A stretch of DNA of 64,000 nt, from positions 16,871,467 to 16,935,466 of the forward strand of contig CAIIXF020000002.1 in the NCBI GenBank assembly GCA_903813345.2, in the 5' to 3' direction. Below the pieces are notes generated by a model. It did not search any database. It worked only from the letters and a program-made list of their open reading frames with translations, and was not told where the DNA came from. Positions within the stretch are counted from its first letter, which is position 1; each line of letters starts with the position of its first letter. Shown here piece after piece: positions 1 through 64,000 of this stretch. The DNA is from Owenia fusiformis. Taxonomy: Eukaryota; Annelida; Polychaeta; Sabellida; Oweniidae. Position numbers and translations under genes: made by a program.

Positions 1-1592
1 CCAAAAAACTTTTTTAGGCTGTTCTTTACAATTTATGCCACAATTAGAAAATGTGATCAGAGAACTAAGAAAATCAATAAGCTTTTTTTCACTTTTTAAC
101 ACTACCCACTGGCGTTTTGGCGCACATTGTTCAGTACGCCACTGCCCCCCCCCCAAAAAAAAACCAAAGTCTTGAAAGAAATTTACAGAGTAATGATTTT
201 ATGTGCAGAATATTGTGCTTTCAAGTTGCTCAGAATGCAACGTATTATGTTCAATTTTCGAAATTTCGGGGAGAACGGCTCCTAGATCCCCGATTCTTGC
301 CCTCGTTCTCTACGCTCACTCGTCATGGTTTGCTTCCCTCTAATATCAAGCGCCCCCCCCCCCCAAACACAAAATCCTGGATCCCAGCTGGTACCAACGT
401 AGTATCAATATTAACCCTTTCAAGTCGACGGGCTCCATATGGAGCCCTATTATATAATACATTTCAGGACGATAGGCTCCTTTTGCACGGTGTCCAACCC
501 AAACGCTCTTACATGCATGACGGAGCGTTTCATTACTAAAACTAAACAAAGAAACGCTCCGCGGCGTAGGAAAAATGGCGGGCGGGAATCATAGTCGTGA
601 TGAGCCGTCTGGCTATTTCCCCGATAATGGGAATAAGAGGTTTGTGTTACTTATTTCGAGCCTATACCATTCGATGGGTGTGATATTCATATGTAGTACT
701 TGGCTGACTGTTGACGTTTGAAGCAATTAGGAAGAAGTGTACGAAGCAGTACGTAGTTATCAAAATTCATAAACGTATTTGTCATTCTACCGGTCAGAAC
801 CCCTTTGTCGAGGAGACATGTGATTAGCAAATAACCCTTCCGACCACCAGAAGTTGAACAAGAGATCATTTTAAAAAATGAAGGCTCGTGTGAAGGAGAT
901 GATCTTGGAAATTGTGAAGGTCTGAGTACCTGGACCTCTTAGAAAACATCCAAACATATCAAAAAGTGAAGATGGGTCAATTTGATTCTCGTTCTCTGAA
1001 GGTATTAATAAAATAGTTAAATGTTCGGAGTTTTTTTAATGCTGTAAATTGTTCACAATTCTAAATCAAGAAGTCGCTCGTATTTTCTGTCGTATTTAAG
1101 AAATCATGTTCAAGTTGCCGAACATCAGTGCGCAGTTTTCATGGTGTTTTAGTAAAATGTGCGTATATGCATGTCTTTTGAAACCCTCTCTAACGCAATT
1201 TTATTAAAAACTAACACCTTAGGGTTAAACTTCATGTTTTCTACTAGAGTCAGAGTCTTCGGTAAACTAACGTTTAACCTGAGTCCATTGTCGTTAACAC
1301 TTACTACTAAACCCAAGTGAGATATGGCTCTTGCCTCAGCACGAGCGAATAATGCAGAGTTGCATACCGTTCTCTCGAAAGCCAATGGCCAAAGTAAGCG
1401 GAGATTTCCCAACTTCGCAGGCAGGTACAGCCTCAATTTTTGAAGGCAATAATAAATGATTGTACTGCAAGCGCCACCTTTTGATAAATGTCACGTGACA
1501 TTTCCCAAACTATTCAAAATGGAGTCCGGAATGCCAGAATTTTTGTTTACAGTCTTATTTCTTTGAAATTGTTCCTATATACCCTATAAATC
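1..1592. other. Non-genic leader of the window with small palindromes
   Basis: No gene is supported here. Short C-runs occur near 145-155 and 352-363. An 18-bp perfect palindrome GGGCTCCATATGGAGCCC lies at 430-447. An 11-bp inverted repeat CGGAGCGTTTC / GAAACGCTCCG lies at 521-531 and 551-561. An ATG at 575 in an AAAAATGG context opens only about 50 codons and has no convincing donor, so I do not call it. An 18-bp palindrome AAATGTCACGTGACATTT (1485-1502) stands about 90 bp before the acidic ORF at 1593 and contains a CLEAR/E-box type core. Confidence 0.5.
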
Positions 1593-1912
1593 ATGTCAGA
1601 ACAGGACAGTTCAAGTTCCTTAGAGGGTATTAACAATTTAAACCAGATCCATTCCCTTGTGCGCTTTGAAGATTCAGACGAAATCACAGATTTTGACTCG
1701 GATATTTTTGAGACCGAACTCGATTCTGGATTAGAGAGAGAGTTATCGGAGCCAGAAGCTTTAGCCTACCCTAACTTTGGCGACAATGTCAATTTGCAGG
1801 ATTATGAAGAGACCAGTGATTCCGAGGATTCCCTCGACGATGATCAAGGAAATAACAATGGTGCAACGTCCACCAGTAGCAGCTCAGACAGTGAATCTGA
1901 TGGGACCCAAAT
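1593..1912 (+). CDS. Putative first coding exon of an acidic, Ser/Asp/Glu-rich protein (unidentified)
   Basis: An ATG at 1593 opens 106 codons that end at a good donor (AAAT|GTAAGT, GT at 1913), leaving phase 2. Without splicing the frame stops immediately (TAA at 1914). The peptide is strongly acidic and low in complexity: Ser runs near the N-terminus, repeated D/E clusters (DSDEITDFDSDIFETELDSG) and a Ser/Thr-rich end. There is no signal peptide, membrane segment or recognisable domain. A possible continuation starts after the acceptor TTTTGTAG ending at 1998 and gives a basic peptide of about 30 residues before a stop. I do not recognise the family. It could be the 5' exon of a host nuclear protein or of a domesticated or decayed transposon gene. 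Biased composition over 106 codons and a matching donor favour real coding. Confidence 0.35.
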
Positions 1913-2031
1913 GTAAGTTTTCTCCAATTTCTTTCAGGGCTCAGTATTTGTATTTTCATGAGATTGTCATCATAGATCCCAGTCAGATTCTTTTGTAGGA
2001 GGATCAGAAGCTCAAAGAATAATCGGAAGAC

Positions 2032-2385
2032 ATGTCAGCTAAGGAAATTTCAAATGACAATTGTGAAGCCATTTCAGAAAAATATGATATATTAGATCTA
2101 TACCTCATTCGAAGTGTCTTGTCATTCTTTACCTTTCTGATCACTAAGGAATGGCAGGACAAAGAATTGCAACGTCGAATCTACCAAAGACAGGGGATTG
2201 TCCTCGGTGATTCGTCTAAGTGGGATTACGAAAATCAACGCTGGAAGAATCAAACATCAAACACAGACAGGTTCCACACTCAAACACATCAAATGTATAC
2301 AGACCCCATACTCAAATACATCAAACATATACATGGATACTCAAGCACATCAAGCACACTTCACTTCTTAAAAGAGGGCTTCTAG
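2032..2385 (+). other. Unidentified 117-codon ORF just after the acidic exon
   Basis: This frame begins MSAKEISNDNCEAISEKYD and contains a fairly hydrophilic middle (WQDKELQRRIYQ, SSKWDYENQRW). An in-frame TAA lies four codons before the ATG, so it is not a simple continuation of the preceding exon. The last third comes from a degenerate CAAACACATCAAA-type repeat and is probably not selected. It stops just before the foldback element at 2393. No family is recognised; it may be a remnant of a mobile-element gene or chance. Confidence 0.2.
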
Positions 2386-2392
2386 TTTATAA

Positions 2393-2789
2393 CTAGAGTC
2401 CATTTCACTGCTTCATTTCGTCAGTAGAACGGCAAAAATAAGAAATTGGGAGACCATTGTGCAATAATATATGGAAAAGTATATTCATAATGTACATGAA
2501 TGACACTTGTATATCTTGGATTGCTTCTAGTTTGGCTTATAAAGTGTGTGGCCTCTTATATTTGGATGTTTCTCTGCCATGTTATTTTCAATAAGATTAA
2601 CATGGCTGAAATTTTTCAAATTACAAGACGGCACAGGCTTATTGCACAAAAAACTAAAAAATCTGAAATATACAAATGTCATTCATGTACATTATGAATA
2701 TACTTTTCCATATATTATTGCACAATGGTCTCCCAATTTCTTATTTTTGCCGTTCTACTGACGAAATGAAGCAGTGAAATGGACTCTAG
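2393..2789. mobile_element. Foldback element with 119-bp arms
   Basis: The segments 2393-2511 and 2671-2789 are reverse complements over 119 bp; I see one mismatch (near 2503). The termini are CTAGAGTCC / GGACTCTAG. The 159-bp loop contains no convincing gene. Near-identity of the arms implies recent origin or gene conversion. Short open frames across the loop are by-products. Part of the loop (around 2570-2595, TTTCTCTGCCATGTTATTTTCAA) reappears near 46283-46302. Confidence 0.85.
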
Positions 2790-3630
2790 ACTATGCGCAC
2801 AGGGTATACTCAAACATATCAAATACTGACAGTTGTGGAAAAACAAAATTAATTTCAACATAGCTTAACCCCAATCCTCCTCCTCCAAATAATAGTATGG
2901 GTGTAGGTATTGGTATTCAAGGAAGTATAGATCAGCTTTACTCATCTACTTGATGACATAGGGATACAAAATTAAAATGCTTTATAGGTTCTCAAAAATA
3001 TCTCATTTGGAAAAGGTATAATTTTGGGCATATTTTCATATTTTTCTATCATATTTATTGATCAGAACCTGTCAGGCATTACCTGGCATTTACTCTAAGT
3101 AGTTGTATGAAATAATTTTGTTACAAAAAATCAGCAGAGAATTATATCCGTTTTTTTTTTCAGCCATTTTACTTAACATTGATTTGTCCATCTGTCTCAC
3201 GAAATAGACTTTTGGACCATTTGTGTTAAAACCTCTGTCGATAGGATTCCCGTTTTAAGTTATTTTTGTTCAACATCAATTCAAAAAACTCCCCTATGAC
3301 TCCTGGTTCAAAAGCTCGCCTATTTTCAAAATGGCCGCCATTTTTGTTTCGCCAAAATTCACCTTTGAGCCATTTCCTAGCTTTACAAATTATTTCAGGT
3401 GTCCCGTATTGTTCAAAGCCATGTCACTGTAAAGAATAGTTTTATGAAATAATTTTTTAACAAAAAATCGGCAAAAAATCATATCCGTTTTTTATTTTCA
3501 GCCATTTTAGTTAACATTGATTTGTCCATGGCATCTGTCTCTCAGTCAGTCCAAGATAGTGGCAAGTTTAAAAACCAATGTCTGTCAACACTTGGCTCTT
3601 TTTGAATCCTCTGTAGATGGTAGAGATTAA
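2790..3630. repeat. Direct repeat pair about 335 bp apart, otherwise non-genic
   Basis: A segment around 3107-3206 (ATGAAATAATTTTGTTACAAA ... GATTTGTCCAT) recurs, diverged, around 3442-3532. A YY1-like palindrome AAAATGGCCGCCATTTTTG lies near 3329. No gene is seen. Confidence 0.6.
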
Positions 3631-4238
3631 AAGGTGGATTGGATCGAGTGGATTGGATTCATGTAAAAGGTGGATTGGATCGGGAATCTTCAAAATATAG
3701 ATTTTTTAGTTGATCTCCCTCTAAGCAATTTCCTCTGGCCTAAAGTATTTTGTGATTACATGGGTCCCTTTAAGGAATCGACAAAGCAATTACAAATACA
3801 TCTTCAATTAGTTGATAGATACTCTAAAGTATTCAACTGCTCTCCCTTGTAAATCAACATTAGAAAGACATAATAAACAAAGATCTGTAGATAAGAGCTG
3901 TCATTCAAATTGACGTGTGGGTGTTCCCAAGACATTTCTGCCATGTTCTGTTTGAATTGAAAACAGATGATATGGATCTTCGACTTCAAAAGTCTGCCTT
4001 ATGATTTGTGAAATGTCTAAAATTACCCTTGGAATGAATAAGATTGTGTATAAGATCACCTTTCTAGCCTACCCAAGCAAAATAATATAATTTCTATTAT
4101 TTGACATTGTGGAAGTGAGGAGAGCATTAGGTTAATCGTCTGATGGGAGATCATTATAAATTTTTTAAGGAAAATCCATATTTTGAAGATCCAATCCACC
4201 TTTTACATGAATCCAATCCACTCAATCCAATCCACCTT
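3631..4238. mobile_element. TIR element, 608 bp, with iterated AAGGTGGATTGGATC termini
   Basis: The left end (3631-3708) and right end (about 4165-4238) are inverted copies over roughly 70 bp. Each arm holds the motif AAGGTGGATTGGATC twice. The interior has a short frame (3670-3852) with a DYMGPFK...VDRYSK string that resembles the core of retroelement integrases, but it is too short and too close to the TIR to call. It is a non-autonomous DNA transposon or foldback element. Confidence 0.75.
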
Positions 4239-5246
4239 ATAAATGAATTATTATTAATTCCATCAATTTGAAAACAGTCTAATGAACAAAATAAACCGAA
4301 ATAACCATCAGTTGATTTCAGTTAAGTATTTTAAGAAGCATTTGTATTTAACCATACTTGAAATAGTACTATAAATAACACTTTAAAATTTAGCCAGCTG
4401 ACAAACAGGGAAACATACTTTGATCTAGGAACAAATAAACACATTTTAATATATATCTGCTAATTAATGTGTCTGATTGTTGCATATTAAAGCCAATTTA
4501 CTAAATTAATCAATATTCATAAGATATTAGTAGTGACAGTTTTTCTTTATCTGTTGTGCTATATTTGCAGTGAGTCACCAATTACTTCACAGTTTAGTTC
4601 TGTAATAATGGCATATGGTTCTTTATCATCATTATAATTAGGCTACTTAGAGGGGATCTGCTTGATGTGAGATTTTGCTAGAAGAATGAGAGATTCATCT
4701 TGTCTTCATGTGTGTCTTATATTTGCATTCTTATAATCAGATTATACTCCTATTCGCGATAAGAGTTCAGGTGGTAATTTACCTTAATATCTTCCATGAT
4801 GCATCGCTTTGTAAGGGACAATCGGAAAAATCGCACCCCTGTGTTATCCAATGAGAAAGAACCCAGATGTAGACAAAGTTGTACTCTTCATGAGAGCTCT
4901 TCAAGCGAGAGGTAACTAAACTGAACTAAAACTAAACTTTATCGCGTATTGGAGTATTATTAAAGATAGGTTTTCTTCATTTGGTGCATGGAACTCAATA
5001 GATGTTGGAGGTCCTCAGCTTTGCAGCCAGGATAAGGCTGACAAATCCTTTAGATGTTTTATTAAACTGAAGACATGTGGGAGGTCAAACTAAGTATTCC
5101 AGTAATTCTAGTAGTTCATTTTTCAAGGTAGAAAGAAAAGACCTTGAAATATATATTTAATTGGTGTTTGGTATTCATTGGTTAGTGTTCAGTGGTTGGT
5201 GTTTGGTGTCTGTAATAAATGGCAGATGGTAACAAATTTAATGCAT
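4239..5246. other. Non-genic AT-rich interval; ends with a fragment of the GTCACCACCAC repeat family
   Basis: No gene is seen. From about 5162 to 5240 the text (repeated TGGTGTTTGG, then CTGTAATAAATGGCAGATGG) matches the 3' half of the family found whole at 10404, 22411 and 23911. It directly abuts the TTAA element at 5247. Confidence 0.5.
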
Positions 5247-5764
5247 TTAAACCTATACCTCTCTCCAAAACGCAATATGTGAACATAAATTATTTTTCCA
5301 TTTTCATACGACTGAAGGGATAATAAATGCTAAATAAATATAAATTTGACGTAGATATAAATGATTTTTAAGCGTAAAATCAAAGCATAACCATTAACTT
5401 AAAAAATTAAAAGAGATGTTGCCGGGATTCGAACCCAGATCATTATTGACAGGCGAGCACTCTGCCACTGTACTAACCAGGCATTGGTTATACATGGTTG
5501 TGATTTAAGGGAATTTATCTAAACTTCTTTTTAGTTAGTCACGTGACATTCAAAATTTAGAAATCTTCGAAGAAATTTGTTTACCGGCGAACCTCTGAGC
5601 AATTGAATGAACAATCGTCAAAATAACATCTTTATCGTGAGTATTTCTTCACAGTATTTGCTCCATTTGTTCATTATTGTATATTTTCTCATTAAAGCAC
5701 AAAATATTACCAGGGACCCTGGGAACAACCTAAGATTGCGTTTCAGAGAGAGGCCTGACTTTAA
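5247..5764 (-). mobile_element. TTAA-flanked miniature element carrying a tRNA-Asp-like module (copy 1)
   Basis: The ends are TTAAACCTATACCTCTCTCC (left) and the inverse of TTAAAGTCAGGCCTCTCTCT (right), followed inward on both sides by AAACGCAAT. Flanking TTAA on both sides fits the target duplication used by piggyBac and Kolobok transposons. Read on the minus strand the backbone is collinear with the copy at 22668-23163: start motif, CTTRGGTTGTT, a GAACAAATGG block, an ACGATAAA block, tRNA-like module, poly-T, and the end motif CATATTGCGTTTTGGAG. A GTCACGTGAC palindrome lies at about 5538-5547. There is no protein-coding capacity. Confidence 0.75.
5413..5484 (-). pseudogene. tRNA-Asp-like (GTC) sequence inside the TTAA element
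   Basis: On the minus strand the D-arm/A-box region (TGGTTAGTACAGTGGCAGAG), a CGCCTGTCAA anticodon region as in tRNA-Asp, and a B-box GGGTTCGAATCCC are readable. The anticodon stem (TCGCC against AATGA) and acceptor stem do not pair well, so it is unlikely to give a working tRNA. It probably keeps or once gave a Pol III internal promoter. Confidence 0.6.
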
Positions 5765-8700
5765 TTATGCTTGAAATCTAAAATTATGATTAAAGGTGTG
5801 TCATTTGTCCAAAAAATACAAAATTATGTATGAATCTGTTAACACCAAGTGATATAATAATGAAATATCAAGATCCAATACATTTTACTATTATTCTATC
5901 AAAACATTTTGATCTCATTGTTTTTAAAACCCTGGTGAGTGACCTACCATGTTTTCACAGCTTTGTTTTGGTAGCAATTTGATGTGCAGCCAAGATGACA
6001 ACTTGACAGTAGCAACCTTACCCTGCCTGATCCTTTGATAAGTTACACTTCCCTCTGACTGAGGTTTATAGATGATTTTACAGGTGTGAAGCTGATAATA
6101 TCATAGTTTATATGTGGAATGAAGGTTAAAGCCATTTTTATATGAGTCCTTTTATGAAATATTTGGAAGCATTGTAAATTGTCTTTATTAAATATTTCTC
6201 AAAGAAGGCAGCTATTCTAGCATTGGTTTTGTACATGTCATTTTGCATTTTGCTCTGAAAGTAAAAGATCAAATTTCTTGAAATTTTATATAAATTCAAG
6301 TATGACATATTATGTTCATGTCAATATATCTAGTATGGTTGTCATTTTGAAAAATGATGGCTGGCTCAGTCTTGTCTGACAAGATGTCCTTGGAGTTACC
6401 ATCATCTAGTTTTATGTGCTACAGATATGCTTAATTTTAGAAAAAAAAGTTTCAAGTTCAAGTTTAGTGCTTCAATAGGTTTATAAAGAGAAATAATCAA
6501 ATGCAGGGGTTTCACTAGAATATCTTATAACAGGGTTTAGATGAATGAAAACAACTGGCAAAGTTAATGGAAATCATAATTTTAACATCGAAAAGTTAAA
6601 AGGTACCTAAAAACAGCAGGCGATTTTATGAAAACAACTGGTGAAAATCGCCTGTTGCCTGCTTCTAATGAAACCCCCGAAAAGCATTTTATTTTGAAGA
6701 GTCAATCGATACCCTAATTGTAAAGGCTTGCCAATATCCATTTTCAATGATATACCTCTTGACTCTAATGCTATTGAAACAGAGTGGCCTGGTATACAAT
6801 GTTGATACCCTTGAAAGTTCCATTTTCAACTGTAAAAAGTTTCAACAAACTAAAGTACAATGATTTAGTTTAAGATTAAAGCTTATTGACTGTAGCTATA
6901 AAACTGAAAGGATTGTTAAGAGAAGTTACACTTTCATTCTTGAGGACTATTAATCATTTAACTAAATTTAAAAAAAAACTAAAAAATGTCATGTCATGTG
7001 TCAAAGTCATTCATGATGGTATTAATGTTTTAATGTATATATATTTTCAGTCTATTCATCTCAAGGATCACTTAGTTTCTTTCCTTTAGAATTCCTCATA
7101 ATTTAGCCTGAACTTTTGGCCTGAGATATTTTTCTTAATTTTCTAAAATGCTTGTATCTTTTAAGATATGTTTATTCCCACTGTTTTTTAGCAGATAAAT
7201 CCTCATTGGGATTCAATGCATGTTTCACCATGAAACATTCATGTATCTAAAATATTAACCCTCAACCTTTTGATATAAATCATGTTAAAATATATAGTAT
7301 TTCCTGGCAATATAAGGTTAACTGTTACTGAGATCAATGATGGAGAAAATTACTGAAATATAAATGGACCATTTGGTTCAACTTTACAAATGTATTGAAA
7401 CTAAGTGCAAAAAAGATAGTTCACATCTGTTTAAAAGTTCAGAATTTTTGAAAAATCACAAAAGACAGAGGAAACATAAAAATTGTTACTAGTTAATGAA
7501 TATAAAGCATAGGCTAGTTTTGTGAACAAATTAGAGTTGGGAGTTTAAAAAAACATAAGTGTCAAGATGATAGATGATTTTCAGAAAAAGGTCTAAAACC
7601 TGTGCAGTAATTTTTTACATTCTGACTTTAGATGTGTTGAAACTTGATATCACTGGTGTTTTCTGTAGATAACTTCCAGCAGGAATCAGATTTAAAAACA
7701 TATCCTATAACAAGGTATGGACTAGGGGATATAGGATTTCAAGCAAATATTTAGACTTGTACATAAACCTGTAAGCTGTTAACCAAGGTAGAGTCTGAAT
7801 CAGCACATACTTGTTGCAAGTTGCAAAGTGGAACACTTTCAACAAGTTGTACGTTTAATACTAGGATTGGGATCATAATCTTGGATAATCATTTTGGATC
7901 ATTGATGCTTTGGATCATAATCTTCCGAAAGTAACTTAAGATCAACATTTTGGGGATTAATGACCTTGGATAATCATTATACAGATAACTTCATGACATA
8001 GAAGAGTATTGGAGAGCAATATGTTAAACAACACAGTCAAGTCAAAAGTACAATATATCAACAATTATTGACATGCAAACCTAATCAAATTAAACTGTCA
8101 GAAATTACATAAGAATTTATTTAGCAATAAGTTTGCATAGAAGTATTTCCTGTCAACAACATGAGGAACAAAGACCTACATGTATATAACAACCAGGCTG
8201 TGGTGTGCTGAGTGAATCTTACCAAATCCCTAAATCGGAACCACTTGAGTTGAGAAACCATCTCCTAGAGTTAATGAATGTGAAATGACAAGTTTACAGG
8301 TTGTAAATCCATCATAGATTCATGATTCTTGGAAAACACTGCTGGGAAACCAACACGTAACACAGTTTTTGAAAACACTAAGATCCACGATTCATATAAA
8401 AACATCGAAAGAACACAATTATATAAAACATTGAAAGAATATTAGTCACAGTGCTAGTGCTAACAGAAACATGCCTTAGAAATGATCAGATGGTGAACTA
8501 GGAGTCAAGTTAAGACAAGTTAAGTGGCGGAGATCAGTTGTCTGAGAGGTTATTGTTTTGACTGATTGCCTTTCTCAATTCTACCACCTTTAATTATGCT
8601 CCATTAGCCTTGCATAGGGCCTACCGACATCAATATACATACATTATTCTGCCATCATTATTGAATAGTATACCTGTTAAAGGTTATTGACTCACCTGTG

Positions 8701-9900
8701 TAATCAAAGAATTATGTAATAATTCTGTAAATGATGAGCAAATATTAGTTTGCAAGGTCAGATTAACCTTATAAGGAATTTTTGGATATTTGACATTTCA
8801 GAAAATTTGTTTCAATTTGTAGACTGTTATATTTAGGAAAGTTGAGTAAATAACCAAAGCACTGACTGTTTACAAATAGCAATACCTCTGAGCTTTACCT
8901 GGAAATATTTTTGCACAAGCTTTAAAATCTCTAATCATAACTGATTGCAATAAGTATGTTGGATACTATAGAAGTTCATTTAAACTGATCAGATAAAGTT
9001 TTAGAATTTAAAATCAAATTGAAAAAATTGAAATATTTCCTGTTAGAGGTTGAGGGTAATTTCTGTGAGGTTTCTTCAAGGGAACAATTTCCTGAACCAA
9101 ATCCAAGTATTCATTGAAGGTATACATGCATAACACACTTCAACAGTAAATGAATAATTGGACATGTTGGCATCCATTCATCTGGTGTTATTATATATAT
9201 TGCAAACTACTCTGAGCACACGATCTACGACACGACACTCTGACAAAGATCATTCACTTTATTAACAAATGAGAAAATTACATTATATAGCCATACTAAT
9301 ATGCTAACATATACAGAGATCTGTCAATTTAAATGTTGACAGATTCTGTTTCGCTCTCCAAATTCAGAAGTTTATCAGTAGAGTGTGGATTGAGAGAACA
9401 AATGTAAAATAATCTTGAAAAGGGTGTTAAACTGGACTCAATGGTATGAAATGGAATGATTGTATACTGTAGTAACCAGTGTTATTTAGCCTGAGGAGTA
9501 GATGAGGGAAGCTATTATCACTTAGAAATAGTTGTAAATTTGACCAGTCAGTGACCATTCATGTCTGATTAAGTATGATTTCTATGATACCACTATCATA
9601 GAATAGAAGAAATGAACTTGCAGGTGTGTAAAGTACTGGATCAAACTTGGAAAGATAGCTGAACATTTGACCAGTCAGTGACCACTGACAACTGAGGTAT
9701 TTGTTTTTGGAGATCACTATCTTGTCACACTTCAGTATACTACTTGAGAAAGGAAGGAATAAACTTGAAAGTTGGTGGGTCACTGGGAAAAACATCTAGG
9801 CCTAAATCAGAGTGTGTCAAATAAGAGAGAGAAACTTGGCACTGAAGTCTTATGTTATTGCTTTATGGCACAGTTCATGGACTGAGTTTTTGGATTAAGT
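5765..9900. other. Non-genic interval upstream of the otopetrin gene
   Basis: Nothing coding is supported. A small TIR element lies at 6506-6677 (GGGGTTTCACTAG / CTAATGAAACCCC), with an inner hairpin CAGGCGATTTT / AAAATCGCCTG at 6617-6627 and 6644-6654. A decayed local duplication containing TTGACCAGTCAGTGACCA occurs at about 9550 and 9664. The promoter of the otopetrin gene presumably lies within the last few hundred bases, but I see no clear core element. Confidence 0.4.
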
Positions 9901-12900
9901 ATGGCTAACAACAAAGGATATGATGTTCTGACTAATGTATCAACACCTACACCAAGCCCTGCAATAGTTCATAGGGACCTTCCAACGCCACCTCCTCTTC
10001 CAAAGCCTTATCACTCAAAGGAAAATAGTCCCTTGCTGGACAACATCGACTCTAAACAAAATGCATCACCTAAAAGCATTGGGAGTAAATCGTTAAGTAG
10101 TCCTGGTCATTTACTGCGTAGTAATACAGCACTTAGTAAAGTATCTAGTGGGACCCAGACAAGTTCCGATAGCCTCTTTCTGGAAACGGATGAAGATAGC
10201 GGGAGTTTTGACGATGTTGATATGGGATGCAGACGCAGCCATTGTCTGAGCTCTGTGGAAAGTGCGTTAGATAAGATTGAGTAAGTCACCAAAAAATTCA
10301 AGTGTTTACTATGATGTGGTAGCATTCTGAGACTCATCAAATCTTTTGGTTTCACTAGAAACATTCTTAGACTGAAGAGAAATGAAATGTTATGGTTTAT
10401 TATGTCACCACCACAAGTGGTGACATATGGTTAGAGTTTCAAACTTTTTTGAGGGCTATGTTTGGCAGTTGATGTTTGGCATTCAATGGTTGGTGTTTGG
10501 CATTAAGCATCTGTAACAAATGACAGTGGTATTATTTTGTATGTTAATAATGCTTTGTCATGAAGTCGTGGTAGGGTGATAAAAACGTTATGTAACACCA
10601 GCATCTTCTGTTAAGTATTTAACCAAAAGATCTAAAGTCCTTATTGAAAATTATTGAAAACATGGAGAGATAATTTTATGTATGGAAATGATTTCTGTTC
10701 CAAATTAAGTATGATAAAGGAATTGTCCACCTTACCATTATTAAGGATGAGCAGGTGATGAAATGCCATTAAGGAAATATATTCAAGAGAATTTAATGAT
10801 CAAGTTGTGGATTATTCCATAGAATAGCAATGTTAACCTAAGTGTGGTCCTGGTTAGCACCCTTATAACAAAGAGAGCTCAGCAGTACCATATCATCCAC
10901 TGAGTACATTTAGGAATCAGATTTGCTGATGATCATGACCTCATAAAAGCTTCATGTTCACTTTGACAAATGATCATATGGAGATTTTGTAACTAAATGC
11001 TTCATGCTTTCTAATCACACTTCCATTTTCATGTCTCAAGTATACAAACATTTCAGTGTTTTTGGCCTATTTTATCGTACCTAACAAAAGGTACGATATT
11101 GTAGTCAGCTTGACGGGCGGCGGGCAAGCGGGCGGGCGGGCGGGCGGGCGGCGTCTCTCTTTTCAGCTTGTCTACAGGTTTCCAGCCAAACCATTTGAGG
11201 GATTCATCTGAAATTTACAGGGATGTTTCTACATATCAACGTCAAGAACTGATTAGTTTTTGGGCATTCTGGGTAAATCTTAAGGTGGCCATTTTGGATT
11301 TTCCATCATAAAATCGTCACTTTCAAGACTTGTCTACAGGTCCAGCCAAACCATTTGAGGGATTCATCTGAAATTTTCAGGGATGTTTCTACATATCAAC
11401 GTCAAGAACTTATTAGTTTTTGGGCATTCTGGGTAAATCTTAAGGTGGCCATTTTGGATTTTCCGTCCTAAAATCTTCACTTTCAAGACTTGTCTACAGG
11501 TTTCCAGCCAAACCATTTGAGGGATTCATCTGAAATTTTCAGGGATGTTTCTACATATCAACGTCAAGAACTGATTAGTTTTTGAGCATTCTGGGTAAAT
11601 CTTAAGGTGGCCATTTTGGATTTTCCGTCCTAAAATCTTCACTTTCAAGACTTGTCTACAGGTTTCCAGCCAAACCATTTGAGGGATTCATCTGAAATTT
11701 TCAGGGATGTTTCTACATACATGTATCAACGTCAAGAACTGATTAGTTTTTGGACATTCTGGGTAAATCTTAAGGTGGCCATTTTGGATTTTTCGTCCTA
11801 AAATCTTCACTTTCAAGACTTGTCTACAGGTTTCCAGCCAAACCGTTCAAAATTTTTACATATGTTACACAGTGATAAGTTCTAGAGCTGATTAACTCTT
11901 CTGCGGCCATCTTGCTTTCTTGGTCAACAAGACCACAATGCTGTGTTTTAGGTACGATATTGTTCACGTCTGTGCCTTGTTTAAGACAGAAACTAGTACT
12001 TAATTTTGACAAAACCTTTTAGAATTTAAACAACAAATTAAAATATTTACTTACCTCAAAATTAATTCTTGTGTATTTTCACTGTTTAGTAAAATTGCCT
12101 GAGGAATTCTGTGATTTGATTATGCTGTTTAGTTTATTAATTAATTAACACCATTCAACACTAATTGATAGTAATAACATAATTGATTTAACCTGACATA
12201 ATTATTCTACTAAATGATATGTTGGTGTGAAGGCTTGCAAATCTCTTGCTACTCCTGCTGATGATTTTATAGTTTTGATCAGAAGTTTTGGTGCATTGAT
12301 AAAATCATGGGCTTTCAACTAGATTGAAAGCCCATGATAAAATAAAAGAATATTTCTACAGGCCCGTAGCCAGGATTTGCCAAGGGGGGGGGTTCAGTTT
12401 TCAAAAATTTCCAGGGGGGGTTCACATTTGACAATTTTGGCCCAAATATGGCAGAAATCACTTGAGAAGTGCTCAAAATGATGAAAAACTGCATGATTTT
12501 GAAAGAATTTTTGGCCAGGAGGGGGGGGGGGGACGGGCTACGAGTCTATATAGATAATGTAATGTAATATTTGACTTTGGACCAGCCACATTTTTGTGAC
12601 AATTAACTATATAATAATGCTTATGATCTTAAATGATATCTTGGTCCAAGGATATTTCAATGCTTCCTTATAGCTGCTATAGCAGTGAAGCCCCATTCTG
12701 ATACTCGTAGCATCTTTCTGTTTCACCTGAAACATCAAGATTTGAGATGTCATGGTTTATAATGATGGTGAAGCCCTGTTTTGAAGGATGTCTCAGATGT
12801 GTCATACCAGGTCTTTTTCCCCTCTATATTTGAAAGGCAAGATCAAAGTTGTTTTCCAATTAAGGAACATTCTTTGTGAAGGATAGCAAAAAGGGTGTAT

Positions 12901-15900
12901 CTAGGTAAGCAAATCAAAAAGTTGATTTCCAAATATCAAATTCCTAGTGTAGGCTGTAATACTGCAGATAAAGCAGATCTGGTGTTTATATTTAAAGACC
13001 TGTCAATCTACCAACATCCAAACTAAACAATTTTGTTAAATTCTATCTCAAAGTTGAATGTTGTGATAGATTTTCTAATGATATCTGATCTTCATATAAT
13101 TTAAAGTGAAAAACTGCATCTTTATTTTTATTTTCTTTGTTTTTCTTATCCTTTGATAAATTTAAAGATAGAAGTAGTATTTTATTTTTAGGTATATCCC
13201 TTGTATTTTGACTTGAGATATAGAAGATACTATTATCACTTTAAGTTCATCATTTTGTTTATTTTAAATAAACAGAAGTTTTTAAACAGTCTATTGACAT
13301 GGATAAGATGGACCACCCATATTGATACAGTATAAGACACTTTTGACCTTTTTGAAAGAAGGTCAAATCTGAAGTCCGAGGTCACTCAGGTTAGATATGA
13401 ACTTTTTGCAACTTGAAATGAGAAAATTTTGAGTTTGCAGTTTTTGGCTCACACAGTAAGTCTATGGAATCGACCAGGCGTCCGTCCGTCCATTGGTCCC
13501 TCCGTCCATCCATCAACATTGGCCGCACAAATTAAAACTGCTATTCGGATTGAGTCATATCCACATTCATTTTATGCATATCCATAATGCCTATTGGACC
13601 TATCATCGCCATTTCCCAAGTTCGCCCGGTTTCCGAGAAATTGCGGATTTTGACGTCAAAAAGTCAAATTTTCTGTAAATACTAGACACTTTGTTGAAGT
13701 AGAACTTTCAAATAACTTTTTGTAGTTGCTGTCTATGCAACTTATGTCCTCTGAAAATTTCAAAGCTCTGGGAATTACAGTTTTTGGTGTTTACTCTATA
13801 AAATTTGACAAAAAGTAGGACTGTCATTTCAGGAAACTTTCTCATGTATAAAATTAATGGCAGGTTTTTTGATTGACAAGTTTCTCAAAGTTTGCCTTAT
13901 ACTTGATCATTTCTTGCAATTAATTACATCATTACTAGATTTAAACATTCCCTACATATTGCTCAATATATGTCAGCATCAAATTGAGATATTGAAGGTC
14001 AAAAAAAGGTCAAATAAGTTATTTTCAACTTGCTTGAATTTGACCAATTTTTTTTTGAAAATCATCTACAATATGCCAGGAGTTCAAATCTGACATTAGT
14101 GTTAGGATTTGACCTTTACTTGACCTTCAGTGACCTTCGAAAGATCAAAAAAGTTGATTTTTCAAATTGATTTTTGGTTATAAATTTTGGTCAGCTTAAT
14201 CACAAAATACCTTACTGAGGTTTAAATAAGTAAAATTTTCAAGGTCAAAGGTCATCAAACTAGGTCACACAACTGTTCTATCTAAGTTTCTCAAAGTTCG
14301 AGACTACAAATCCAAATCAGTATTTTTGTTTGAAAGTCAGGATATACATTCCTCTGAAGGTTCCAAACGGTTTGAGCACAGGACCGTGGGTCCTTCATTG
14401 TACACAAAATTGGTTAAAAGATATTTATAGGTAGCGTGTGTATTTAATCTTTACAGAAGTCCAGAAGAATATTTGAAAATGGTCAAAACAGGCTTTTGAC
14501 TTAATAAGATGACCTTGTCCATTTGACCTTTAGAAATTCAAGTAATCTACATTTGTAAACTTAAATATCAAATCTGATATTAGATATGAACTCTTGCAGA
14601 TAATTGACCTCTTGGCAATTTGAAAATTACATTTTTGATTGTTTTTGTTTTATCTCAAAATATGAACAGAAATTATCCAATTGTTGTCATTTACCTTTAT
14701 AAACTAAAACATTATTTGACCAAGATTTGGACAAAGCGTTATGAATGAATGTTAATAAATAAGTAAATAAATAATTAGAAAAATATTACACAAATTATTT
14801 TGCGATATCTGCGCAGCTGCTGTTTCTGTTTCATGAAAACCTAAATTTGAAAAACCAACTGTAGGTTGAGTTAATTTGGCCCGACTTAATTTTGTCATTT
14901 TTTGGCATATTGGCGGCTACTTAATTTGGCTTCTATAACACTGGAATAAAATACAAATTGTTACACCCATTTCTACAATTCAACTACTATATCTAGTAAT
15001 TTTTATTGGCTCACACAGTGAGCCTATGGGATTGACCAGGCGTCCGTCCGTTGGTCCGTCCGTTGGTCCGTCCGTTGGTCCGTCCGTTGGTCCGTCTGTT
15101 GGTCCGTCCGTCAACATTGGCCGCACAAATTAAAACTGCTATTCGGATTGAGTCATATCCACATTCATTTTATGCATATCCATAATGCCTATTTGACCTA
15201 TCATCGCCATTTCCCAAGTTCGCCCGGTTTCCGAGAAATTGCGGATTTTGACGTCAAAAAGTCAAATTTTCTGTAAAAACTAGACATTTTGTTGAAGTAG
15301 AACTTTCACGGTTTTGGTGTTTACTCTATAAAATTTGAAAAAAAGTAGGACTTAGTCATTTTCAGGAAACTTTCTCATGTATAAAGTCAATGGCAGGTTT
15401 TGTGATTGACAAGATTCTTAAAGTTTGCCTTATACTTGATCATTTCCTGCAATAAATTACATCATTAATAGATTTAAGCATTCCCTACATATTTCTCAAT
15501 ATATGTCAGCATCAAATTTTTACAGTTTTTGAGATATTTGACATCAAAAAACAGTAAAAATAAGTTATTTTTCAACTTGCTTCAATTTGACCAAATTTTT
15601 TTTGAAAATCATCTACAAGTTGCCAGGAGTTCAAATCTGACATTAGTTTTAGGATTTGACCTTTACTTGACCTTCAGTGACCTTCGAAAGGTCAAAAAAG
15701 TTGATTTTTCAAATTGATTTTTGGATGTAAATTTTGGTCAGCTTAATCACAAAAGACCTTACTGAGCTCTGAATAAGTAAAATTTTCAAGGTCAAAGGTC
15801 ATCAAACTAGGTCACACAACTATGCTATCTAAGTTTCTCAAAGTTCGAGACTACAAATCAAAATCAATATTTTTGTTTGAAAGTCAGGATATAAATTCCT

Positions 15901-18900
15901 CTGAAGGTTCCAAACTGTGTGAGCACAGGAGCGTGGGTCCTTCATTAATGCAACAATTCCCCTGAAACAATATAGAATTGGCATGTTCTGATTTATATCA
16001 TTCTTATCCTTTTCAGATTTGTTAAAAATGACTTTAACATACCAGACAAAATTCCCGGGGATCTTTTTTAAATTTTGGCGAAGATGTAAATTGGCGTTTT
16101 TTCTATTTCGCCAAATTAGAGTGGGTGCCAAATTTACCCAATCTACAGTTTTCAGAGATAGCTTCTTTAACCAAATGACTTCAGACCAACTGTATTCGCT
16201 GCTTTAATCAATATTGCAGACGCTTGGATGCAGATATTTGAATGCAATTTGTAAAAGAGAGTAGTATTATGTTATTTTATCAATTAGCTTGACATATCTT
16301 TCATCAAATATTCTGAATGTACCATTAACCATTGAATCATTTACCACATCTTTTTTTAACTGTAATGAAATATCCTGTCAGATCACTTCAAAGGCTAACT
16401 AGTTTGTTCAATTTAACTTCTTCTATAGCAACGGTTAAAAAAGTTGTTTAAAGCTATTGTCTTCCTAGGCTATATTGAAAACTGTTTCCTACAAAATACA
16501 AATCAATCGATATTGATGTCTGACTGACTGTGTTAATCTTTTCTCTCAAAGGGAATTTATTGGCAATTGTCCATGAAGCTAATAGTCTTATCTCAATTCT
16601 TTAAGAATTTCTCTTGAAGCCAGACAAAACTTAGATATCAGGATAGACTACATATAATTAAGTTTTATGTTAAGCAATGTTTTTGATGGAAGGTTGAGTG
16701 AGTGGTAGTGTGGAATCAGGATAGTTTGTTTAAAACTTATTTTCTTCTCAAAATTGTACATGTTTGATATATTTTTATTGCAATTTTAATATTTTTTTTA
16801 TATGATCTCACATTCTGAAAAATACTTGTCAATATGATTTTCCAAATAATTACTGAACCAAAACTAGGTGCAAGTCATTCAACTTTGAAATTGCAGTTGT
16901 TCCACATGTATGCTTGGCTGTTATTGCATTGAACAATCTCTAAGGTACTTATCCTCAATAGGATGTCATTGATATATGTTCTTGACTTCTGCTTCACCTA
17001 GCCTTGACTTGCAATTATCCAATATTCTTGAAGTTAGACTTTTGACATCAATATGTCTGTGCTCTTACAGTAGAATAAATTGTTTTGTTTTGGTCAGAGG
17101 CCGAGGCTTTTCATTTTGCTCAAATGTATCCCCACAAATTAATAATTCAGTTTAATCAAAGATATTTATTACCCCCAGCAAACCTAAGTGCCTAATTATA
17201 GTCAGATACTCTCTGAAGAAACTGAAATGATGGTCTAGCTAGTTATTGATGGATGAACCTATATTATTTCTCTGTTTCACTACCTTGAAACATTCATTAC
17301 TTATTACCTATAGTCAAATATCCCAGGGGTGTACTCCCATATATTGGTTATATGAGGATGTGCCGCTAAAGTAGGTAACTTTTCATTGAAAAATCCCTAG
17401 ATTTGGTGAGAAGAAAGAAATAATTGTGATTAGAAGAAATAATTGATATGGATTCCATTTTGACGAAAAAATCCCTAGTTCTTATGAAAATCCTTAAACT
17501 CGGTATTTTGTAGTGTTCATGAAAAAAACAGAAGTTAAGGTCTTGTTTTTGAAAAATTACCTCGAAGTGGGTCTATTTGGAAAAAAAACCCAAGATGTGG
17601 GTCCATTTTAGAGGAAAAAATCCCTAGATGTAGGTAGATATTTTGAATCTCAGCGGCTCCCCCTTGTCCTAAAAGTTGACCAGTACCCACCCCCCAAAAA
17701 AAATTGTTGGACAACAATTAACCAGAATATAATCCTTTTCAAAAAGTGTATTGATTTGAGGAACTTCATTTAGTTGACTTAGATTTTAGGCGTGTCTTTT
17801 AACCTCTTGACTCCCAGGTTCTAAAATTGGGTTGAAACCAGGGAATTTTTCATTTTTGCCAGCCTTTGACATTTTGCTACATGCATACACAACAGGTGAT
17901 GCTCAATCTAGTGAGATTAGTCAGCAGAGATCATTTCTACATATTTTAAAACATTTTTGGTGTAAATTGGATGAAAATTGTCAAAATTAGAGCAATTTTA
18001 GTGAAAAATGTTGTGACGGATTTTCTCGTCACTCTGGGTTTCAAGGTCATTTCCAAGGTGACGAGAAATTTCGTCACTCTGGGTAGTCAAGAATATGTTC
18101 TCTTCATTTTCAAGTTAACCTCATACATTGAGGCAACATGCAATATTAGACAGCAAACAAATTGCATTACCAGGTCAGCATATCAGAATCTCTTTGTAAG
18201 TAAAACACTAACCACAGCAAGAATCAATATGTGGAACTGCCTACATATGGATAGGATACTAACACTCTTGCAATTGTGTTTGATTAAATCATGCCTATTT
18301 TATACTTTTTATATCTATTATCTGAATAATCTTAAATGTTCAAATAATTAAGAGTGTCAACTGCATATGTGCTCACGTTATTCCTTGCTGATTCCACTCA
18401 TTTTACTGTATTTTCTTTTTGAAATATGGCCAAATGTTTTTTTAATAGGTAAAGATGTACATATGGCGATCAGAGATAAGAAATTACCAGGTTTCTTTAA
18501 GATGTTATTTCTCAAGTAAAAAACAGCCAACTGTCACTTACATGTCACAAATCAAGCAGATTTTCAATATATTTTAGAAACATATGCTTGCAAGAGAAGG
18601 CAGGCATCCTTTAACCAGATCTGTTGTCTCCAAATATAAAAATGCTGGCCTGGCCTCCCAGGGTTGTGTTAGGGTAGAGTTAACATTATGGGATACCTGG
18701 AGTAGACTATTTTGAAAAATATGCAGATTTGCAACTTTTTGGGGAATAGATTTTTTATCAAACCCTGTATGCACCCCACCCCTTATATCTTCACTCTTTA
18801 GCTAGCAGTCAAACCTGTATAGGTATACTATGTTTACAGGGTGTCAAATAAATGTTCTCCCCTCCTTAGCTTTAACATCCACATAATATTAGATAACTTT

Positions 18901-21900
18901 TTTCTTTACATGATATCTGAATTGTTCTTTAGCACATCATAACAGGGCTACTAAGAGCAACTCCACAAGAAGTTTCAGATAACTAGCTCAACTAGATGCA
19001 CTTTATGCACAAAAGTTCATTCTCTTGAAATTAAAGGGGAGAACATATTTATTTGACGCCCTGTAGTATATATCAAAGTTAAGAGAATAGAAATAAGAGG
19101 TGTTCATACATATTTTACTGAACCTGATATGGTTCTGATTACTCGAGGAGAAACATGTTTTGCTTCATCGTGTCCCTTTGTTTATCCGAATTGAAAGCAA
19201 TCCCATGATTCAGTTCTTTGATAAATGATTTATAAGCAGAATGGGAATAACTCTATTAATGATTCACAAAAATAACACTGTCCAGAATATTAACTGAATT
19301 ATTCTCTGTGTTATCAATCAATTTGATAATCAAATTTGAATAAGGGGTATATATACATGTATTTATAATATGCTTGAGTTCGGTTTTTGGTTATGTTTTG
19401 CATATTTTAAAGGTTTAGCGTACATGTACATTGAACACTTTTTCGCCAAGAAAGAATAGTCAATTTTGGTAGGTGTTTACTACAGAGAGGGCAATTTATA
19501 CAGATGTCAGTAGAGTATGTGCAGAGGAAGGGTGTTAACTTGGGAGAGGTGTTCACTATAGAGAGGGCAATTTATACAGATATCAGTAGAGTATATGCAG
19601 AGGAAGGGTGTTTACTTGGGAGAGGTGTTTACTGTAACTGAGGTTTTACTGTGCTTTATTTGAATAAAATATAATCCGTGGGTCAGAAAACAACCATCAG
19701 TAAAAATTCTGCCTTTCATTTCATTTCTTTCAACCCATTTCAGCTACTTTTTGAATCAATAAACATCTATTCAGCATTAAAACTGCAAAGTTATCTTCCT
19801 AGATAACTCTGGTTAACAGTATGAATCCCATCGTGAGATATCACAGCCTTCTCTCAGTTTCCTTCTAGAATGCCGTGAGTTACTTGGCAATAGCCTTCGA
19901 TCTGATGGGGGCGTGGCCCGTCCAGATTTCAGCAAAAGTGATATGACGAATCAAATCCGTATTTACAGGTCACGTGACAGTGAGTGGCGGGGGTAAGAAC
20001 TCAACCAATCAGATCGCTCAGTTTCAAAACAATTGCGTTAAATTACACAACACATTTATATTGTATAGGTGGTCTTGTGGTAGAATTCTCGCTAAGCACA
20101 CTGTAGGCCCGAGGTCGAATCCCGCCTTCGCCTTTTTATTTTTTTTAACTAAATGATTGTTCTTTGATATTACGCAGAGAAAAAACAATTTTCATTTACA
20201 TAAACTTTATATTAGAGCTTGAAAATGTAAAAACAATATATGTCAACATATTGCGTTTTGGAGCGATGTGCACTTTGTGCAGGTTTAAAGTTTTTGATCA
20301 CGTACCCTTCCCTTTTGGCATTTGCGCTATATTCAAGAGAAGTGTATACCATTGATAGAAAATAAACAGGGTGTATTCCTTAGTACTAAAACTGGAAGCG
20401 GGAAGAGTTTGTGCTACCACGATGATCCCCATTTTGATACTCAGACCATCTCTGCTATGCACAAGAAGGAAACTGAGAGAAGGCTGTGATATCTCACGAT
20501 CGATGATCCCGGAAGTGTTAGAAAGATAGACCGAAAGATAATGGTAACTTGTTAAATACACGTTCAAATCGATGGAAAACGTACTAGGTATCGACTTCTT
20601 GTGTAGAAAATGAGATAAAGACGTGATGTGAGTAGATATTTACCCCTCGAGGATCACGGGTTAGAAATCTTTAAAAGTGAAAAAAATATGTAGGTCATGT
20701 CGGACGTCATTTTCGTTTCATAAATTCAACTTCAAATAAGTCGGGTTTAAACGCATGGATTGCCAAGAAACTCGAATATATATAACTTTGAAGCACCATG
20801 GTTGTAGTGAACTACAAATCATGTATAACATCGTGGGGAAAAGGTATATTTTCTTATTTTAGAAATTCATCAACTGTGATTGGTTAGAATTCTGACGTCA
20901 TTAATATCATTATAAATCTAGGCCCCGCCCATTCGATCGGCAATCAGTGCAAAGTATATCAGAGCATTCTTGTGCATAGCAGAGATGGTCTGAGTATCAG
21001 AATGTATGAATCCTAGCCAGAGGGTAGTTACCCCTTCTAGCCTCTAGGCTATGTAAGATACTACTCCTCAAACTTTGGATTGACTCAGAAAAAGTAGCTT
21101 AAACTACTCCCAAGGGTACTTGAAGGAATGAATTCTACAAAGATCAATATTCAATTTCATGAAATGACTTGATATATGACAGAATGACATTATAATTGTA
21201 TAATCCTGTAAACAAAGTAACATTTTTGAAATGCAAAAATGATGTAAAAAATAGTAGAATCAGCAAGAAATAAAATGATTAAGCAACAGGCACGAAGTAA
21301 ATATTCTAAATAGCGATGTGAGAAAATCAGATTCTGTAATAGAAAATTTGAGTGAAATACGCATAGAATAAGAGAAATAGCAGAACTTTAGACTAATACG
21401 TCTAAAACTTGATATTGAGCAGCCAAAGGGCCAAACCATTGCTGGTTTGCTATAGATAGACTTAAATTGACACTCCTGACAAAAATAAAAGATAAAAGTG
21501 TTAGTGCAACTGTCTTAGGCTGATCTCTTGCTCTGAGCTATATTCAGAATAAACAAAGGGTAACATTTTAAAGTAAAATACAATTCATTGCGATATTGCC
21601 AAAACATCAGAGAAAGCACAAGCATAATTTAAGATTGGCATTATGTTAATTGAATAAGATTCATTACAAATTCATATGTAAATTGGATTATATTAATTAG
21701 CATATCACTGGACAAAGTCATAATCATATTATCCCTTAATAAAATAATTGTAATTTTGACATACCATATGATGTTGATGAAATGGGAGTCTAAAGTGTAG
21801 GATGTCCAAGTAGAAATTAGCTTGATAATTATGATTCTACCTTAGAATAAAAGCAATGGATGCTAGGCTGACATTAATTCCTAATTAGTTGGGAATCCAT

Positions 21901-24900
21901 AGTGATAGAGAAGCCTAATAGAAAAACTATAGCAATTTCACTGACTCATTCCCCTGGAGACAAATAGTATCACTAGGGGGCATGTTAAAGAATTTAATAT
22001 AGAGTGTCAAAGAGTGGAATCAGCAAGGAATAAACTTAACAGCAACTAAGTGAACTTTCAAAATGTAATGGAAATAGTGAGAAAGTGTGATACCATGGTC
22101 CTTATTATAAAGAGAAATGAGGTTGAATAGGCATTAATTATCAGAGAGAAAAGAAATGATTTGGAAATTTTATCCAAGGAGGAAATAATATGACCTCTTA
22201 TACATCAATTAATTTTCTCATCTCACAACAAACAGAAATTGGTTGAAGTCATTTCTCTCGCTTTAATTTTCCCTTTCAAATGTTACTGAATTTTGAGATT
22301 TCCATGCTAGTTTTCTCCATTGCTCAAGTTAGTTGTAACTATGGTATCAACTAAAATAAAGTCAGAGAGAGTTGTTCTATTCAGAGAGGTGTTCACTCAT
22401 ACAGGCTTTATGTCACCACCACAAGTGTTGGGCATTCAGCATCTGTAACAAATGGCAGGTGGTGACATTTTGCACGTTAGTACCTTGTATCGTACTGCAA
22501 TACTGAAGAATTTAGGTTTGATTTGTCTTAATGCCAGTATTTTAACACACCTGTGCATGACAGCATTTCACTAACATTCTGTATATAACCGAGGGATTGT
22601 AGTGGGAGAAACAGATGTTGTTAAAATACAAGTACATCCAAAATACTACATGAGATATGTAAAGAGCTTAAAGCTGGACTACGCTCCGAAACGCAATCTT
22701 GGGTTGTTTCGGGGGTGAACTTTATCATTTTGAGCTTAATGAAAGATTATAGAATGATGAACAAATGGGGCAAATCTTGTGTAGAAATACTTACGATAAA
22801 TGTGTCATTTCAAAGATTTTTCATTGATTTGCTTCGATCGGAGCCGGCGATATGATTTTGGAAAGGTTTCTAAATGAAGAACGTGACGTCACTTCCGAAT
22901 CATAGCATTCAAAATAAGTAGCGTTTAATTACCTCAACCATTCATAATAATACGGTGGTGTAGCGGTAGAATCCTCGCAGAGCACGCGGGAGGCACGGGT
23001 TCAAATCCCGCATCCGTCTTTTTATTTTTTTAACTAAATGATTGTTCTTTGATATTACGCAGAAAAAAACAATTTTTAATTACATAAACTTTATATTAGA
23101 GCTTGAAAATGTAAAAACAATATATGTCAACATATTGCGTTTTGGAGCGATGTGCAGGTTTAAAAATCTCATTAAGCCACGGTAATATTCCTCAAATATT
23201 CCTCATTGAATAACATTTTTGTTCAGTGATATCTGGCCTTAACTGTTTTTGTGTTTTTTTAATCAAATATGGTTAAATTATATCTAAGCATGGGATATGG
23301 TGAAGTCAGAATGAAATATGGATTCTGTATCCCATGACATGAAAATAAGGATGTATTTATGCTTCATGTATGGGTAAAGATTTCTCTATAATTGAAGAAT
23401 CAAATATGAATGTTTTTCTATAATGAAGGTGTGTTAAAATATAAGTGAACCACTCAAAAATAAATAATTAAACAGCTAAACAATTTATTTTCAGATGGGT
23501 TCCTTCGGTCAATCAGAAAACTCCTACCTCCACTTTGAAGAATTCTCCACATAGCATCAGTGCTGTTCAGTCACCCGTTAGCCCAGGGTCTGTGTCTCAG
23601 ACAGTGTTCCTCCCCCCAGTACCACCCCAACCCTCAAGGCATAGTATCATCAGCCATAATAGTACAACAGGGCGATATGAGACCGTTATCGTGGAAGATG
23701 AAATGGATTTGGTTCCAAATGGTGATTCGGGTACGTCAAGTAGGTAGTATTAGATATGCATGTTATATGCATGATATTTATAGACTAGGAAACCAAATTA
23801 CATCAAAAGGAAAGATTGAAGATCATTGAACAATGATACTTTCTAGAATTACAATCATCACCCTCGCTACAATAAAACAGTACAATTGTGTTTGTTGTTT
23901 TATCTCATTAATGTCACCACCACAAGTGATGACATATTGTTATAGTCTCCAACTATTTTGTGGACAGAGACCACCAAATGGTGTTCGAAGTTCAGCATTC
24001 AGAGGTTGCTGTCTGTAACATGGTTGGTGGTTACATTTTGCATGTTATGCCTTGTCTAAATCTGTCCATTTGTGTGATATAAGGGGACTTAAAACAAAGA
24101 ATTAACTTCATATTGGCCTTACTTTATCAACCAAGCGAATTCCCATATACTAAAACAAATAGAACACAGATGATAAAAAACATAAAACATAAAAGAAGCA
24201 ATAAAACCTAGGAGAACAATACTTGAATGAGATTTATGATAATACTGGATTGACATGGTAACCAAATCCAAGGCCATTTTATCGTTCCTTTGTCTATAAA
24301 TATATATTTATGGAATAGACTTGGCAGAATTCCATTGGAGGATTCTCTGCATCTGAAATGCAGATGCCATTATTCTGTAGATTAATCTCCGCTTTAATGT
24401 GATGTTTTAGTAAAAAAATTCACACCGTTCTTAAGAAAGGGGTCAGAATGATTCTAGATGTGATATATCTATTGGTCTCCAAAGTCTTGTTATTTTATAT
24501 CATACTACATGTATGATCAGCTTGAAAAAGAATATTGTTCAATTATTTGCAAAATTGAAACATTTCAAACATGCACGTTATATATTTAAAGTAATGAATT
24601 ATTTTACATATATCATATATTTATATCATTTACTATTTTCAAATCTATGCAATAGTATTAATTATTTCAGCTTCAATTTGATTTTTCCTTACAGGCATTA
24701 GCAACAATGAGAGTCCTGACAACATAAGTGCCCTAGAGCAGCCTGTTATCCAGTTCCCTCCCCCACCCCCTCAAGTGAATGGTGGACACAGAGTACAGCA
24801 TCATACTGACCCCCATACACAGAGGGAACAGTTCAGGTAGGTCTATATTGGCCCTCAGTCCCCACTCCTTCAGCTCCCAGAGACCATGTCCCAACATTAT

Positions 24901-27900
24901 CGGGCCCTACAATTTCACCCCCCTTCACCCCCTTCAGCCTCCCCCAGAGACCATATCCCAACATTATCAGGCCCCACCATTTCACCCCCTCCCTCTCAGG
25001 CCCCATTCCCTTAGTCACAATCCAATTACATTAAACCCTTCTCAGGTGAAAAATGAAGAATTTCCATAACATTTTAAAACCTATTTAGATAATTGATATG
25101 CATTTTGATTTTCTGTTTTCTGTACAATAATTCTTCAAAGGAAAGTGTGTAACATGATCATGATAAATCGTGTTTTTGAAAATCTTATTTAAGTATCCTG
25201 GGGTACATATACATATAGTTATACATTAATGATCATTCAATACACAATAGAAATGTCTATTTTCAGCTCCAGTCTGTACAACATCTTGAGTGGTCTCTAT
25301 GCTGTGTTTATCATTATAATTGGAGTTGTCTTACCTATTGGGGAGATATTTGCTGAGAGAATCACTGCAAACTACTTTGAGGTAAAATATAATACCATGT
25401 ACATCAGATAAAGCTTCAATGTACTCTTGAAAGATAAGTTAATTTTACCATGCTTGAGATATAAAAAAATAGTTTTTTAAACTACATATGAGAAAATGGA
25501 AAAAAATTGAAAGGCATAACTGTAATTGATTGTCTATTGTTTTCCCTTAGAAAATGTGTGTGCATAAACGAAAGTGTCAAACAAACAAATACAAATGTGT
25601 GTCAATATGTGACACATATATAAGTTTCAATTATTAATAAACCCTGAGAAAATATATGTCAAATACAAATACAATTTAACTCCCGTTAAATGTGTGTAAA
25701 TAAAATTATATATTTAAATAAACCATAACAAATGATAATGCGTGTCATTCTTATTTTTATGTGCATCAACATCTTAAAACAAATACTGAATACAACTATT
25801 TATTCATGACAAAAGCACCCTATCAAATTAGTAGCTACTTTCATATACTTATGTCAATGTAACATAAACATTAAAACCTTCGCACTGTTGTCTATTAATT
25901 CATTTGACATACAAGTCATGATAACTTTTGTAATTTAATAGTAAGCTAACACAGGGCTTAATGTGCTATAACCTTGCAAGATGCCAGATTGATCTCTAAA
26001 AGTATTAAATTCCAATTTTCCTCAGCTGTCTGAGGACGAACATTGATTGTTCTAAAGTGGGGGAGAGTGTAACAGCTTTATTTTGAATATGTTATCTTAA
26101 TGTTTCCTAAGCATTTTGGGGTCCTGCCAGATGTGTATATTTGTCATAGCATATTAGGGATTTATATTGTCTTTATCTTAGGATTTTGATGAAAAATGAA
26201 AAATTGAAATATTATTTCTAGTGACTTTTAATTGAGTGATTATCAATTTTTCCACAAAAATTATTAAACAAAGCATTAAGTTTTGGGTTTTAAGATTAAG
26301 ACTTATTGTCAAGATAATTTTGAGAATTTAGAGTATTGTTATATAGAAAAAGTCAAAAAGAAACTACTGCTTACATATGAAAAAACTTGGAATGATTTAG
26401 TACACAAGAAACCAAAATTAAGAACATATGTCAAATTCAAAACCTCATACAAAACTGAGTCATATTTATTGCTAAATTTATCTAAGTTGGAACGATCTTT
26501 AATTGCACAATTACGTATGGGAATTTTACCACTGGAAATTGAAACAGGCAGATTTAGAAATGAAAAATTGGAAAATAGAAAATGTACTTTATGTAAATCT
26601 GGCAACATTGAGGATGAGGAACATTTTATTTTTAATTGTACATTTTATAAGGAAATAAGGAAAACATATTTACAAAATCACCAAATTTTTGAAGAAACAG
26701 AATCAACTACGGATCGAAAGTTTCAGTATTTATTTGAAAAAATGCCTAGGCAAGCTGCTCATTTTGTTAAACTTTGTTATTTTAAAAGAAGAAATGCCAT
26801 TTATAATGTAAATTGAATTTAACTGCATGTATGTGTCTAAGAAATTCATGCTAGTATTTTTAAAATTGTTTGTTATGAATCTAATTGTAATTTTTAACAT
26901 TAGTGGTTGATAAGCCCAAGTGGGCTGGGTTGCTTTTTATTACTTTTCTTTTGTATTGTATTGTATTGCATTGTATTGAACCTACCACTGTAAATAACAA
27001 TAAAACTAAACTAAACTAAACTATTGACATTGGAATGACATTGAAGGTGGACTCTTAAGTTGGACTTTATTTTCATATATTTCCAATTATATCTCTAATG
27101 ATTCGTGGTTTCCCTGTGAAGCACTTCAGTTGATTGCTGTCTGACATTTGCTGGATGATATTATTACACAATATGATGATTCATAGCTTTTGTCACATAG
27201 TCACGCCTCCAGTACACTCTATATTAGTTCTGTTATTATAATTATTAATTATAACCATTAAGATGGATAAGGCCCTCACAAATAAATGTATGTTTTGGCG
27301 CAGAATGTCTGTTCATCGCAAAACCTCCCTGCTCATTAGTACAAGTCAGACTAAACTGACAGTAAGAAACTGAAAAATAGAATGAAGTATTTATAATGAA
27401 AAATTAAAACAGTTAAACATTGGAATAAAATGAAAAAAACTTTACTTATAAAGTGGGGAAGAGTCTAGCTATATTTTGAATATGTCATCTTAATGTTTCC
27501 GAAGCATTTTTGGGTCCTGCCAGATGAAATATTTCTCTACTTGGGATCTGCCATCTCTTATAAAGAAAAAAGTCCCTAAACTCAATATGCAATGTAATGA
27601 AAATAAGGCGTTTGACATACAAAAGCTCTGATTTACTGTGGCCTGATTGCCAATCATTTGCATGGGATATAATACCACGATTATCTTAATATAACATTTA
27701 TAAAAGTATCATCTGAGAAGAAGGAAAGTCTGATATTAATATCCAAATGGTTGCCATGGCAACTGACTATATGTTCCTGTTACATTCAAGGAGGATTGGC
27801 TTCTTCCATTGCTTTGTAATATCTAGCCTAAAGTGATGATCTAAGGAGCTCTGCCTTTTTGGCATAACATTGATATTAACATAAATTCATATTAGTATTC

Positions 27901-30900
27901 AATCAGTAAAAATCCTGGTTATAAACTCGCCATTGTTTCTTGATTATTTTTTTATTTTAAAATATTGCCCTGGTTGTTGAGACCACAATAAAGTATAGAA
28001 ACATTGACATGATAAAATGATAACTTAAATTTTGTTTTTTTGACAACACAATAGAATGTTGAGTTCATATAAAAGATTTTGTCATCAGAGTCTTAACTCC
28101 ACTTTTCTGATTATAGCTCCCATTATAAAAGTACATGGATGACTCATACTTTTCCTTATATTAAACATTGCGAGCTCGTATTGTCTTTTTCCTTTATGTT
28201 TCTATGGTTACACTTGAGTTTTTTCATAATATTCTGCACTTATTAGTTCGAGAATCCTAGAAACCATGGTTCCTTCTTTTTTGTGCGATTACACTAGTTA
28301 TGAGTTTGTATATGAGGGACCAAGTCAGAATATAATTTGTATGAATGTAATTGAATGAAAAGTGAGTTTTTATTTTGCTGAAGATGGGCTTTACAGTTTT
28401 CATTCCCATTGACATAGTTATCAGTTAAAAGAATTGTTTTTACATCTATTGTTAATATGCACTGAGTATCAAGTACAATCATATTATTTATGATGCATGT
28501 TTCTACATTTATTTACATGGACTGAGTTTTACAATCCTATTATTAACGTTGCAGGGTTTCTACATCTACTTATATGGACTGAGCATCATATTCCTGAGTT
28601 ACGTCTACATATACCTACTTCAGAATAACACTTGGAAGAGGGGACGCAAGAAAAGTCACTGTGACTCTCTTCTTGGGAAACCAAAATGGAAGAAGGTTGA
28701 GATCGATGAAGTCAGTAAAAACACTGGAAGTTTTTATCTCAGACTTGGAGCAGTAGGTTAGTGCTGCCATCTTTATGTTGAAAAAATCCACATTGATTTA
28801 GATTTGAAATATTTGACATTATTCTAAATCTGAATTTGGTTGAGCATGAAATGGAAATATTTCGGACACTTCATATATTTCTCCAGAATGATTCTTGATC
28901 ATATAATTTAACAGAATAAGAAGTAAAATGTTATTCATATTGGGCGAAATCAAGCAACCTCATTCAATTCTTCAGTTGCATTTACAAACACCGTAGCTAA
29001 AAATATAAGTGTTTTGGCTAGCATTCACAGCAGTCTGTAGTTAGTGATATGTTATGGTAGTTTGAAAAAGTGAGTTTGTAAAGGTTGGCAAGTACTTTTT
29101 TAAAAGGGGATTGTCTCACCAGTCACAATGGTATTTTATTTGAATAGTCTTACCAACTGACTGAGTAAACGGAGAAAATAGATCCCAAGCCATGTGTATG
29201 TCTCAATAATGTTCTGTTTATTTGCAGTGTTTGGTATTGCCAGTATGATACACGATGGCCTCTGGTTTGGACAGTTCTTTGAGCATGGCTTCCATTCTGA
29301 ATGTAATGAACTGATCCTTGGGATACGTCCGATTCTTCATCTTGTATTTACATTCATTCAGCTTTACTTTATATTCCTCAATTCTAAGGTAAGAACTAAT
29401 TATCGACTAATCATATTTCACCATGAAAACTAAATGACCAATCATATTTCACCATGAAAAGTTAATGACCATTATATTTTACTTTGAGTGTAGTGATTCT
29501 TGGGAAATCCCTTCCTCCATCTAACATTAACATTCATCCATCTTAACTATATTTGAATCATTAAGCTCTATAAAATCAGATAATGTTTATGGATTTAGAT
29601 ATGCAGATCAGAATTGAATACCATATTGTCACAAGAACACTAGTCTGTAGTCAGCAATCAAATTTGAATTAGAGCAACTGAAAAAAATACTTAAAATGGT
29701 ATCAGTTTCTTCATAATATATATAATTCTTCTGTCTCTGTCTCAAACTGACCTCATTGTTATATAACTCCAGATGTGTATACACAGATATAAGCACTTGG
29801 CAAGGTTTGGCCTAATGCACATGATCGCCACAAATATATGTGTATGGCTGAGAAATGTTATAAGGGAGACTGTGAGAGATGTACAGATATACCAGAGGTC
29901 CAACATAGCTGCTGTTGCCATGACAATAAACCAGACAGAGGCTAGTACAGTGACCTTTGAGAACATAACAGGTAAGAATAGTAACTTTTAAGGTAGGCTT
30001 TATAAAGCAAATTCTGCCTAATTAAATGTAGAGTTGGAGATATATGGTGATGAAATCACTAAGTAATATTTGTATTTGTGTAGTTTTTTTTGTTTACAAA
30101 TGTTTGATATTTGGGAAAATATGTAGGCTAATGGAAATAAAACCTTATTTGTATTTTTCAGAATCGCATCAACACACTGAGTGTGATCATCATGATATAT
30201 TTGGAGATGTTGTGGACAAGTCCTCTGCCTATCTCTACCCTTGTACCATAGTTTACAGTATTATATGCGCAGGTAAGAAATTGTATCATAGTTTGCCGTA
30301 TTATATGTGCAGGTTAGCAGTTGAACCATAGTTTACAGTCTTCTATGTGCAGGCATGTAATTGTTCCATTGTTTGCAGTATTTAATGTGCAGGTTTGTTG
30401 TACCATAGTCTTCGGTATTTTATGTGCAGGTAGGTACCATAGTTTGCAGTATTATATGGACCAACATTATTGAAACTGTTGTGCAAGCAATTGTAGCACA
30501 GTTAACTCTTAAGAAAATTGTGGAAAAATATTTTCAAAATATTTATTTATGTTTGGATCCCTGTACTTCCAGGTATCCTGTATGTTATCTGGCTAAACAT
30601 TGGCAAGACAATAGCGACATCTAGGGGTGTCCAATCGGAACAGATTGAACGAAAACTAGTGCTCCATGTCGACTGTAATGCCTCACATCGTGGCCTCTTC
30701 TGCGGCATCTTCATCCTTCTTGCCACTGTCATCACAATCATAACATTTCTTATCTTCATTAACAAGGCTGAGTACATCAACACTGCAGTTCTCATGGTTC
30801 ATATTATTGAGATTGTCATCTATATGTTGACGTCTATAGCTGTATTTGCAGCATGTAGTGCTATGAGGCACTTGTATTATGACTACTATAGGTATATAAC

Positions 30901-31345
30901 CCTAGACGAGATTCTATTGCTGGTATCGCAAACAGGGGTATTCCTTGCAGCGATTTTCAGTTTATTAGCTGCCATATATAGCTATGATACTATAGGTGGT
31001 GTGTTGATCTTGGCGACATCATGCCTTGTGTTGATACAGAGTGCCGCACAGACAGTTCTTGTATTGAGTGGATTACGACGCTTCACAGGTATCTCAGATA
31101 CAACACAAAGACCGGGGCGACAGTTTGTGACGTTTTTACTTGTTGCAAATGTGGCGCTGTGTGGACTTTGTATGATGGAGACAGTGAGGAGTAGTGTTAA
31201 TCCTGTACAACAAGAGTTCTATGGCTACTTGGTGTGGAGCATTATCCTTCATGTATCCATACCTCTACAAATCTTCTATAGATTCCATTCTGCCGTATGT
31301 CTTGCTAATATCTGGAAAAATGCCTACAAACCAAAGCAACTTTAA
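9901..31345 (+). CDS. Otopetrin-like proton channel, nine coding exons
   Basis: Exons (phase-consistent, GT-AG): 9901-10280, 23495-23730, 24695-24836, 25267-25381, 28555-28756, 29228-29388, 29773-29971, 30162-30272, 30573-31345; 2319 nt, 772 residues. Residues 1 to about 252 form a hydrophilic Pro/Ser-rich cytoplasmic tail with polyproline stretches. Hydrophobic segments follow from about 253 (SSLYNILSGLYAVFIIIIGV) to the C-terminus, fitting the 12-helix otopetrin fold. Family landmarks: FYLRLGAVVFGIASMIHDGL, LARFGLMHMIATNICVW, SAYLYPCTIVYSIICAG, and the C-terminal IFYRFHSAVCLANIWKNAYK. Otopetrins are proton-selective plasma-membrane channels used in acid sensing and biomineralising or vestibular tissues. 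The start is the first ATG of exon 1; an upstream non-coding exon is possible. AATAAA at 31363-31368 may be the polyA signal. Introns 4 and 8 hold exon-edge duplications. Confidence 0.9.
10404..10580 (+). repeat. GTCACCACCAC-family interspersed repeat, copy 1
   Basis: It begins with a GTCACCACCACAAGTGGTGAC palindromic end, then repeated TTTGGCATTCA/TGGTTGGTG phrases and CATCTGTAACAAATG. Related copies start at 22411 and 23911 and a fragment lies near 5162. It looks like a short non-autonomous DNA element; the right boundary is approximate. Confidence 0.55.
11073..11960 (+). mobile_element. TIR element with internal 162-bp minisatellite
   Basis: The ends TATCGTACCTAA (11073-11084) and TTAGGTACGATA (11949-11960) are inverted copies. 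After a GGGC-rich stretch, a unit of about 162 bp starting CTTGTCTACAGG is repeated at 11167, 11329, 11489, 11651 and 11819 (last one partial). The units are more than 95 percent alike by eye. No coding frame is supported. It is a non-autonomous element within otopetrin intron 1. Confidence 0.8.
12293..12346. repeat. Short perfect hairpin
   Basis: CATGGGCTTTCAA and TTGAAAGCCCATG flank a five-base loop, with further AT-rich matches (GATAAAATC / GATAAAAT) outside. It could be a very small foldback element; no function is evident. Confidence 0.5.
12361..12545 (+). mobile_element. GGCCCGTAGCCAG miniature element, copy 1
   Basis: It starts GGCCCGTAGCCAGG and ends in a GGGCTACG remnant, with G-rich runs. 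A second copy at 45605 is nearly collinear for about 140 bp. A short copy with complete TIRs is at 57821-57936 and a diverged copy at about 37381-37520. Confidence 0.65.
13446..14399 (+). mobile_element. GGCTCACACAG element, copy 1, rich in AGGTCA half-sites
   Basis: About 950 bp, nearly collinear with the copy at 15008-15946. It starts GGCTCACACAG and ends near GAGCACAGGACCGTGGGTCC. The 5' part has a GTCCGTCC simple repeat. The 3' part has TGACCT at 14110, 14121 and 14131 (spacers 5 and 4), AGGTCA at 14242 and 14249 (spacer 1) and at 14262, and AGGTCA at 13996 and 14007 (spacer 5). No coding capacity is convincing. Confidence 0.75.
14400..15007. other. Intronic spacer between the two GGCTCACACAG elements
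   Basis: AT-rich, with no gene and no clear repeat of its own. Confidence 0.4.
15008..15946 (+). mobile_element. GGCTCACACAG element, copy 2, rich in AGGTCA half-sites
   Basis: It starts with the palindrome GGCTCACACAGTGAGCC and an expanded (GTCCGTTG)-type microsatellite at 15044-15110. CTGTGTGAGC at 15915-15924 is the inverse of the start, so the TIR is about 10 bp. Compared with copy 1 it lacks about 65 bp near 15307 and one DR5. It keeps TGACCT at 15657, 15668 and 15678, AGGTCA at 15689, and AGGTCA at 15789, 15796 and 15809. Confidence 0.75.
15947..17323. other. Otopetrin intron 1, no recognised feature
   Basis: AT-rich sequence. I see neither an exon with family similarity nor a clear repeat here. 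Confidence 0.4.
17324..17701. repeat. Probable decayed interspersed repeat (CAGGGGTGTACTCCCATA type)
   Basis: It begins CAGGGGTGTACTCCCATA and ends near GTACCCACCCCCC, with several internal AAAAATCCCTAG phrases. The ends are only weakly inverted. It looks like an old non-autonomous element; boundaries are uncertain. Confidence 0.4.
17702..18836. other. Otopetrin intron 1, no recognised feature
   Basis: No gene is seen. A 17-bp phrase TTTCGTCACTCTGGGT recurs within 18020-18085 (TCTCGTCACTCTGGGT and TTTCGTCACTCTGGGT), a local duplication. Confidence 0.35.
18837..19063. mobile_element. Mariner/Tc1-type MITE with TA target duplication
   Basis: The ends CAGGGTGTCAAATAAATG... (from 18837) and its inverse ending at 19063 match over about 27 bp with a few differences. 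TA stands directly outside both ends (18835-18836 and 19064-19065), as expected for IS630/Tc1/mariner insertions. The element is 227 bp long with no coding capacity. Confidence 0.8.
19455..19660 (+). repeat. Two-copy tandem repeat of about 81 bp
   Basis: The phrase AGAGAGGGCAATTTATACAGAT...GGGAGAGGTGTT occurs twice in tandem, followed by an ACTGAGGTTTTACTGTG end. This end resembles the inverse of CAGTAAAACCTG at 34194, so it may be part of the same element family. Confidence 0.55.
20067..20131 (+). pseudogene. tRNA-Gly-like sequence in the partial element
   Basis: The A-box region GGTCTTGTGGTAGAATTCTCGC and B-box GAGGTCGAATCCCGC are as in tRNA-Gly-derived sequences. The anticodon arm is degenerate, so a functional tRNA is not expected. 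Confidence 0.55.
20067..20288 (+). mobile_element. Partial TTAA tRNA-bearing element with tRNA-Gly-like module (copy 3)
   Basis: From the tRNA-like module onward the sequence matches copy 2 (22950-23163) almost base for base: poly-T, ACTAAATGATTGTTCTTTG, ATATTGCGTTTTGGAGCG, then TTTAA at 20284-20288. A GTGCACTTTGTGC insertion precedes the end. The 5' half is not recognisable, although a GTCACGTGAC palindrome sits at about 19968, as in copy 1. Confidence 0.7.
20436..20998. mobile_element. Inverted-repeat structure B, perfect 32-bp arms
   Basis: 20436-20467 (GATACTCAGACCATCTCTGC...) and 20967-20998 are perfect reverse complements, and the similarity extends a few bases outward. The 499-bp interior has no gene. 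It shares its left arm region with structure A. Confidence 0.75.
20999..22410. other. Otopetrin intron 1, no recognised feature
   Basis: AT-rich; no exon or repeat boundaries are recognised. Confidence 0.4.
22411..22500 (+). repeat. GTCACCACCAC-family repeat, copy 2 (short)
   Basis: It begins TGTCACCACCACAAGTG and continues CATCTGTAACAAATGGCAGGTGGTGACATTTTGCACGTTA. The start and the internal GGTGGTGACAT are inverted copies, so this is a short internally deleted member. Confidence 0.6.
22668..23163 (+). mobile_element. TTAA-flanked miniature element carrying a tRNA-Gly-like module (copy 2)
   Basis: The left end TTAAAGCTGGACTACGCTCC and the inverse of the right end, TTAAACCTGCACATCGCTCC, are followed inward by AAACGCAAT on both sides, giving TIRs of about 30 bp with TTAA at both borders. 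The full-length body is collinear with copy 1 (5247-5764, opposite strand) and shares its 3' half with copy 3. There is no ORF. TTAA targets and a transposon-type TIR suggest mobilisation by a piggyBac- or Kolobok-type transposase. The enclosed tRNA-like module is as in SINEs, an unusual combination. Confidence 0.8.
22952..23017 (+). pseudogene. tRNA-Gly-like sequence inside the TTAA element
   Basis: GGTGTAGCGGTAGAATCCTCGC matches the tRNA-Gly D-arm/A-box and GGGTTCAAATCCCG is a good B-box. The acceptor ends (ACGG...CCGT) still pair partly. The loop where the anticodon should be (AGAGCAC) lacks U33, so this is a tRNA-derived promoter-like module, not a decoder. Confidence 0.6.
23911..24053 (+). 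repeat. GTCACCACCAC-family repeat, copy 3
   Basis: It begins ATGTCACCACCACAAGTGATGACAT and ends GGTGGTTACATTTTGCATGTTA, giving inverted ends as in the other copies. It lies in otopetrin intron 2. Confidence 0.6.
26054..27526. repeat. Direct repeats of about 78 bp bracketing the LINE fragment
   Basis: 26054-26133 and 27450-27526 are direct copies (AAAGTGGGG...CCTGCCAGATG) with about ten differences. They flank a 1.3-kb interval that contains the LINE remnant. They are too long for an ordinary LINE target duplication and may be two copies of another repeat or a segmental duplication. Confidence 0.7.
26283..26816 (+). pseudogene. 5'-truncated non-LTR retrotransposon (LINE), C-terminal ORF2 fragment
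   Basis: The 177-codon frame reads as the extreme C-terminal region of a LINE reverse-transcriptase protein: LIAQLRMGILPLEIETGRF, then a zinc-knuckle-like CTLCKSGNIEDEEHFIFNC and YKEIR. This region follows the RT domain in several animal LINE families. The RT and endonuclease domains are absent, so the copy is 5'-truncated as usual for LINE insertions. After the stop come TGTATTGTATTG repeats and an AATAAAACTAAACTAAAC tail ending about 27022, which suits a LINE 3' end. It sits in the sense direction in otopetrin intron 4. The ATG at 26283 is not a real start. The reading frame is intact over its length, so insertion is fairly recent. Confidence 0.75.
28441..28594 (+). repeat. Tandem copies of the start of otopetrin exon 5
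   Basis: The first bases of exon 5 (TTTCTACATCTACTTATATG at 28557) recur 57 bp upstream (28500-28526, 24 of 27 identical) and again, more diverged, at 28441-28471. The upstream copies lack the splice-acceptor AG in the right place. The true exon is the last of three units. Confidence 0.75.
30249..30465 (+). repeat. Minisatellite of the otopetrin exon 8 end including its splice donor
   Basis: The exon 8 end (ATAGTTTACAGTATTATATG, then CGCAG|GTAAGA) is repeated at 30289, 30329, 30369, 30406 and 30440 with units of 34-40 bp. Some copies keep possible donors: GTTAGC after 30314 and GTAGGT at 30430. Using them would extend exon 8 into in-frame stops. Confidence 0.8.
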
Positions 31346-32624
31346 AGGAGTATTCATTTTACAATAAATACAGTATAATGAAAACATGTATAAATCTAAT
31401 ATATGAAGCTTCAAATTCATTAAAATTAACATTTAATATCCCTCTGCCTCTATACACCCCAGATCTTTGTTTTTCTGTATTTTATGATGTACATGTTTTA
31501 TGCAAACATATACTGAGCCTAGTTCAATTATAACATTACCTTTTTAATTCAATACTTTTAGATCAATACTGTTGTGCAGTACTTATAGAACAATACTATT
31601 AGTGAAGGACTTTTAGAACATTATTTTTATTACAGCACTTTCAGTGCATTCTTTTGGAATAGTTCTTTTGTTACAATACATTTAGTATAGTACTTTAAAT
31701 AGTCTTGTTTGTACACAGTACTTTTAGTGCAATACTTTTGATACAGAACTTCTAGTACCATAATTTAAGTGCAGTACTTTAAGTATAGTACTTAACACTA
31801 TTTCTATTTTTTAACACTAATCTATATTGGTAAGCTTAAGGTAGACAGTATTTCATGTCATATTTCATCAAACCAAATTTTCATACAATCTAGGGCTATA
31901 TGGATTTATTTATCTGCTCACTTCTAAAGGGAACATTAAGTTTATATAATGTTGATCTTGTAATTCCCCAGTCTATGTAACAAGTGGCCTCAGTATTATT
32001 GATATTTATTGTTCAGTATAAACAGGGCAAATGGACCAAATTTTGAAATTATTTTAGCATATAATTCTGTTATCAGTTTTTTTTATCAGATTTGCATCAT
32101 AGTATTATGTAAGGTAAGGTCAGTAAATCCTTTATAAAGATCTGCATTAGGATTGATTGCAACAGCATATTTCACCAAATGAGTAATGTTAAATTGGTTC
32201 CGTGTCCAGATTTCAATAGAGAAAATCACTGCACGAACATTGAGGGGAACACTTTAAAAAGGGAAGGCAGAAAACGTTTTAGTCTTATTCAGCCACAAAT
32301 ATTATGTAATCAAATAGACACATTCGTTTTCTGACTTTTTGAATCTCAGAGTGGATTTGGGGATATTTAATTGAAAAGAGATTTTGAAAAAAGAAATTTG
32401 CCATATAAAGATACATAATATGTAGGAATCTCAAAAATTGTAAATACAATTATAATACCATGTGAACAAATTACAATTTATTTATACAACAATGTACATT
32501 ATATATACAATAAGTATACAATTATATATAGAATCTGACTTTTAGTACCATGTACTTTATCATGTATTTATTTACACAGTAGATCTTGGTGAATCATGTC
32601 ATTGAATCGAAGATACCATTTATA
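31346..32624. other. Otopetrin 3' flank with a degenerate TACTTTTAGT minisatellite
   Basis: AATAAA at 31363-31368 is 18 bp after the stop. From about 31555 to 31795 a degenerate unit of about 15 bp (AGTACTTTTAGTACAATACTT) repeats many times, perhaps in the 3' UTR or just after it. The remaining sequence is AT-rich with no gene. Confidence 0.55.
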
Positions 32625-33815
32625 TTAGAGAAGGGTCGGTCACGGTTCGGTTCGGTTCGGTACGATTCTCGGTTCTTGTCTCTCGGTTCGGTCGGTTCTT
32701 AAATCATATACTTAATAAGGTGGGCCTCATAAATTGCAATTGGTGCCACAAATATGGCAACATAAAAAGGTGTTTCACTTTTATTTTGTATTATTAGGGG
32801 ATATAATTTTATTTTCAATCTTATAGATGATCAATATGGAATGATGATAGCTGATAATCATTGAATATTTATGGAATTAAATAACTAGAATTGAACTATT
32901 TGTATGTGGCTATCAACAAGTTGCTTGCCCCGTGTTAGATGCAGGGAGGGATTCCTTTTTAAACTGGGTCTGGTTGGGTAAGACCTTTCAATATGTTTCC
33001 TCATGGCAGACAGTGTGTTTCCTGAAAACTAAAATTATATGGATAGCACAGATGTCCTTCAGTTGGGAATAATAGTGCAGTGGGCTAGGGGGTGTTTACC
33101 CAAATTCTCAACCTGACTTGGGACCTGAGGTAGGACACATGAAAAAGTGTATATATCAGTCATAAAAAATGTTACTATGAGTGGGTAATAGGAGGCAGTT
33201 ACAAGATAGGGAATGATTTGAAGTCTAATAAAGATCGCAGTCTTAATTTTTAAAATTAAAAAACTTACAAAAAGTTTCTATCACAAAAATTGGAAACCTG
33301 CAGCGTATTTCAATGTCGTGTTGCACAACCGACATAGGGTAGACGTATTCTCATCGTAGAAACCGAATACTTCCAAGCATCCAACTTAGGCATCGCGGGA
33401 AAAGGCTCTATTATGGTTTTACTAGCTCTTTGCCGACTTCGAAAACTGTCCGCCATTTTTAAAACACAAGTGTTTCCGCGCGAAATAAATTCACGCTGGC
33501 AAGTAGAATTATGTTCCCTCAAGACGTGGAAGAACAATGAAATATCCAAGGAAACGATTTTATTACCGTATGGATCGTTTAAAGTTGTTCAATTGTCGTT
33601 TAAATGGTACTTTCATTCGCTATTTAGATGAAATAGAGCTGTAATTATTTGCGCAAAAATTTCGTATTCATGTTACACTGCACGAAAATAAAGTATTTCC
33701 CCGGGAATGATGGAACCGTTTTGGACTCGGTTCTTGGTGATCAGACGGTCCCAGTAGAACCGTGAGGCCAAAAACCGCGGTTAATCGAACCGAACCGTAA
33801 CCGACCCTTCTCTAA
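32625..33815. mobile_element. 1.19-kb TIR element with GGTTCGG-iterated ends
   Basis: TTAGAGAAGGGTCGGT at 32625-32640 is mirrored exactly at 33800-33815. The similarity continues through CACGGTTCGGTTCGG / TACGGTTCGGTTCG. The TAGAGAAGGGT terminus resembles hAT-superfamily ends. The flanks ATTTATAT and ATTTTATA could be an eroded 8-bp target duplication. Internal open frames are short and unconvincing, so it is non-autonomous. Confidence 0.75.
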
Positions 33816-34959
33816 TTTTATATGTACAAGTATAAAGCTCAGCATTTTTATGGGGCTATGTTTATGGCCCAGTTTATATGGACAAATGTATTTATATGGG
33901 GTTTTGTTTATATGGAGTAGCTGTGTTCATATTGGGCTCTGTTTGCATGTAGTACCAGTTCAGTTTGTGAGTCTTATATCTCTATATTTATATGGAACTC
34001 AGTATCACTGTCTTGTTTATTTAAATTTATTATGCTCATTGCATTTACCATTTGAAAGCATAAAATATCCAATCAAAAAATGCTGTTCATTTTGCAAATT
34101 CTAGGCTTTCACCATTATGATCCTCACTCTATAGTGGATGATGTCTGGAGCACTATGATCAGAGGATAAGTGCATTGTATTGTGAAATAAGTACAGTAAA
34201 ACCTGTCTAATTCAATTGCATCATGGGACTAACCAAAAGTGTTCAGATTAGTAGATGTTCACAATTCATGGCCAATAACTAGAGAGAAATAAATTTGTGA
34301 TCCAAGCGTTCACATTGAGAGGTGTTCGAATATCCAGGTTTCGCTAGATCACTCAACCAGTCACAGGAACCCCCATCATGATATTTGACGTCTCAATGTT
34401 GTTAAAAAATGGACACCTGTATTTTTTTGAAAATGTAAATGATCATTGGAAGTGTAGAAGTGGAATTCCTTGTTTCATAAGAGTAACTTGAATGAATAGT
34501 GTACCTTGATTAGAAGCCTTGCCCAAGTCGGTATTCTTTTACTTATCTGATCTTGAATTGTCTATAGAAATCAAGATATAAGTAAAAAAGAGTAGAAGTT
34601 CTTGCAATAAGAGTAAGGTAACATGGTAAACTCATTATTGACAAATATTTGAATTAATGATATTGTTCAGATTTGGCTATCACCACTATTTATGTTAGGA
34701 TATAAGTAAATAAAAATGTGAGTTGCAAAGAAGATAATATGATATTTTGTATGGTATGAAAAGATGGTGTCAGATGTATGGATTCAATGTAGGTTTATTA
34801 TATTATAGAATAAATATAAACGTTGATGAATTGTAATTTTGTTTTGTATGTAGTCAAAGGAATACAAACTGAAATTGAATTAAAACACAATAATCAAATA
34901 TATTGTATAGTTTTATATTTCAAAAGTATCAATTAGTTAAATAGTTATTAATCAAATAA
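33816..34959. other. Intergenic region between converging otopetrin and protease genes
   Basis: A probable MITE lies at 34194-34347 (CAGTAAAACCTG / CAGGTTTCGCTAG ends). Repeated GTTTATATGGA phrases occur at 33850-33990. The protease gene ends at 34960 on the minus strand; TTTATT near 34795 is a possible minus-strand polyA signal. No further gene is seen. Confidence 0.45.
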
Positions 34960-37900
34960 TCATTCACAGGAATGTGTGTTACAAGGTACAGTTTCCGCTT
35001 TCGTTTCGCTCGTTCCTTTTCCAGATCCTAACGAACAACCATTCGGTCTGTCAGCTAACATTCTGTTACAAACACTCACTCGTCTTTTCTCCCCACCGCC
35101 ACACGACCTGCTACAGTCTGTGTATGGACTGAACTCACTCCAATAGTTATCTGATGTCACAGTTTCCTCTATCCAGTCTATGTAGTTAGCAACGTCGGTG
35201 TAGATGCCATCATTTACGCCACAAAGAAATCTTGTGTTTAGACTAACACCCTTACTGACGACTCCGAATTGGGTCCAAGTTTGTGTCTTATCATTGCGGC
35301 AAACTAAAGGACCACCCGAATCACCCCCGCAAGTATCTTTCCCATCCCCGTAAGCACAAAGCATTCCGACCGTTATCTTAGTTGCCATTCTGATCTCCTT
35401 CAGACATTTCTTTCTTATGACCAGATTTGTAGTCTTGAGGACATCTGGCATTGACGACGAAGACGCGAAAAGGCTCCCATCAGTGCGACCCCATCCCGTT
35501 ACTGCACAAAGTTGAAAGTCATATTTACGTTTAATTGTTTTTGGTAAAGCAATCGGCTGGGTATATTTATTAAATTGAATCGGAGGGTCAAGCCTTATAA
35601 TTGCAATATCGTTGACCAAATCGCTTCTTCGGCCAGAAGGGAAGTTGGGGTGTGGAATCCCAGATTCATTAACGTTTATTTCCCATACTTGTTCCAATGG
35701 TTCAGTTTCCGATATGTTGTGTTTCCCTGTTTTTACGGTAATATTAGTTTGTCCAATAAAACAATGCGCTGCAGTAAGAATATGTCTGAAAGTAAACATG
35801 ACAATTTTGGAAAAGAAAAGGACCCAATAAATAATTTGTCTTACGTCCAAAATATATCTTTAATGAATAAAAAATAAATCCATAAACGTCGTCTAAAATA
35901 GATGAAACCAATCAAGAAGTGCAAAAGGCGGCATTAGGTTACTCTGGTTTTGCTTTTACCTTGGACTTATGATAGATCCTCCACAAAAATGATCCTTTTC
36001 ATTTGAGAGCTGAACCATCCATCGATAGTTGAACTTTGGAGATACGCTTTTACCACCTAATAACCAAAAATCATATATTATTTGTCAAATTCTTTCAAAT
36101 ATTTTAGTAACACTATACGATTTTATTCTGCAGTTCACCCCCGATTTATATAAACAAAATAATGGATTTTCAACATGGTCCTAAAAGTTGGCCTAAGAGG
36201 GTCTCATTTTCAAATTGACTTATTTGTAGAATCATATAGATATTGTCATGAAAAAACAGATTCATACCTTATCTTATATAGTAGAAAACCTCGTATCTAC
36301 GATTGTATGTGATTGTTCAACGCCCTCACCTATTATTATACCCCTGCTTTCAGTGATTCGTTTCCCCGTTTGTACCACTTCCTCATCATCACACGGCGCA
36401 GTGTCAACAGAGTAGTCCAAACACGGCACAGTTCCATTTTCACCTTGTGCGATACAAAGTTGGATTCTTGATTTTTGCTCACCGTTATTAGCGAGCTCTG
36501 GGCAACTTGAGAAATTCGTGTAGCTTCCTAAGAAGATAATTCATCGTCGTTTAAAGAAATTCCATATCCTTGAGATGGCACACAGTGCTAGTTATGCCAA
36601 ATATTACATTTAATCTTTTAGATTTCTGAATTAATATTAACTTCGAAGTTAATATTACATAATCAAAAAACAAAAGTATACCAAATTGGACACGATTTTT
36701 TGAAAAGTTGCTCCCCATCTATGGTTCTTCTATATTGATTTTAAAACGATCTATTGAATAATCCATCTATGATTGACAAAATAATGCATAAGACATTGAC
36801 CGTATTGTCAATAAAATGAAATAAATATCGAGGAAATCAAATAGCCTATGGTACAAGGCCCTGTGACCCCCTCTACTTGACTACACAACCTCTCAAGCAT
36901 TGTAGCTAGACTATATATTACATTAGAAATACATGAACACAAAGTTGGCCTCGGAGGCAAGGTTTTCAAAAAATGCCGGGAACGGAAAGAAAATGTCTCA
37001 ATAAGTTTTTTCTTCTTTTTCATATCCAGGTCATCCAATTGGTATTATTTATATGTGTACCTTTTATACCATAGTCGCATGGTCCTTTACAAGATACAAC
37101 ATTCGTTGACACGCATGTACAATTCTTTTTACGAGGACATTTCTCATCACCACTCCAGAATGTTTCGCCAATTGCTATTCTGGATTTCTCTGCATTGCTG
37201 TGCAGGTTAACCAAGCATCCACCCTTGCACTTTTTGAGATCTGTGCAGGTAACTTCTCCCTTCTCACTACATTTGCATTTATTACAGCCATCAGGATGAA
37301 TCCATTTCTTACCAGGGGTGCGAGATATACCTTCAGAATAATCGTGCAATTAAGCAATTGTTTAGATAATTGTCCATTACAGGCCTCTAGCCAGGGATAG
37401 CTGGCCAGAGATTCTTTCAAAATCATACAGTTTTCACCATTCTGAGCACTTTTTCGCATGATGTTTGAGCCAAAACTGTCACAAAGCCCCCCCCCCCCCC
37501 TGGTAAAAGCTGGTTACGGACAAGTATTTATGAGTCTAAAATGATTAACATACTTTTCTAGTGTAGCAACTCAGAGCTGTAATGATTTACGAATTAAATG
37601 TTTTATGATAAATACCTTCCTGGTCAAGACATTCGGCCTTCTTGCAACACATGCTGTACGTGTTAACATCAGGACTATAACAATCGTAGCCCTCTGGACA
37701 TGGCTCTGTATGTAGACCCCGAGATAGACCCCTACAGGCCCTGGGGAAACCATATTCCAGTATAGTTTCGCAGTCCCTTAACCTCTAAAATAAGTAGAAA
37801 CTATTCCTTATTTAACTCATTCTGATCCAGCATTTCACTGGGGTTGTACTCGTGATGGATATTCTCGATAAAATTGGTTTCGAAGTTCCCTCGGCAGCAA

Positions 37901-38333
37901 TCCATGGCCAGGAGAGTTTTTACATATATTCAACAAACTGCCAATTTGGATATTCCTCGTTTGGGGTTTTAGCTTCATTATTAAAGTTTGGCGAGAGAGC
38001 AAGAATAACAACTATTTATAAATAAAAACGAATTTTATATCAAAATTAAATAAAGACATTTACCTTTATCTGGCAGCACTGTTTACTCTTACAAAGAAAT
38101 GTGTTTGGACATCGGGGACCTCTAGCCTTATTGCAGCTCGGGACGGTAGGATGTCTCAACCAACCATTCTTACATCTTGCTATCTTTGCAGTAGGCACTA
38201 TCGTAATCGGAGTTGTTTCGGAGTTGGTCAATGTCGCTGCTGCATGCAACAAAACTAATGCGATTAGGCCTAGATAGTTCATAACTGTTAGCCAATGTGT
38301 TGCTCTTTGCGAATCAATAGAATCAACCATCAT
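34960..38333 (-). CDS. Secreted trypsin-like serine protease with TSP1 and cysteine-rich modules, six exons
   Basis: Exons in transcript order: 38333-38064, 37784-37616, 37330-37061, 36527-36330, 36056-35960, 35785-34960; 1830 nt, 609 residues. An alternative donor ends exon 3 at 37070. The signal peptide is MNYLGLIALVLLHAAATLT, so translation may start at Met18. Residues about 50-147 hold two CxxxxCC-type modules. Residues about 147-237 (WIHPDGCNKCKC...) resemble VWC/pacifastin-like modules. Next is a TSP1-like YTNFSSCPELANNGE module, then the activation region SRGIIIGGKSV, HFCGGSIISPR, LTAAHC (His about 342), NDIAIIRL (Asp about 394) and DTCGGDSGGP (Ser about 491). Asp six residues before Ser predicts trypsin specificity. 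A second TSP1 (WSEFSPYTDCSRSCGGGEKR) ends the protein. The catalytic triad is intact. A role in extracellular matrix, immunity or fertilisation is inference. Confidence 0.88.
37381..37520. repeat. Diverged GGCCCGTAGCCAG element in protease intron 2
   Basis: It starts AGGCCTCTAGCCAGGG, contains the family phrases CTTTCAAAATCATACAGTTTTCACC (inverted relative to the copy at 12361), has a C14 run, and ends near GCTGGTTACGG. It is an old copy. Confidence 0.5.
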
Positions 38334-39524
38334 GTTGTATTACAGTTTGTTTTTTCTGATGGTTTTATCATGATTTGATTCCATAAATCAAACAGATAAA
38401 ATAACAATACCTCTATTGAACAAGCTATTACAATAAAAATTACAAGCGCAGTTAGTGGTAATCTTTCTGACAATGCCTTGTTCAAACAAAACACACAATC
38501 TGATGTGTATAGTCTGTATAGTCAATTTGCCACCTTGACAACCATTCAACAAATGATCTGGGTACTAGTAAAGTAGTTTATTGGTTATATAATACAGTGA
38601 GTGCAGTTATATGAAATACTTTGTTCAGATTGGCTGGAATCGGACAAACCTTGCGAATTCAACTACCGGCTGTCGGCATACGATTTTGTTACTTTTTACG
38701 GGGAAAGTTGTTTAGATATGAATAGTAGCAGGTATTATGACTTTGCCATAAATAGCTAATTAATCCGTCAGCTGTCAGCCGGCGATTGTTTTCGCCAATG
38801 CTAGCTAACTAAGTGATTCACATTATTTATGGTATGGTAGCTCAGATAATAGCGCATCTAGCCATGGCCACTTTCTTTATATTATGCTCCTGGTGGTACT
38901 CTTGGTGCTACGCCTAGTAAGGTTATATGTCAAGACGGGGTTCTAATAATTTGTACCGCGGAAATTTTTTCGGAGACAAATCTCGAGTGAAAATTAAAGT
39001 TCGCTGATTTATTTGAATTTTGGAAAATTGAGATTTCAATTTTATTGATCTTCTCTCCCAATTTGATTCAAGCTAAGGTCATGTAGTAGATGCATCAAAA
39101 CATAAAATTAAAATTATCGACCATAACATTCCCTTCTTAATTATACTTGTACAATGAGCCCTCTTCAAATCAATTAAAATCAGTGAAAATCAGCAAACCA
39201 GATTAAAGTTGACACGTTTGCTTTTCAATGACTTGAATAGATGGCTCATAAAGATAAACATGTATAAAGGTAAGTCATATGTATTTGAAGTAAAAACCGA
39301 TGAAGAAAATATTGATTTTTCTAAATTTGATGACGCAAAATCCCCTATTATCGCCCACGATATGGTTTTTCAGTAACTTCGTTTTTACACTTAGAAGAGT
39401 TCTGGCATATCTTATATCATTTTAGATGTGGTATTTGAAATTATTACAGACACATTTGTTGCATTTGCCTATATTTTTCCATATTGAAGGACATTTATTT
39501 CCACATATTTTTGCTGACTTATAC
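38334..39524. other. Upstream region of the protease gene with a diverged MITE
   Basis: About 38650-38812 resembles the small TIR element at 61166-61313 (GCGAATTCAACTACCGGCTG ... GCCAATGCTAGC). The first 300 bp upstream of 38333 should hold the protease promoter; no clear core element stands out. Confidence 0.4.
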
Positions 39525-39722
39525 AGGCCTGTCAACTTGGGAACACCTAACATGAGTGACTTGGAAATGTTGAACACCTCCCCTCAAAATTTGGACACCT
39601 TGGTCCAAATCTGGACACCTTGATCCAATTTTTGAACACCTTGGTTTAAATTACATGTTGCCAAATTTTGAACACCTCAAATTTTTCGCGCTCGCTACGC
39701 TCGCGTTTCAAACATCCGTCAA

Positions 39723-39723
<1 letters not shown>

Positions 39724-39760
<37 letters not shown>
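39724..39760. repeat. 37-base guanine run
   Basis: An uninterrupted G tract precedes the inner element. Length is likely unreliable in assembly, and the tract could form quadruplex structure. Confidence 0.9.
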
Positions 39761-39761
<1 letters not shown>

Positions 39762-39830
39762 AGGTACGATCGACCCAGCTAACAATTTTACGTTGTGATA
39801 ACGTCGTCAGAATATATGTCTCAAGTTGTA

Positions 39831-42290
39831 GCAACGTTAAATATGGAACGTTGTAGGTACAGGAAGGTGTGGACTCGCACAGATGTTTAAAGAACGTTAC
39901 ATTTGACTTAAATATCACGTGTCAGGAACGTAGTAGCGACCTTAACAATTACGTCGCCAAAATAACGAAACTGTAACGTTCTTACATTACGTCATATATA
40001 CGTGGCCAATCTAAATTTCTGGTAACGTTGATATGGAACGTTGTAGGTACAGGAAGGTGTGGACTCGCACAGATGTTTAAAGAACGTTACATTTGACTTA
40101 AATATCACGTGTCAGGAACGTAGTAGCGACCTTAACAATTACGTCGCCAAAATAACGAAACTGTAACGTTCTTACATTACGTCATATATACGTGGCCAAT
40201 CTAAATTTCTGGTAACGTTGATATGGAACGTTGTAGGTACAGGGAGGTGTGGACTCGCATAGATGTTTAAAGAACGTTACATTTGACTTAAATATCACGT
40301 GTCAGGAACGTAGTAGCGACCTTAACAATTAGGTCACCAAAATAACGAAAATGTAACGTACTTACATTACGTCATAAATACGTGGCCAATCTAAATTTCT
40401 GGTAACGTTGATATGGAACGTTGTAGGTACAGGAAGGTGTGGACTCACACAGATGTTTAAAGAACGTTACATTTGACTTACATATCACGTGTCAGGAACG
40501 TAGTAGCGACCTTAACAATAACGTTGCCAAAATAACGAAACTGTAACGTACTTACATTACGTCATATACGTGGCCAATCTAAATTTCTGGTAACGTTGAT
40601 ATGGAACGTTGTAGGTACAGGAAGGTGTGGACTCGCATAGATGTTTAAAGAACGTTACATTTGACTTAAATATCACATGTCAGGAACGTAGTAGCGACCT
40701 TAACAATTACGTCACCAAAATAACGAAAATGTAACGTACTTACATTACGTCATAAATACGTGGCCAATCTAAATTTCTGGTAACGTTGATATGGAACGTT
40801 GTAGGTACAGGAAGGTGTGGACTCGCACAGATGTTTAAAGAACGTTACATTTGACTTAAATATCACGTGCCAGGAACGTAGAACCAACCTAAACGATGAC
40901 TTCGCCAAAATAACGAAAATGTAACGTACTTACATTACGTCATAAATACGTGGCCAATCTAAATTTCTGGTAACGTTGATATGGAACGTTGTAGGTACAG
41001 GAAGGTGTGGACTCGCGGAGATGTTTAAAGAACGTTACATTTGACTTAAATATCACGTGTCAGGAACGTAGTAGCGACCTTAACAATTACGTCGCCAAAA
41101 TAACGAAACTGTAACGTACTTACATTACGTCATATATACGTGGCCAATCTAAATTTCTGGTAACGTTGATATGGAACGTTGTAGGTACAGGAAGGTGTGG
41201 ACTCGCATAGATGTTTAAAGAACGTTACATTTGACTTAAATATCACGTGTCAGGAACGTAGTAGAAACCTTAACAATTACGTCACCAAAATAACGAAAAT
41301 GTAACGTACTCACATTACGTCATATATACGTGGCCAATCTAAATTTCTGGTAACGTTGATATGGAACGTTGTAGGTACAGGAAGGTGTGGACTCGCACAG
41401 ATGTTTAAAGAACGTTACATTTGACTTAAATATCACGTGCCAGGAACGTGGAACCAACCTAGACGATGACTTCGCCAAAATAACGAAAATGTAACGTACT
41501 TACATTACGTCATAAATACGTGGCCAATCTAAATTTCTGATACGTTAATTATGGAACGTTGTAGGTACAGGAAGTTGTGGACTCGCACAGATGTTCAAAG
41601 AACGTTACATTTGACTTAAATATCACGTGCCAGGAACGTAGAACCAACCTAAACGATAACTTCGCAAAAATAACGAGACTGTAATGTGCTTATGCAACGT
41701 CACATATACGTGGCCAGTTTTAAGTTCTGGTACGTTAATAATGGAACGTTGTAGGTACAGGAAGGTGTGGACTCGCACAGATGTTTAAAGAACGTTACAT
41801 TTGACTTAAATATTACGTGCCAGGAATGTAGAACCAACCTTAACAATGACTTCGCAAAAATAGTGAAACTGTAATGTGCTTATGCAACGTAACATATACC
41901 TGGCCAGTTTAAAGTTCTGGTAACGTTTGTCTTGGACCGATGTAGGCACAGGAAGGTCTGGACTCGCACAGATGTTTATACAACGTTACATTTTACTTAA
42001 ATATCATGTGCTAGGAATGTAGTAGCAACCTTAACAATGACTGCAAAAATAAAATAACAGACTGTAACCTGCTAATGCAACGTCACATATACGTGGCCAA
42101 GTTAAAGTTCTGGTAACATTAACTATAGAACGTTGTAAGCAAAGGAAAGTGTGGACACGCATAAATGAGTATACAAGTTACGTTCGACTTAGATATCACG
42201 AGCCAGGAATGTAGTACCAACCTTAACAACGACTTTGCCAAAATAAAGAGACTGTAACGTGCTTGTTACAAACATGTCAAATTCATAACT
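39831..42290 (+). repeat. 190-bp satellite array, about 13 units, rich in AACGTT
   Basis: The unit begins GGTAACGTTGATATGGAACG and contains ATTACGTCATATATACGTGG. The phrase ATATGGAACG recurs at 39841, 40031, 40221, 40411, 40599, 40789, 40979, 41169 and 41359, then with increasing divergence to about 42290. Variants ACCAACC at units 6 and 9 and GTCACC at units 5 and 8 suggest a three-unit higher-order repeat in the middle. Confidence 0.92.
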
Positions 42291-42712
42291 TCTGGTTACA
42301 TCAAGTTAGGACAACACATGCAAGGAATGTTCTAGTAACCTTAATTATGCCATCAACAAGATATAGTGATAGTAATGACTAACGTCCAGTTAAATGAATC
42401 ATTACATGAGCATAATTTAAAGTTCCTGTACAGGAAGATGTAGACACCGATGTTCAGTAAAAAAAATTATATATAACACACTAAGCCTAACATTTTCACA
42501 TGTGAAGGTAAAACACAACTAACTTATGCTTTGACTTATTAACAAATGTATATTGTTTTTCCAATAATTAATGAGTTAATACACAAGAACTTTTTTGAGC
42601 ATCCAAATAGAGAATATTGACACACAGAATTGAACTTAAATATAATTACAGTCTCGTATGTCATCTATCAAAAATCTATCCTATCGTTAATAAGTTTTAT
42701 TGAGTATTTTAT

Positions 42713-43434
42713 TAACCCCTAAACGGTTAGGGGGCAGGGGAGATTTGCCGTTCTGGCTTGTCTTAAAATTGAATTAGGCATATTTTAACTAATAAATCGT
42801 GACTATATTGTATTTACTGAGGGATATACACTGTATCAAAAATCGAGCATTTAATAACTGATTTATCCTATACTTAGTAGATTATGAGAATTAAATATGC
42901 ATTGAAATTTCCCATTTTTCCCCAAATTTTTTTTCACATTTAAAAAAAAAAGATTTTCACATTTATGAGTTTGATAATCTCAGAAACTTAAAAACCACTT
43001 TAAAACACCAAGAAAATGTGTATCTTAAGTATATTTTTGAATTTTGGAACTTTATAAGGTATATGACGTACCAAGAACATCAGTAGGTATGAAATACATC
43101 TGTTATGTACGGTCGGTTTTGGATACAGGGTTTATCCCTCGGGAAATATGTGTATATCCCTTGGTCCCTGCGGTCCGTCGGGATATACACATATTTCCCT
43201 TGGGATAAAACCTGTATCCAAAACCTCCCAGTACAAAACCCTTGTATATCTCCCGCTCAACTCAGATATCAATTATATTCCCGCATGTTATTTACCTATA
43301 ACACTACTAAGTATGGGATTAACTTTGATGATATTTCGATATTTCATTTCCGAGATTGTGCCCAGATCTCGGCAGATCTATTCACCCCCTTTACTATGAA
43401 TGTAATTATCTATAGCCTAACTGTTTAGGGGTTA
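42713..43434. mobile_element. 722-bp TIR element with central hairpin
   Basis: TAACCCCTAAACGGTTAG (42713-42730) and CTAACTGTTTAGGGGTTA (43417-43434) are inverted with one mismatch. Inside, 43115-43160 and 43180-43225 form a 46-bp-arm hairpin (GGTTTTGGATACAGG...). Open frames across the hairpin arise from the palindrome. Confidence 0.75.
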
Positions 43435-43737
43435 TATTGTTATTTTTCTGAACGGGAATGAATAAATATTCTAATTTGAGCTTGAACAAATGCTCTATTA
43501 GTTAACATGGTATTGATTTTCAAAAAGCAATAATGACCATTTTAAGTTGGGAATAAATCTAGAAAAATTGCATGTTTCAGATATGAAGCCATTATATCTA
43601 TGCAATCTTAAAAGTACTGTCCCGTTACTTGTCATAGAGATAAAAATTTAATTCAAACTGGCTTGCTTCTCGGAACAGATATTGTTTATGCTAAGTGTTC
43701 ATTTTTCCTTGAAAGCATGAGCTCTCATTGGTCCTCA

Positions 43738-43840
43738 TCACTTTCCAAATGTTTTTTCAAATGACTTGTACAGCTCAGTCGTTGTTTCCCTGGTTGCATG
43801 TTTAACACATTGCCATTTCTGCTTGTTTTTGGACATTTTC
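43738..43840 (-). CDS. Possible terminal coding exon inside the inner element
   Basis: After a good acceptor (TTTTTTCCAG on the minus strand, exon from 43840) a basic peptide KMSKNKQKWQCVKHATRE... runs to TGA, ending SFEKTFGK. It is hydrophilic and lysine-rich, unlike the random AT-rich frames around it. No upstream exon could be joined with certainty and no family is recognised. It might belong to the element's own gene. Confidence 0.25.
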
Positions 43841-44261
43841 CTGGAAAAAATCAATCTATTGAAAAGTATGAAATGTAACCTGTATACCCATACCCACTCT
43901 GTATATTTTGCAGTGTCATTTTCAACCAAAATTGAGCTAGCGATCTATTCTTTACAATCTCAGATACAATATGTCTCAAAGGTCTACAATGTGTTGTAAA
44001 TCAGTAAGTTATTGAGGATTAAAAGTGTGAAAATCAGGAAAATTTTTAAATTCTTCCAAATATAAATATGGAAGCCATATATATAAAATAAAATAAATAA
44101 TTGTAAAATTCTTTGGTAAAATACTCTAGTATTCCTGAAGTAAAGTCTGCACTTTATATTTTTAGAATAGAATGACAAGGATCTTGCTAGATTTGATTCT
44201 GCTGTAAACTTAATATATATAAAATACTTCTATAATGAATAATAGATTAACCTGGACTTAC

Positions 44262-45430
44262 CGAAGTCACTTTCCTCGCAACTCCCCAAGCTCAGAGGAC
44301 TCTAGACTGCCTAACTTCCAAACCGTCAAATGTTCCATTCTGCTTGTACTGCTAGTTTGTCTGAAATATTTTAGAGACTTGTAGTATAAACATTTTATTA
44401 GTTGGTTATCTGAAAATGCACCTGAGGGTGTAATCTTTCTTCCACCAGATCTGATCTTTGTCTCAGGAGACTTTTTGGGACTACTCTGGGGTAAAACAAT
44501 CCCTATGCTCATCTGTTTATAGATCCCTAGTAGCTTTTTGTACTATCCTTTTGTATTTCTACAGTAGAATCATATAGCCAAAACATTCCTTCGTTGACTC
44601 TCATAATCTTCATCCAATGATTTAACTAGAGATCTATTTATTAAAATATTCTATTGGATAATAATTTGAAATGTTGGAACGGTAGGAAAGTAGATACCTG
44701 AGAATGACTCTTAACTTTCTGAGATAAAATATGGCAGGTCAACTTCGGGTCAGTGTGACACCTCTAGAAATAATATAGGCCTACCTGATTAGCATAACAC
44801 CACTCATCTCAACACAGCCAAAATCATCTCAGGGTTATCATGGGTGAAGGCAACAACAATCCTGAAAACAGAATAGGTAGATGGGAAAATAGAGGACAAT
44901 AGTAGTACTTTAAAAGACTGTTACTTTATTTTATACTTTTATTTCAAATTGTATTGATTAAGATAAGACCTTTAAATTGTGAATATGATGAGTAAATCTA
45001 CTGAGATGTTTTAACATTGTGTCAATCAGGATTAAGTTCAAACCTTTTAAAAGAACTTAATTATATAGCAGTCATACTTTTAAAATTTGCACAGGGCGCC
45101 AAATTAAATAGCACCAAATTAAAGCAATTTACAGTATCTCATTTGCTGTGAAACTGTGAAAGTTAAATAATAACTGCATTAAATACAAATGAATACTTTC
45201 TGAAGCAAAGAGCCACAAATGATGCAAGTTAATTAAATCAAACGATGAAATAATATACCTGATTAGTATGAAACACCATCATCTAAACACAACCAACAAG
45301 GTCTCAGGGTTATCATGGATGAAAGCTACAAAAATCTGGTTCATCTCCTACTTCTGAAAACAGAGTAGAGAACTATTGTACACTAAGATGGAAAAACAGA
45401 TGACAATAGTAGTTTTTTTAAAGGCTGATA
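44262..45430 (-). other. Exon-like fragments and a 476-bp-spaced duplication on the minus strand
   Basis: A segment ending in CTTCG|GTAAGT (donor at 44261) follows the acceptor ATATTTCAG (about 44361). Another segment (about 44413-44515, MSIGIVLPQSSPKKSPETK) ends at CCTCAG|GTGCAT. Two related segments at about 44781-44930 and 45257-45430 each read TTTTCAG...TTTCAYCCATGATAACCCTGAG...TAATCAG|GTA on the minus strand. All frames contain stops, so they are decayed exons, non-coding exons or coincidence. Confidence 0.3.
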
Positions 45431-45604
45431 AAAGTTAACTTAACTTAAAAGAAATTAACTTTCATTGAATTCGATCAATAAAAACAAAGCTTAATTTCAG
45501 ATTTGCTGAAGATGAAATACACTTTTCAGTCTCTATCAATTGTTAAAAGGCGTGTGCTTATAACAAACACCATTTCGATTAAAAAATATAAATATCAATA
45601 ATCA

Positions 45605-45765
45605 GGCCCGTAGCCAGAATTTGCCAAGGGGGGTTCATTTTTCAAAAATTTCCAGGGGGGTTCACATTTGACAATTTTGGCCCAAATATGGACAAAATCA
45701 CTTGAGAAGTGCTCAAAATGGTGAAAACTGCATGATTTTGAAAGAATTTTTTCAAAAATGACCGT
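45605..45765 (+). mobile_element. GGCCCGTAGCCAG miniature element, copy 2
   Basis: About 140 bp are collinear with 12361-12510, with few differences (GGCCCGTAGCCAGAATTTGCC and GCACTTGAGAAGTGC-type phrases). The right end is not complete. Confidence 0.65.
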
Positions 45766-46479
45766 TAGCTCAGCACCCTCCGCTCATTTGCTCCGCACCC
45801 AATATTTCCCACAGGCTCTGTCTGCAGAGGGTGAATTTTGGAACATAAATAAATGACATGTGAATTTGCTGAAGTGACGATTTCCCATGTTAAAAATAAG
45901 AGAATTTTAGAGAGACCATACATCATGCGATTTATCGCATTCTACCCCCACTTTAACAAAAACCCGTATGTACCAGTTATCTACGCCTGACGTTGTTGGT
46001 CTACGACATTTCAGAATCAGGGAGTGGATAACAGGGCCAGACGAGTTTGGTTACCCCCACTTATGTTTTTTACAAATTTAAGTGGGGGTCGTAGAGTAGA
46101 TGAGATTACAGTAAAATTTTGAATGTTTGGAACTTCTCTGAATCTAAAAAATAAGCAATTAAAGGACCACATTGAAACAGAACATGTAAAAATAGAAACA
46201 TTTATACATGTTCTTACTTTTGTTTATTTTAGTTTGTTTTGTAGTTTAGCTATCATATCTGTGACCTCATATTTCAATGCTTCTCTGCCATGTTATTTTC
46301 AAAAAAATTAAAGAACTCCCTAAATATAGTATGCTATCTATTCACTGGTGATCCGCTCGATTACACTGGTTACCGAAACGGTTCATTTTGGTAACAAAAT
46401 GTCGGAACGTCGAAGGTACGATTTTTCTTTTTTCCTTATTTCACGCATTGTAGGCAGAATCCCCACAACATTTTTTCTC
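45766..46479. other. Non-genic interval with a weak inverted pair
   Basis: TCTACCCCCACTTTAA (about 45941) and TTAAGTGGGGGTCGTAGA (about 46078) are inverted and may delimit a 150-bp MITE. No gene is seen. Confidence 0.35.
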
Positions 46480-46753
46480 ACAAACATGTATCAGCATCAT
46501 ATGTTTTAGAAAATGAACATGTTTGCGAAAAATAGGCATAGCTCAGAAGACAACAGAATCATCGATTTAATTCCTCACTTAAGTTACACAAACGGTTCGG
46601 GTTAAAAGTGCAGATCTTAACTGTTTTTCGAAAAACCGTTTATGTAACTTAAGTGAGGAATTAAATCGACGATTCTATTGTCTTCTGAACTATTTGTTCG
46701 CAAACATGTACATTTTCTAAAGCATATGAAACTGATAGGCCTACATGTTTGTG
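46480..46753. mobile_element. Foldback element with about 115-bp arms
   Basis: 46480-46596 and 46629-46753 are reverse complements with a few gaps and mismatches (AAGTTACACAAACGG against CCGTTTATGTAACTT). The loop is only about 32 bp, so the transcript or single strand would form a long hairpin. Confidence 0.8.
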
Positions 46754-47525
46754 TATTTCTGCCATCATGATTATCTATCAGGCTAAAGATGGCAATCACT
46801 GACTCCCCGGGCAATGTCTATTCTTTGAAAGAGGTAGATCTAACAGAGATCACCATCAAGATTAAGATAACTGCATAAACCATTTGCCATAAACACTTCA
46901 CCATCCAATCAACACCTCTGCGCCAGATCCCAGGGACCGGATCTGACTTGAAAGTCGCTGATGGTTAATTGACCCCTGGACCCCTTGTAATTGACCTAAC
47001 GAAAATTATGAACCAGGAATTATGATTGAAAATCGTGATGAAATTGAAAATCAATAACATCGATTCAAATATCAGAATATTCAAAAGTCTAATTTCAACT
47101 GACAAAAATTTTGAAAATTGAAACGATCCCAACTTTCACATGAGATTATTTGTGTTCTCGCTGCAAGTACCGGCCATGGAATGCTTTCATTTTAACCTTT
47201 GGTGATTGTGTAACATGCATGCATCATTCTTACCTTCGAAAGCTGGCAGTACGGCTCCCAAGTTGCTTTTAAGCAGCAATATTCTTGAACTTGGAACTGT
47301 CCTCCATGTTGATTTCGACGCGGGAATTCCTCTATTTCTATTGGTTGATAGAACAGAATACGATAAAAAGCCGAACGAGAAATACATCAAATTTGCGAAC
47401 GATGTACTTTCCGTTTGTAACGCTCGCCCTTGTTGAAAGGGACTAAAATTTTTGTCCCGAGGTCTGACAAATCGCCGGAAGAGTGGAGTTTTAGTCAATT
47501 TACCGATAATTCGCAAACTTTAGTC
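46754..47525. other. Non-genic interval inside the inner element
   Basis: No supported gene or repeat. Overlapping short frames on both strands have no recognisable family. Confidence 0.35.
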
Positions 47526-47696
47526 CCGGTGTAAAAGGGTAGGAGGTCCTATCAAATTATGGTCCTACTTTCCATTGATTTATATTGTGACCTAAATACA
47601 ACTCTCCCTTATTATCGTATCCACAATCAGGGCCAGTAAGGGCCTTTAAGAAAGGGGACCATAATCCCCAGGGGACCATAATTTCTTTTACACCGG
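47526..47696. mobile_element. 171-bp MITE with CCGGTGTAAAAG ends
   Basis: CCGGTGTAAAAG at 47526-47537 and CTTTTACACCGG at 47685-47696 are perfect 12-bp inverted ends. Subterminal phrases (GGTCC..., GGGACC) are also partly inverted. Confidence 0.7.
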
Positions 47697-48119
47697 CAAG
47701 CTCCAGAGGAAGTCGACATGGACATCTATGAAGTTCAGAGGAAGAAAATATGGAATTTTATAACTCTGAGAGGAATAATACATGGAAACTTCCAATTTTG
47801 AGAGGAAATTGACATGGAAAAAATGCTCAAAAAGGGGGTCTTTGGCGCGGCACATAGGTATTAAGAGGTATATTGGAATGAACCCCCCGGGACAGAACGT
47901 CAGACTTTTGTCAGCAATAACCCATGGCAAAATTACAACGTCGGAGAAACGTTTTCTTTTCATCATATTTCCACTCTCACTCTCAATTACCACGTTAAGT
48001 TCATCTGTGTGAGCCAACATATGCCTGTGCCTCCACCGATCAGTATTTAAAGTTACCACAACTCGAGGCATACATGTATATTCGTTATATATTTAACATT
48101 TACTTCACGTCACAAATTA

Positions 48120-50170
48120 AACGAATTTGTTGAGACCACAACGTCTTTGTCACGTTCTTTTTCACATACATGTATATGTATTTTTCACGTTTAAACCCCG
48201 TTTCGTCAACGTCAAAATTAACTGTTTCGACAACGTTGCAAATAAACCAATTTCGTGAGGACATAGCGTCTTTTTGTAACGTTTCCTGCACTTACAAATA
48301 TTTTTTTACATTTCAATTGAAAACACGTTTCGACAACGTTGAAATTAACCGTTTGCACTACGTTGAAAATGAACCATTTTGGTCAGAAAATGACGTCTTT
48401 GTAACGTGTGTTACAATTACAAATATTTTTCACATTCAAACCATGTTTTGACAACGTTACAATTAGCCATTTTCACTACGTGGCAAATGAACCAATTTGG
48501 TGGGAAAACAAGGACTTTGTAACGTTTCCTAGACTTACAATTATCTTTCACATTTAAAACACATTACGACAACGTCAAATTTTACTGTTTATATTACGTA
48601 GCAAATGTAACAATTTGGTGAGAACTGCAACGTCTTTGTAACGTTTTCTACACTTACAAATATCTTTCACATTTAAAACACGTACGTTACGACAACGTCA
48701 AATTTTACCGTTTACATTACGTAGCAAATGTACCAAATTTGGTGAGAACGCAACGTCTTTGTAACGTTTTTTACACTTACAAATATCTTTCACATTTAGA
48801 ACACGTTACGACGACATCAAATTTTACCGTTTATATTACGTAGCAAATGAAACAATTTGGTGAGAAGTGCAACGTCTTTGTAACGTTTTCTACACTTACA
48901 AATATCTTTCACATTTAAAACACGTTACGACAACGTCAAATTTTACCGTTTACATTACGTAGCAAATGTACCAAATTTGGTGAGAACACAACGTCTTTGT
49001 AACGTTTTTTACACTTACAAATATCTTTCACATTTAGAACACGTTACGACAACATCAAATTTTACCGTTTATATTACGTAGCAAATGAAACAATTTGGTG
49101 AGAAGTGCAACGTCTTTGTAACGTTTTCTACACTTACAAATATCTTTCACGTTTAAAACACGTTACGACAACGTCAAATTTTACCGTTTACATTACGTAG
49201 CAAATGTACCAAATTTGGTGAGAACACAACGTCTTTGTAACGTTTTCTACACTTACAAATATCTTTCACATTTAAAACACGTTACGACAACGTCAAATTT
49301 TACCGTTTATATTACGTAGCAAATGAAACAATTTGGGGAGAACTGCAACGTCTTTGTAATGTTTCCTGCACTTACAAATATTTTACACATTTAAAAAACG
49401 TTACGACAACGTTAAATTTTACCGTTTATATTACGTAGCAAATGAAACAATTTGGTGAGAAGTGCAACGTCTTTGTAACGTTTTTTACACTTACAAATAT
49501 CTTTCACGTTTAAAACACGTTACGACAACGTCAAATTTTACCGTTTACATTACGTAGCAAATGTACCAAATTTGGTTAGAACACAACGTCTTTGTAACGT
49601 TTTCTACACTTACAAATATCTTTCACATTTAAAACACGTTACGACAACGTCAAATTTTACCGTTTATATTACGTAGCAAATGAAACAATTTGATGAGAAG
49701 TGCAACGTCTTTGTAACGTTCTCTACACTTACAAATATCTTTCACGTTTAAAACACGTTACGACAACGTCAAATTTTACCGTTTACATTACGTAGCAAAT
49801 GTACCAAATTTGGTGAGAACACAACGTCTTTGTAACGTTTTCTACACTTACAAATATCTTTCACATTTAAAACACGTTTCGACAACGTCAAATTTTACCG
49901 TTTATATTACGTAGCAAATGAAACAATTTGGTGAGAACTGCAACGTCTTTGTAATGTTTCCTGCACTTACAAATATTTTACACATTTAAAAAACGTTACG
50001 ACAACGTTAAATTTTACCGTTTATATTACGTTGCAAATGAACCAAACTGGTAAAAATTCAACGTCATTGTTACGTTTTTCACACCAGCACAAATTTCGAA
50101 CTTTACTAACACATTACTACAACGTCATTTTTTAACCATCCACCGACGTTTTGCTGAATGTCACAATTTT
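48120..50170 (+). repeat. 119-bp satellite array, about 17 units, with five-unit higher-order repeat
   Basis: The unit contains AACGTCTTTGTAACGTTTTC, TTTACACTTACAAATATC-type phrases, ACGACAACGTCAAATTTTAC and TTACGTAGCAAATG. AACG starts fall at 48871, 48990, 49109, 49228, 49347, 49466, 49585, 49704, 49823 and 49942, a constant 119-bp step. Two monomer types alternate (GAAGTGC and GAACAC forms). A third form (TAATGTTTCCTGCAC) occurs at 49347 and 49942, exactly 595 bp apart. Confidence 0.92.
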
Positions 50171-50269
50171 ACGTTGCTTTGACGTTTATATAACGGAAAT
50201 ATACAACGTCTCCAGTGAACTTATATACCACATATGAGTGACGTTACATGGACGTCACTGTTTGCTGGG

Positions 50270-51192
50270 GAAGAATTTCGAACGGAATGCGTGACATATA
50301 CGTAATTCGCGTGAAAAGTCCGAACGAAATGCGTACATTTTTTTCCGGCGTTCGTATTTTTGCTGTGTAGACGATCTTTTTTAGAAATTTTTCTACAGAA
50401 ATATTTTTGCTTGACAATTACCAGGTAAAATGCGTATTTGCGTGACATTTTCTGTCACGCAAAAAAAACTGGCGTGACTTCAAATTCTTCAGCAAATGCG
50501 TGACAAATACGCAAATTGCGGGACAGTTGACAGGCCTGCTTATATGTTCAACCGTGAGAGATTTAGATAATTTTTATGATTTTAGAACATGGGAAAATGA
50601 CCAATCAAATACATGTACATAGATTTAGAAGTTACTGACATACTTGCACATTCTGCATGTCTATTTTGTGAGAGGTAGAATGCAAGTATTGCTGTGTTAT
50701 TCCACTTTAGATGGCTAAATTTTCTTTTCTTTTTGAATTTACATACATAGGCCAGATTTTATTTCAATTCAATGTCAATGCCAAGGGAAGCATAAATGTG
50801 TTGTGTATGATCAATTACAGAAATTAAAGGTATTTTGTAAAGATTATGAGGATAAATACTGCTGGACCTAGAGAGTCCTTCATTACCATGCCTGGCCCGA
50901 TAACTGTGAGCCTTCTGGCAATACATTATTTAGGCCATCCAACTGTTCCGCAATTTGCGTATTTGTCGAATATTTGCTGAAGAAATTGAAGTCACGCCCG
51001 TTTTCTTTTGTGATAGAATATCTCACGCGAATACACATTTCATCTGATTATTTCCGAGCAAAAATATTTTCGGAGAAGAACATGAAAAATGGAACCCTGA
51101 AATATCAAAAAACGAATGCCGAAAAAACGAACGCAGTTTGGAATTTTCACGAGAATTGTGTGCATATGTCACACGTTTGCTTCGAATTCTCT
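50270..51192. repeat. Inverted pair of about 265-bp element termini
   Basis: 50270-50537 and 50932-51192 are reverse complements with moderate divergence (both with TTTTCACG, ATGTCACGC/ACACG and CGCAATTTGCG phrases). A third partial copy begins at about 51510. They are termini of the AGGCC-ended family facing each other across a 394-bp spacer. Confidence 0.7.
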
Positions 51193-51239
51193 TCAATATT
51201 GCATAGACATTGCATGGACCTCATAAGTTACAATATTTC

Positions 51240-51500
51240 TCGCAGCCTGCAAGAACTTTGCATGTGGATTGTAAAAGGCTTTGTATGGATTTGAATGGAT
51301 GTTGCATGGATTTGAATGGATGTTGCATAGACCATGCAAGATTGCATGTGGATTGCATGGTTTTCATATAAACCCATGCATCTGCATGGACATTGCATGG
51401 AATATTTCTCCCAGCCTGCATGGACTTTGCATGTCGATTGACGTTCTTTGCGTGGATTTGAATGGACTTTGCATGGTTTTTATAAATGAGTCTTAATTTT
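51240..51500 (+). repeat. Degenerate TGCATGGA repeat
   Basis: Many variants of TTGCATGGATTTGAATGGA and CATGCATCTGCATGGACATT run from 51250 to 51490. Short frames on both strands are products of the repeat. Confidence 0.75.
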
Positions 51501-51559
51501 GCTGCATGGATGGCCGTCCAACTGTCCCGCAATTTTCGTTTTTGTCACGCATTTGCTGA

Positions 51560-52283
51560 AGAAATTGAAGGGGGTCAGATGCATTTGATTACTTCAATTT
51601 GATTGAACTATTGAAACTATTGAGCACTTTCCAGATATATATCATAAACGGGATTTTAAAAAGTCATATTCTAGAGATCTACATCAGTGTAACTTAACAA
51701 AACGTAAGGTGCAGACGCCAAATAATCAAAGAGGCTGAAAGCTAACACCCAATGGCCAAAAATTAACCACCACCACAACAATAATTTTATGAAATGAAAA
51801 AGCACTCAAAAAGAGGTCAAAACAAGGTCACATTTACCTTGTATTTTAAAATCTGTACAAACAAAGGATACTTGAACATGTTCATTAAAGATCACGTGTT
51901 ACTTATAAAAACTTTAATGCGTTTTGAAATGAAATCATTATATCGTTTAATATTACAGTATATCTCATTAATTTCAATAACAAGGACAACAGACAGTGGA
52001 GTTGACAACGCACATTTTTGATTTTTTTAAATTACAATAAATACTTAAAATTTATTTATCTGCACCCGTCCTAAATTGTGTAGTTTAGAGAAACATATTC
52101 TGATAAATATTCGACACTTTTAGACGAAAGGCGAGGAAATGATCAAAGGAAATGTGTAAAAACACTAGTCAGTATCAAGCGAAGGTAACGAACGTCATAT
52201 TAGCATGATGGCGGGCGGGAAGTGTATATTCCGATATTTTTAGTTTTCATCGAAATTAAACTACTACTTTATAGTTGACGTAA
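51560..52283. other. Non-genic interval
   Basis: Nothing beyond short open frames; ATGGCGGGCGGGAAG at 52208 resembles the text at 575. Confidence 0.35.
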
Positions 52284-52800
52284 TCACCCTTGGTATACGC
52301 AGCTAACGAAAATTGACCGGTACGGGTCAAAAGCTGGACCGGTACGGGTTAACGGTTTTATTTAAATTTAAAACAGCCATAACTTGCTCAATATTGACTT
52401 TCTCGTGTCTAATTTGAAATATATGATGCCTCCCGATGCTTTTAAGTACCCCAATTTTTTACAGATTTTTAAACGGACCAAAACTCTCTAAATTCGCATT
52501 TATGCTCTTTTTTCTCGAGAACGACTGTCTCATTTTCACGATAACTTTTATTTAGTACTTCTAACATATAAGATCTATTTTTCCCCATCAAGGTATGATG
52601 TAAATGACATGCTATTTACATCTTGTGAGTTTCAATGACGCGCGTTTGATTTTATAAAAAATGCCAAACTTTGTGACAAAGAATTTCATCCTGCTTGCAG
52701 CGAGAAGACGGACATAATTTAGGAATCTTTATACTTTATATATTGATCGATTAAGTAATGTGCCATCGGTGCACACCTCTACTGCGTATACCAAGGGTGG
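52284..52800. mobile_element. 517-bp TIR element (CACCCTTGGTATACGCAG ends)
   Basis: TCACCCTTGGTATACGCAG at 52284-52302 is mirrored by CTGCGTATACCAAGGGTGG at 52782-52800 with one mismatch. The interior has a direct pair ACCGGTACGGGT (52317 and 52338) and no coding frame. Confidence 0.75.
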
Positions 52801-55800
52801 TAATGCTAATGATGTTTGAACTAAATCAGACTTTAAATATGACATGGAAACTCTCCAAAATGCAAGTATCCTCGTAACGCGCAATATCAATAGACTGGTC
52901 AAATTGGTGATAAGTATTAGTAAAAAAGATTTCTGCGGGTACATGTACCTCATTAAACAAATTAATAAAACGTCCACAAGCATATCCCATGGTGTATCCT
53001 TATATAGACCATGGCTTATAATATATAAATTCATTTTTTCTGTTTTTAATATTGTACAATATTGTAACAAAGCCAAATGACAATTAAACCGCTGTGTGTA
53101 TACATTTGTCAACCATGACACAACCCGATGCATCAGACGATGTATCTATTCTCAGTTATGTCATGATGACACCAGTGATACTGCTATAAGTGAAAACATG
53201 TCAATATTTAATAGCCTTTATATTAATCAAATCATCCAACAAGAAATTATGCAATTACTGAATATGCGTATATTACAAATGTGTTTGTTTGCTGTTTAGT
53301 GATAGTACTGGATACATAGTTTAATAAAATTAGCCCGATGGCATCTCATAACTATTTACATTTCATTAGTGGTAAAGGTTTAATGAATCCCCGCGCCATT
53401 AATATCTACCCTGGCATGCATATTTTGAACAAATACTCACTACAACATTAATGTATTTTAAAGATGACCGTAATGTCCTTATACTTGTGATGTGGATAGT
53501 AAGATCATACACAATTTTCGTTTAAAACTAAGCACTCTTTGTACTCAATTTCCATTTAATGAGCGGCCACCCTTGCATTTTCCTAATGGGCAAATACACT
53601 TTGGCAATGGCGTTTCCTAATCTGGTAAATGGTCAAATAGCCAATCTACATGGGAGGACTAATCGCCCAAAATATGTTAGGAAAGTTGGACTGACTGAAG
53701 TTTGAACGACTATACTATACAGTATGCCAATTGAAAAATACAGATACATTAAAACTTCATTCTTTGAACCGTTACATTAGGTTTAAATTGTGGCTAAAAA
53801 GTATTCCATTTAAAGAAACTGTTACTTTGGGCTGATTATATGACCATCATTATTCTCATGTATTTTAGGGGGTGTACACACAGCATATCATATGGTCATT
53901 GATATTAACATCATTACCAACTTTTGATAAAAAATAAATCTGCCTTGGATGCATCTATGAACCTCTCCCGGAATATTACGAAAACGTGAATCGGGTAAGT
54001 TAGTTTACGATTTTTTTTGTAATTTGAATCAATTTATTTTGATGACATAATTTATATTTTTGCCATCCTTGGTCTAAGGGTATTTCAATTTATTCCATGA
54101 GCTAGGATAGTGATGCCCTATCTTGAAGGATGATGTTTTGCGTACTTTGTAAAGTTTCTTTGTAAAGTGTTATATGTTTTACTTCTCGGTTTTTATAGAC
54201 GCTGATATTAAATTTAAGGAAGGTGACAAAATATCAACTAGTGGCATAACAAAATTTTGAAATAGTTAACAGTAAAAAATACTTGAAGTAGAATTTCATT
54301 TGTAACGTGCGAGAACAGAATTAAGAAAAGTGATAATTGTTTGATTAATTTATTGTACTTCAGGTTTTATGAGAGCAATGTGTACACTCAAATAAATCGA
54401 ACAGGAATTTGATGCATAGTCCGCTAATGGACCCGAATCCATTTAGTAAGAGTTTTTACATATAAATACAAATTATATAACATAAATATACTTTTTATGA
54501 CAGACATCATGCGGATCTAACTTTAATAGTTGACTCCAAATTGTAATAAAACGATTCGTTCTGCCATTGAAGCGTATTGAAATTCTGTTTATATATACCC
54601 CCCTCCTCCCAAACATGTATTTTTAATGAATGTAAACTGAAAATAAATTCGCAACCTGTTCTATATAGCCTTCATCCATATAGGAAACTTTTATAATTAG
54701 TTGACCAACGGATGCATTGAACTGTGTACAATTATTTTTTAGCTTGCAAAATACTGATCTAATGTAAAATATTTTTGGTAAAGTAATCTAATCAATGTAT
54801 CTATAAATTTCCAAATTTCCAACAATAAACCACATTTAATAGAAGTCGTTATTGCTGTGAGTGGGGAAATTCCATAGTATTTTAGCGCTTCTTTATGAGT
54901 TGTAAACAGACGCCACATTTAATGATCAAGTGCATACTAGTGCTATATTTCTATTTCGGTCGTCCTAAATTTAACGTAGAATTCCATGTGTTTTGAAGAA
55001 CTATTTATCGAATCTTAATGCGACACCTCGACACGAACACACCTGAGAGTGCTATTGGAGAGTGCTATTCTAGACTCTCATGATTCATTGAATGACTCGC
55101 GTACTATGATATTTAATGCACAAGGGCGAAGTCTTGAGTCAAGGAAATCGATTAATATTAATCGCTGCATTCATAAAATTTGGGTGTTCAAAAGAAATAG
55201 TTGAATCAGGAAAGTTATTTAAGTGAAGTTACGGTAATGCATGGGCTCCATTGTTAAATCTATTAGAATAATAATGCATATGAATGCCGGTATATAATAT
55301 GGGTACTATATAATGCCATTTACATATTATGTTTGCATTTTGAAAGTATTTAGTATATAAATTGGAAGAGCTATATGCTGGTAAGTCGTTTTTCGTTTTA
55401 CATATTAACATTATATTTTACAAGCATTTGCGATTTACATTATGTTTTTGGTAATTATTTCCTGAACTGTTTATAAACATCAATAGGCCCAGGAGATACT
55501 GTTATGACATAATTAAGTTTAGAATACACTCTGTAATGACTCCCTCTTTACTAAGAACTACTTCAATTTTTACTCTTTTAAAATAACTATTTATGCATCG
55601 TGACCATGTAAAACGTTCTTCATTAAAAATGTACAATTTGATACCATGCGATAGCTATACCAAAAACAGTTTAGGAAACGTGGAACGTTTTACTGGGTCA
55701 CAGCGCTTAAACAACAAAAACTGGGTATGACAAACTTAGAAATAGACTAGATGCGAGTAGAAATAATCTTGATTTACGTCATTAAATATTCAAAATTCAG

Positions 55801-57645
55801 TCAAAGTGATGTCATATTTGACATCTGCATGTAAAAGTTCATCTAGAAATATGGTTTCGAAAATTGATTATCAACTTTGAAAATTTAATTTTTTTTGAAA
55901 ATGTGACTTCTTGTTCGGGTTGATTCCTCATAGACCCAATGTTATAAAGTCACAAAAAGTGAATTATCTATTCTTGTATTGGACAGATAACATTTTCTTT
56001 TACTGGACACATTTTAATTTGCATAACTATTAGATACATAAGGGTTATATGAAAATTGAACCACGCAAATAGATGTAATTTAAGTTAAAGGGAACTTTCT
56101 ACCATACCCACCATGCTATCTGACCCGAACGAGCCACCTGGTGGTGAATCTGGTAACTACCTACTCGCATCTGCGTCATTGGTTGACATTATAAGGCGCG
56201 GTTCTGGTGGTACCATCGGGTGTCAGTGTGACTCAGTAGATGTCATGTTTTGTTTGTATGCTTCGCTTTTTAAACAAATATTATCATTGTCGAATTTGAA
56301 ATAAGTTAAATACTACTTACATAGTATACAGTGTTGGGATTGTTTTATTCAACAAATAAGGTGACATTCTTAGGCATAAGCAAAAATGAAATAATTTACT
56401 GCACTGGATTAAATACATGTAACTTATTAGATTTAGAGACGCTTTATACTAAGTCTAAAATTATCTAAAAGTTTAAAACAGTCTTAAGTCTTATTAATTG
56501 GTGGTACCGGTCGGGGTTTCATTCTACTGAAGATTTAAAGCTGGTTTTATATTGAATGATTTTATATCGGATATACTGTATCTTAATAAAGTGTTTTCCG
56601 AATATTCGCTGTTAAATTTATTGATATTTTTATGATGGTAATAATTTGTTTGCTTTATTCACTTAACTTTTAGAGATGTGGACATTAATAAATGTTTTTG
56701 TATACAGAACATGTATACAATGAGTCATTTCATAAAATATAATTCCAACCGAGGCATGCATCCTCCCTTTGCGTCAGTATACGTCATGTTCGTGTTCAAC
56801 CTATTGACACTCATTGAGGCCAAAATAGGTTTGTCCGTTTAGCCCTGATTTGGGGGAAGGGCCAGATAATTAGGTGTTGTATTTGTTTCAGAAGTTGCAG
56901 AATGCATTTTCAAAATGTGAGTTAAATTCCAAAATATTAAATCGAAAGGAACAGGGTTTTTACTGTACAGGGATTTTCAAATGACTTTTGAGCAAACATT
57001 TATTTTACAGTGGCCTTAATCATATGGACCATGCGTAACTTAAGGGCGAAATGATACAGATAATGCGATAAAAATAAAATCATCGCAAATAAGAATAAAA
57101 AGCCCTTGTACTCACCGCTGTATCCGACTAAACTAGTTTTTTATATGTAACAGCACTATGTCATTTATAAAAGTAAGTTGAATGACAAGTTGCACTGTGT
57201 ATATATGATGTTTATATATATAAACATACTTCAGTAAATGAATATGAGTAAGATAGAAGAGTCTATTCCGCTTCGAGAACAAGCATAAAAAGAGATATCT
57301 ACTTTTTATATAAAATAGGTTATAATTTATTTTCAGGATTTTTAAGCGGGACGACAGTAGTCAAAGGATAGTCTAACCACAGTTTGAATACACAGGACGG
57401 TTGTTTACAGACTTTTTACTTCCTGATGCACACACAATTGTTGGAACCAATCCCCGAAATTCAGTGATTACTTATATATAAAACAGCCATCTTGTTGCGT
57501 TTTATTTTGACTCACGGAATTCTAGGATTACATTAACTTATAGAAAGTCTAATTAAGGTCAACGCATCGTGCAAATCGCCTTACCTAACTGCCGAAAAGG
57601 GGTGTATATTTTGGATCGTTGTGTAGAGAGAATTTTACTGGTGTT
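52801..57645. other. Gene-poor interval upstream of the mucin-like gene
   Basis: No gene is supported over 4.8 kb. A 63-codon frame at 56113-56304 (starts MLSDPNEPPGGESGN) has a non-random look but no homologue I recognise and no clear splice partner. The promoter of the gene at 57646 should lie in the last few hundred bases; there is no obvious TATA box at a fixed distance. Confidence 0.4.
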
Positions 57646-60600
57646 ATGAAAATGACATTACTACAATCAAGGATAAATGCACATGTAGCGTTATTGGCGT
57701 TGATAGTGAGCTCAGTGACCGCACAGACTGAGGTAAGACGTATAAATGTTCAGCTTCGACGTAGCATAAATGCCCCTTTCTGGTTTTGACCCAAATAAGC
57801 CCAGATTGCGTTTTGCTATTAGGCCCGTAGCCAGGTTTTGCCAAGGTGGGGGGGTCACTTTTTAAAAGATTCTAGTCCGAGTGTTCACATTAGACATATT
57901 TGCACCCCCCCCGAAACCCCCTCTGGCTACGGGCCTGGCTATTGCTCTATATAAACTGTTCCATGTCAATATGTTGATTCCCAATATGCCATCTACATCT
58001 ACGAGATGTCAACTGACCCCTGTCAATAAGTGGATTCTAACCTGTCATGTTTAACCTCCATCTAAGTCAATTGTCCCCTGTCAGGGAATTGATTCAAACC
58101 GGAGATATTTACAACTCGATCTGTATCAACTGTCTGTCAATGCGTGGATTCCGACCTGTCATATTTTACCTCCAACTATTTCAACTGTCCCCCGTCAATG
58201 GTTGCATTCCAACCTGTCGTATTTAACTCCATCTATTTCTGCAACTGTCCACTGTCAATGAGTGGAATCCAACCTGTCATATTTAACCTCCATCTATGTC
58301 AACTGTCCCCTGTCAATGGTTGGATTCCAACCTGTCATATTTACCTTCATCTTTGTCAACTGTCCCCTGTCAATGAGTGGATTGCAACCTGTCATATCTA
58401 ACCTGCATAAATATCAATTGTCCCCTGTCAATGAGTGGAATCCAACCTGTCATATCTAACCTCCATCTATGTCAATTGTCCCCTGTCAATGAGTGGATTC
58501 CAAACTGTCATTTCTAGCCTTCATCTATGTCAATTGTCCCCCGTCCCCTGTCAATGGTTGGATTCCAACCTGTCATATTTACCTTCATCTATGTCAACTG
58601 TCCCCTGTCAATTAGTTGATTCCAACCTTGAATATTTAATCTTCGTCTTTGTCAACTGTCCCCTGTCAATGAGTGGATTGCAACCTGTCATATCTAACCT
58701 TCATCTATGTCAATTGTCCCCTGTCAATAAGTGGATTCCAACCTGTCATATCTAGCCTCCATCTATGTCAATTGTCCCCTGTCCCCTGTCAATGGTTGGA
58801 TTCCAACCTGTCATATATATTTACCTCCATCTATGTCAACTGTCCCCTGTCAGTGAATGGATTCCAACCTGTCATATCTAACCTCCATCTACGTCAACTG
58901 TCCCCTGTCAATGAGTGGATTCCAACCTGTCATATCTAACCTCCATCTACGTCAACTGTCCCCTGTCAATGAGTGGATTCCAACCTGTCATATCTAACCT
59001 CCATCTATGTCAATTGTCCCCTGTCAATGAGTGGATTCCAACCTGTCATTTCTAGCCTCCATCTATGTCAATTGTCCCCTGTCCCCTGTCAATGGTTGGA
59101 TTCCAACCTGTCATATATATTTACCTCCATCTATGTCAACTGTCCCCTGTCAGTGAATGGATTCCAACCTGTCATATCTAACCTCCATCTACGTCAACTG
59201 TCCCCTGTCAATGAGTGGATTCCAACCTGTCATATCTAACCTCCATCTATGTCAACTGTCCCCTGTCAGTGAATGGATTCCAACCTGTCATATCTAACCT
59301 CCATCTACGTCAACTGTCCCCTGTCAATGAGTGGATTCCAACCTGTCATATCTAACCTCCATCTATGTCAATTGTCCCCTGTCAATGAGTGGATTCCAAC
59401 CTGTCATTTCTAGCCTCCATCTATGTCAATTGTCCCCTGTCCCCTGTCAATGGTTGGAATCCAACCTGTCATATATATTTACCTCCATCTATGTCAACTG
59501 TCCCCTGTCAGTGAGTGGATTCCAACCTGTCATATCTAACCTCCATCTACGTCAACTGTTCCCTGTCAATGAGTGGATTCCAACCTGTCATGTCTAGCCT
59601 CCATCTATGTCAATTGTCCCCTGTCCCCTGTCAATGGTTGGATTCCAACCTGTCATATATATTTACCTCCATCTATGTCAACTGTCCCCTGTCAGTGAGT
59701 GGATTCCAACCTGTCATATCTAACCTCCATCTACGTCAACTGTTCCCTGTCAATGAGTGGATTCCAACCTGTCATATCTAACCTCCATCTATGTCAACTG
59801 TCCCCTGTCAGTGAGTGGATTCCAACCTGTCATATCTAACCTCCATCTACGTCAACTGTTCCCTGTCAATGAGTGGATTCCAACCTGTCATATCTAACCT
59901 CCATCTATGTCAATTGTCCCCAGTCAATGAGTGGATTCCAACCTGTCATATCTATCCTCCATCTATGTCAATTGTCTCCTGTCCCCCGTCAATGGTTGCA
60001 TTCCAACCTGTCATATTTGACTCCATCTATGTCAACTGTCCCCTGTCAATGAGTTGATTCCAACCCAACATGTTTAACCTCAATCTAAGTCAATGGGTAG
60101 ATTCCACCTGTCATAATTACACCCCCATCTACCATCTTACAAAGCATAGATTTAGTTAAACCCGATTAGTTATTTACCATTGGACAGCGTTGGAAAACCT
60201 AATGTGGCTAATATTCTGGCAACTTCATATTGTCCCAGGTGTCCCAAATGAATAATTTACCTATAAAAATGTATACTAGTATATATTTATTCATTTATTA
60301 TTCATTTAGAATCTACATCTTTGAAACGATGGCACACTAAAATTAAATTATTATAGGTGCGTCTAAAACATGTTACAGTATTTAAAACAAAGTACCAAAC
60401 ATTAGATGTGTGGGATTAAGTCACACTTGTATCTCTTGTATACTTTACTTAAAAATGTTTTTACAATCTTGTCAACATTTTTAAATTGATCATGCCCCCA
60501 TGATAAAAATACATCATCACCTAAAATAAAACCAAGTTTCTTTTCTGAATGTGCACAGATAAAATAGGAAAATATAATTTCATTACATTTCTGTCTTGTA

Positions 60601-63600
60601 CTAAAGCAAAGTGATTGGCGCTCATCATTGAAATGAATTCATTCCAAAATTCTATCTTGAACAGTGTCCTTCTTTTTTTGCATCACAGAATGAACAAAAT
60701 CCATCACTCATGCGCCATAATTCTTAATTGGTTTCTAATGCAAAAATGTTAGCTCGGGCCATGAACTTCAGTTTGCACCCGTAAGTCATAATCATTCTTC
60801 AGATAATTTTCTAGATATGGATGATTTTGCGTTTACTGGAAAGTTTGTAGTCAAGAGGAGTATTTCCAATTTGAGGAATGGAATTCATTACTTTTGGAAG
60901 TTTCGATTCGAATCCACAACATTGAAGAAAAATGAATTGAACAATCAATTTTAGCTTTTAAAAGTTAACCTGACAGTTCTACTTTAAACGACATGAAAAC
61001 ATGTTTTCTTATTCACTGAGGTATCCATTCGATGGCTCCGCAGGTCATATAGCTGCACATTCAGTTACACTTTAACTTTTAATATATTATGCTATTTGGG
61101 TTGCGATCAAGGGAACATTTAAAACTAAAAAGAAATACACTCTTAGACCTACTGGCATAACTTAGTAGCATTCGCGAATTCAAAGACCGTCTAACATACC
61201 ATTTTATGGCCAACATATTTAAAAATGAATAGTACCTGCCATTTCATATTTAGATGAGTTGACTTTGAAAACTAGATTAAACCGTCAGCCGTCGGTTGAT
61301 ATCGCGAATGCTACATTTTATTTTAATAACATAGATGTATGATCTTTCAAGGCTTACTTATAGGCCTTACAGTCCGCTACCGCCCAGTGCTTACAGGCAG
61401 CATTAGTCATCGTCATCATCTTTGAACTTTAAATTAATGTACGAATGAGTTTCTAAATGTACCTCAAAGGGAAATAAGAATAACCCTTCCGCTTCAAAAT
61501 ACTGTTTTAATATCTCGTATATAAAACGAACAGTCAAAATGATATATCAAATCAAAATTACTCGTACAGGGTGAACCAAAAGTTCTAAAAGGTTTCACCC
61601 TACTCTTGCATTCGCACATATTTTTTGATCAGTTACTTGAAAAAACAGGCCACAATTGGGAGAATGTGTTGATAAGAAATTGTTTGGTTTCTAATGAAAT
61701 AATTATAAAATGGAGGATTACATGATTATATATTATGGTCATCAGTTTTTCGTTTCATAAGTTTTTCATTATATGTTGTTTTTCACGATTTTATTGTGTT
61801 TCAAACCAAACACTTGGTTTACTCACAAAATAAATTCCAATACTTTACATATGATAATACAGTTATATAGTAAAGTGTATTACTTAACAAACATTACTGA
61901 TAACAGTTATAACTATTAGCAATTAGGATACCACCCTAAATTCCTCCCTCAATTCCAACTTCAAGATAACGTTTCTCTGGGAAATGTGGGGTAGCACTCA
62001 GTTAGCCTTTGCTTAATGCAATGTGTATAGTATATATCATTTTAAAGCCCCCGATAAATCGGGCTACGTATACCGCCGTGTTTACATTAGGGGATTAGAA
62101 GAGTTTATTTTTACTTTAGGTATGCAAGCAATATCAATATTAGGCCTTCATGCATGTACTCGTGTGTACAATCAGCATGCCCTTCAATATTATATAAGCC
62201 AGGCTATTCAAGTACAACATAATGTACACTATTTATGTGTGTACGTACATGGGAATACAATTCCCTGGGAAACAAACACAAATACTTTTTATATGTTCAA
62301 AATGAGCAATTTGATTGATGCATACACTTAATACCTTCATATACACAGTGATATATAAACATCTACAAAGTATATCTAATAGTCATTTCAATTCCAATGG
62401 TGAAACTTGCCTGGTTACGATTATACGGGAAATCAACACGGGACGATAGTTGTACACCTTCCTGGCTTACCTCTGAAGCATGTACCCTGTAATCTCTTTA
62501 TATAGGTTAGCGAGAGCGCTGCGCTTGCGCAGTTTTAAATTTTGGCGCACACTTTAAAGCCGAGTATGTAAATGTATTGTTTTGAAACAAAATTATGTTA
62601 ACACATGATGTTCAAGTAATACTCAACACAAGTTGCAGATTGATGCAAAGTAACCATCTTGTCTTCTTATGTTGCACAGTTTTTATATTGCGCCTTATTT
62701 TCTTTAGGAAAACAGAGGAGGCGCGACATGGGTCTATAACCAGGCCTCCTGTCTCAGAGGTCATAATGATAAGATCATAGATTATGGAGACTTCACCGAA
62801 ACATTGGTCAATGAATGTCTCGCAGCGTGCGCCACTGGTGTAGAGCTTTCCGAGTGCGCCTCAGCTGAGTTTGTCATCGATGGTGGCGACATAGGGAAGT
62901 GCACGCTATCCACGTATTCCAGTACAAACAGCGAGGATATAATACAATGCCCGATTGTGCGCTTGTACCAATTGAAATCCGGTAAGTACAGTGACATATC
63001 TTATTTAGGCATCGTTTTGTTATTAATTCTGCTTTGTACATCTTCCTGCTGAAACTGCGAGCCGAATAATTTAGCGCAATTAATGACATCTATAACTTTC
63101 AAAGTGGTTGTAACACAACTTGTAGAGCCAACAAAAAGTTCTAAAAATGAAGCCCAACGTCCTGTTTAAGAAAACCTATTCTTACAATTGAAAATGGATT
63201 ATCCTAGAAGAACTCAAGTTGATTGGGTTTCAACAAATAGATCTATGTGGGAGAGTATTGTTAGAATCCATTTTCAATAGTAAGAAAAGGGGTCCTTAAA
63301 AAGGACATTAAATCTAAACTAAGACCTGTTTGAAAATTTTGGTTAGCTCTATTGCCGAGTGAAGTCTGAACAGCTGGAACCTTTGAACTCAAGATGATGA
63401 ATAATGCAAAAAGTAAGAACAGAGATCTGATTACGATATGATGCATCTACTTTCAGATACAACAATCGCGCCCCCTACCACAACCACCAAGCCCCCCACT
63501 ACAACCTCACCAACCACCAAGCCCCCCATTACAACAGTTACTACTACAACAACCACCAAGTCCCCCATTACAACAGTTACTACTACAACAACCACTACTA

Positions 63601-63968
63601 CCAAATCTCCTACCACAGCAAGAACAACAGTAGAACCCACAACAGCTACAACCAAGTCATCTCCAACGACACCAGCGCCAACTGAACCCCAGACATCAAC
63701 CGATCCCCCTACTACAACAACAACAACAACTAAGGGCCCGATAACAACAACAGCAAATGAGGCTCAAGTTGCCAATCAAACAACATCTGAGACAGAACCA
63801 ACTTTAGAGCCAACCCCGGAGCCAACCTCAAAGCCGGAACCCTCAGTGCAACCCGTAGTTGACTGTGATTCAGTACATCCCTATTTTAAGTGTCTTGCGC
63901 CATCTATAAATTATAGCTTATCAATATTACTTGCATGCTTTTTATTAACACGCATTTTGTATCCATGA
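57646..63968 (+). CDS. Secreted Thr-rich mucin-like protein, probably GPI-anchored, three exons
   Basis: Exons 57646-57732, 62708-62981 and 63457-63968 join with matching phases (0, then 1); 873 nt, 290 residues. Exon 1 is almost entirely a signal peptide (ALLALIVSSVTAQT). Exon 2 (residues 30 to about 120) is a small domain with six cysteines (SCLRGH, NECLAACAT, SECASAEFVI, KCTLSTYSS, IIQCPIVRLYQL) resembling a PAN/apple or WSC-like fold. Exon 3 is a Thr/Pro-rich stretch with KPPTTT/KSPITT iterations, a likely O-glycosylated stalk. The end, PSINYSLSILLACFLLTRILYP, is a short hydrophobic tail typical of a GPI-attachment signal, although a C-terminal membrane anchor is possible. Role at the cell surface is inference; the exact family is not identified. 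Confidence 0.8.
57821..57936. mobile_element. GGCCCGTAGCCAG miniature element, short copy with complete ends
   Basis: AGGCCCGTAGCCAG and CTGGCTACGGGCCT are perfect 14-bp inverted ends, 116 bp overall. This copy defines both termini of the family. It is in intron 1 of the mucin-like gene. Confidence 0.8.
57990..60120 (+). repeat. 58-bp minisatellite, about 36 units, in intron 1
   Basis: The unit is of the form GTCAACTGTCCCCTGTCAAT plus GAGTGGATTCCAACCTGTCA plus TATCTAACCTCCATCTAC (58 bp). Some units carry a six-base CCCTGT duplication or a TATATATTT insertion (58809, 59109, 59467, 59650), which shows that larger blocks of 300 and 358 bp were copied. Since 58 is not a multiple of three, open frames of about 88 codons across the array are artefacts. 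Confidence 0.95.
60121..61165. other. Intron 1 of the mucin-like gene, no recognised feature
   Basis: AT-rich sequence without a visible exon or repeat. Confidence 0.4.
61166..61313. mobile_element. 148-bp MITE with TAGCATTCGCGA ends
   Basis: TAGCATTCGCGA at the left and TCGCGAATGCTA at the right are inverted; similarity continues weakly inward (ACCGTC / GACGG). A diverged relative lies at about 38650-38812. Confidence 0.7.
61314..62518. other. Intron 1 of the mucin-like gene, no recognised feature
   Basis: A short hairpin CAGGGTGAAcC...GgTTTCACCCT lies at 61568-61604. Nothing else is recognised. Confidence 0.35.
62519..62549. promoter_or_regulatory. NRF1-like and E2F-like site pair upstream of exon 2
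   Basis: CTGCGCTTGCGCAG (62519-62532) resembles the palindromic NRF1 site and ATTTTGGCGC (62539-62549) an E2F site. They lie 160 bp before exon 2, in otherwise AT-rich DNA. They could mark an alternative promoter; this is a motif-only call. Confidence 0.3.
63160..63310. mobile_element. Small TIR element in intron 2 of the mucin-like gene
   Basis: GTCCTGTTTAAG...TTCTTAC...TTGAAAATGGATT (63160-63203) is inverted at 63266-63310 (AATCCATTTTCAA...GTAAGAAAA...AAGGAC). The loop is about 60 bp. Confidence 0.65.
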
Positions 63969-64000
63969 GATGAACGTATTTGTTTGTATATACCTGGAAT

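What the first reader, a model, noticed from the sequence alone, without database searches (positions are those of the whole stretch)
5247..23163. Miniature transposon family with TTAA borders that carries exchangeable tRNA modules
Seen: 5247-5764 (minus) and 22668-23163 (plus) share TIRs (TTAAASCTG..., AAACGCAAT), TTAA at all four borders, and a collinear body, yet one carries a tRNA-Asp-like and the other a tRNA-Gly-like module at the same place and in the same orientation. A third partial copy (20067-20288) also has a Gly-like module. Known: TTAA targets belong to piggyBac and Kolobok DNA transposons, while tRNA-derived Pol III modules belong to SINEs. Inference: a DNA-transposon vehicle has captured, and perhaps swapped, tRNA promoters. 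This would be a transcribed MITE or MITE/SINE hybrid not covered by the usual classes.
Basis: partly seen in the sequence, partly recalled or inferred. Interest (0 to 1): 0.78.

Follow-up and report, generated by a model that had tools for sequence, protein, structure and literature searches.

The report
Jumping DNA with hypermutable tRNA module
A short cut-and-paste DNA transposon in this 498-Mb genome carries a tRNA-derived RNA polymerase III gene, and in most sampled groups of its copies that gene and the 22 bases before it have changed several-fold faster than the rest of the element, as if each inserted copy were transcribed and mutated in the germline.

Summary
The TIR/TTAA element is real: a MITE family with 307 exact 3' ends genome-wide, control 0. 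TTAA is a target duplication; one copy sits in a tandem repeat whose other units are empty sites matching 84/84. "Exchangeable tRNA modules" is not supported: modules fit one tRNA-Gly(GCC) origin, with one Gly subgroup slightly closer to a recalled tRNA-Pro. The unexpected feature is a bounded mutation hotspot. In 37 near-identical copies the body departs from consensus at 0.85% of sites, the module at 5.0%, the 21 bp upstream at 12.8%; an unsupervised scan places the segment from -22 to the base before TTTTT. It recurs in a second Gly group, in Asp-type copies, and in 12 loci where the MITE was copied inside another repeat, so MITE transposition does not cause it; the oldest group shows it weakly. 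Best reading: germline Pol III transcription-associated mutagenesis at each insertion (0.75). Against: no RNA data, a mixed control in real tRNA arrays, undecided promoter-dead copies. New variant of known kinds; interest 0.72.

The parts
5247..5764 (-). 'Asp-type' MITE copy including the two TTAA target copies
5414..5482 (-). tRNA-Gly-derived module of the Asp-type copy (anticodon GTC); A box about 5465-5476, B box 5425-5435
   Evidence: origin from the subfamily consensus; box limits by eye
5483..5504 (-). 22 bp upstream of the module in the Asp-type copy
   Evidence: rate from the subfamily alignment
22668..23163 (+). Gly-type MITE copy including the two TTAA target copies; 98% to the cluster consensus
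22672..22701 (+). 5' terminal inverted repeat
23130..23159 (-). 3' terminal inverted repeat
22932..22953 (+). 22-bp upstream hot zone, start of the hypermutable segment
22954..23018 (+). tRNA-Gly-derived Pol III module; A box 22956-22966, B box 22998-23008
23019..23023 (+). TTTTT, putative Pol III terminator; the hypermutable segment of the Gly cluster stops before it
20023..20288 (+). partial Gly-type copy: upstream part, module and 3' end; no 5' TIR, 9-bp insertion near the 3' end

Best explanation
The element is a non-autonomous TTAA-targeting DNA transposon (MITE, about 500 bp) that once captured a tRNA-Gly gene as a complete Pol III unit: A box, B box, TTTTT terminator and its own upstream sequence. 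Each insertion therefore carries a ready-made Pol III gene. (Shown) In four of five sets of copies clearly, and in the fifth weakly, the stretch from about -22 to the terminator has accumulated substitutions several-fold faster than the rest of the same element; in the best set the B box is near background and the A box in between. (Inferred) The cause is transcription-associated mutagenesis by Pol III in the germline: DNA opened at initiation and during transcription mutates often, and the factor-bound B box is shielded or selectively kept. (Inferred) The fast local clock scrambled the tRNA body between subfamilies and made one ancestral tRNA-Gly module look like different isotypes. The conserved boxes suggest that promoter function was kept in the lineages that spread.
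For: 37 copies of one body cluster: body 113/13263 (0.85%), upstream 21 columns 99/773 (12.8%), module 66 columns 122/2440 (5.0%). Parsimony events per column 3.14 upstream, 1.51 module, 0.28 body. The 16 of the 37 that were picked by their 3' end only: body 57/5709, upstream 57/352, module 59/1039. Unsupervised scan: columns 266-352, ending at the base before TTTTT; log-likelihood gain 167.5 against a maximum of 45.1 in 100 column shuffles. Just outside: columns 245-265 8/776, 353-365 3/479. Pairs identical over 360 body sites differ at 7/86 and 9/87 in the segment. Second Gly group (15 copies): upstream 35/330, module 36/932, body 47/5276; gain 51.6 against a maximum of 20.5 in 60 shuffles. 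Asp (17 copies): -22..-1 81/351, module 159/1141, body 105/3492 and 86/2218. MITEs embedded in another repeat (12 loci): upstream 25/245, module 27/657 against 70/5698 in their body and carrier flanks, Fisher 2e-15. B box 5/407, A box 16/407, other module sites 101/1589. Changes per copy Poisson-like (mean 6.05, variance 5.46), at least 3 in each of the 37. Literature: active snRNA and tRNA genes up to tenfold hypermutable (passage in PMC13083260, citing Seplyarskiy 2023); high transcription-associated mutagenesis in immediate tRNA flanks (passage in PMC8113476, citing Thornlow 2018).
Against: No RNA data; transcription is inferred. Real tRNA arrays of the same genome are mixed: -22..-1 exceeds the next upstream stretch in Lys C8 and Lys C7, equals it in Gly C6, and is lower in Gly C2 and Gly C7 (ungapped comparison, concerted evolution). 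Copies without a B box do not decide: L177 0/22 upstream (but its 5' body is also clean, 0/173), L193 2/22, L103 4/21, L081 6/16; L177 and L193 came from a search biased to clean upstreams. An upstream strand asymmetry (T>C 27/258, A>G 4/295, p 2.6e-6) did not replicate significantly (7/140, 4/223, p 0.11). The third subfamily gives only a weak, wider segment (ratio 2.6). In the Asp set the raised rate starts further upstream (-45..-23 48/378) and the T-run is raised too (12/101). In the carrier set the best-scoring segment stops near the anticodon. At module sites where the consensus differs from tRNA-Gly, 22 of 40 changes go towards tRNA-Gly; 19 of these 22 are at two columns, 313 and 314, and may be older states shared by copies rather than new events.
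Confidence: 0.75

Rival explanations
1. Mutations are made when the MITE transposes (error-prone repair or replication around an R-loop), not afterwards.
For: Each of the 37 cluster copies has at least 3 changes in the segment, and their number does not track body changes (Spearman -0.04).
Against: In 12 loci a 5'-deleted MITE sits inside a larger repeat with shared flanks on both sides, so it was copied as a passenger; the segment is still hot (52/902 against 70/5698). Absence of a correlation is also expected if the copies have one age (body counts mean 3.05, variance 2.32).
Confidence: 0.07
2. The module is repeatedly replaced or converted from other tRNA-like sequences (true module exchange).
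For: Some variants are shared haplotypes among copies with near-identical bodies (L020, L062, L108). At module sites where the consensus differs from tRNA-Gly, 22 of 40 changes go towards tRNA-Gly, though 19 of the 22 are in two columns. One Gly subgroup's consensus scores slightly higher with a recalled tRNA-Pro than with tRNA-Gly (35.9 against 32.1).
Against: The hottest part is the non-tRNA upstream stretch. Most events are on terminal branches (86 of 98 in the module, 54 of 69 upstream). 47 of 87 classified module changes move away from tRNA-Gly. The Gly C3, Gly C4, Asp-type and third-type consensus modules and the partial copy align best to tRNA-Gly.
Confidence: 0.08
3. Diversifying selection, for example escape from small-RNA silencing of the transcript, drives the variation.
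For: In the Gly cluster the excess is confined to the putative transcript and its start region.
Against: Changes are mostly on terminal branches and the upstream bases are the most variable; a passive MITE copy has no obvious way to be selected for them (inference).
Confidence: 0.05
4. The segment mutates fast because of its sequence, or because bound proteins block repair, without transcription.
For: The limits fit a TFIIIB/TFIIIC-bound gene as well as a transcribed one; two real tRNA-Gly arrays show no raised -22..-1 rate.
Against: Different upstream sequences in Gly and Asp subfamilies are both hot, so one sequence motif is unlikely; the B box, recalled as the strongest TFIIIC contact, is the coldest part of the module.
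Confidence: 0.12
5. The element is a SINE that acquired inverted ends by accident.
For: It has a tRNA-derived module with A and B boxes and a T-run.
Against: Ends are TIRs at TTAA duplications with an empty site matching 84/84; internally deleted copies L082 and L079 keep both ends, as cut-and-paste elements do; no tail at the 3' ends seen.
Confidence: 0.01

Closest known systems
MER6/MER6A, a Tc1/Mariner MITE carrying a V-SINE (PMC6887750; abstract and part 1 of 2 of the discussion read)
   Same: A MITE whose interior derives from a SINE and which spread by DNA transposition.
   Different: MER6 has Tc1/Mariner ends and a V-SINE fragment; here the target is TTAA, the module looks like a complete Pol III unit, and it shows a mutational footprint. 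Nothing of that kind was in the parts read.
CMITE of Acropora corals (PMC2872659; abstract, section (i) of the discussion and passages read)
   Same: TTAA MITEs with an internal region of unknown origin.
   Different: About 100 bp, CC[C/T]T ends, internal region more conserved than the TIRs; 'tRNA', 'promoter' and 'polymerase III' do not occur in its main text. Here the internal module is less conserved than the rest.
Kolobok transposons and T2-MITEs (PMC9587614, PMC6004289; passages read)
   Same: TTAA duplication; 5' terminus AG, as in the Xenopus Kolobok TIRs.
   Different: Kolobok ends are 5'-RR...YY-3'; here 5'-AG...GT-3'. No Kolobok transposase was looked for in G000.
Pol III transcription-associated mutagenesis at tRNA and snRNA genes (Thornlow 2018 and Seplyarskiy 2023, not held; seen only as cited in passages of PMC8113476 and PMC13083260)
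   Same: Several-fold higher mutation at Pol III genes or their immediate flanks.
   Different: There it is described for host genes, where selection holds the tRNA body; here it would be seen across many presumably unselected copies of a transposon.

Membership tests
MITE | short, many homogeneous copies with TIRs and a fixed target duplication | tested here: met
   about 500 bp; 307 exact 3' ends; 39 listed copies at 96-97%; TIRs; TTAA duplication
piggyBac | TTAA target duplication | tested here: met
   L010 empty site 84/84; weaker: L016 88% over 78, L085 86% over 84
piggyBac | CC[C/T]T termini (as stated in PMC2872659) | tested here: not met
   termini read AG.. and ..AGGT
piggyBac | autonomous partner with DDE_Tnp_1_7 transposase and the same ends | tested here: inconclusive
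   12 regions cut around piggyBac transposase matches (113 match rows) hold no copy of the TIR; the other matches were not fetched
Kolobok | TTAA target duplication | tested here: met
Kolobok | 5'-RR...YY-3' termini (as stated in PMC9587614) | tested here: not met
   5' AG fits, 3' GT does not
Kolobok | Kolobok transposase with the same ends | not tested
   no search made
SINE | tRNA-derived part with A and B boxes | tested here: met
SINE | retroposed 3' tail and no TIRs | tested here: not met
   TIRs and TTAA borders
Pol III gene with transcription-associated mutagenesis | raised substitution rate at the gene and its immediate 5' flank | tested here: met
   limits sharp in the Gly groups, less so in the Asp, carrier and third sets
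Pol III gene with transcription-associated mutagenesis | germline Pol III transcription | not testable with these tools
   no expression data held
Pol III gene with transcription-associated mutagenesis | loss of the effect when the promoter is lost | tested here: inconclusive
   four copies without a B box: upstream 0/22, 2/22, 4/21, 6/16; two of them from a biased search

The most novel reading that the evidence does not exclude
A DNA transposon family has spread hundreds of germline-active Pol III genes whose own transcription mutates them roughly 3 to 16 times faster than the DNA around them, so that each insertion becomes a private, self-diversifying small-RNA gene and a mobile mutation hotspot; the cold B box is then a mutational footprint of TFIIIC in the germline.
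Probability: 0.4. Interest if true: 0.85.

Novelty: new variant of a known kind. Interest (0 to 1): 0.72.

Why it matters
Mutation inside real tRNA genes is hidden by purifying selection. This family offers many presumably unselected, near-identical Pol III units with a built-in control (the rest of the element), so the base-level profile of Pol III mutagenesis could be read directly, including which parts (initiation zone, A box, B box, terminator) are exposed. It also suggests that MITE insertions are transcribed in the germline, and it warns that tRNA isotype labels of SINE- or MITE-borne modules can be products of mutation.

Tried and rejected
Module swap between isotypes: not supported when compared with the genome's own tRNA genes. 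Real tRNA-Pro genes exist (8 matches) but were not used in the scoring.

Autonomous partner: 12 piggyBac transposase regions lack the TIR. Two 5'/3' end pairs about 1.8 and 2.0 kb apart were looked at: L210 is two neighbouring MITE copies; L208 has the first 123 bp of the MITE and then other sequence, of which about 1.4 kb was read; its ORFs were read by eye, no family search. No partner found; absence not shown.

Empty site of the carrier repeat: no match with up to 3 mismatches.

Positive control in real tRNA arrays: mixed. Promoter-dead copies as negative control: too few. Strand asymmetry: not replicated. ARAGORN found a tRNA in 1 of 59 copies (L050) and Rfam tRNA passed its gathering score in 1 of the 17 loci given, so the modules do not look like working tRNAs. 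Rfam on the window: nothing at gathering; at E up to 10, 12 matches, each below its gathering score, the best mir-1277 at E 0.0045. No eukaryote collection is held, so relatives in other species were not looked for.

Rows dropped or regions left out before counts: of 58 full-length Gly-type copies, 37 formed the analysed cluster, 8 another and 13 were single. 'Body' leaves out the first 20 and last 18 of 498 columns and the few columns beside the segment; the scan covered columns 11-485. Over all 58 copies smaller peaks of diversity also lie at columns 1-20 and 161-190 (0.12 and 0.08-0.10, against up to 0.22 in the segment). In one search, 16 rows were given but L119 contributed no bases (15 copies); L209 (17 segment and 18 body changes) was kept; 14 of the 15 came from the 5' end pattern (15 loci cut, L208 dropped) and L085 from the 3' end set; 6 of the 14 are places already fetched as L069, L072, L073, L076, L091, L112, so this set overlaps the 8-copy group but not the 37. 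The replicate asymmetry used 15 plus 11 copies (L079 left out). The Asp set was the window copy plus the 16 other full-length loci of the 20 fetched; the third set 8 of the 19 fetched.
Full report
What is there. The window lies at G000:C2:16871467-16935466 in a genome of 498 Mb and 525 contigs; no organism was identified (that it is an animal is my guess). They are collinear (67% over 528 columns), with TIRs and TTAA borders. A search with the Gly-type copy lists 40 matches, the cap: itself and 39 others at 96-97%, 38 over the full length and one lacking 3 bases. The Asp-type copy has 16 other full-length relatives at 85-91% and, below them, a third subfamily at 73-76%. The exact 3' end pattern occurs 307 times, 0 in the reversed control; a strict 5' end pattern 131 times, control 0.

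TTAA is a target duplication. In L010 the copy sits in a tandem repeat; its joined flanks with a single TTAA match another unit of that repeat at 84/84. Two weaker paralogous empty sites are L016 against L176 (88% over 78) and L085 against the window at 2599-2682 (86% over 84). Of 141 copies examined, 73 had both termini recognised; 56 of the 73 read TTAA on both sides, and at least 7 of the other 17 are artefacts of the search expression on Asp-type ends. Internally deleted copies keep both ends (L082, L079). The termini are AG...GT, which fit neither the CC[C/T]T hallmark of piggyBac (PMC2872659, discussion section (i)) nor the RR...YY rule of Kolobok (PMC9587614, passages). The superfamily is left open.

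One tRNA-Gly origin. Gly C3, Gly C4, the Asp-type and the third-type modules and the partial copy at 20067 score best with tRNA-Gly(GCC). The Asp-type consensus scores 30.9 with tRNA-Gly and 18.7 with the genome's tRNA-Asp. One Gly subgroup (C1) scores slightly higher with a recalled tRNA-Pro (35.9 against 32.1). The B box GGTTCGAATCC is identical in the Gly C4, Asp-type and third-type consensus although those modules agree at only 45/74, 49/79 and 52/77 alignment columns. The modules do not look like working tRNAs.

The hot segment. Copies were taken from the BLAST listing (20 of the 39 other rows, fetched) and, to avoid bias, as 60 of the 307 3'-end matches, chosen from the 100 that were listed. 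Of the 60, 37 are full or nearly full length, 12 lie in a carrier repeat and 11 are partial or internally deleted. Of 58 full-length Gly-type copies, 37 form one body cluster. There the body departs from consensus at 113/13263 sites, the upstream stretch at 99/773 and the module at 122/2440. A scan that knows nothing of the module finds columns 266-352, from -22 to the base before TTTTT, with a gain of 167.5 against at most 45.1 in 100 column shuffles. Immediately outside, the rate is background: 8/776 before, 3/479 after. Within, the B box has 5/407, the A box 16/407, the other module sites 101/1589. Parsimony on a tree gives 3.14, 1.51 and 0.28 events per column for upstream, module and body, mostly on terminal branches. 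Pairs with identical bodies over 360 sites differ at 7/86 and 9/87 in the segment. The 16 copies of the cluster chosen by 3' end alone give upstream 57/352, module 59/1039 and body 57/5709. A search with the 87-base consensus that ends in the upstream stretch listed 40 of 485 candidates, 2 of them identical over all 87 bases.

Replication. A second Gly group, defined by a 5' TIR variant (15 copies), gives 35/330 upstream, 36/932 module and 47/5276 body; gain 51.6 against at most 20.5 in 60 shuffles. The Asp-type set (17 copies) gives 81/351 at -22..-1, 159/1141 in the module, 105/3492 and 86/2218 in the two body parts, B box 7/180; its raised zone reaches further upstream (48/378 at -45..-23) and includes the T-run (12/101). 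The third subfamily (8 copies) gives a weak, wide segment, ratio 2.6.

A natural experiment. In 12 of the 60 loci a 5'-deleted MITE sits inside a larger repeat: 188 bp of 5' flank and 50 bp of 3' flank are shared. These MITEs were copied as passengers. Flanks and MITE body differ from consensus at 70/5698 sites, the upstream stretch at 25/245 and the module at 27/657; hot against cold, Fisher p 2e-15. So the excess need not come from MITE transposition. L079, one of the 12, has lost the module and contributes flank and body only. In this set the best-scoring segment of the scan stops near the anticodon (11 copies).

Mechanism. A start at the initiation zone and a stop at the terminator in the Gly groups, independence from transposition, Poisson-like counts and presence in subfamilies with different upstream sequence point to Pol III transcription-associated mutagenesis after insertion. 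[quoted passage not shown] the two original papers are not held. Shown here: the segment, its limits, its recurrence. Inferred: transcription, germline activity, and shielding of or selection on the B box.

Against it. No expression data exist here. In real tRNA arrays of the genome the -22..-1 stretch exceeds the next upstream stretch in Lys C8 and Lys C7, equals it in Gly C6 and is lower in Gly C2 and Gly C7. Four copies without a B box do not decide (0/22, 2/22, 4/21, 6/16). A strand asymmetry seen first did not replicate. Of 40 module changes at sites where the consensus differs from tRNA-Gly, 22 go towards tRNA-Gly; 19 of these lie in columns 313 and 314.

Novelty. MITE/SINE chimeras are known (MER6, PMC6887750). 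Searches for a TTAA MITE with a Pol III module, or for Pol III mutagenesis in SINEs or MITEs, showed no such report in their listings (the last showing 15 of 53 papers; open-licence papers only). I therefore call it a new variant of known kinds.

Noticed in passing
39833-42264, 48311-50078, 58006-60093, 11167-11844: Long tandem arrays with periods 190, 119, 58 and 162 bp; a run of 37 G lies just before the first, at 39724-39760.
   Followed up: no
L064, L066, L074, L079, L080, L087, L093, L100, L101, L104, L106, L111: An unclassified carrier repeat with CCCTTCGACC motifs that holds a 5'-deleted MITE and has spread it as a passenger; no empty carrier site was found.
   Followed up: partly
57803-57813 (-): An isolated exact AAACGCAATCT; the family shows no BLAST match there, so probably chance.
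   Followed up: partly
G000:C4:7364227-7412404: 18 tRNA-Asp(GTC) pattern matches in about 48 kb; two copies (L125, L131) share changes in the D arm and anticodon stem.
   Followed up: no
G000:C2:29323057-29327418: tRNA-Gly(GCC) genes partly in units of about 150 bp; some tRNA-Gly genes called by ARAGORN in the fetched loci carry short insertions.
   Followed up: no
L186, L187, L188, L189, L190, L194: Six copies share an extra G in the D loop and the same two upstream changes: probably one sub-lineage of the Gly type.
   Followed up: no
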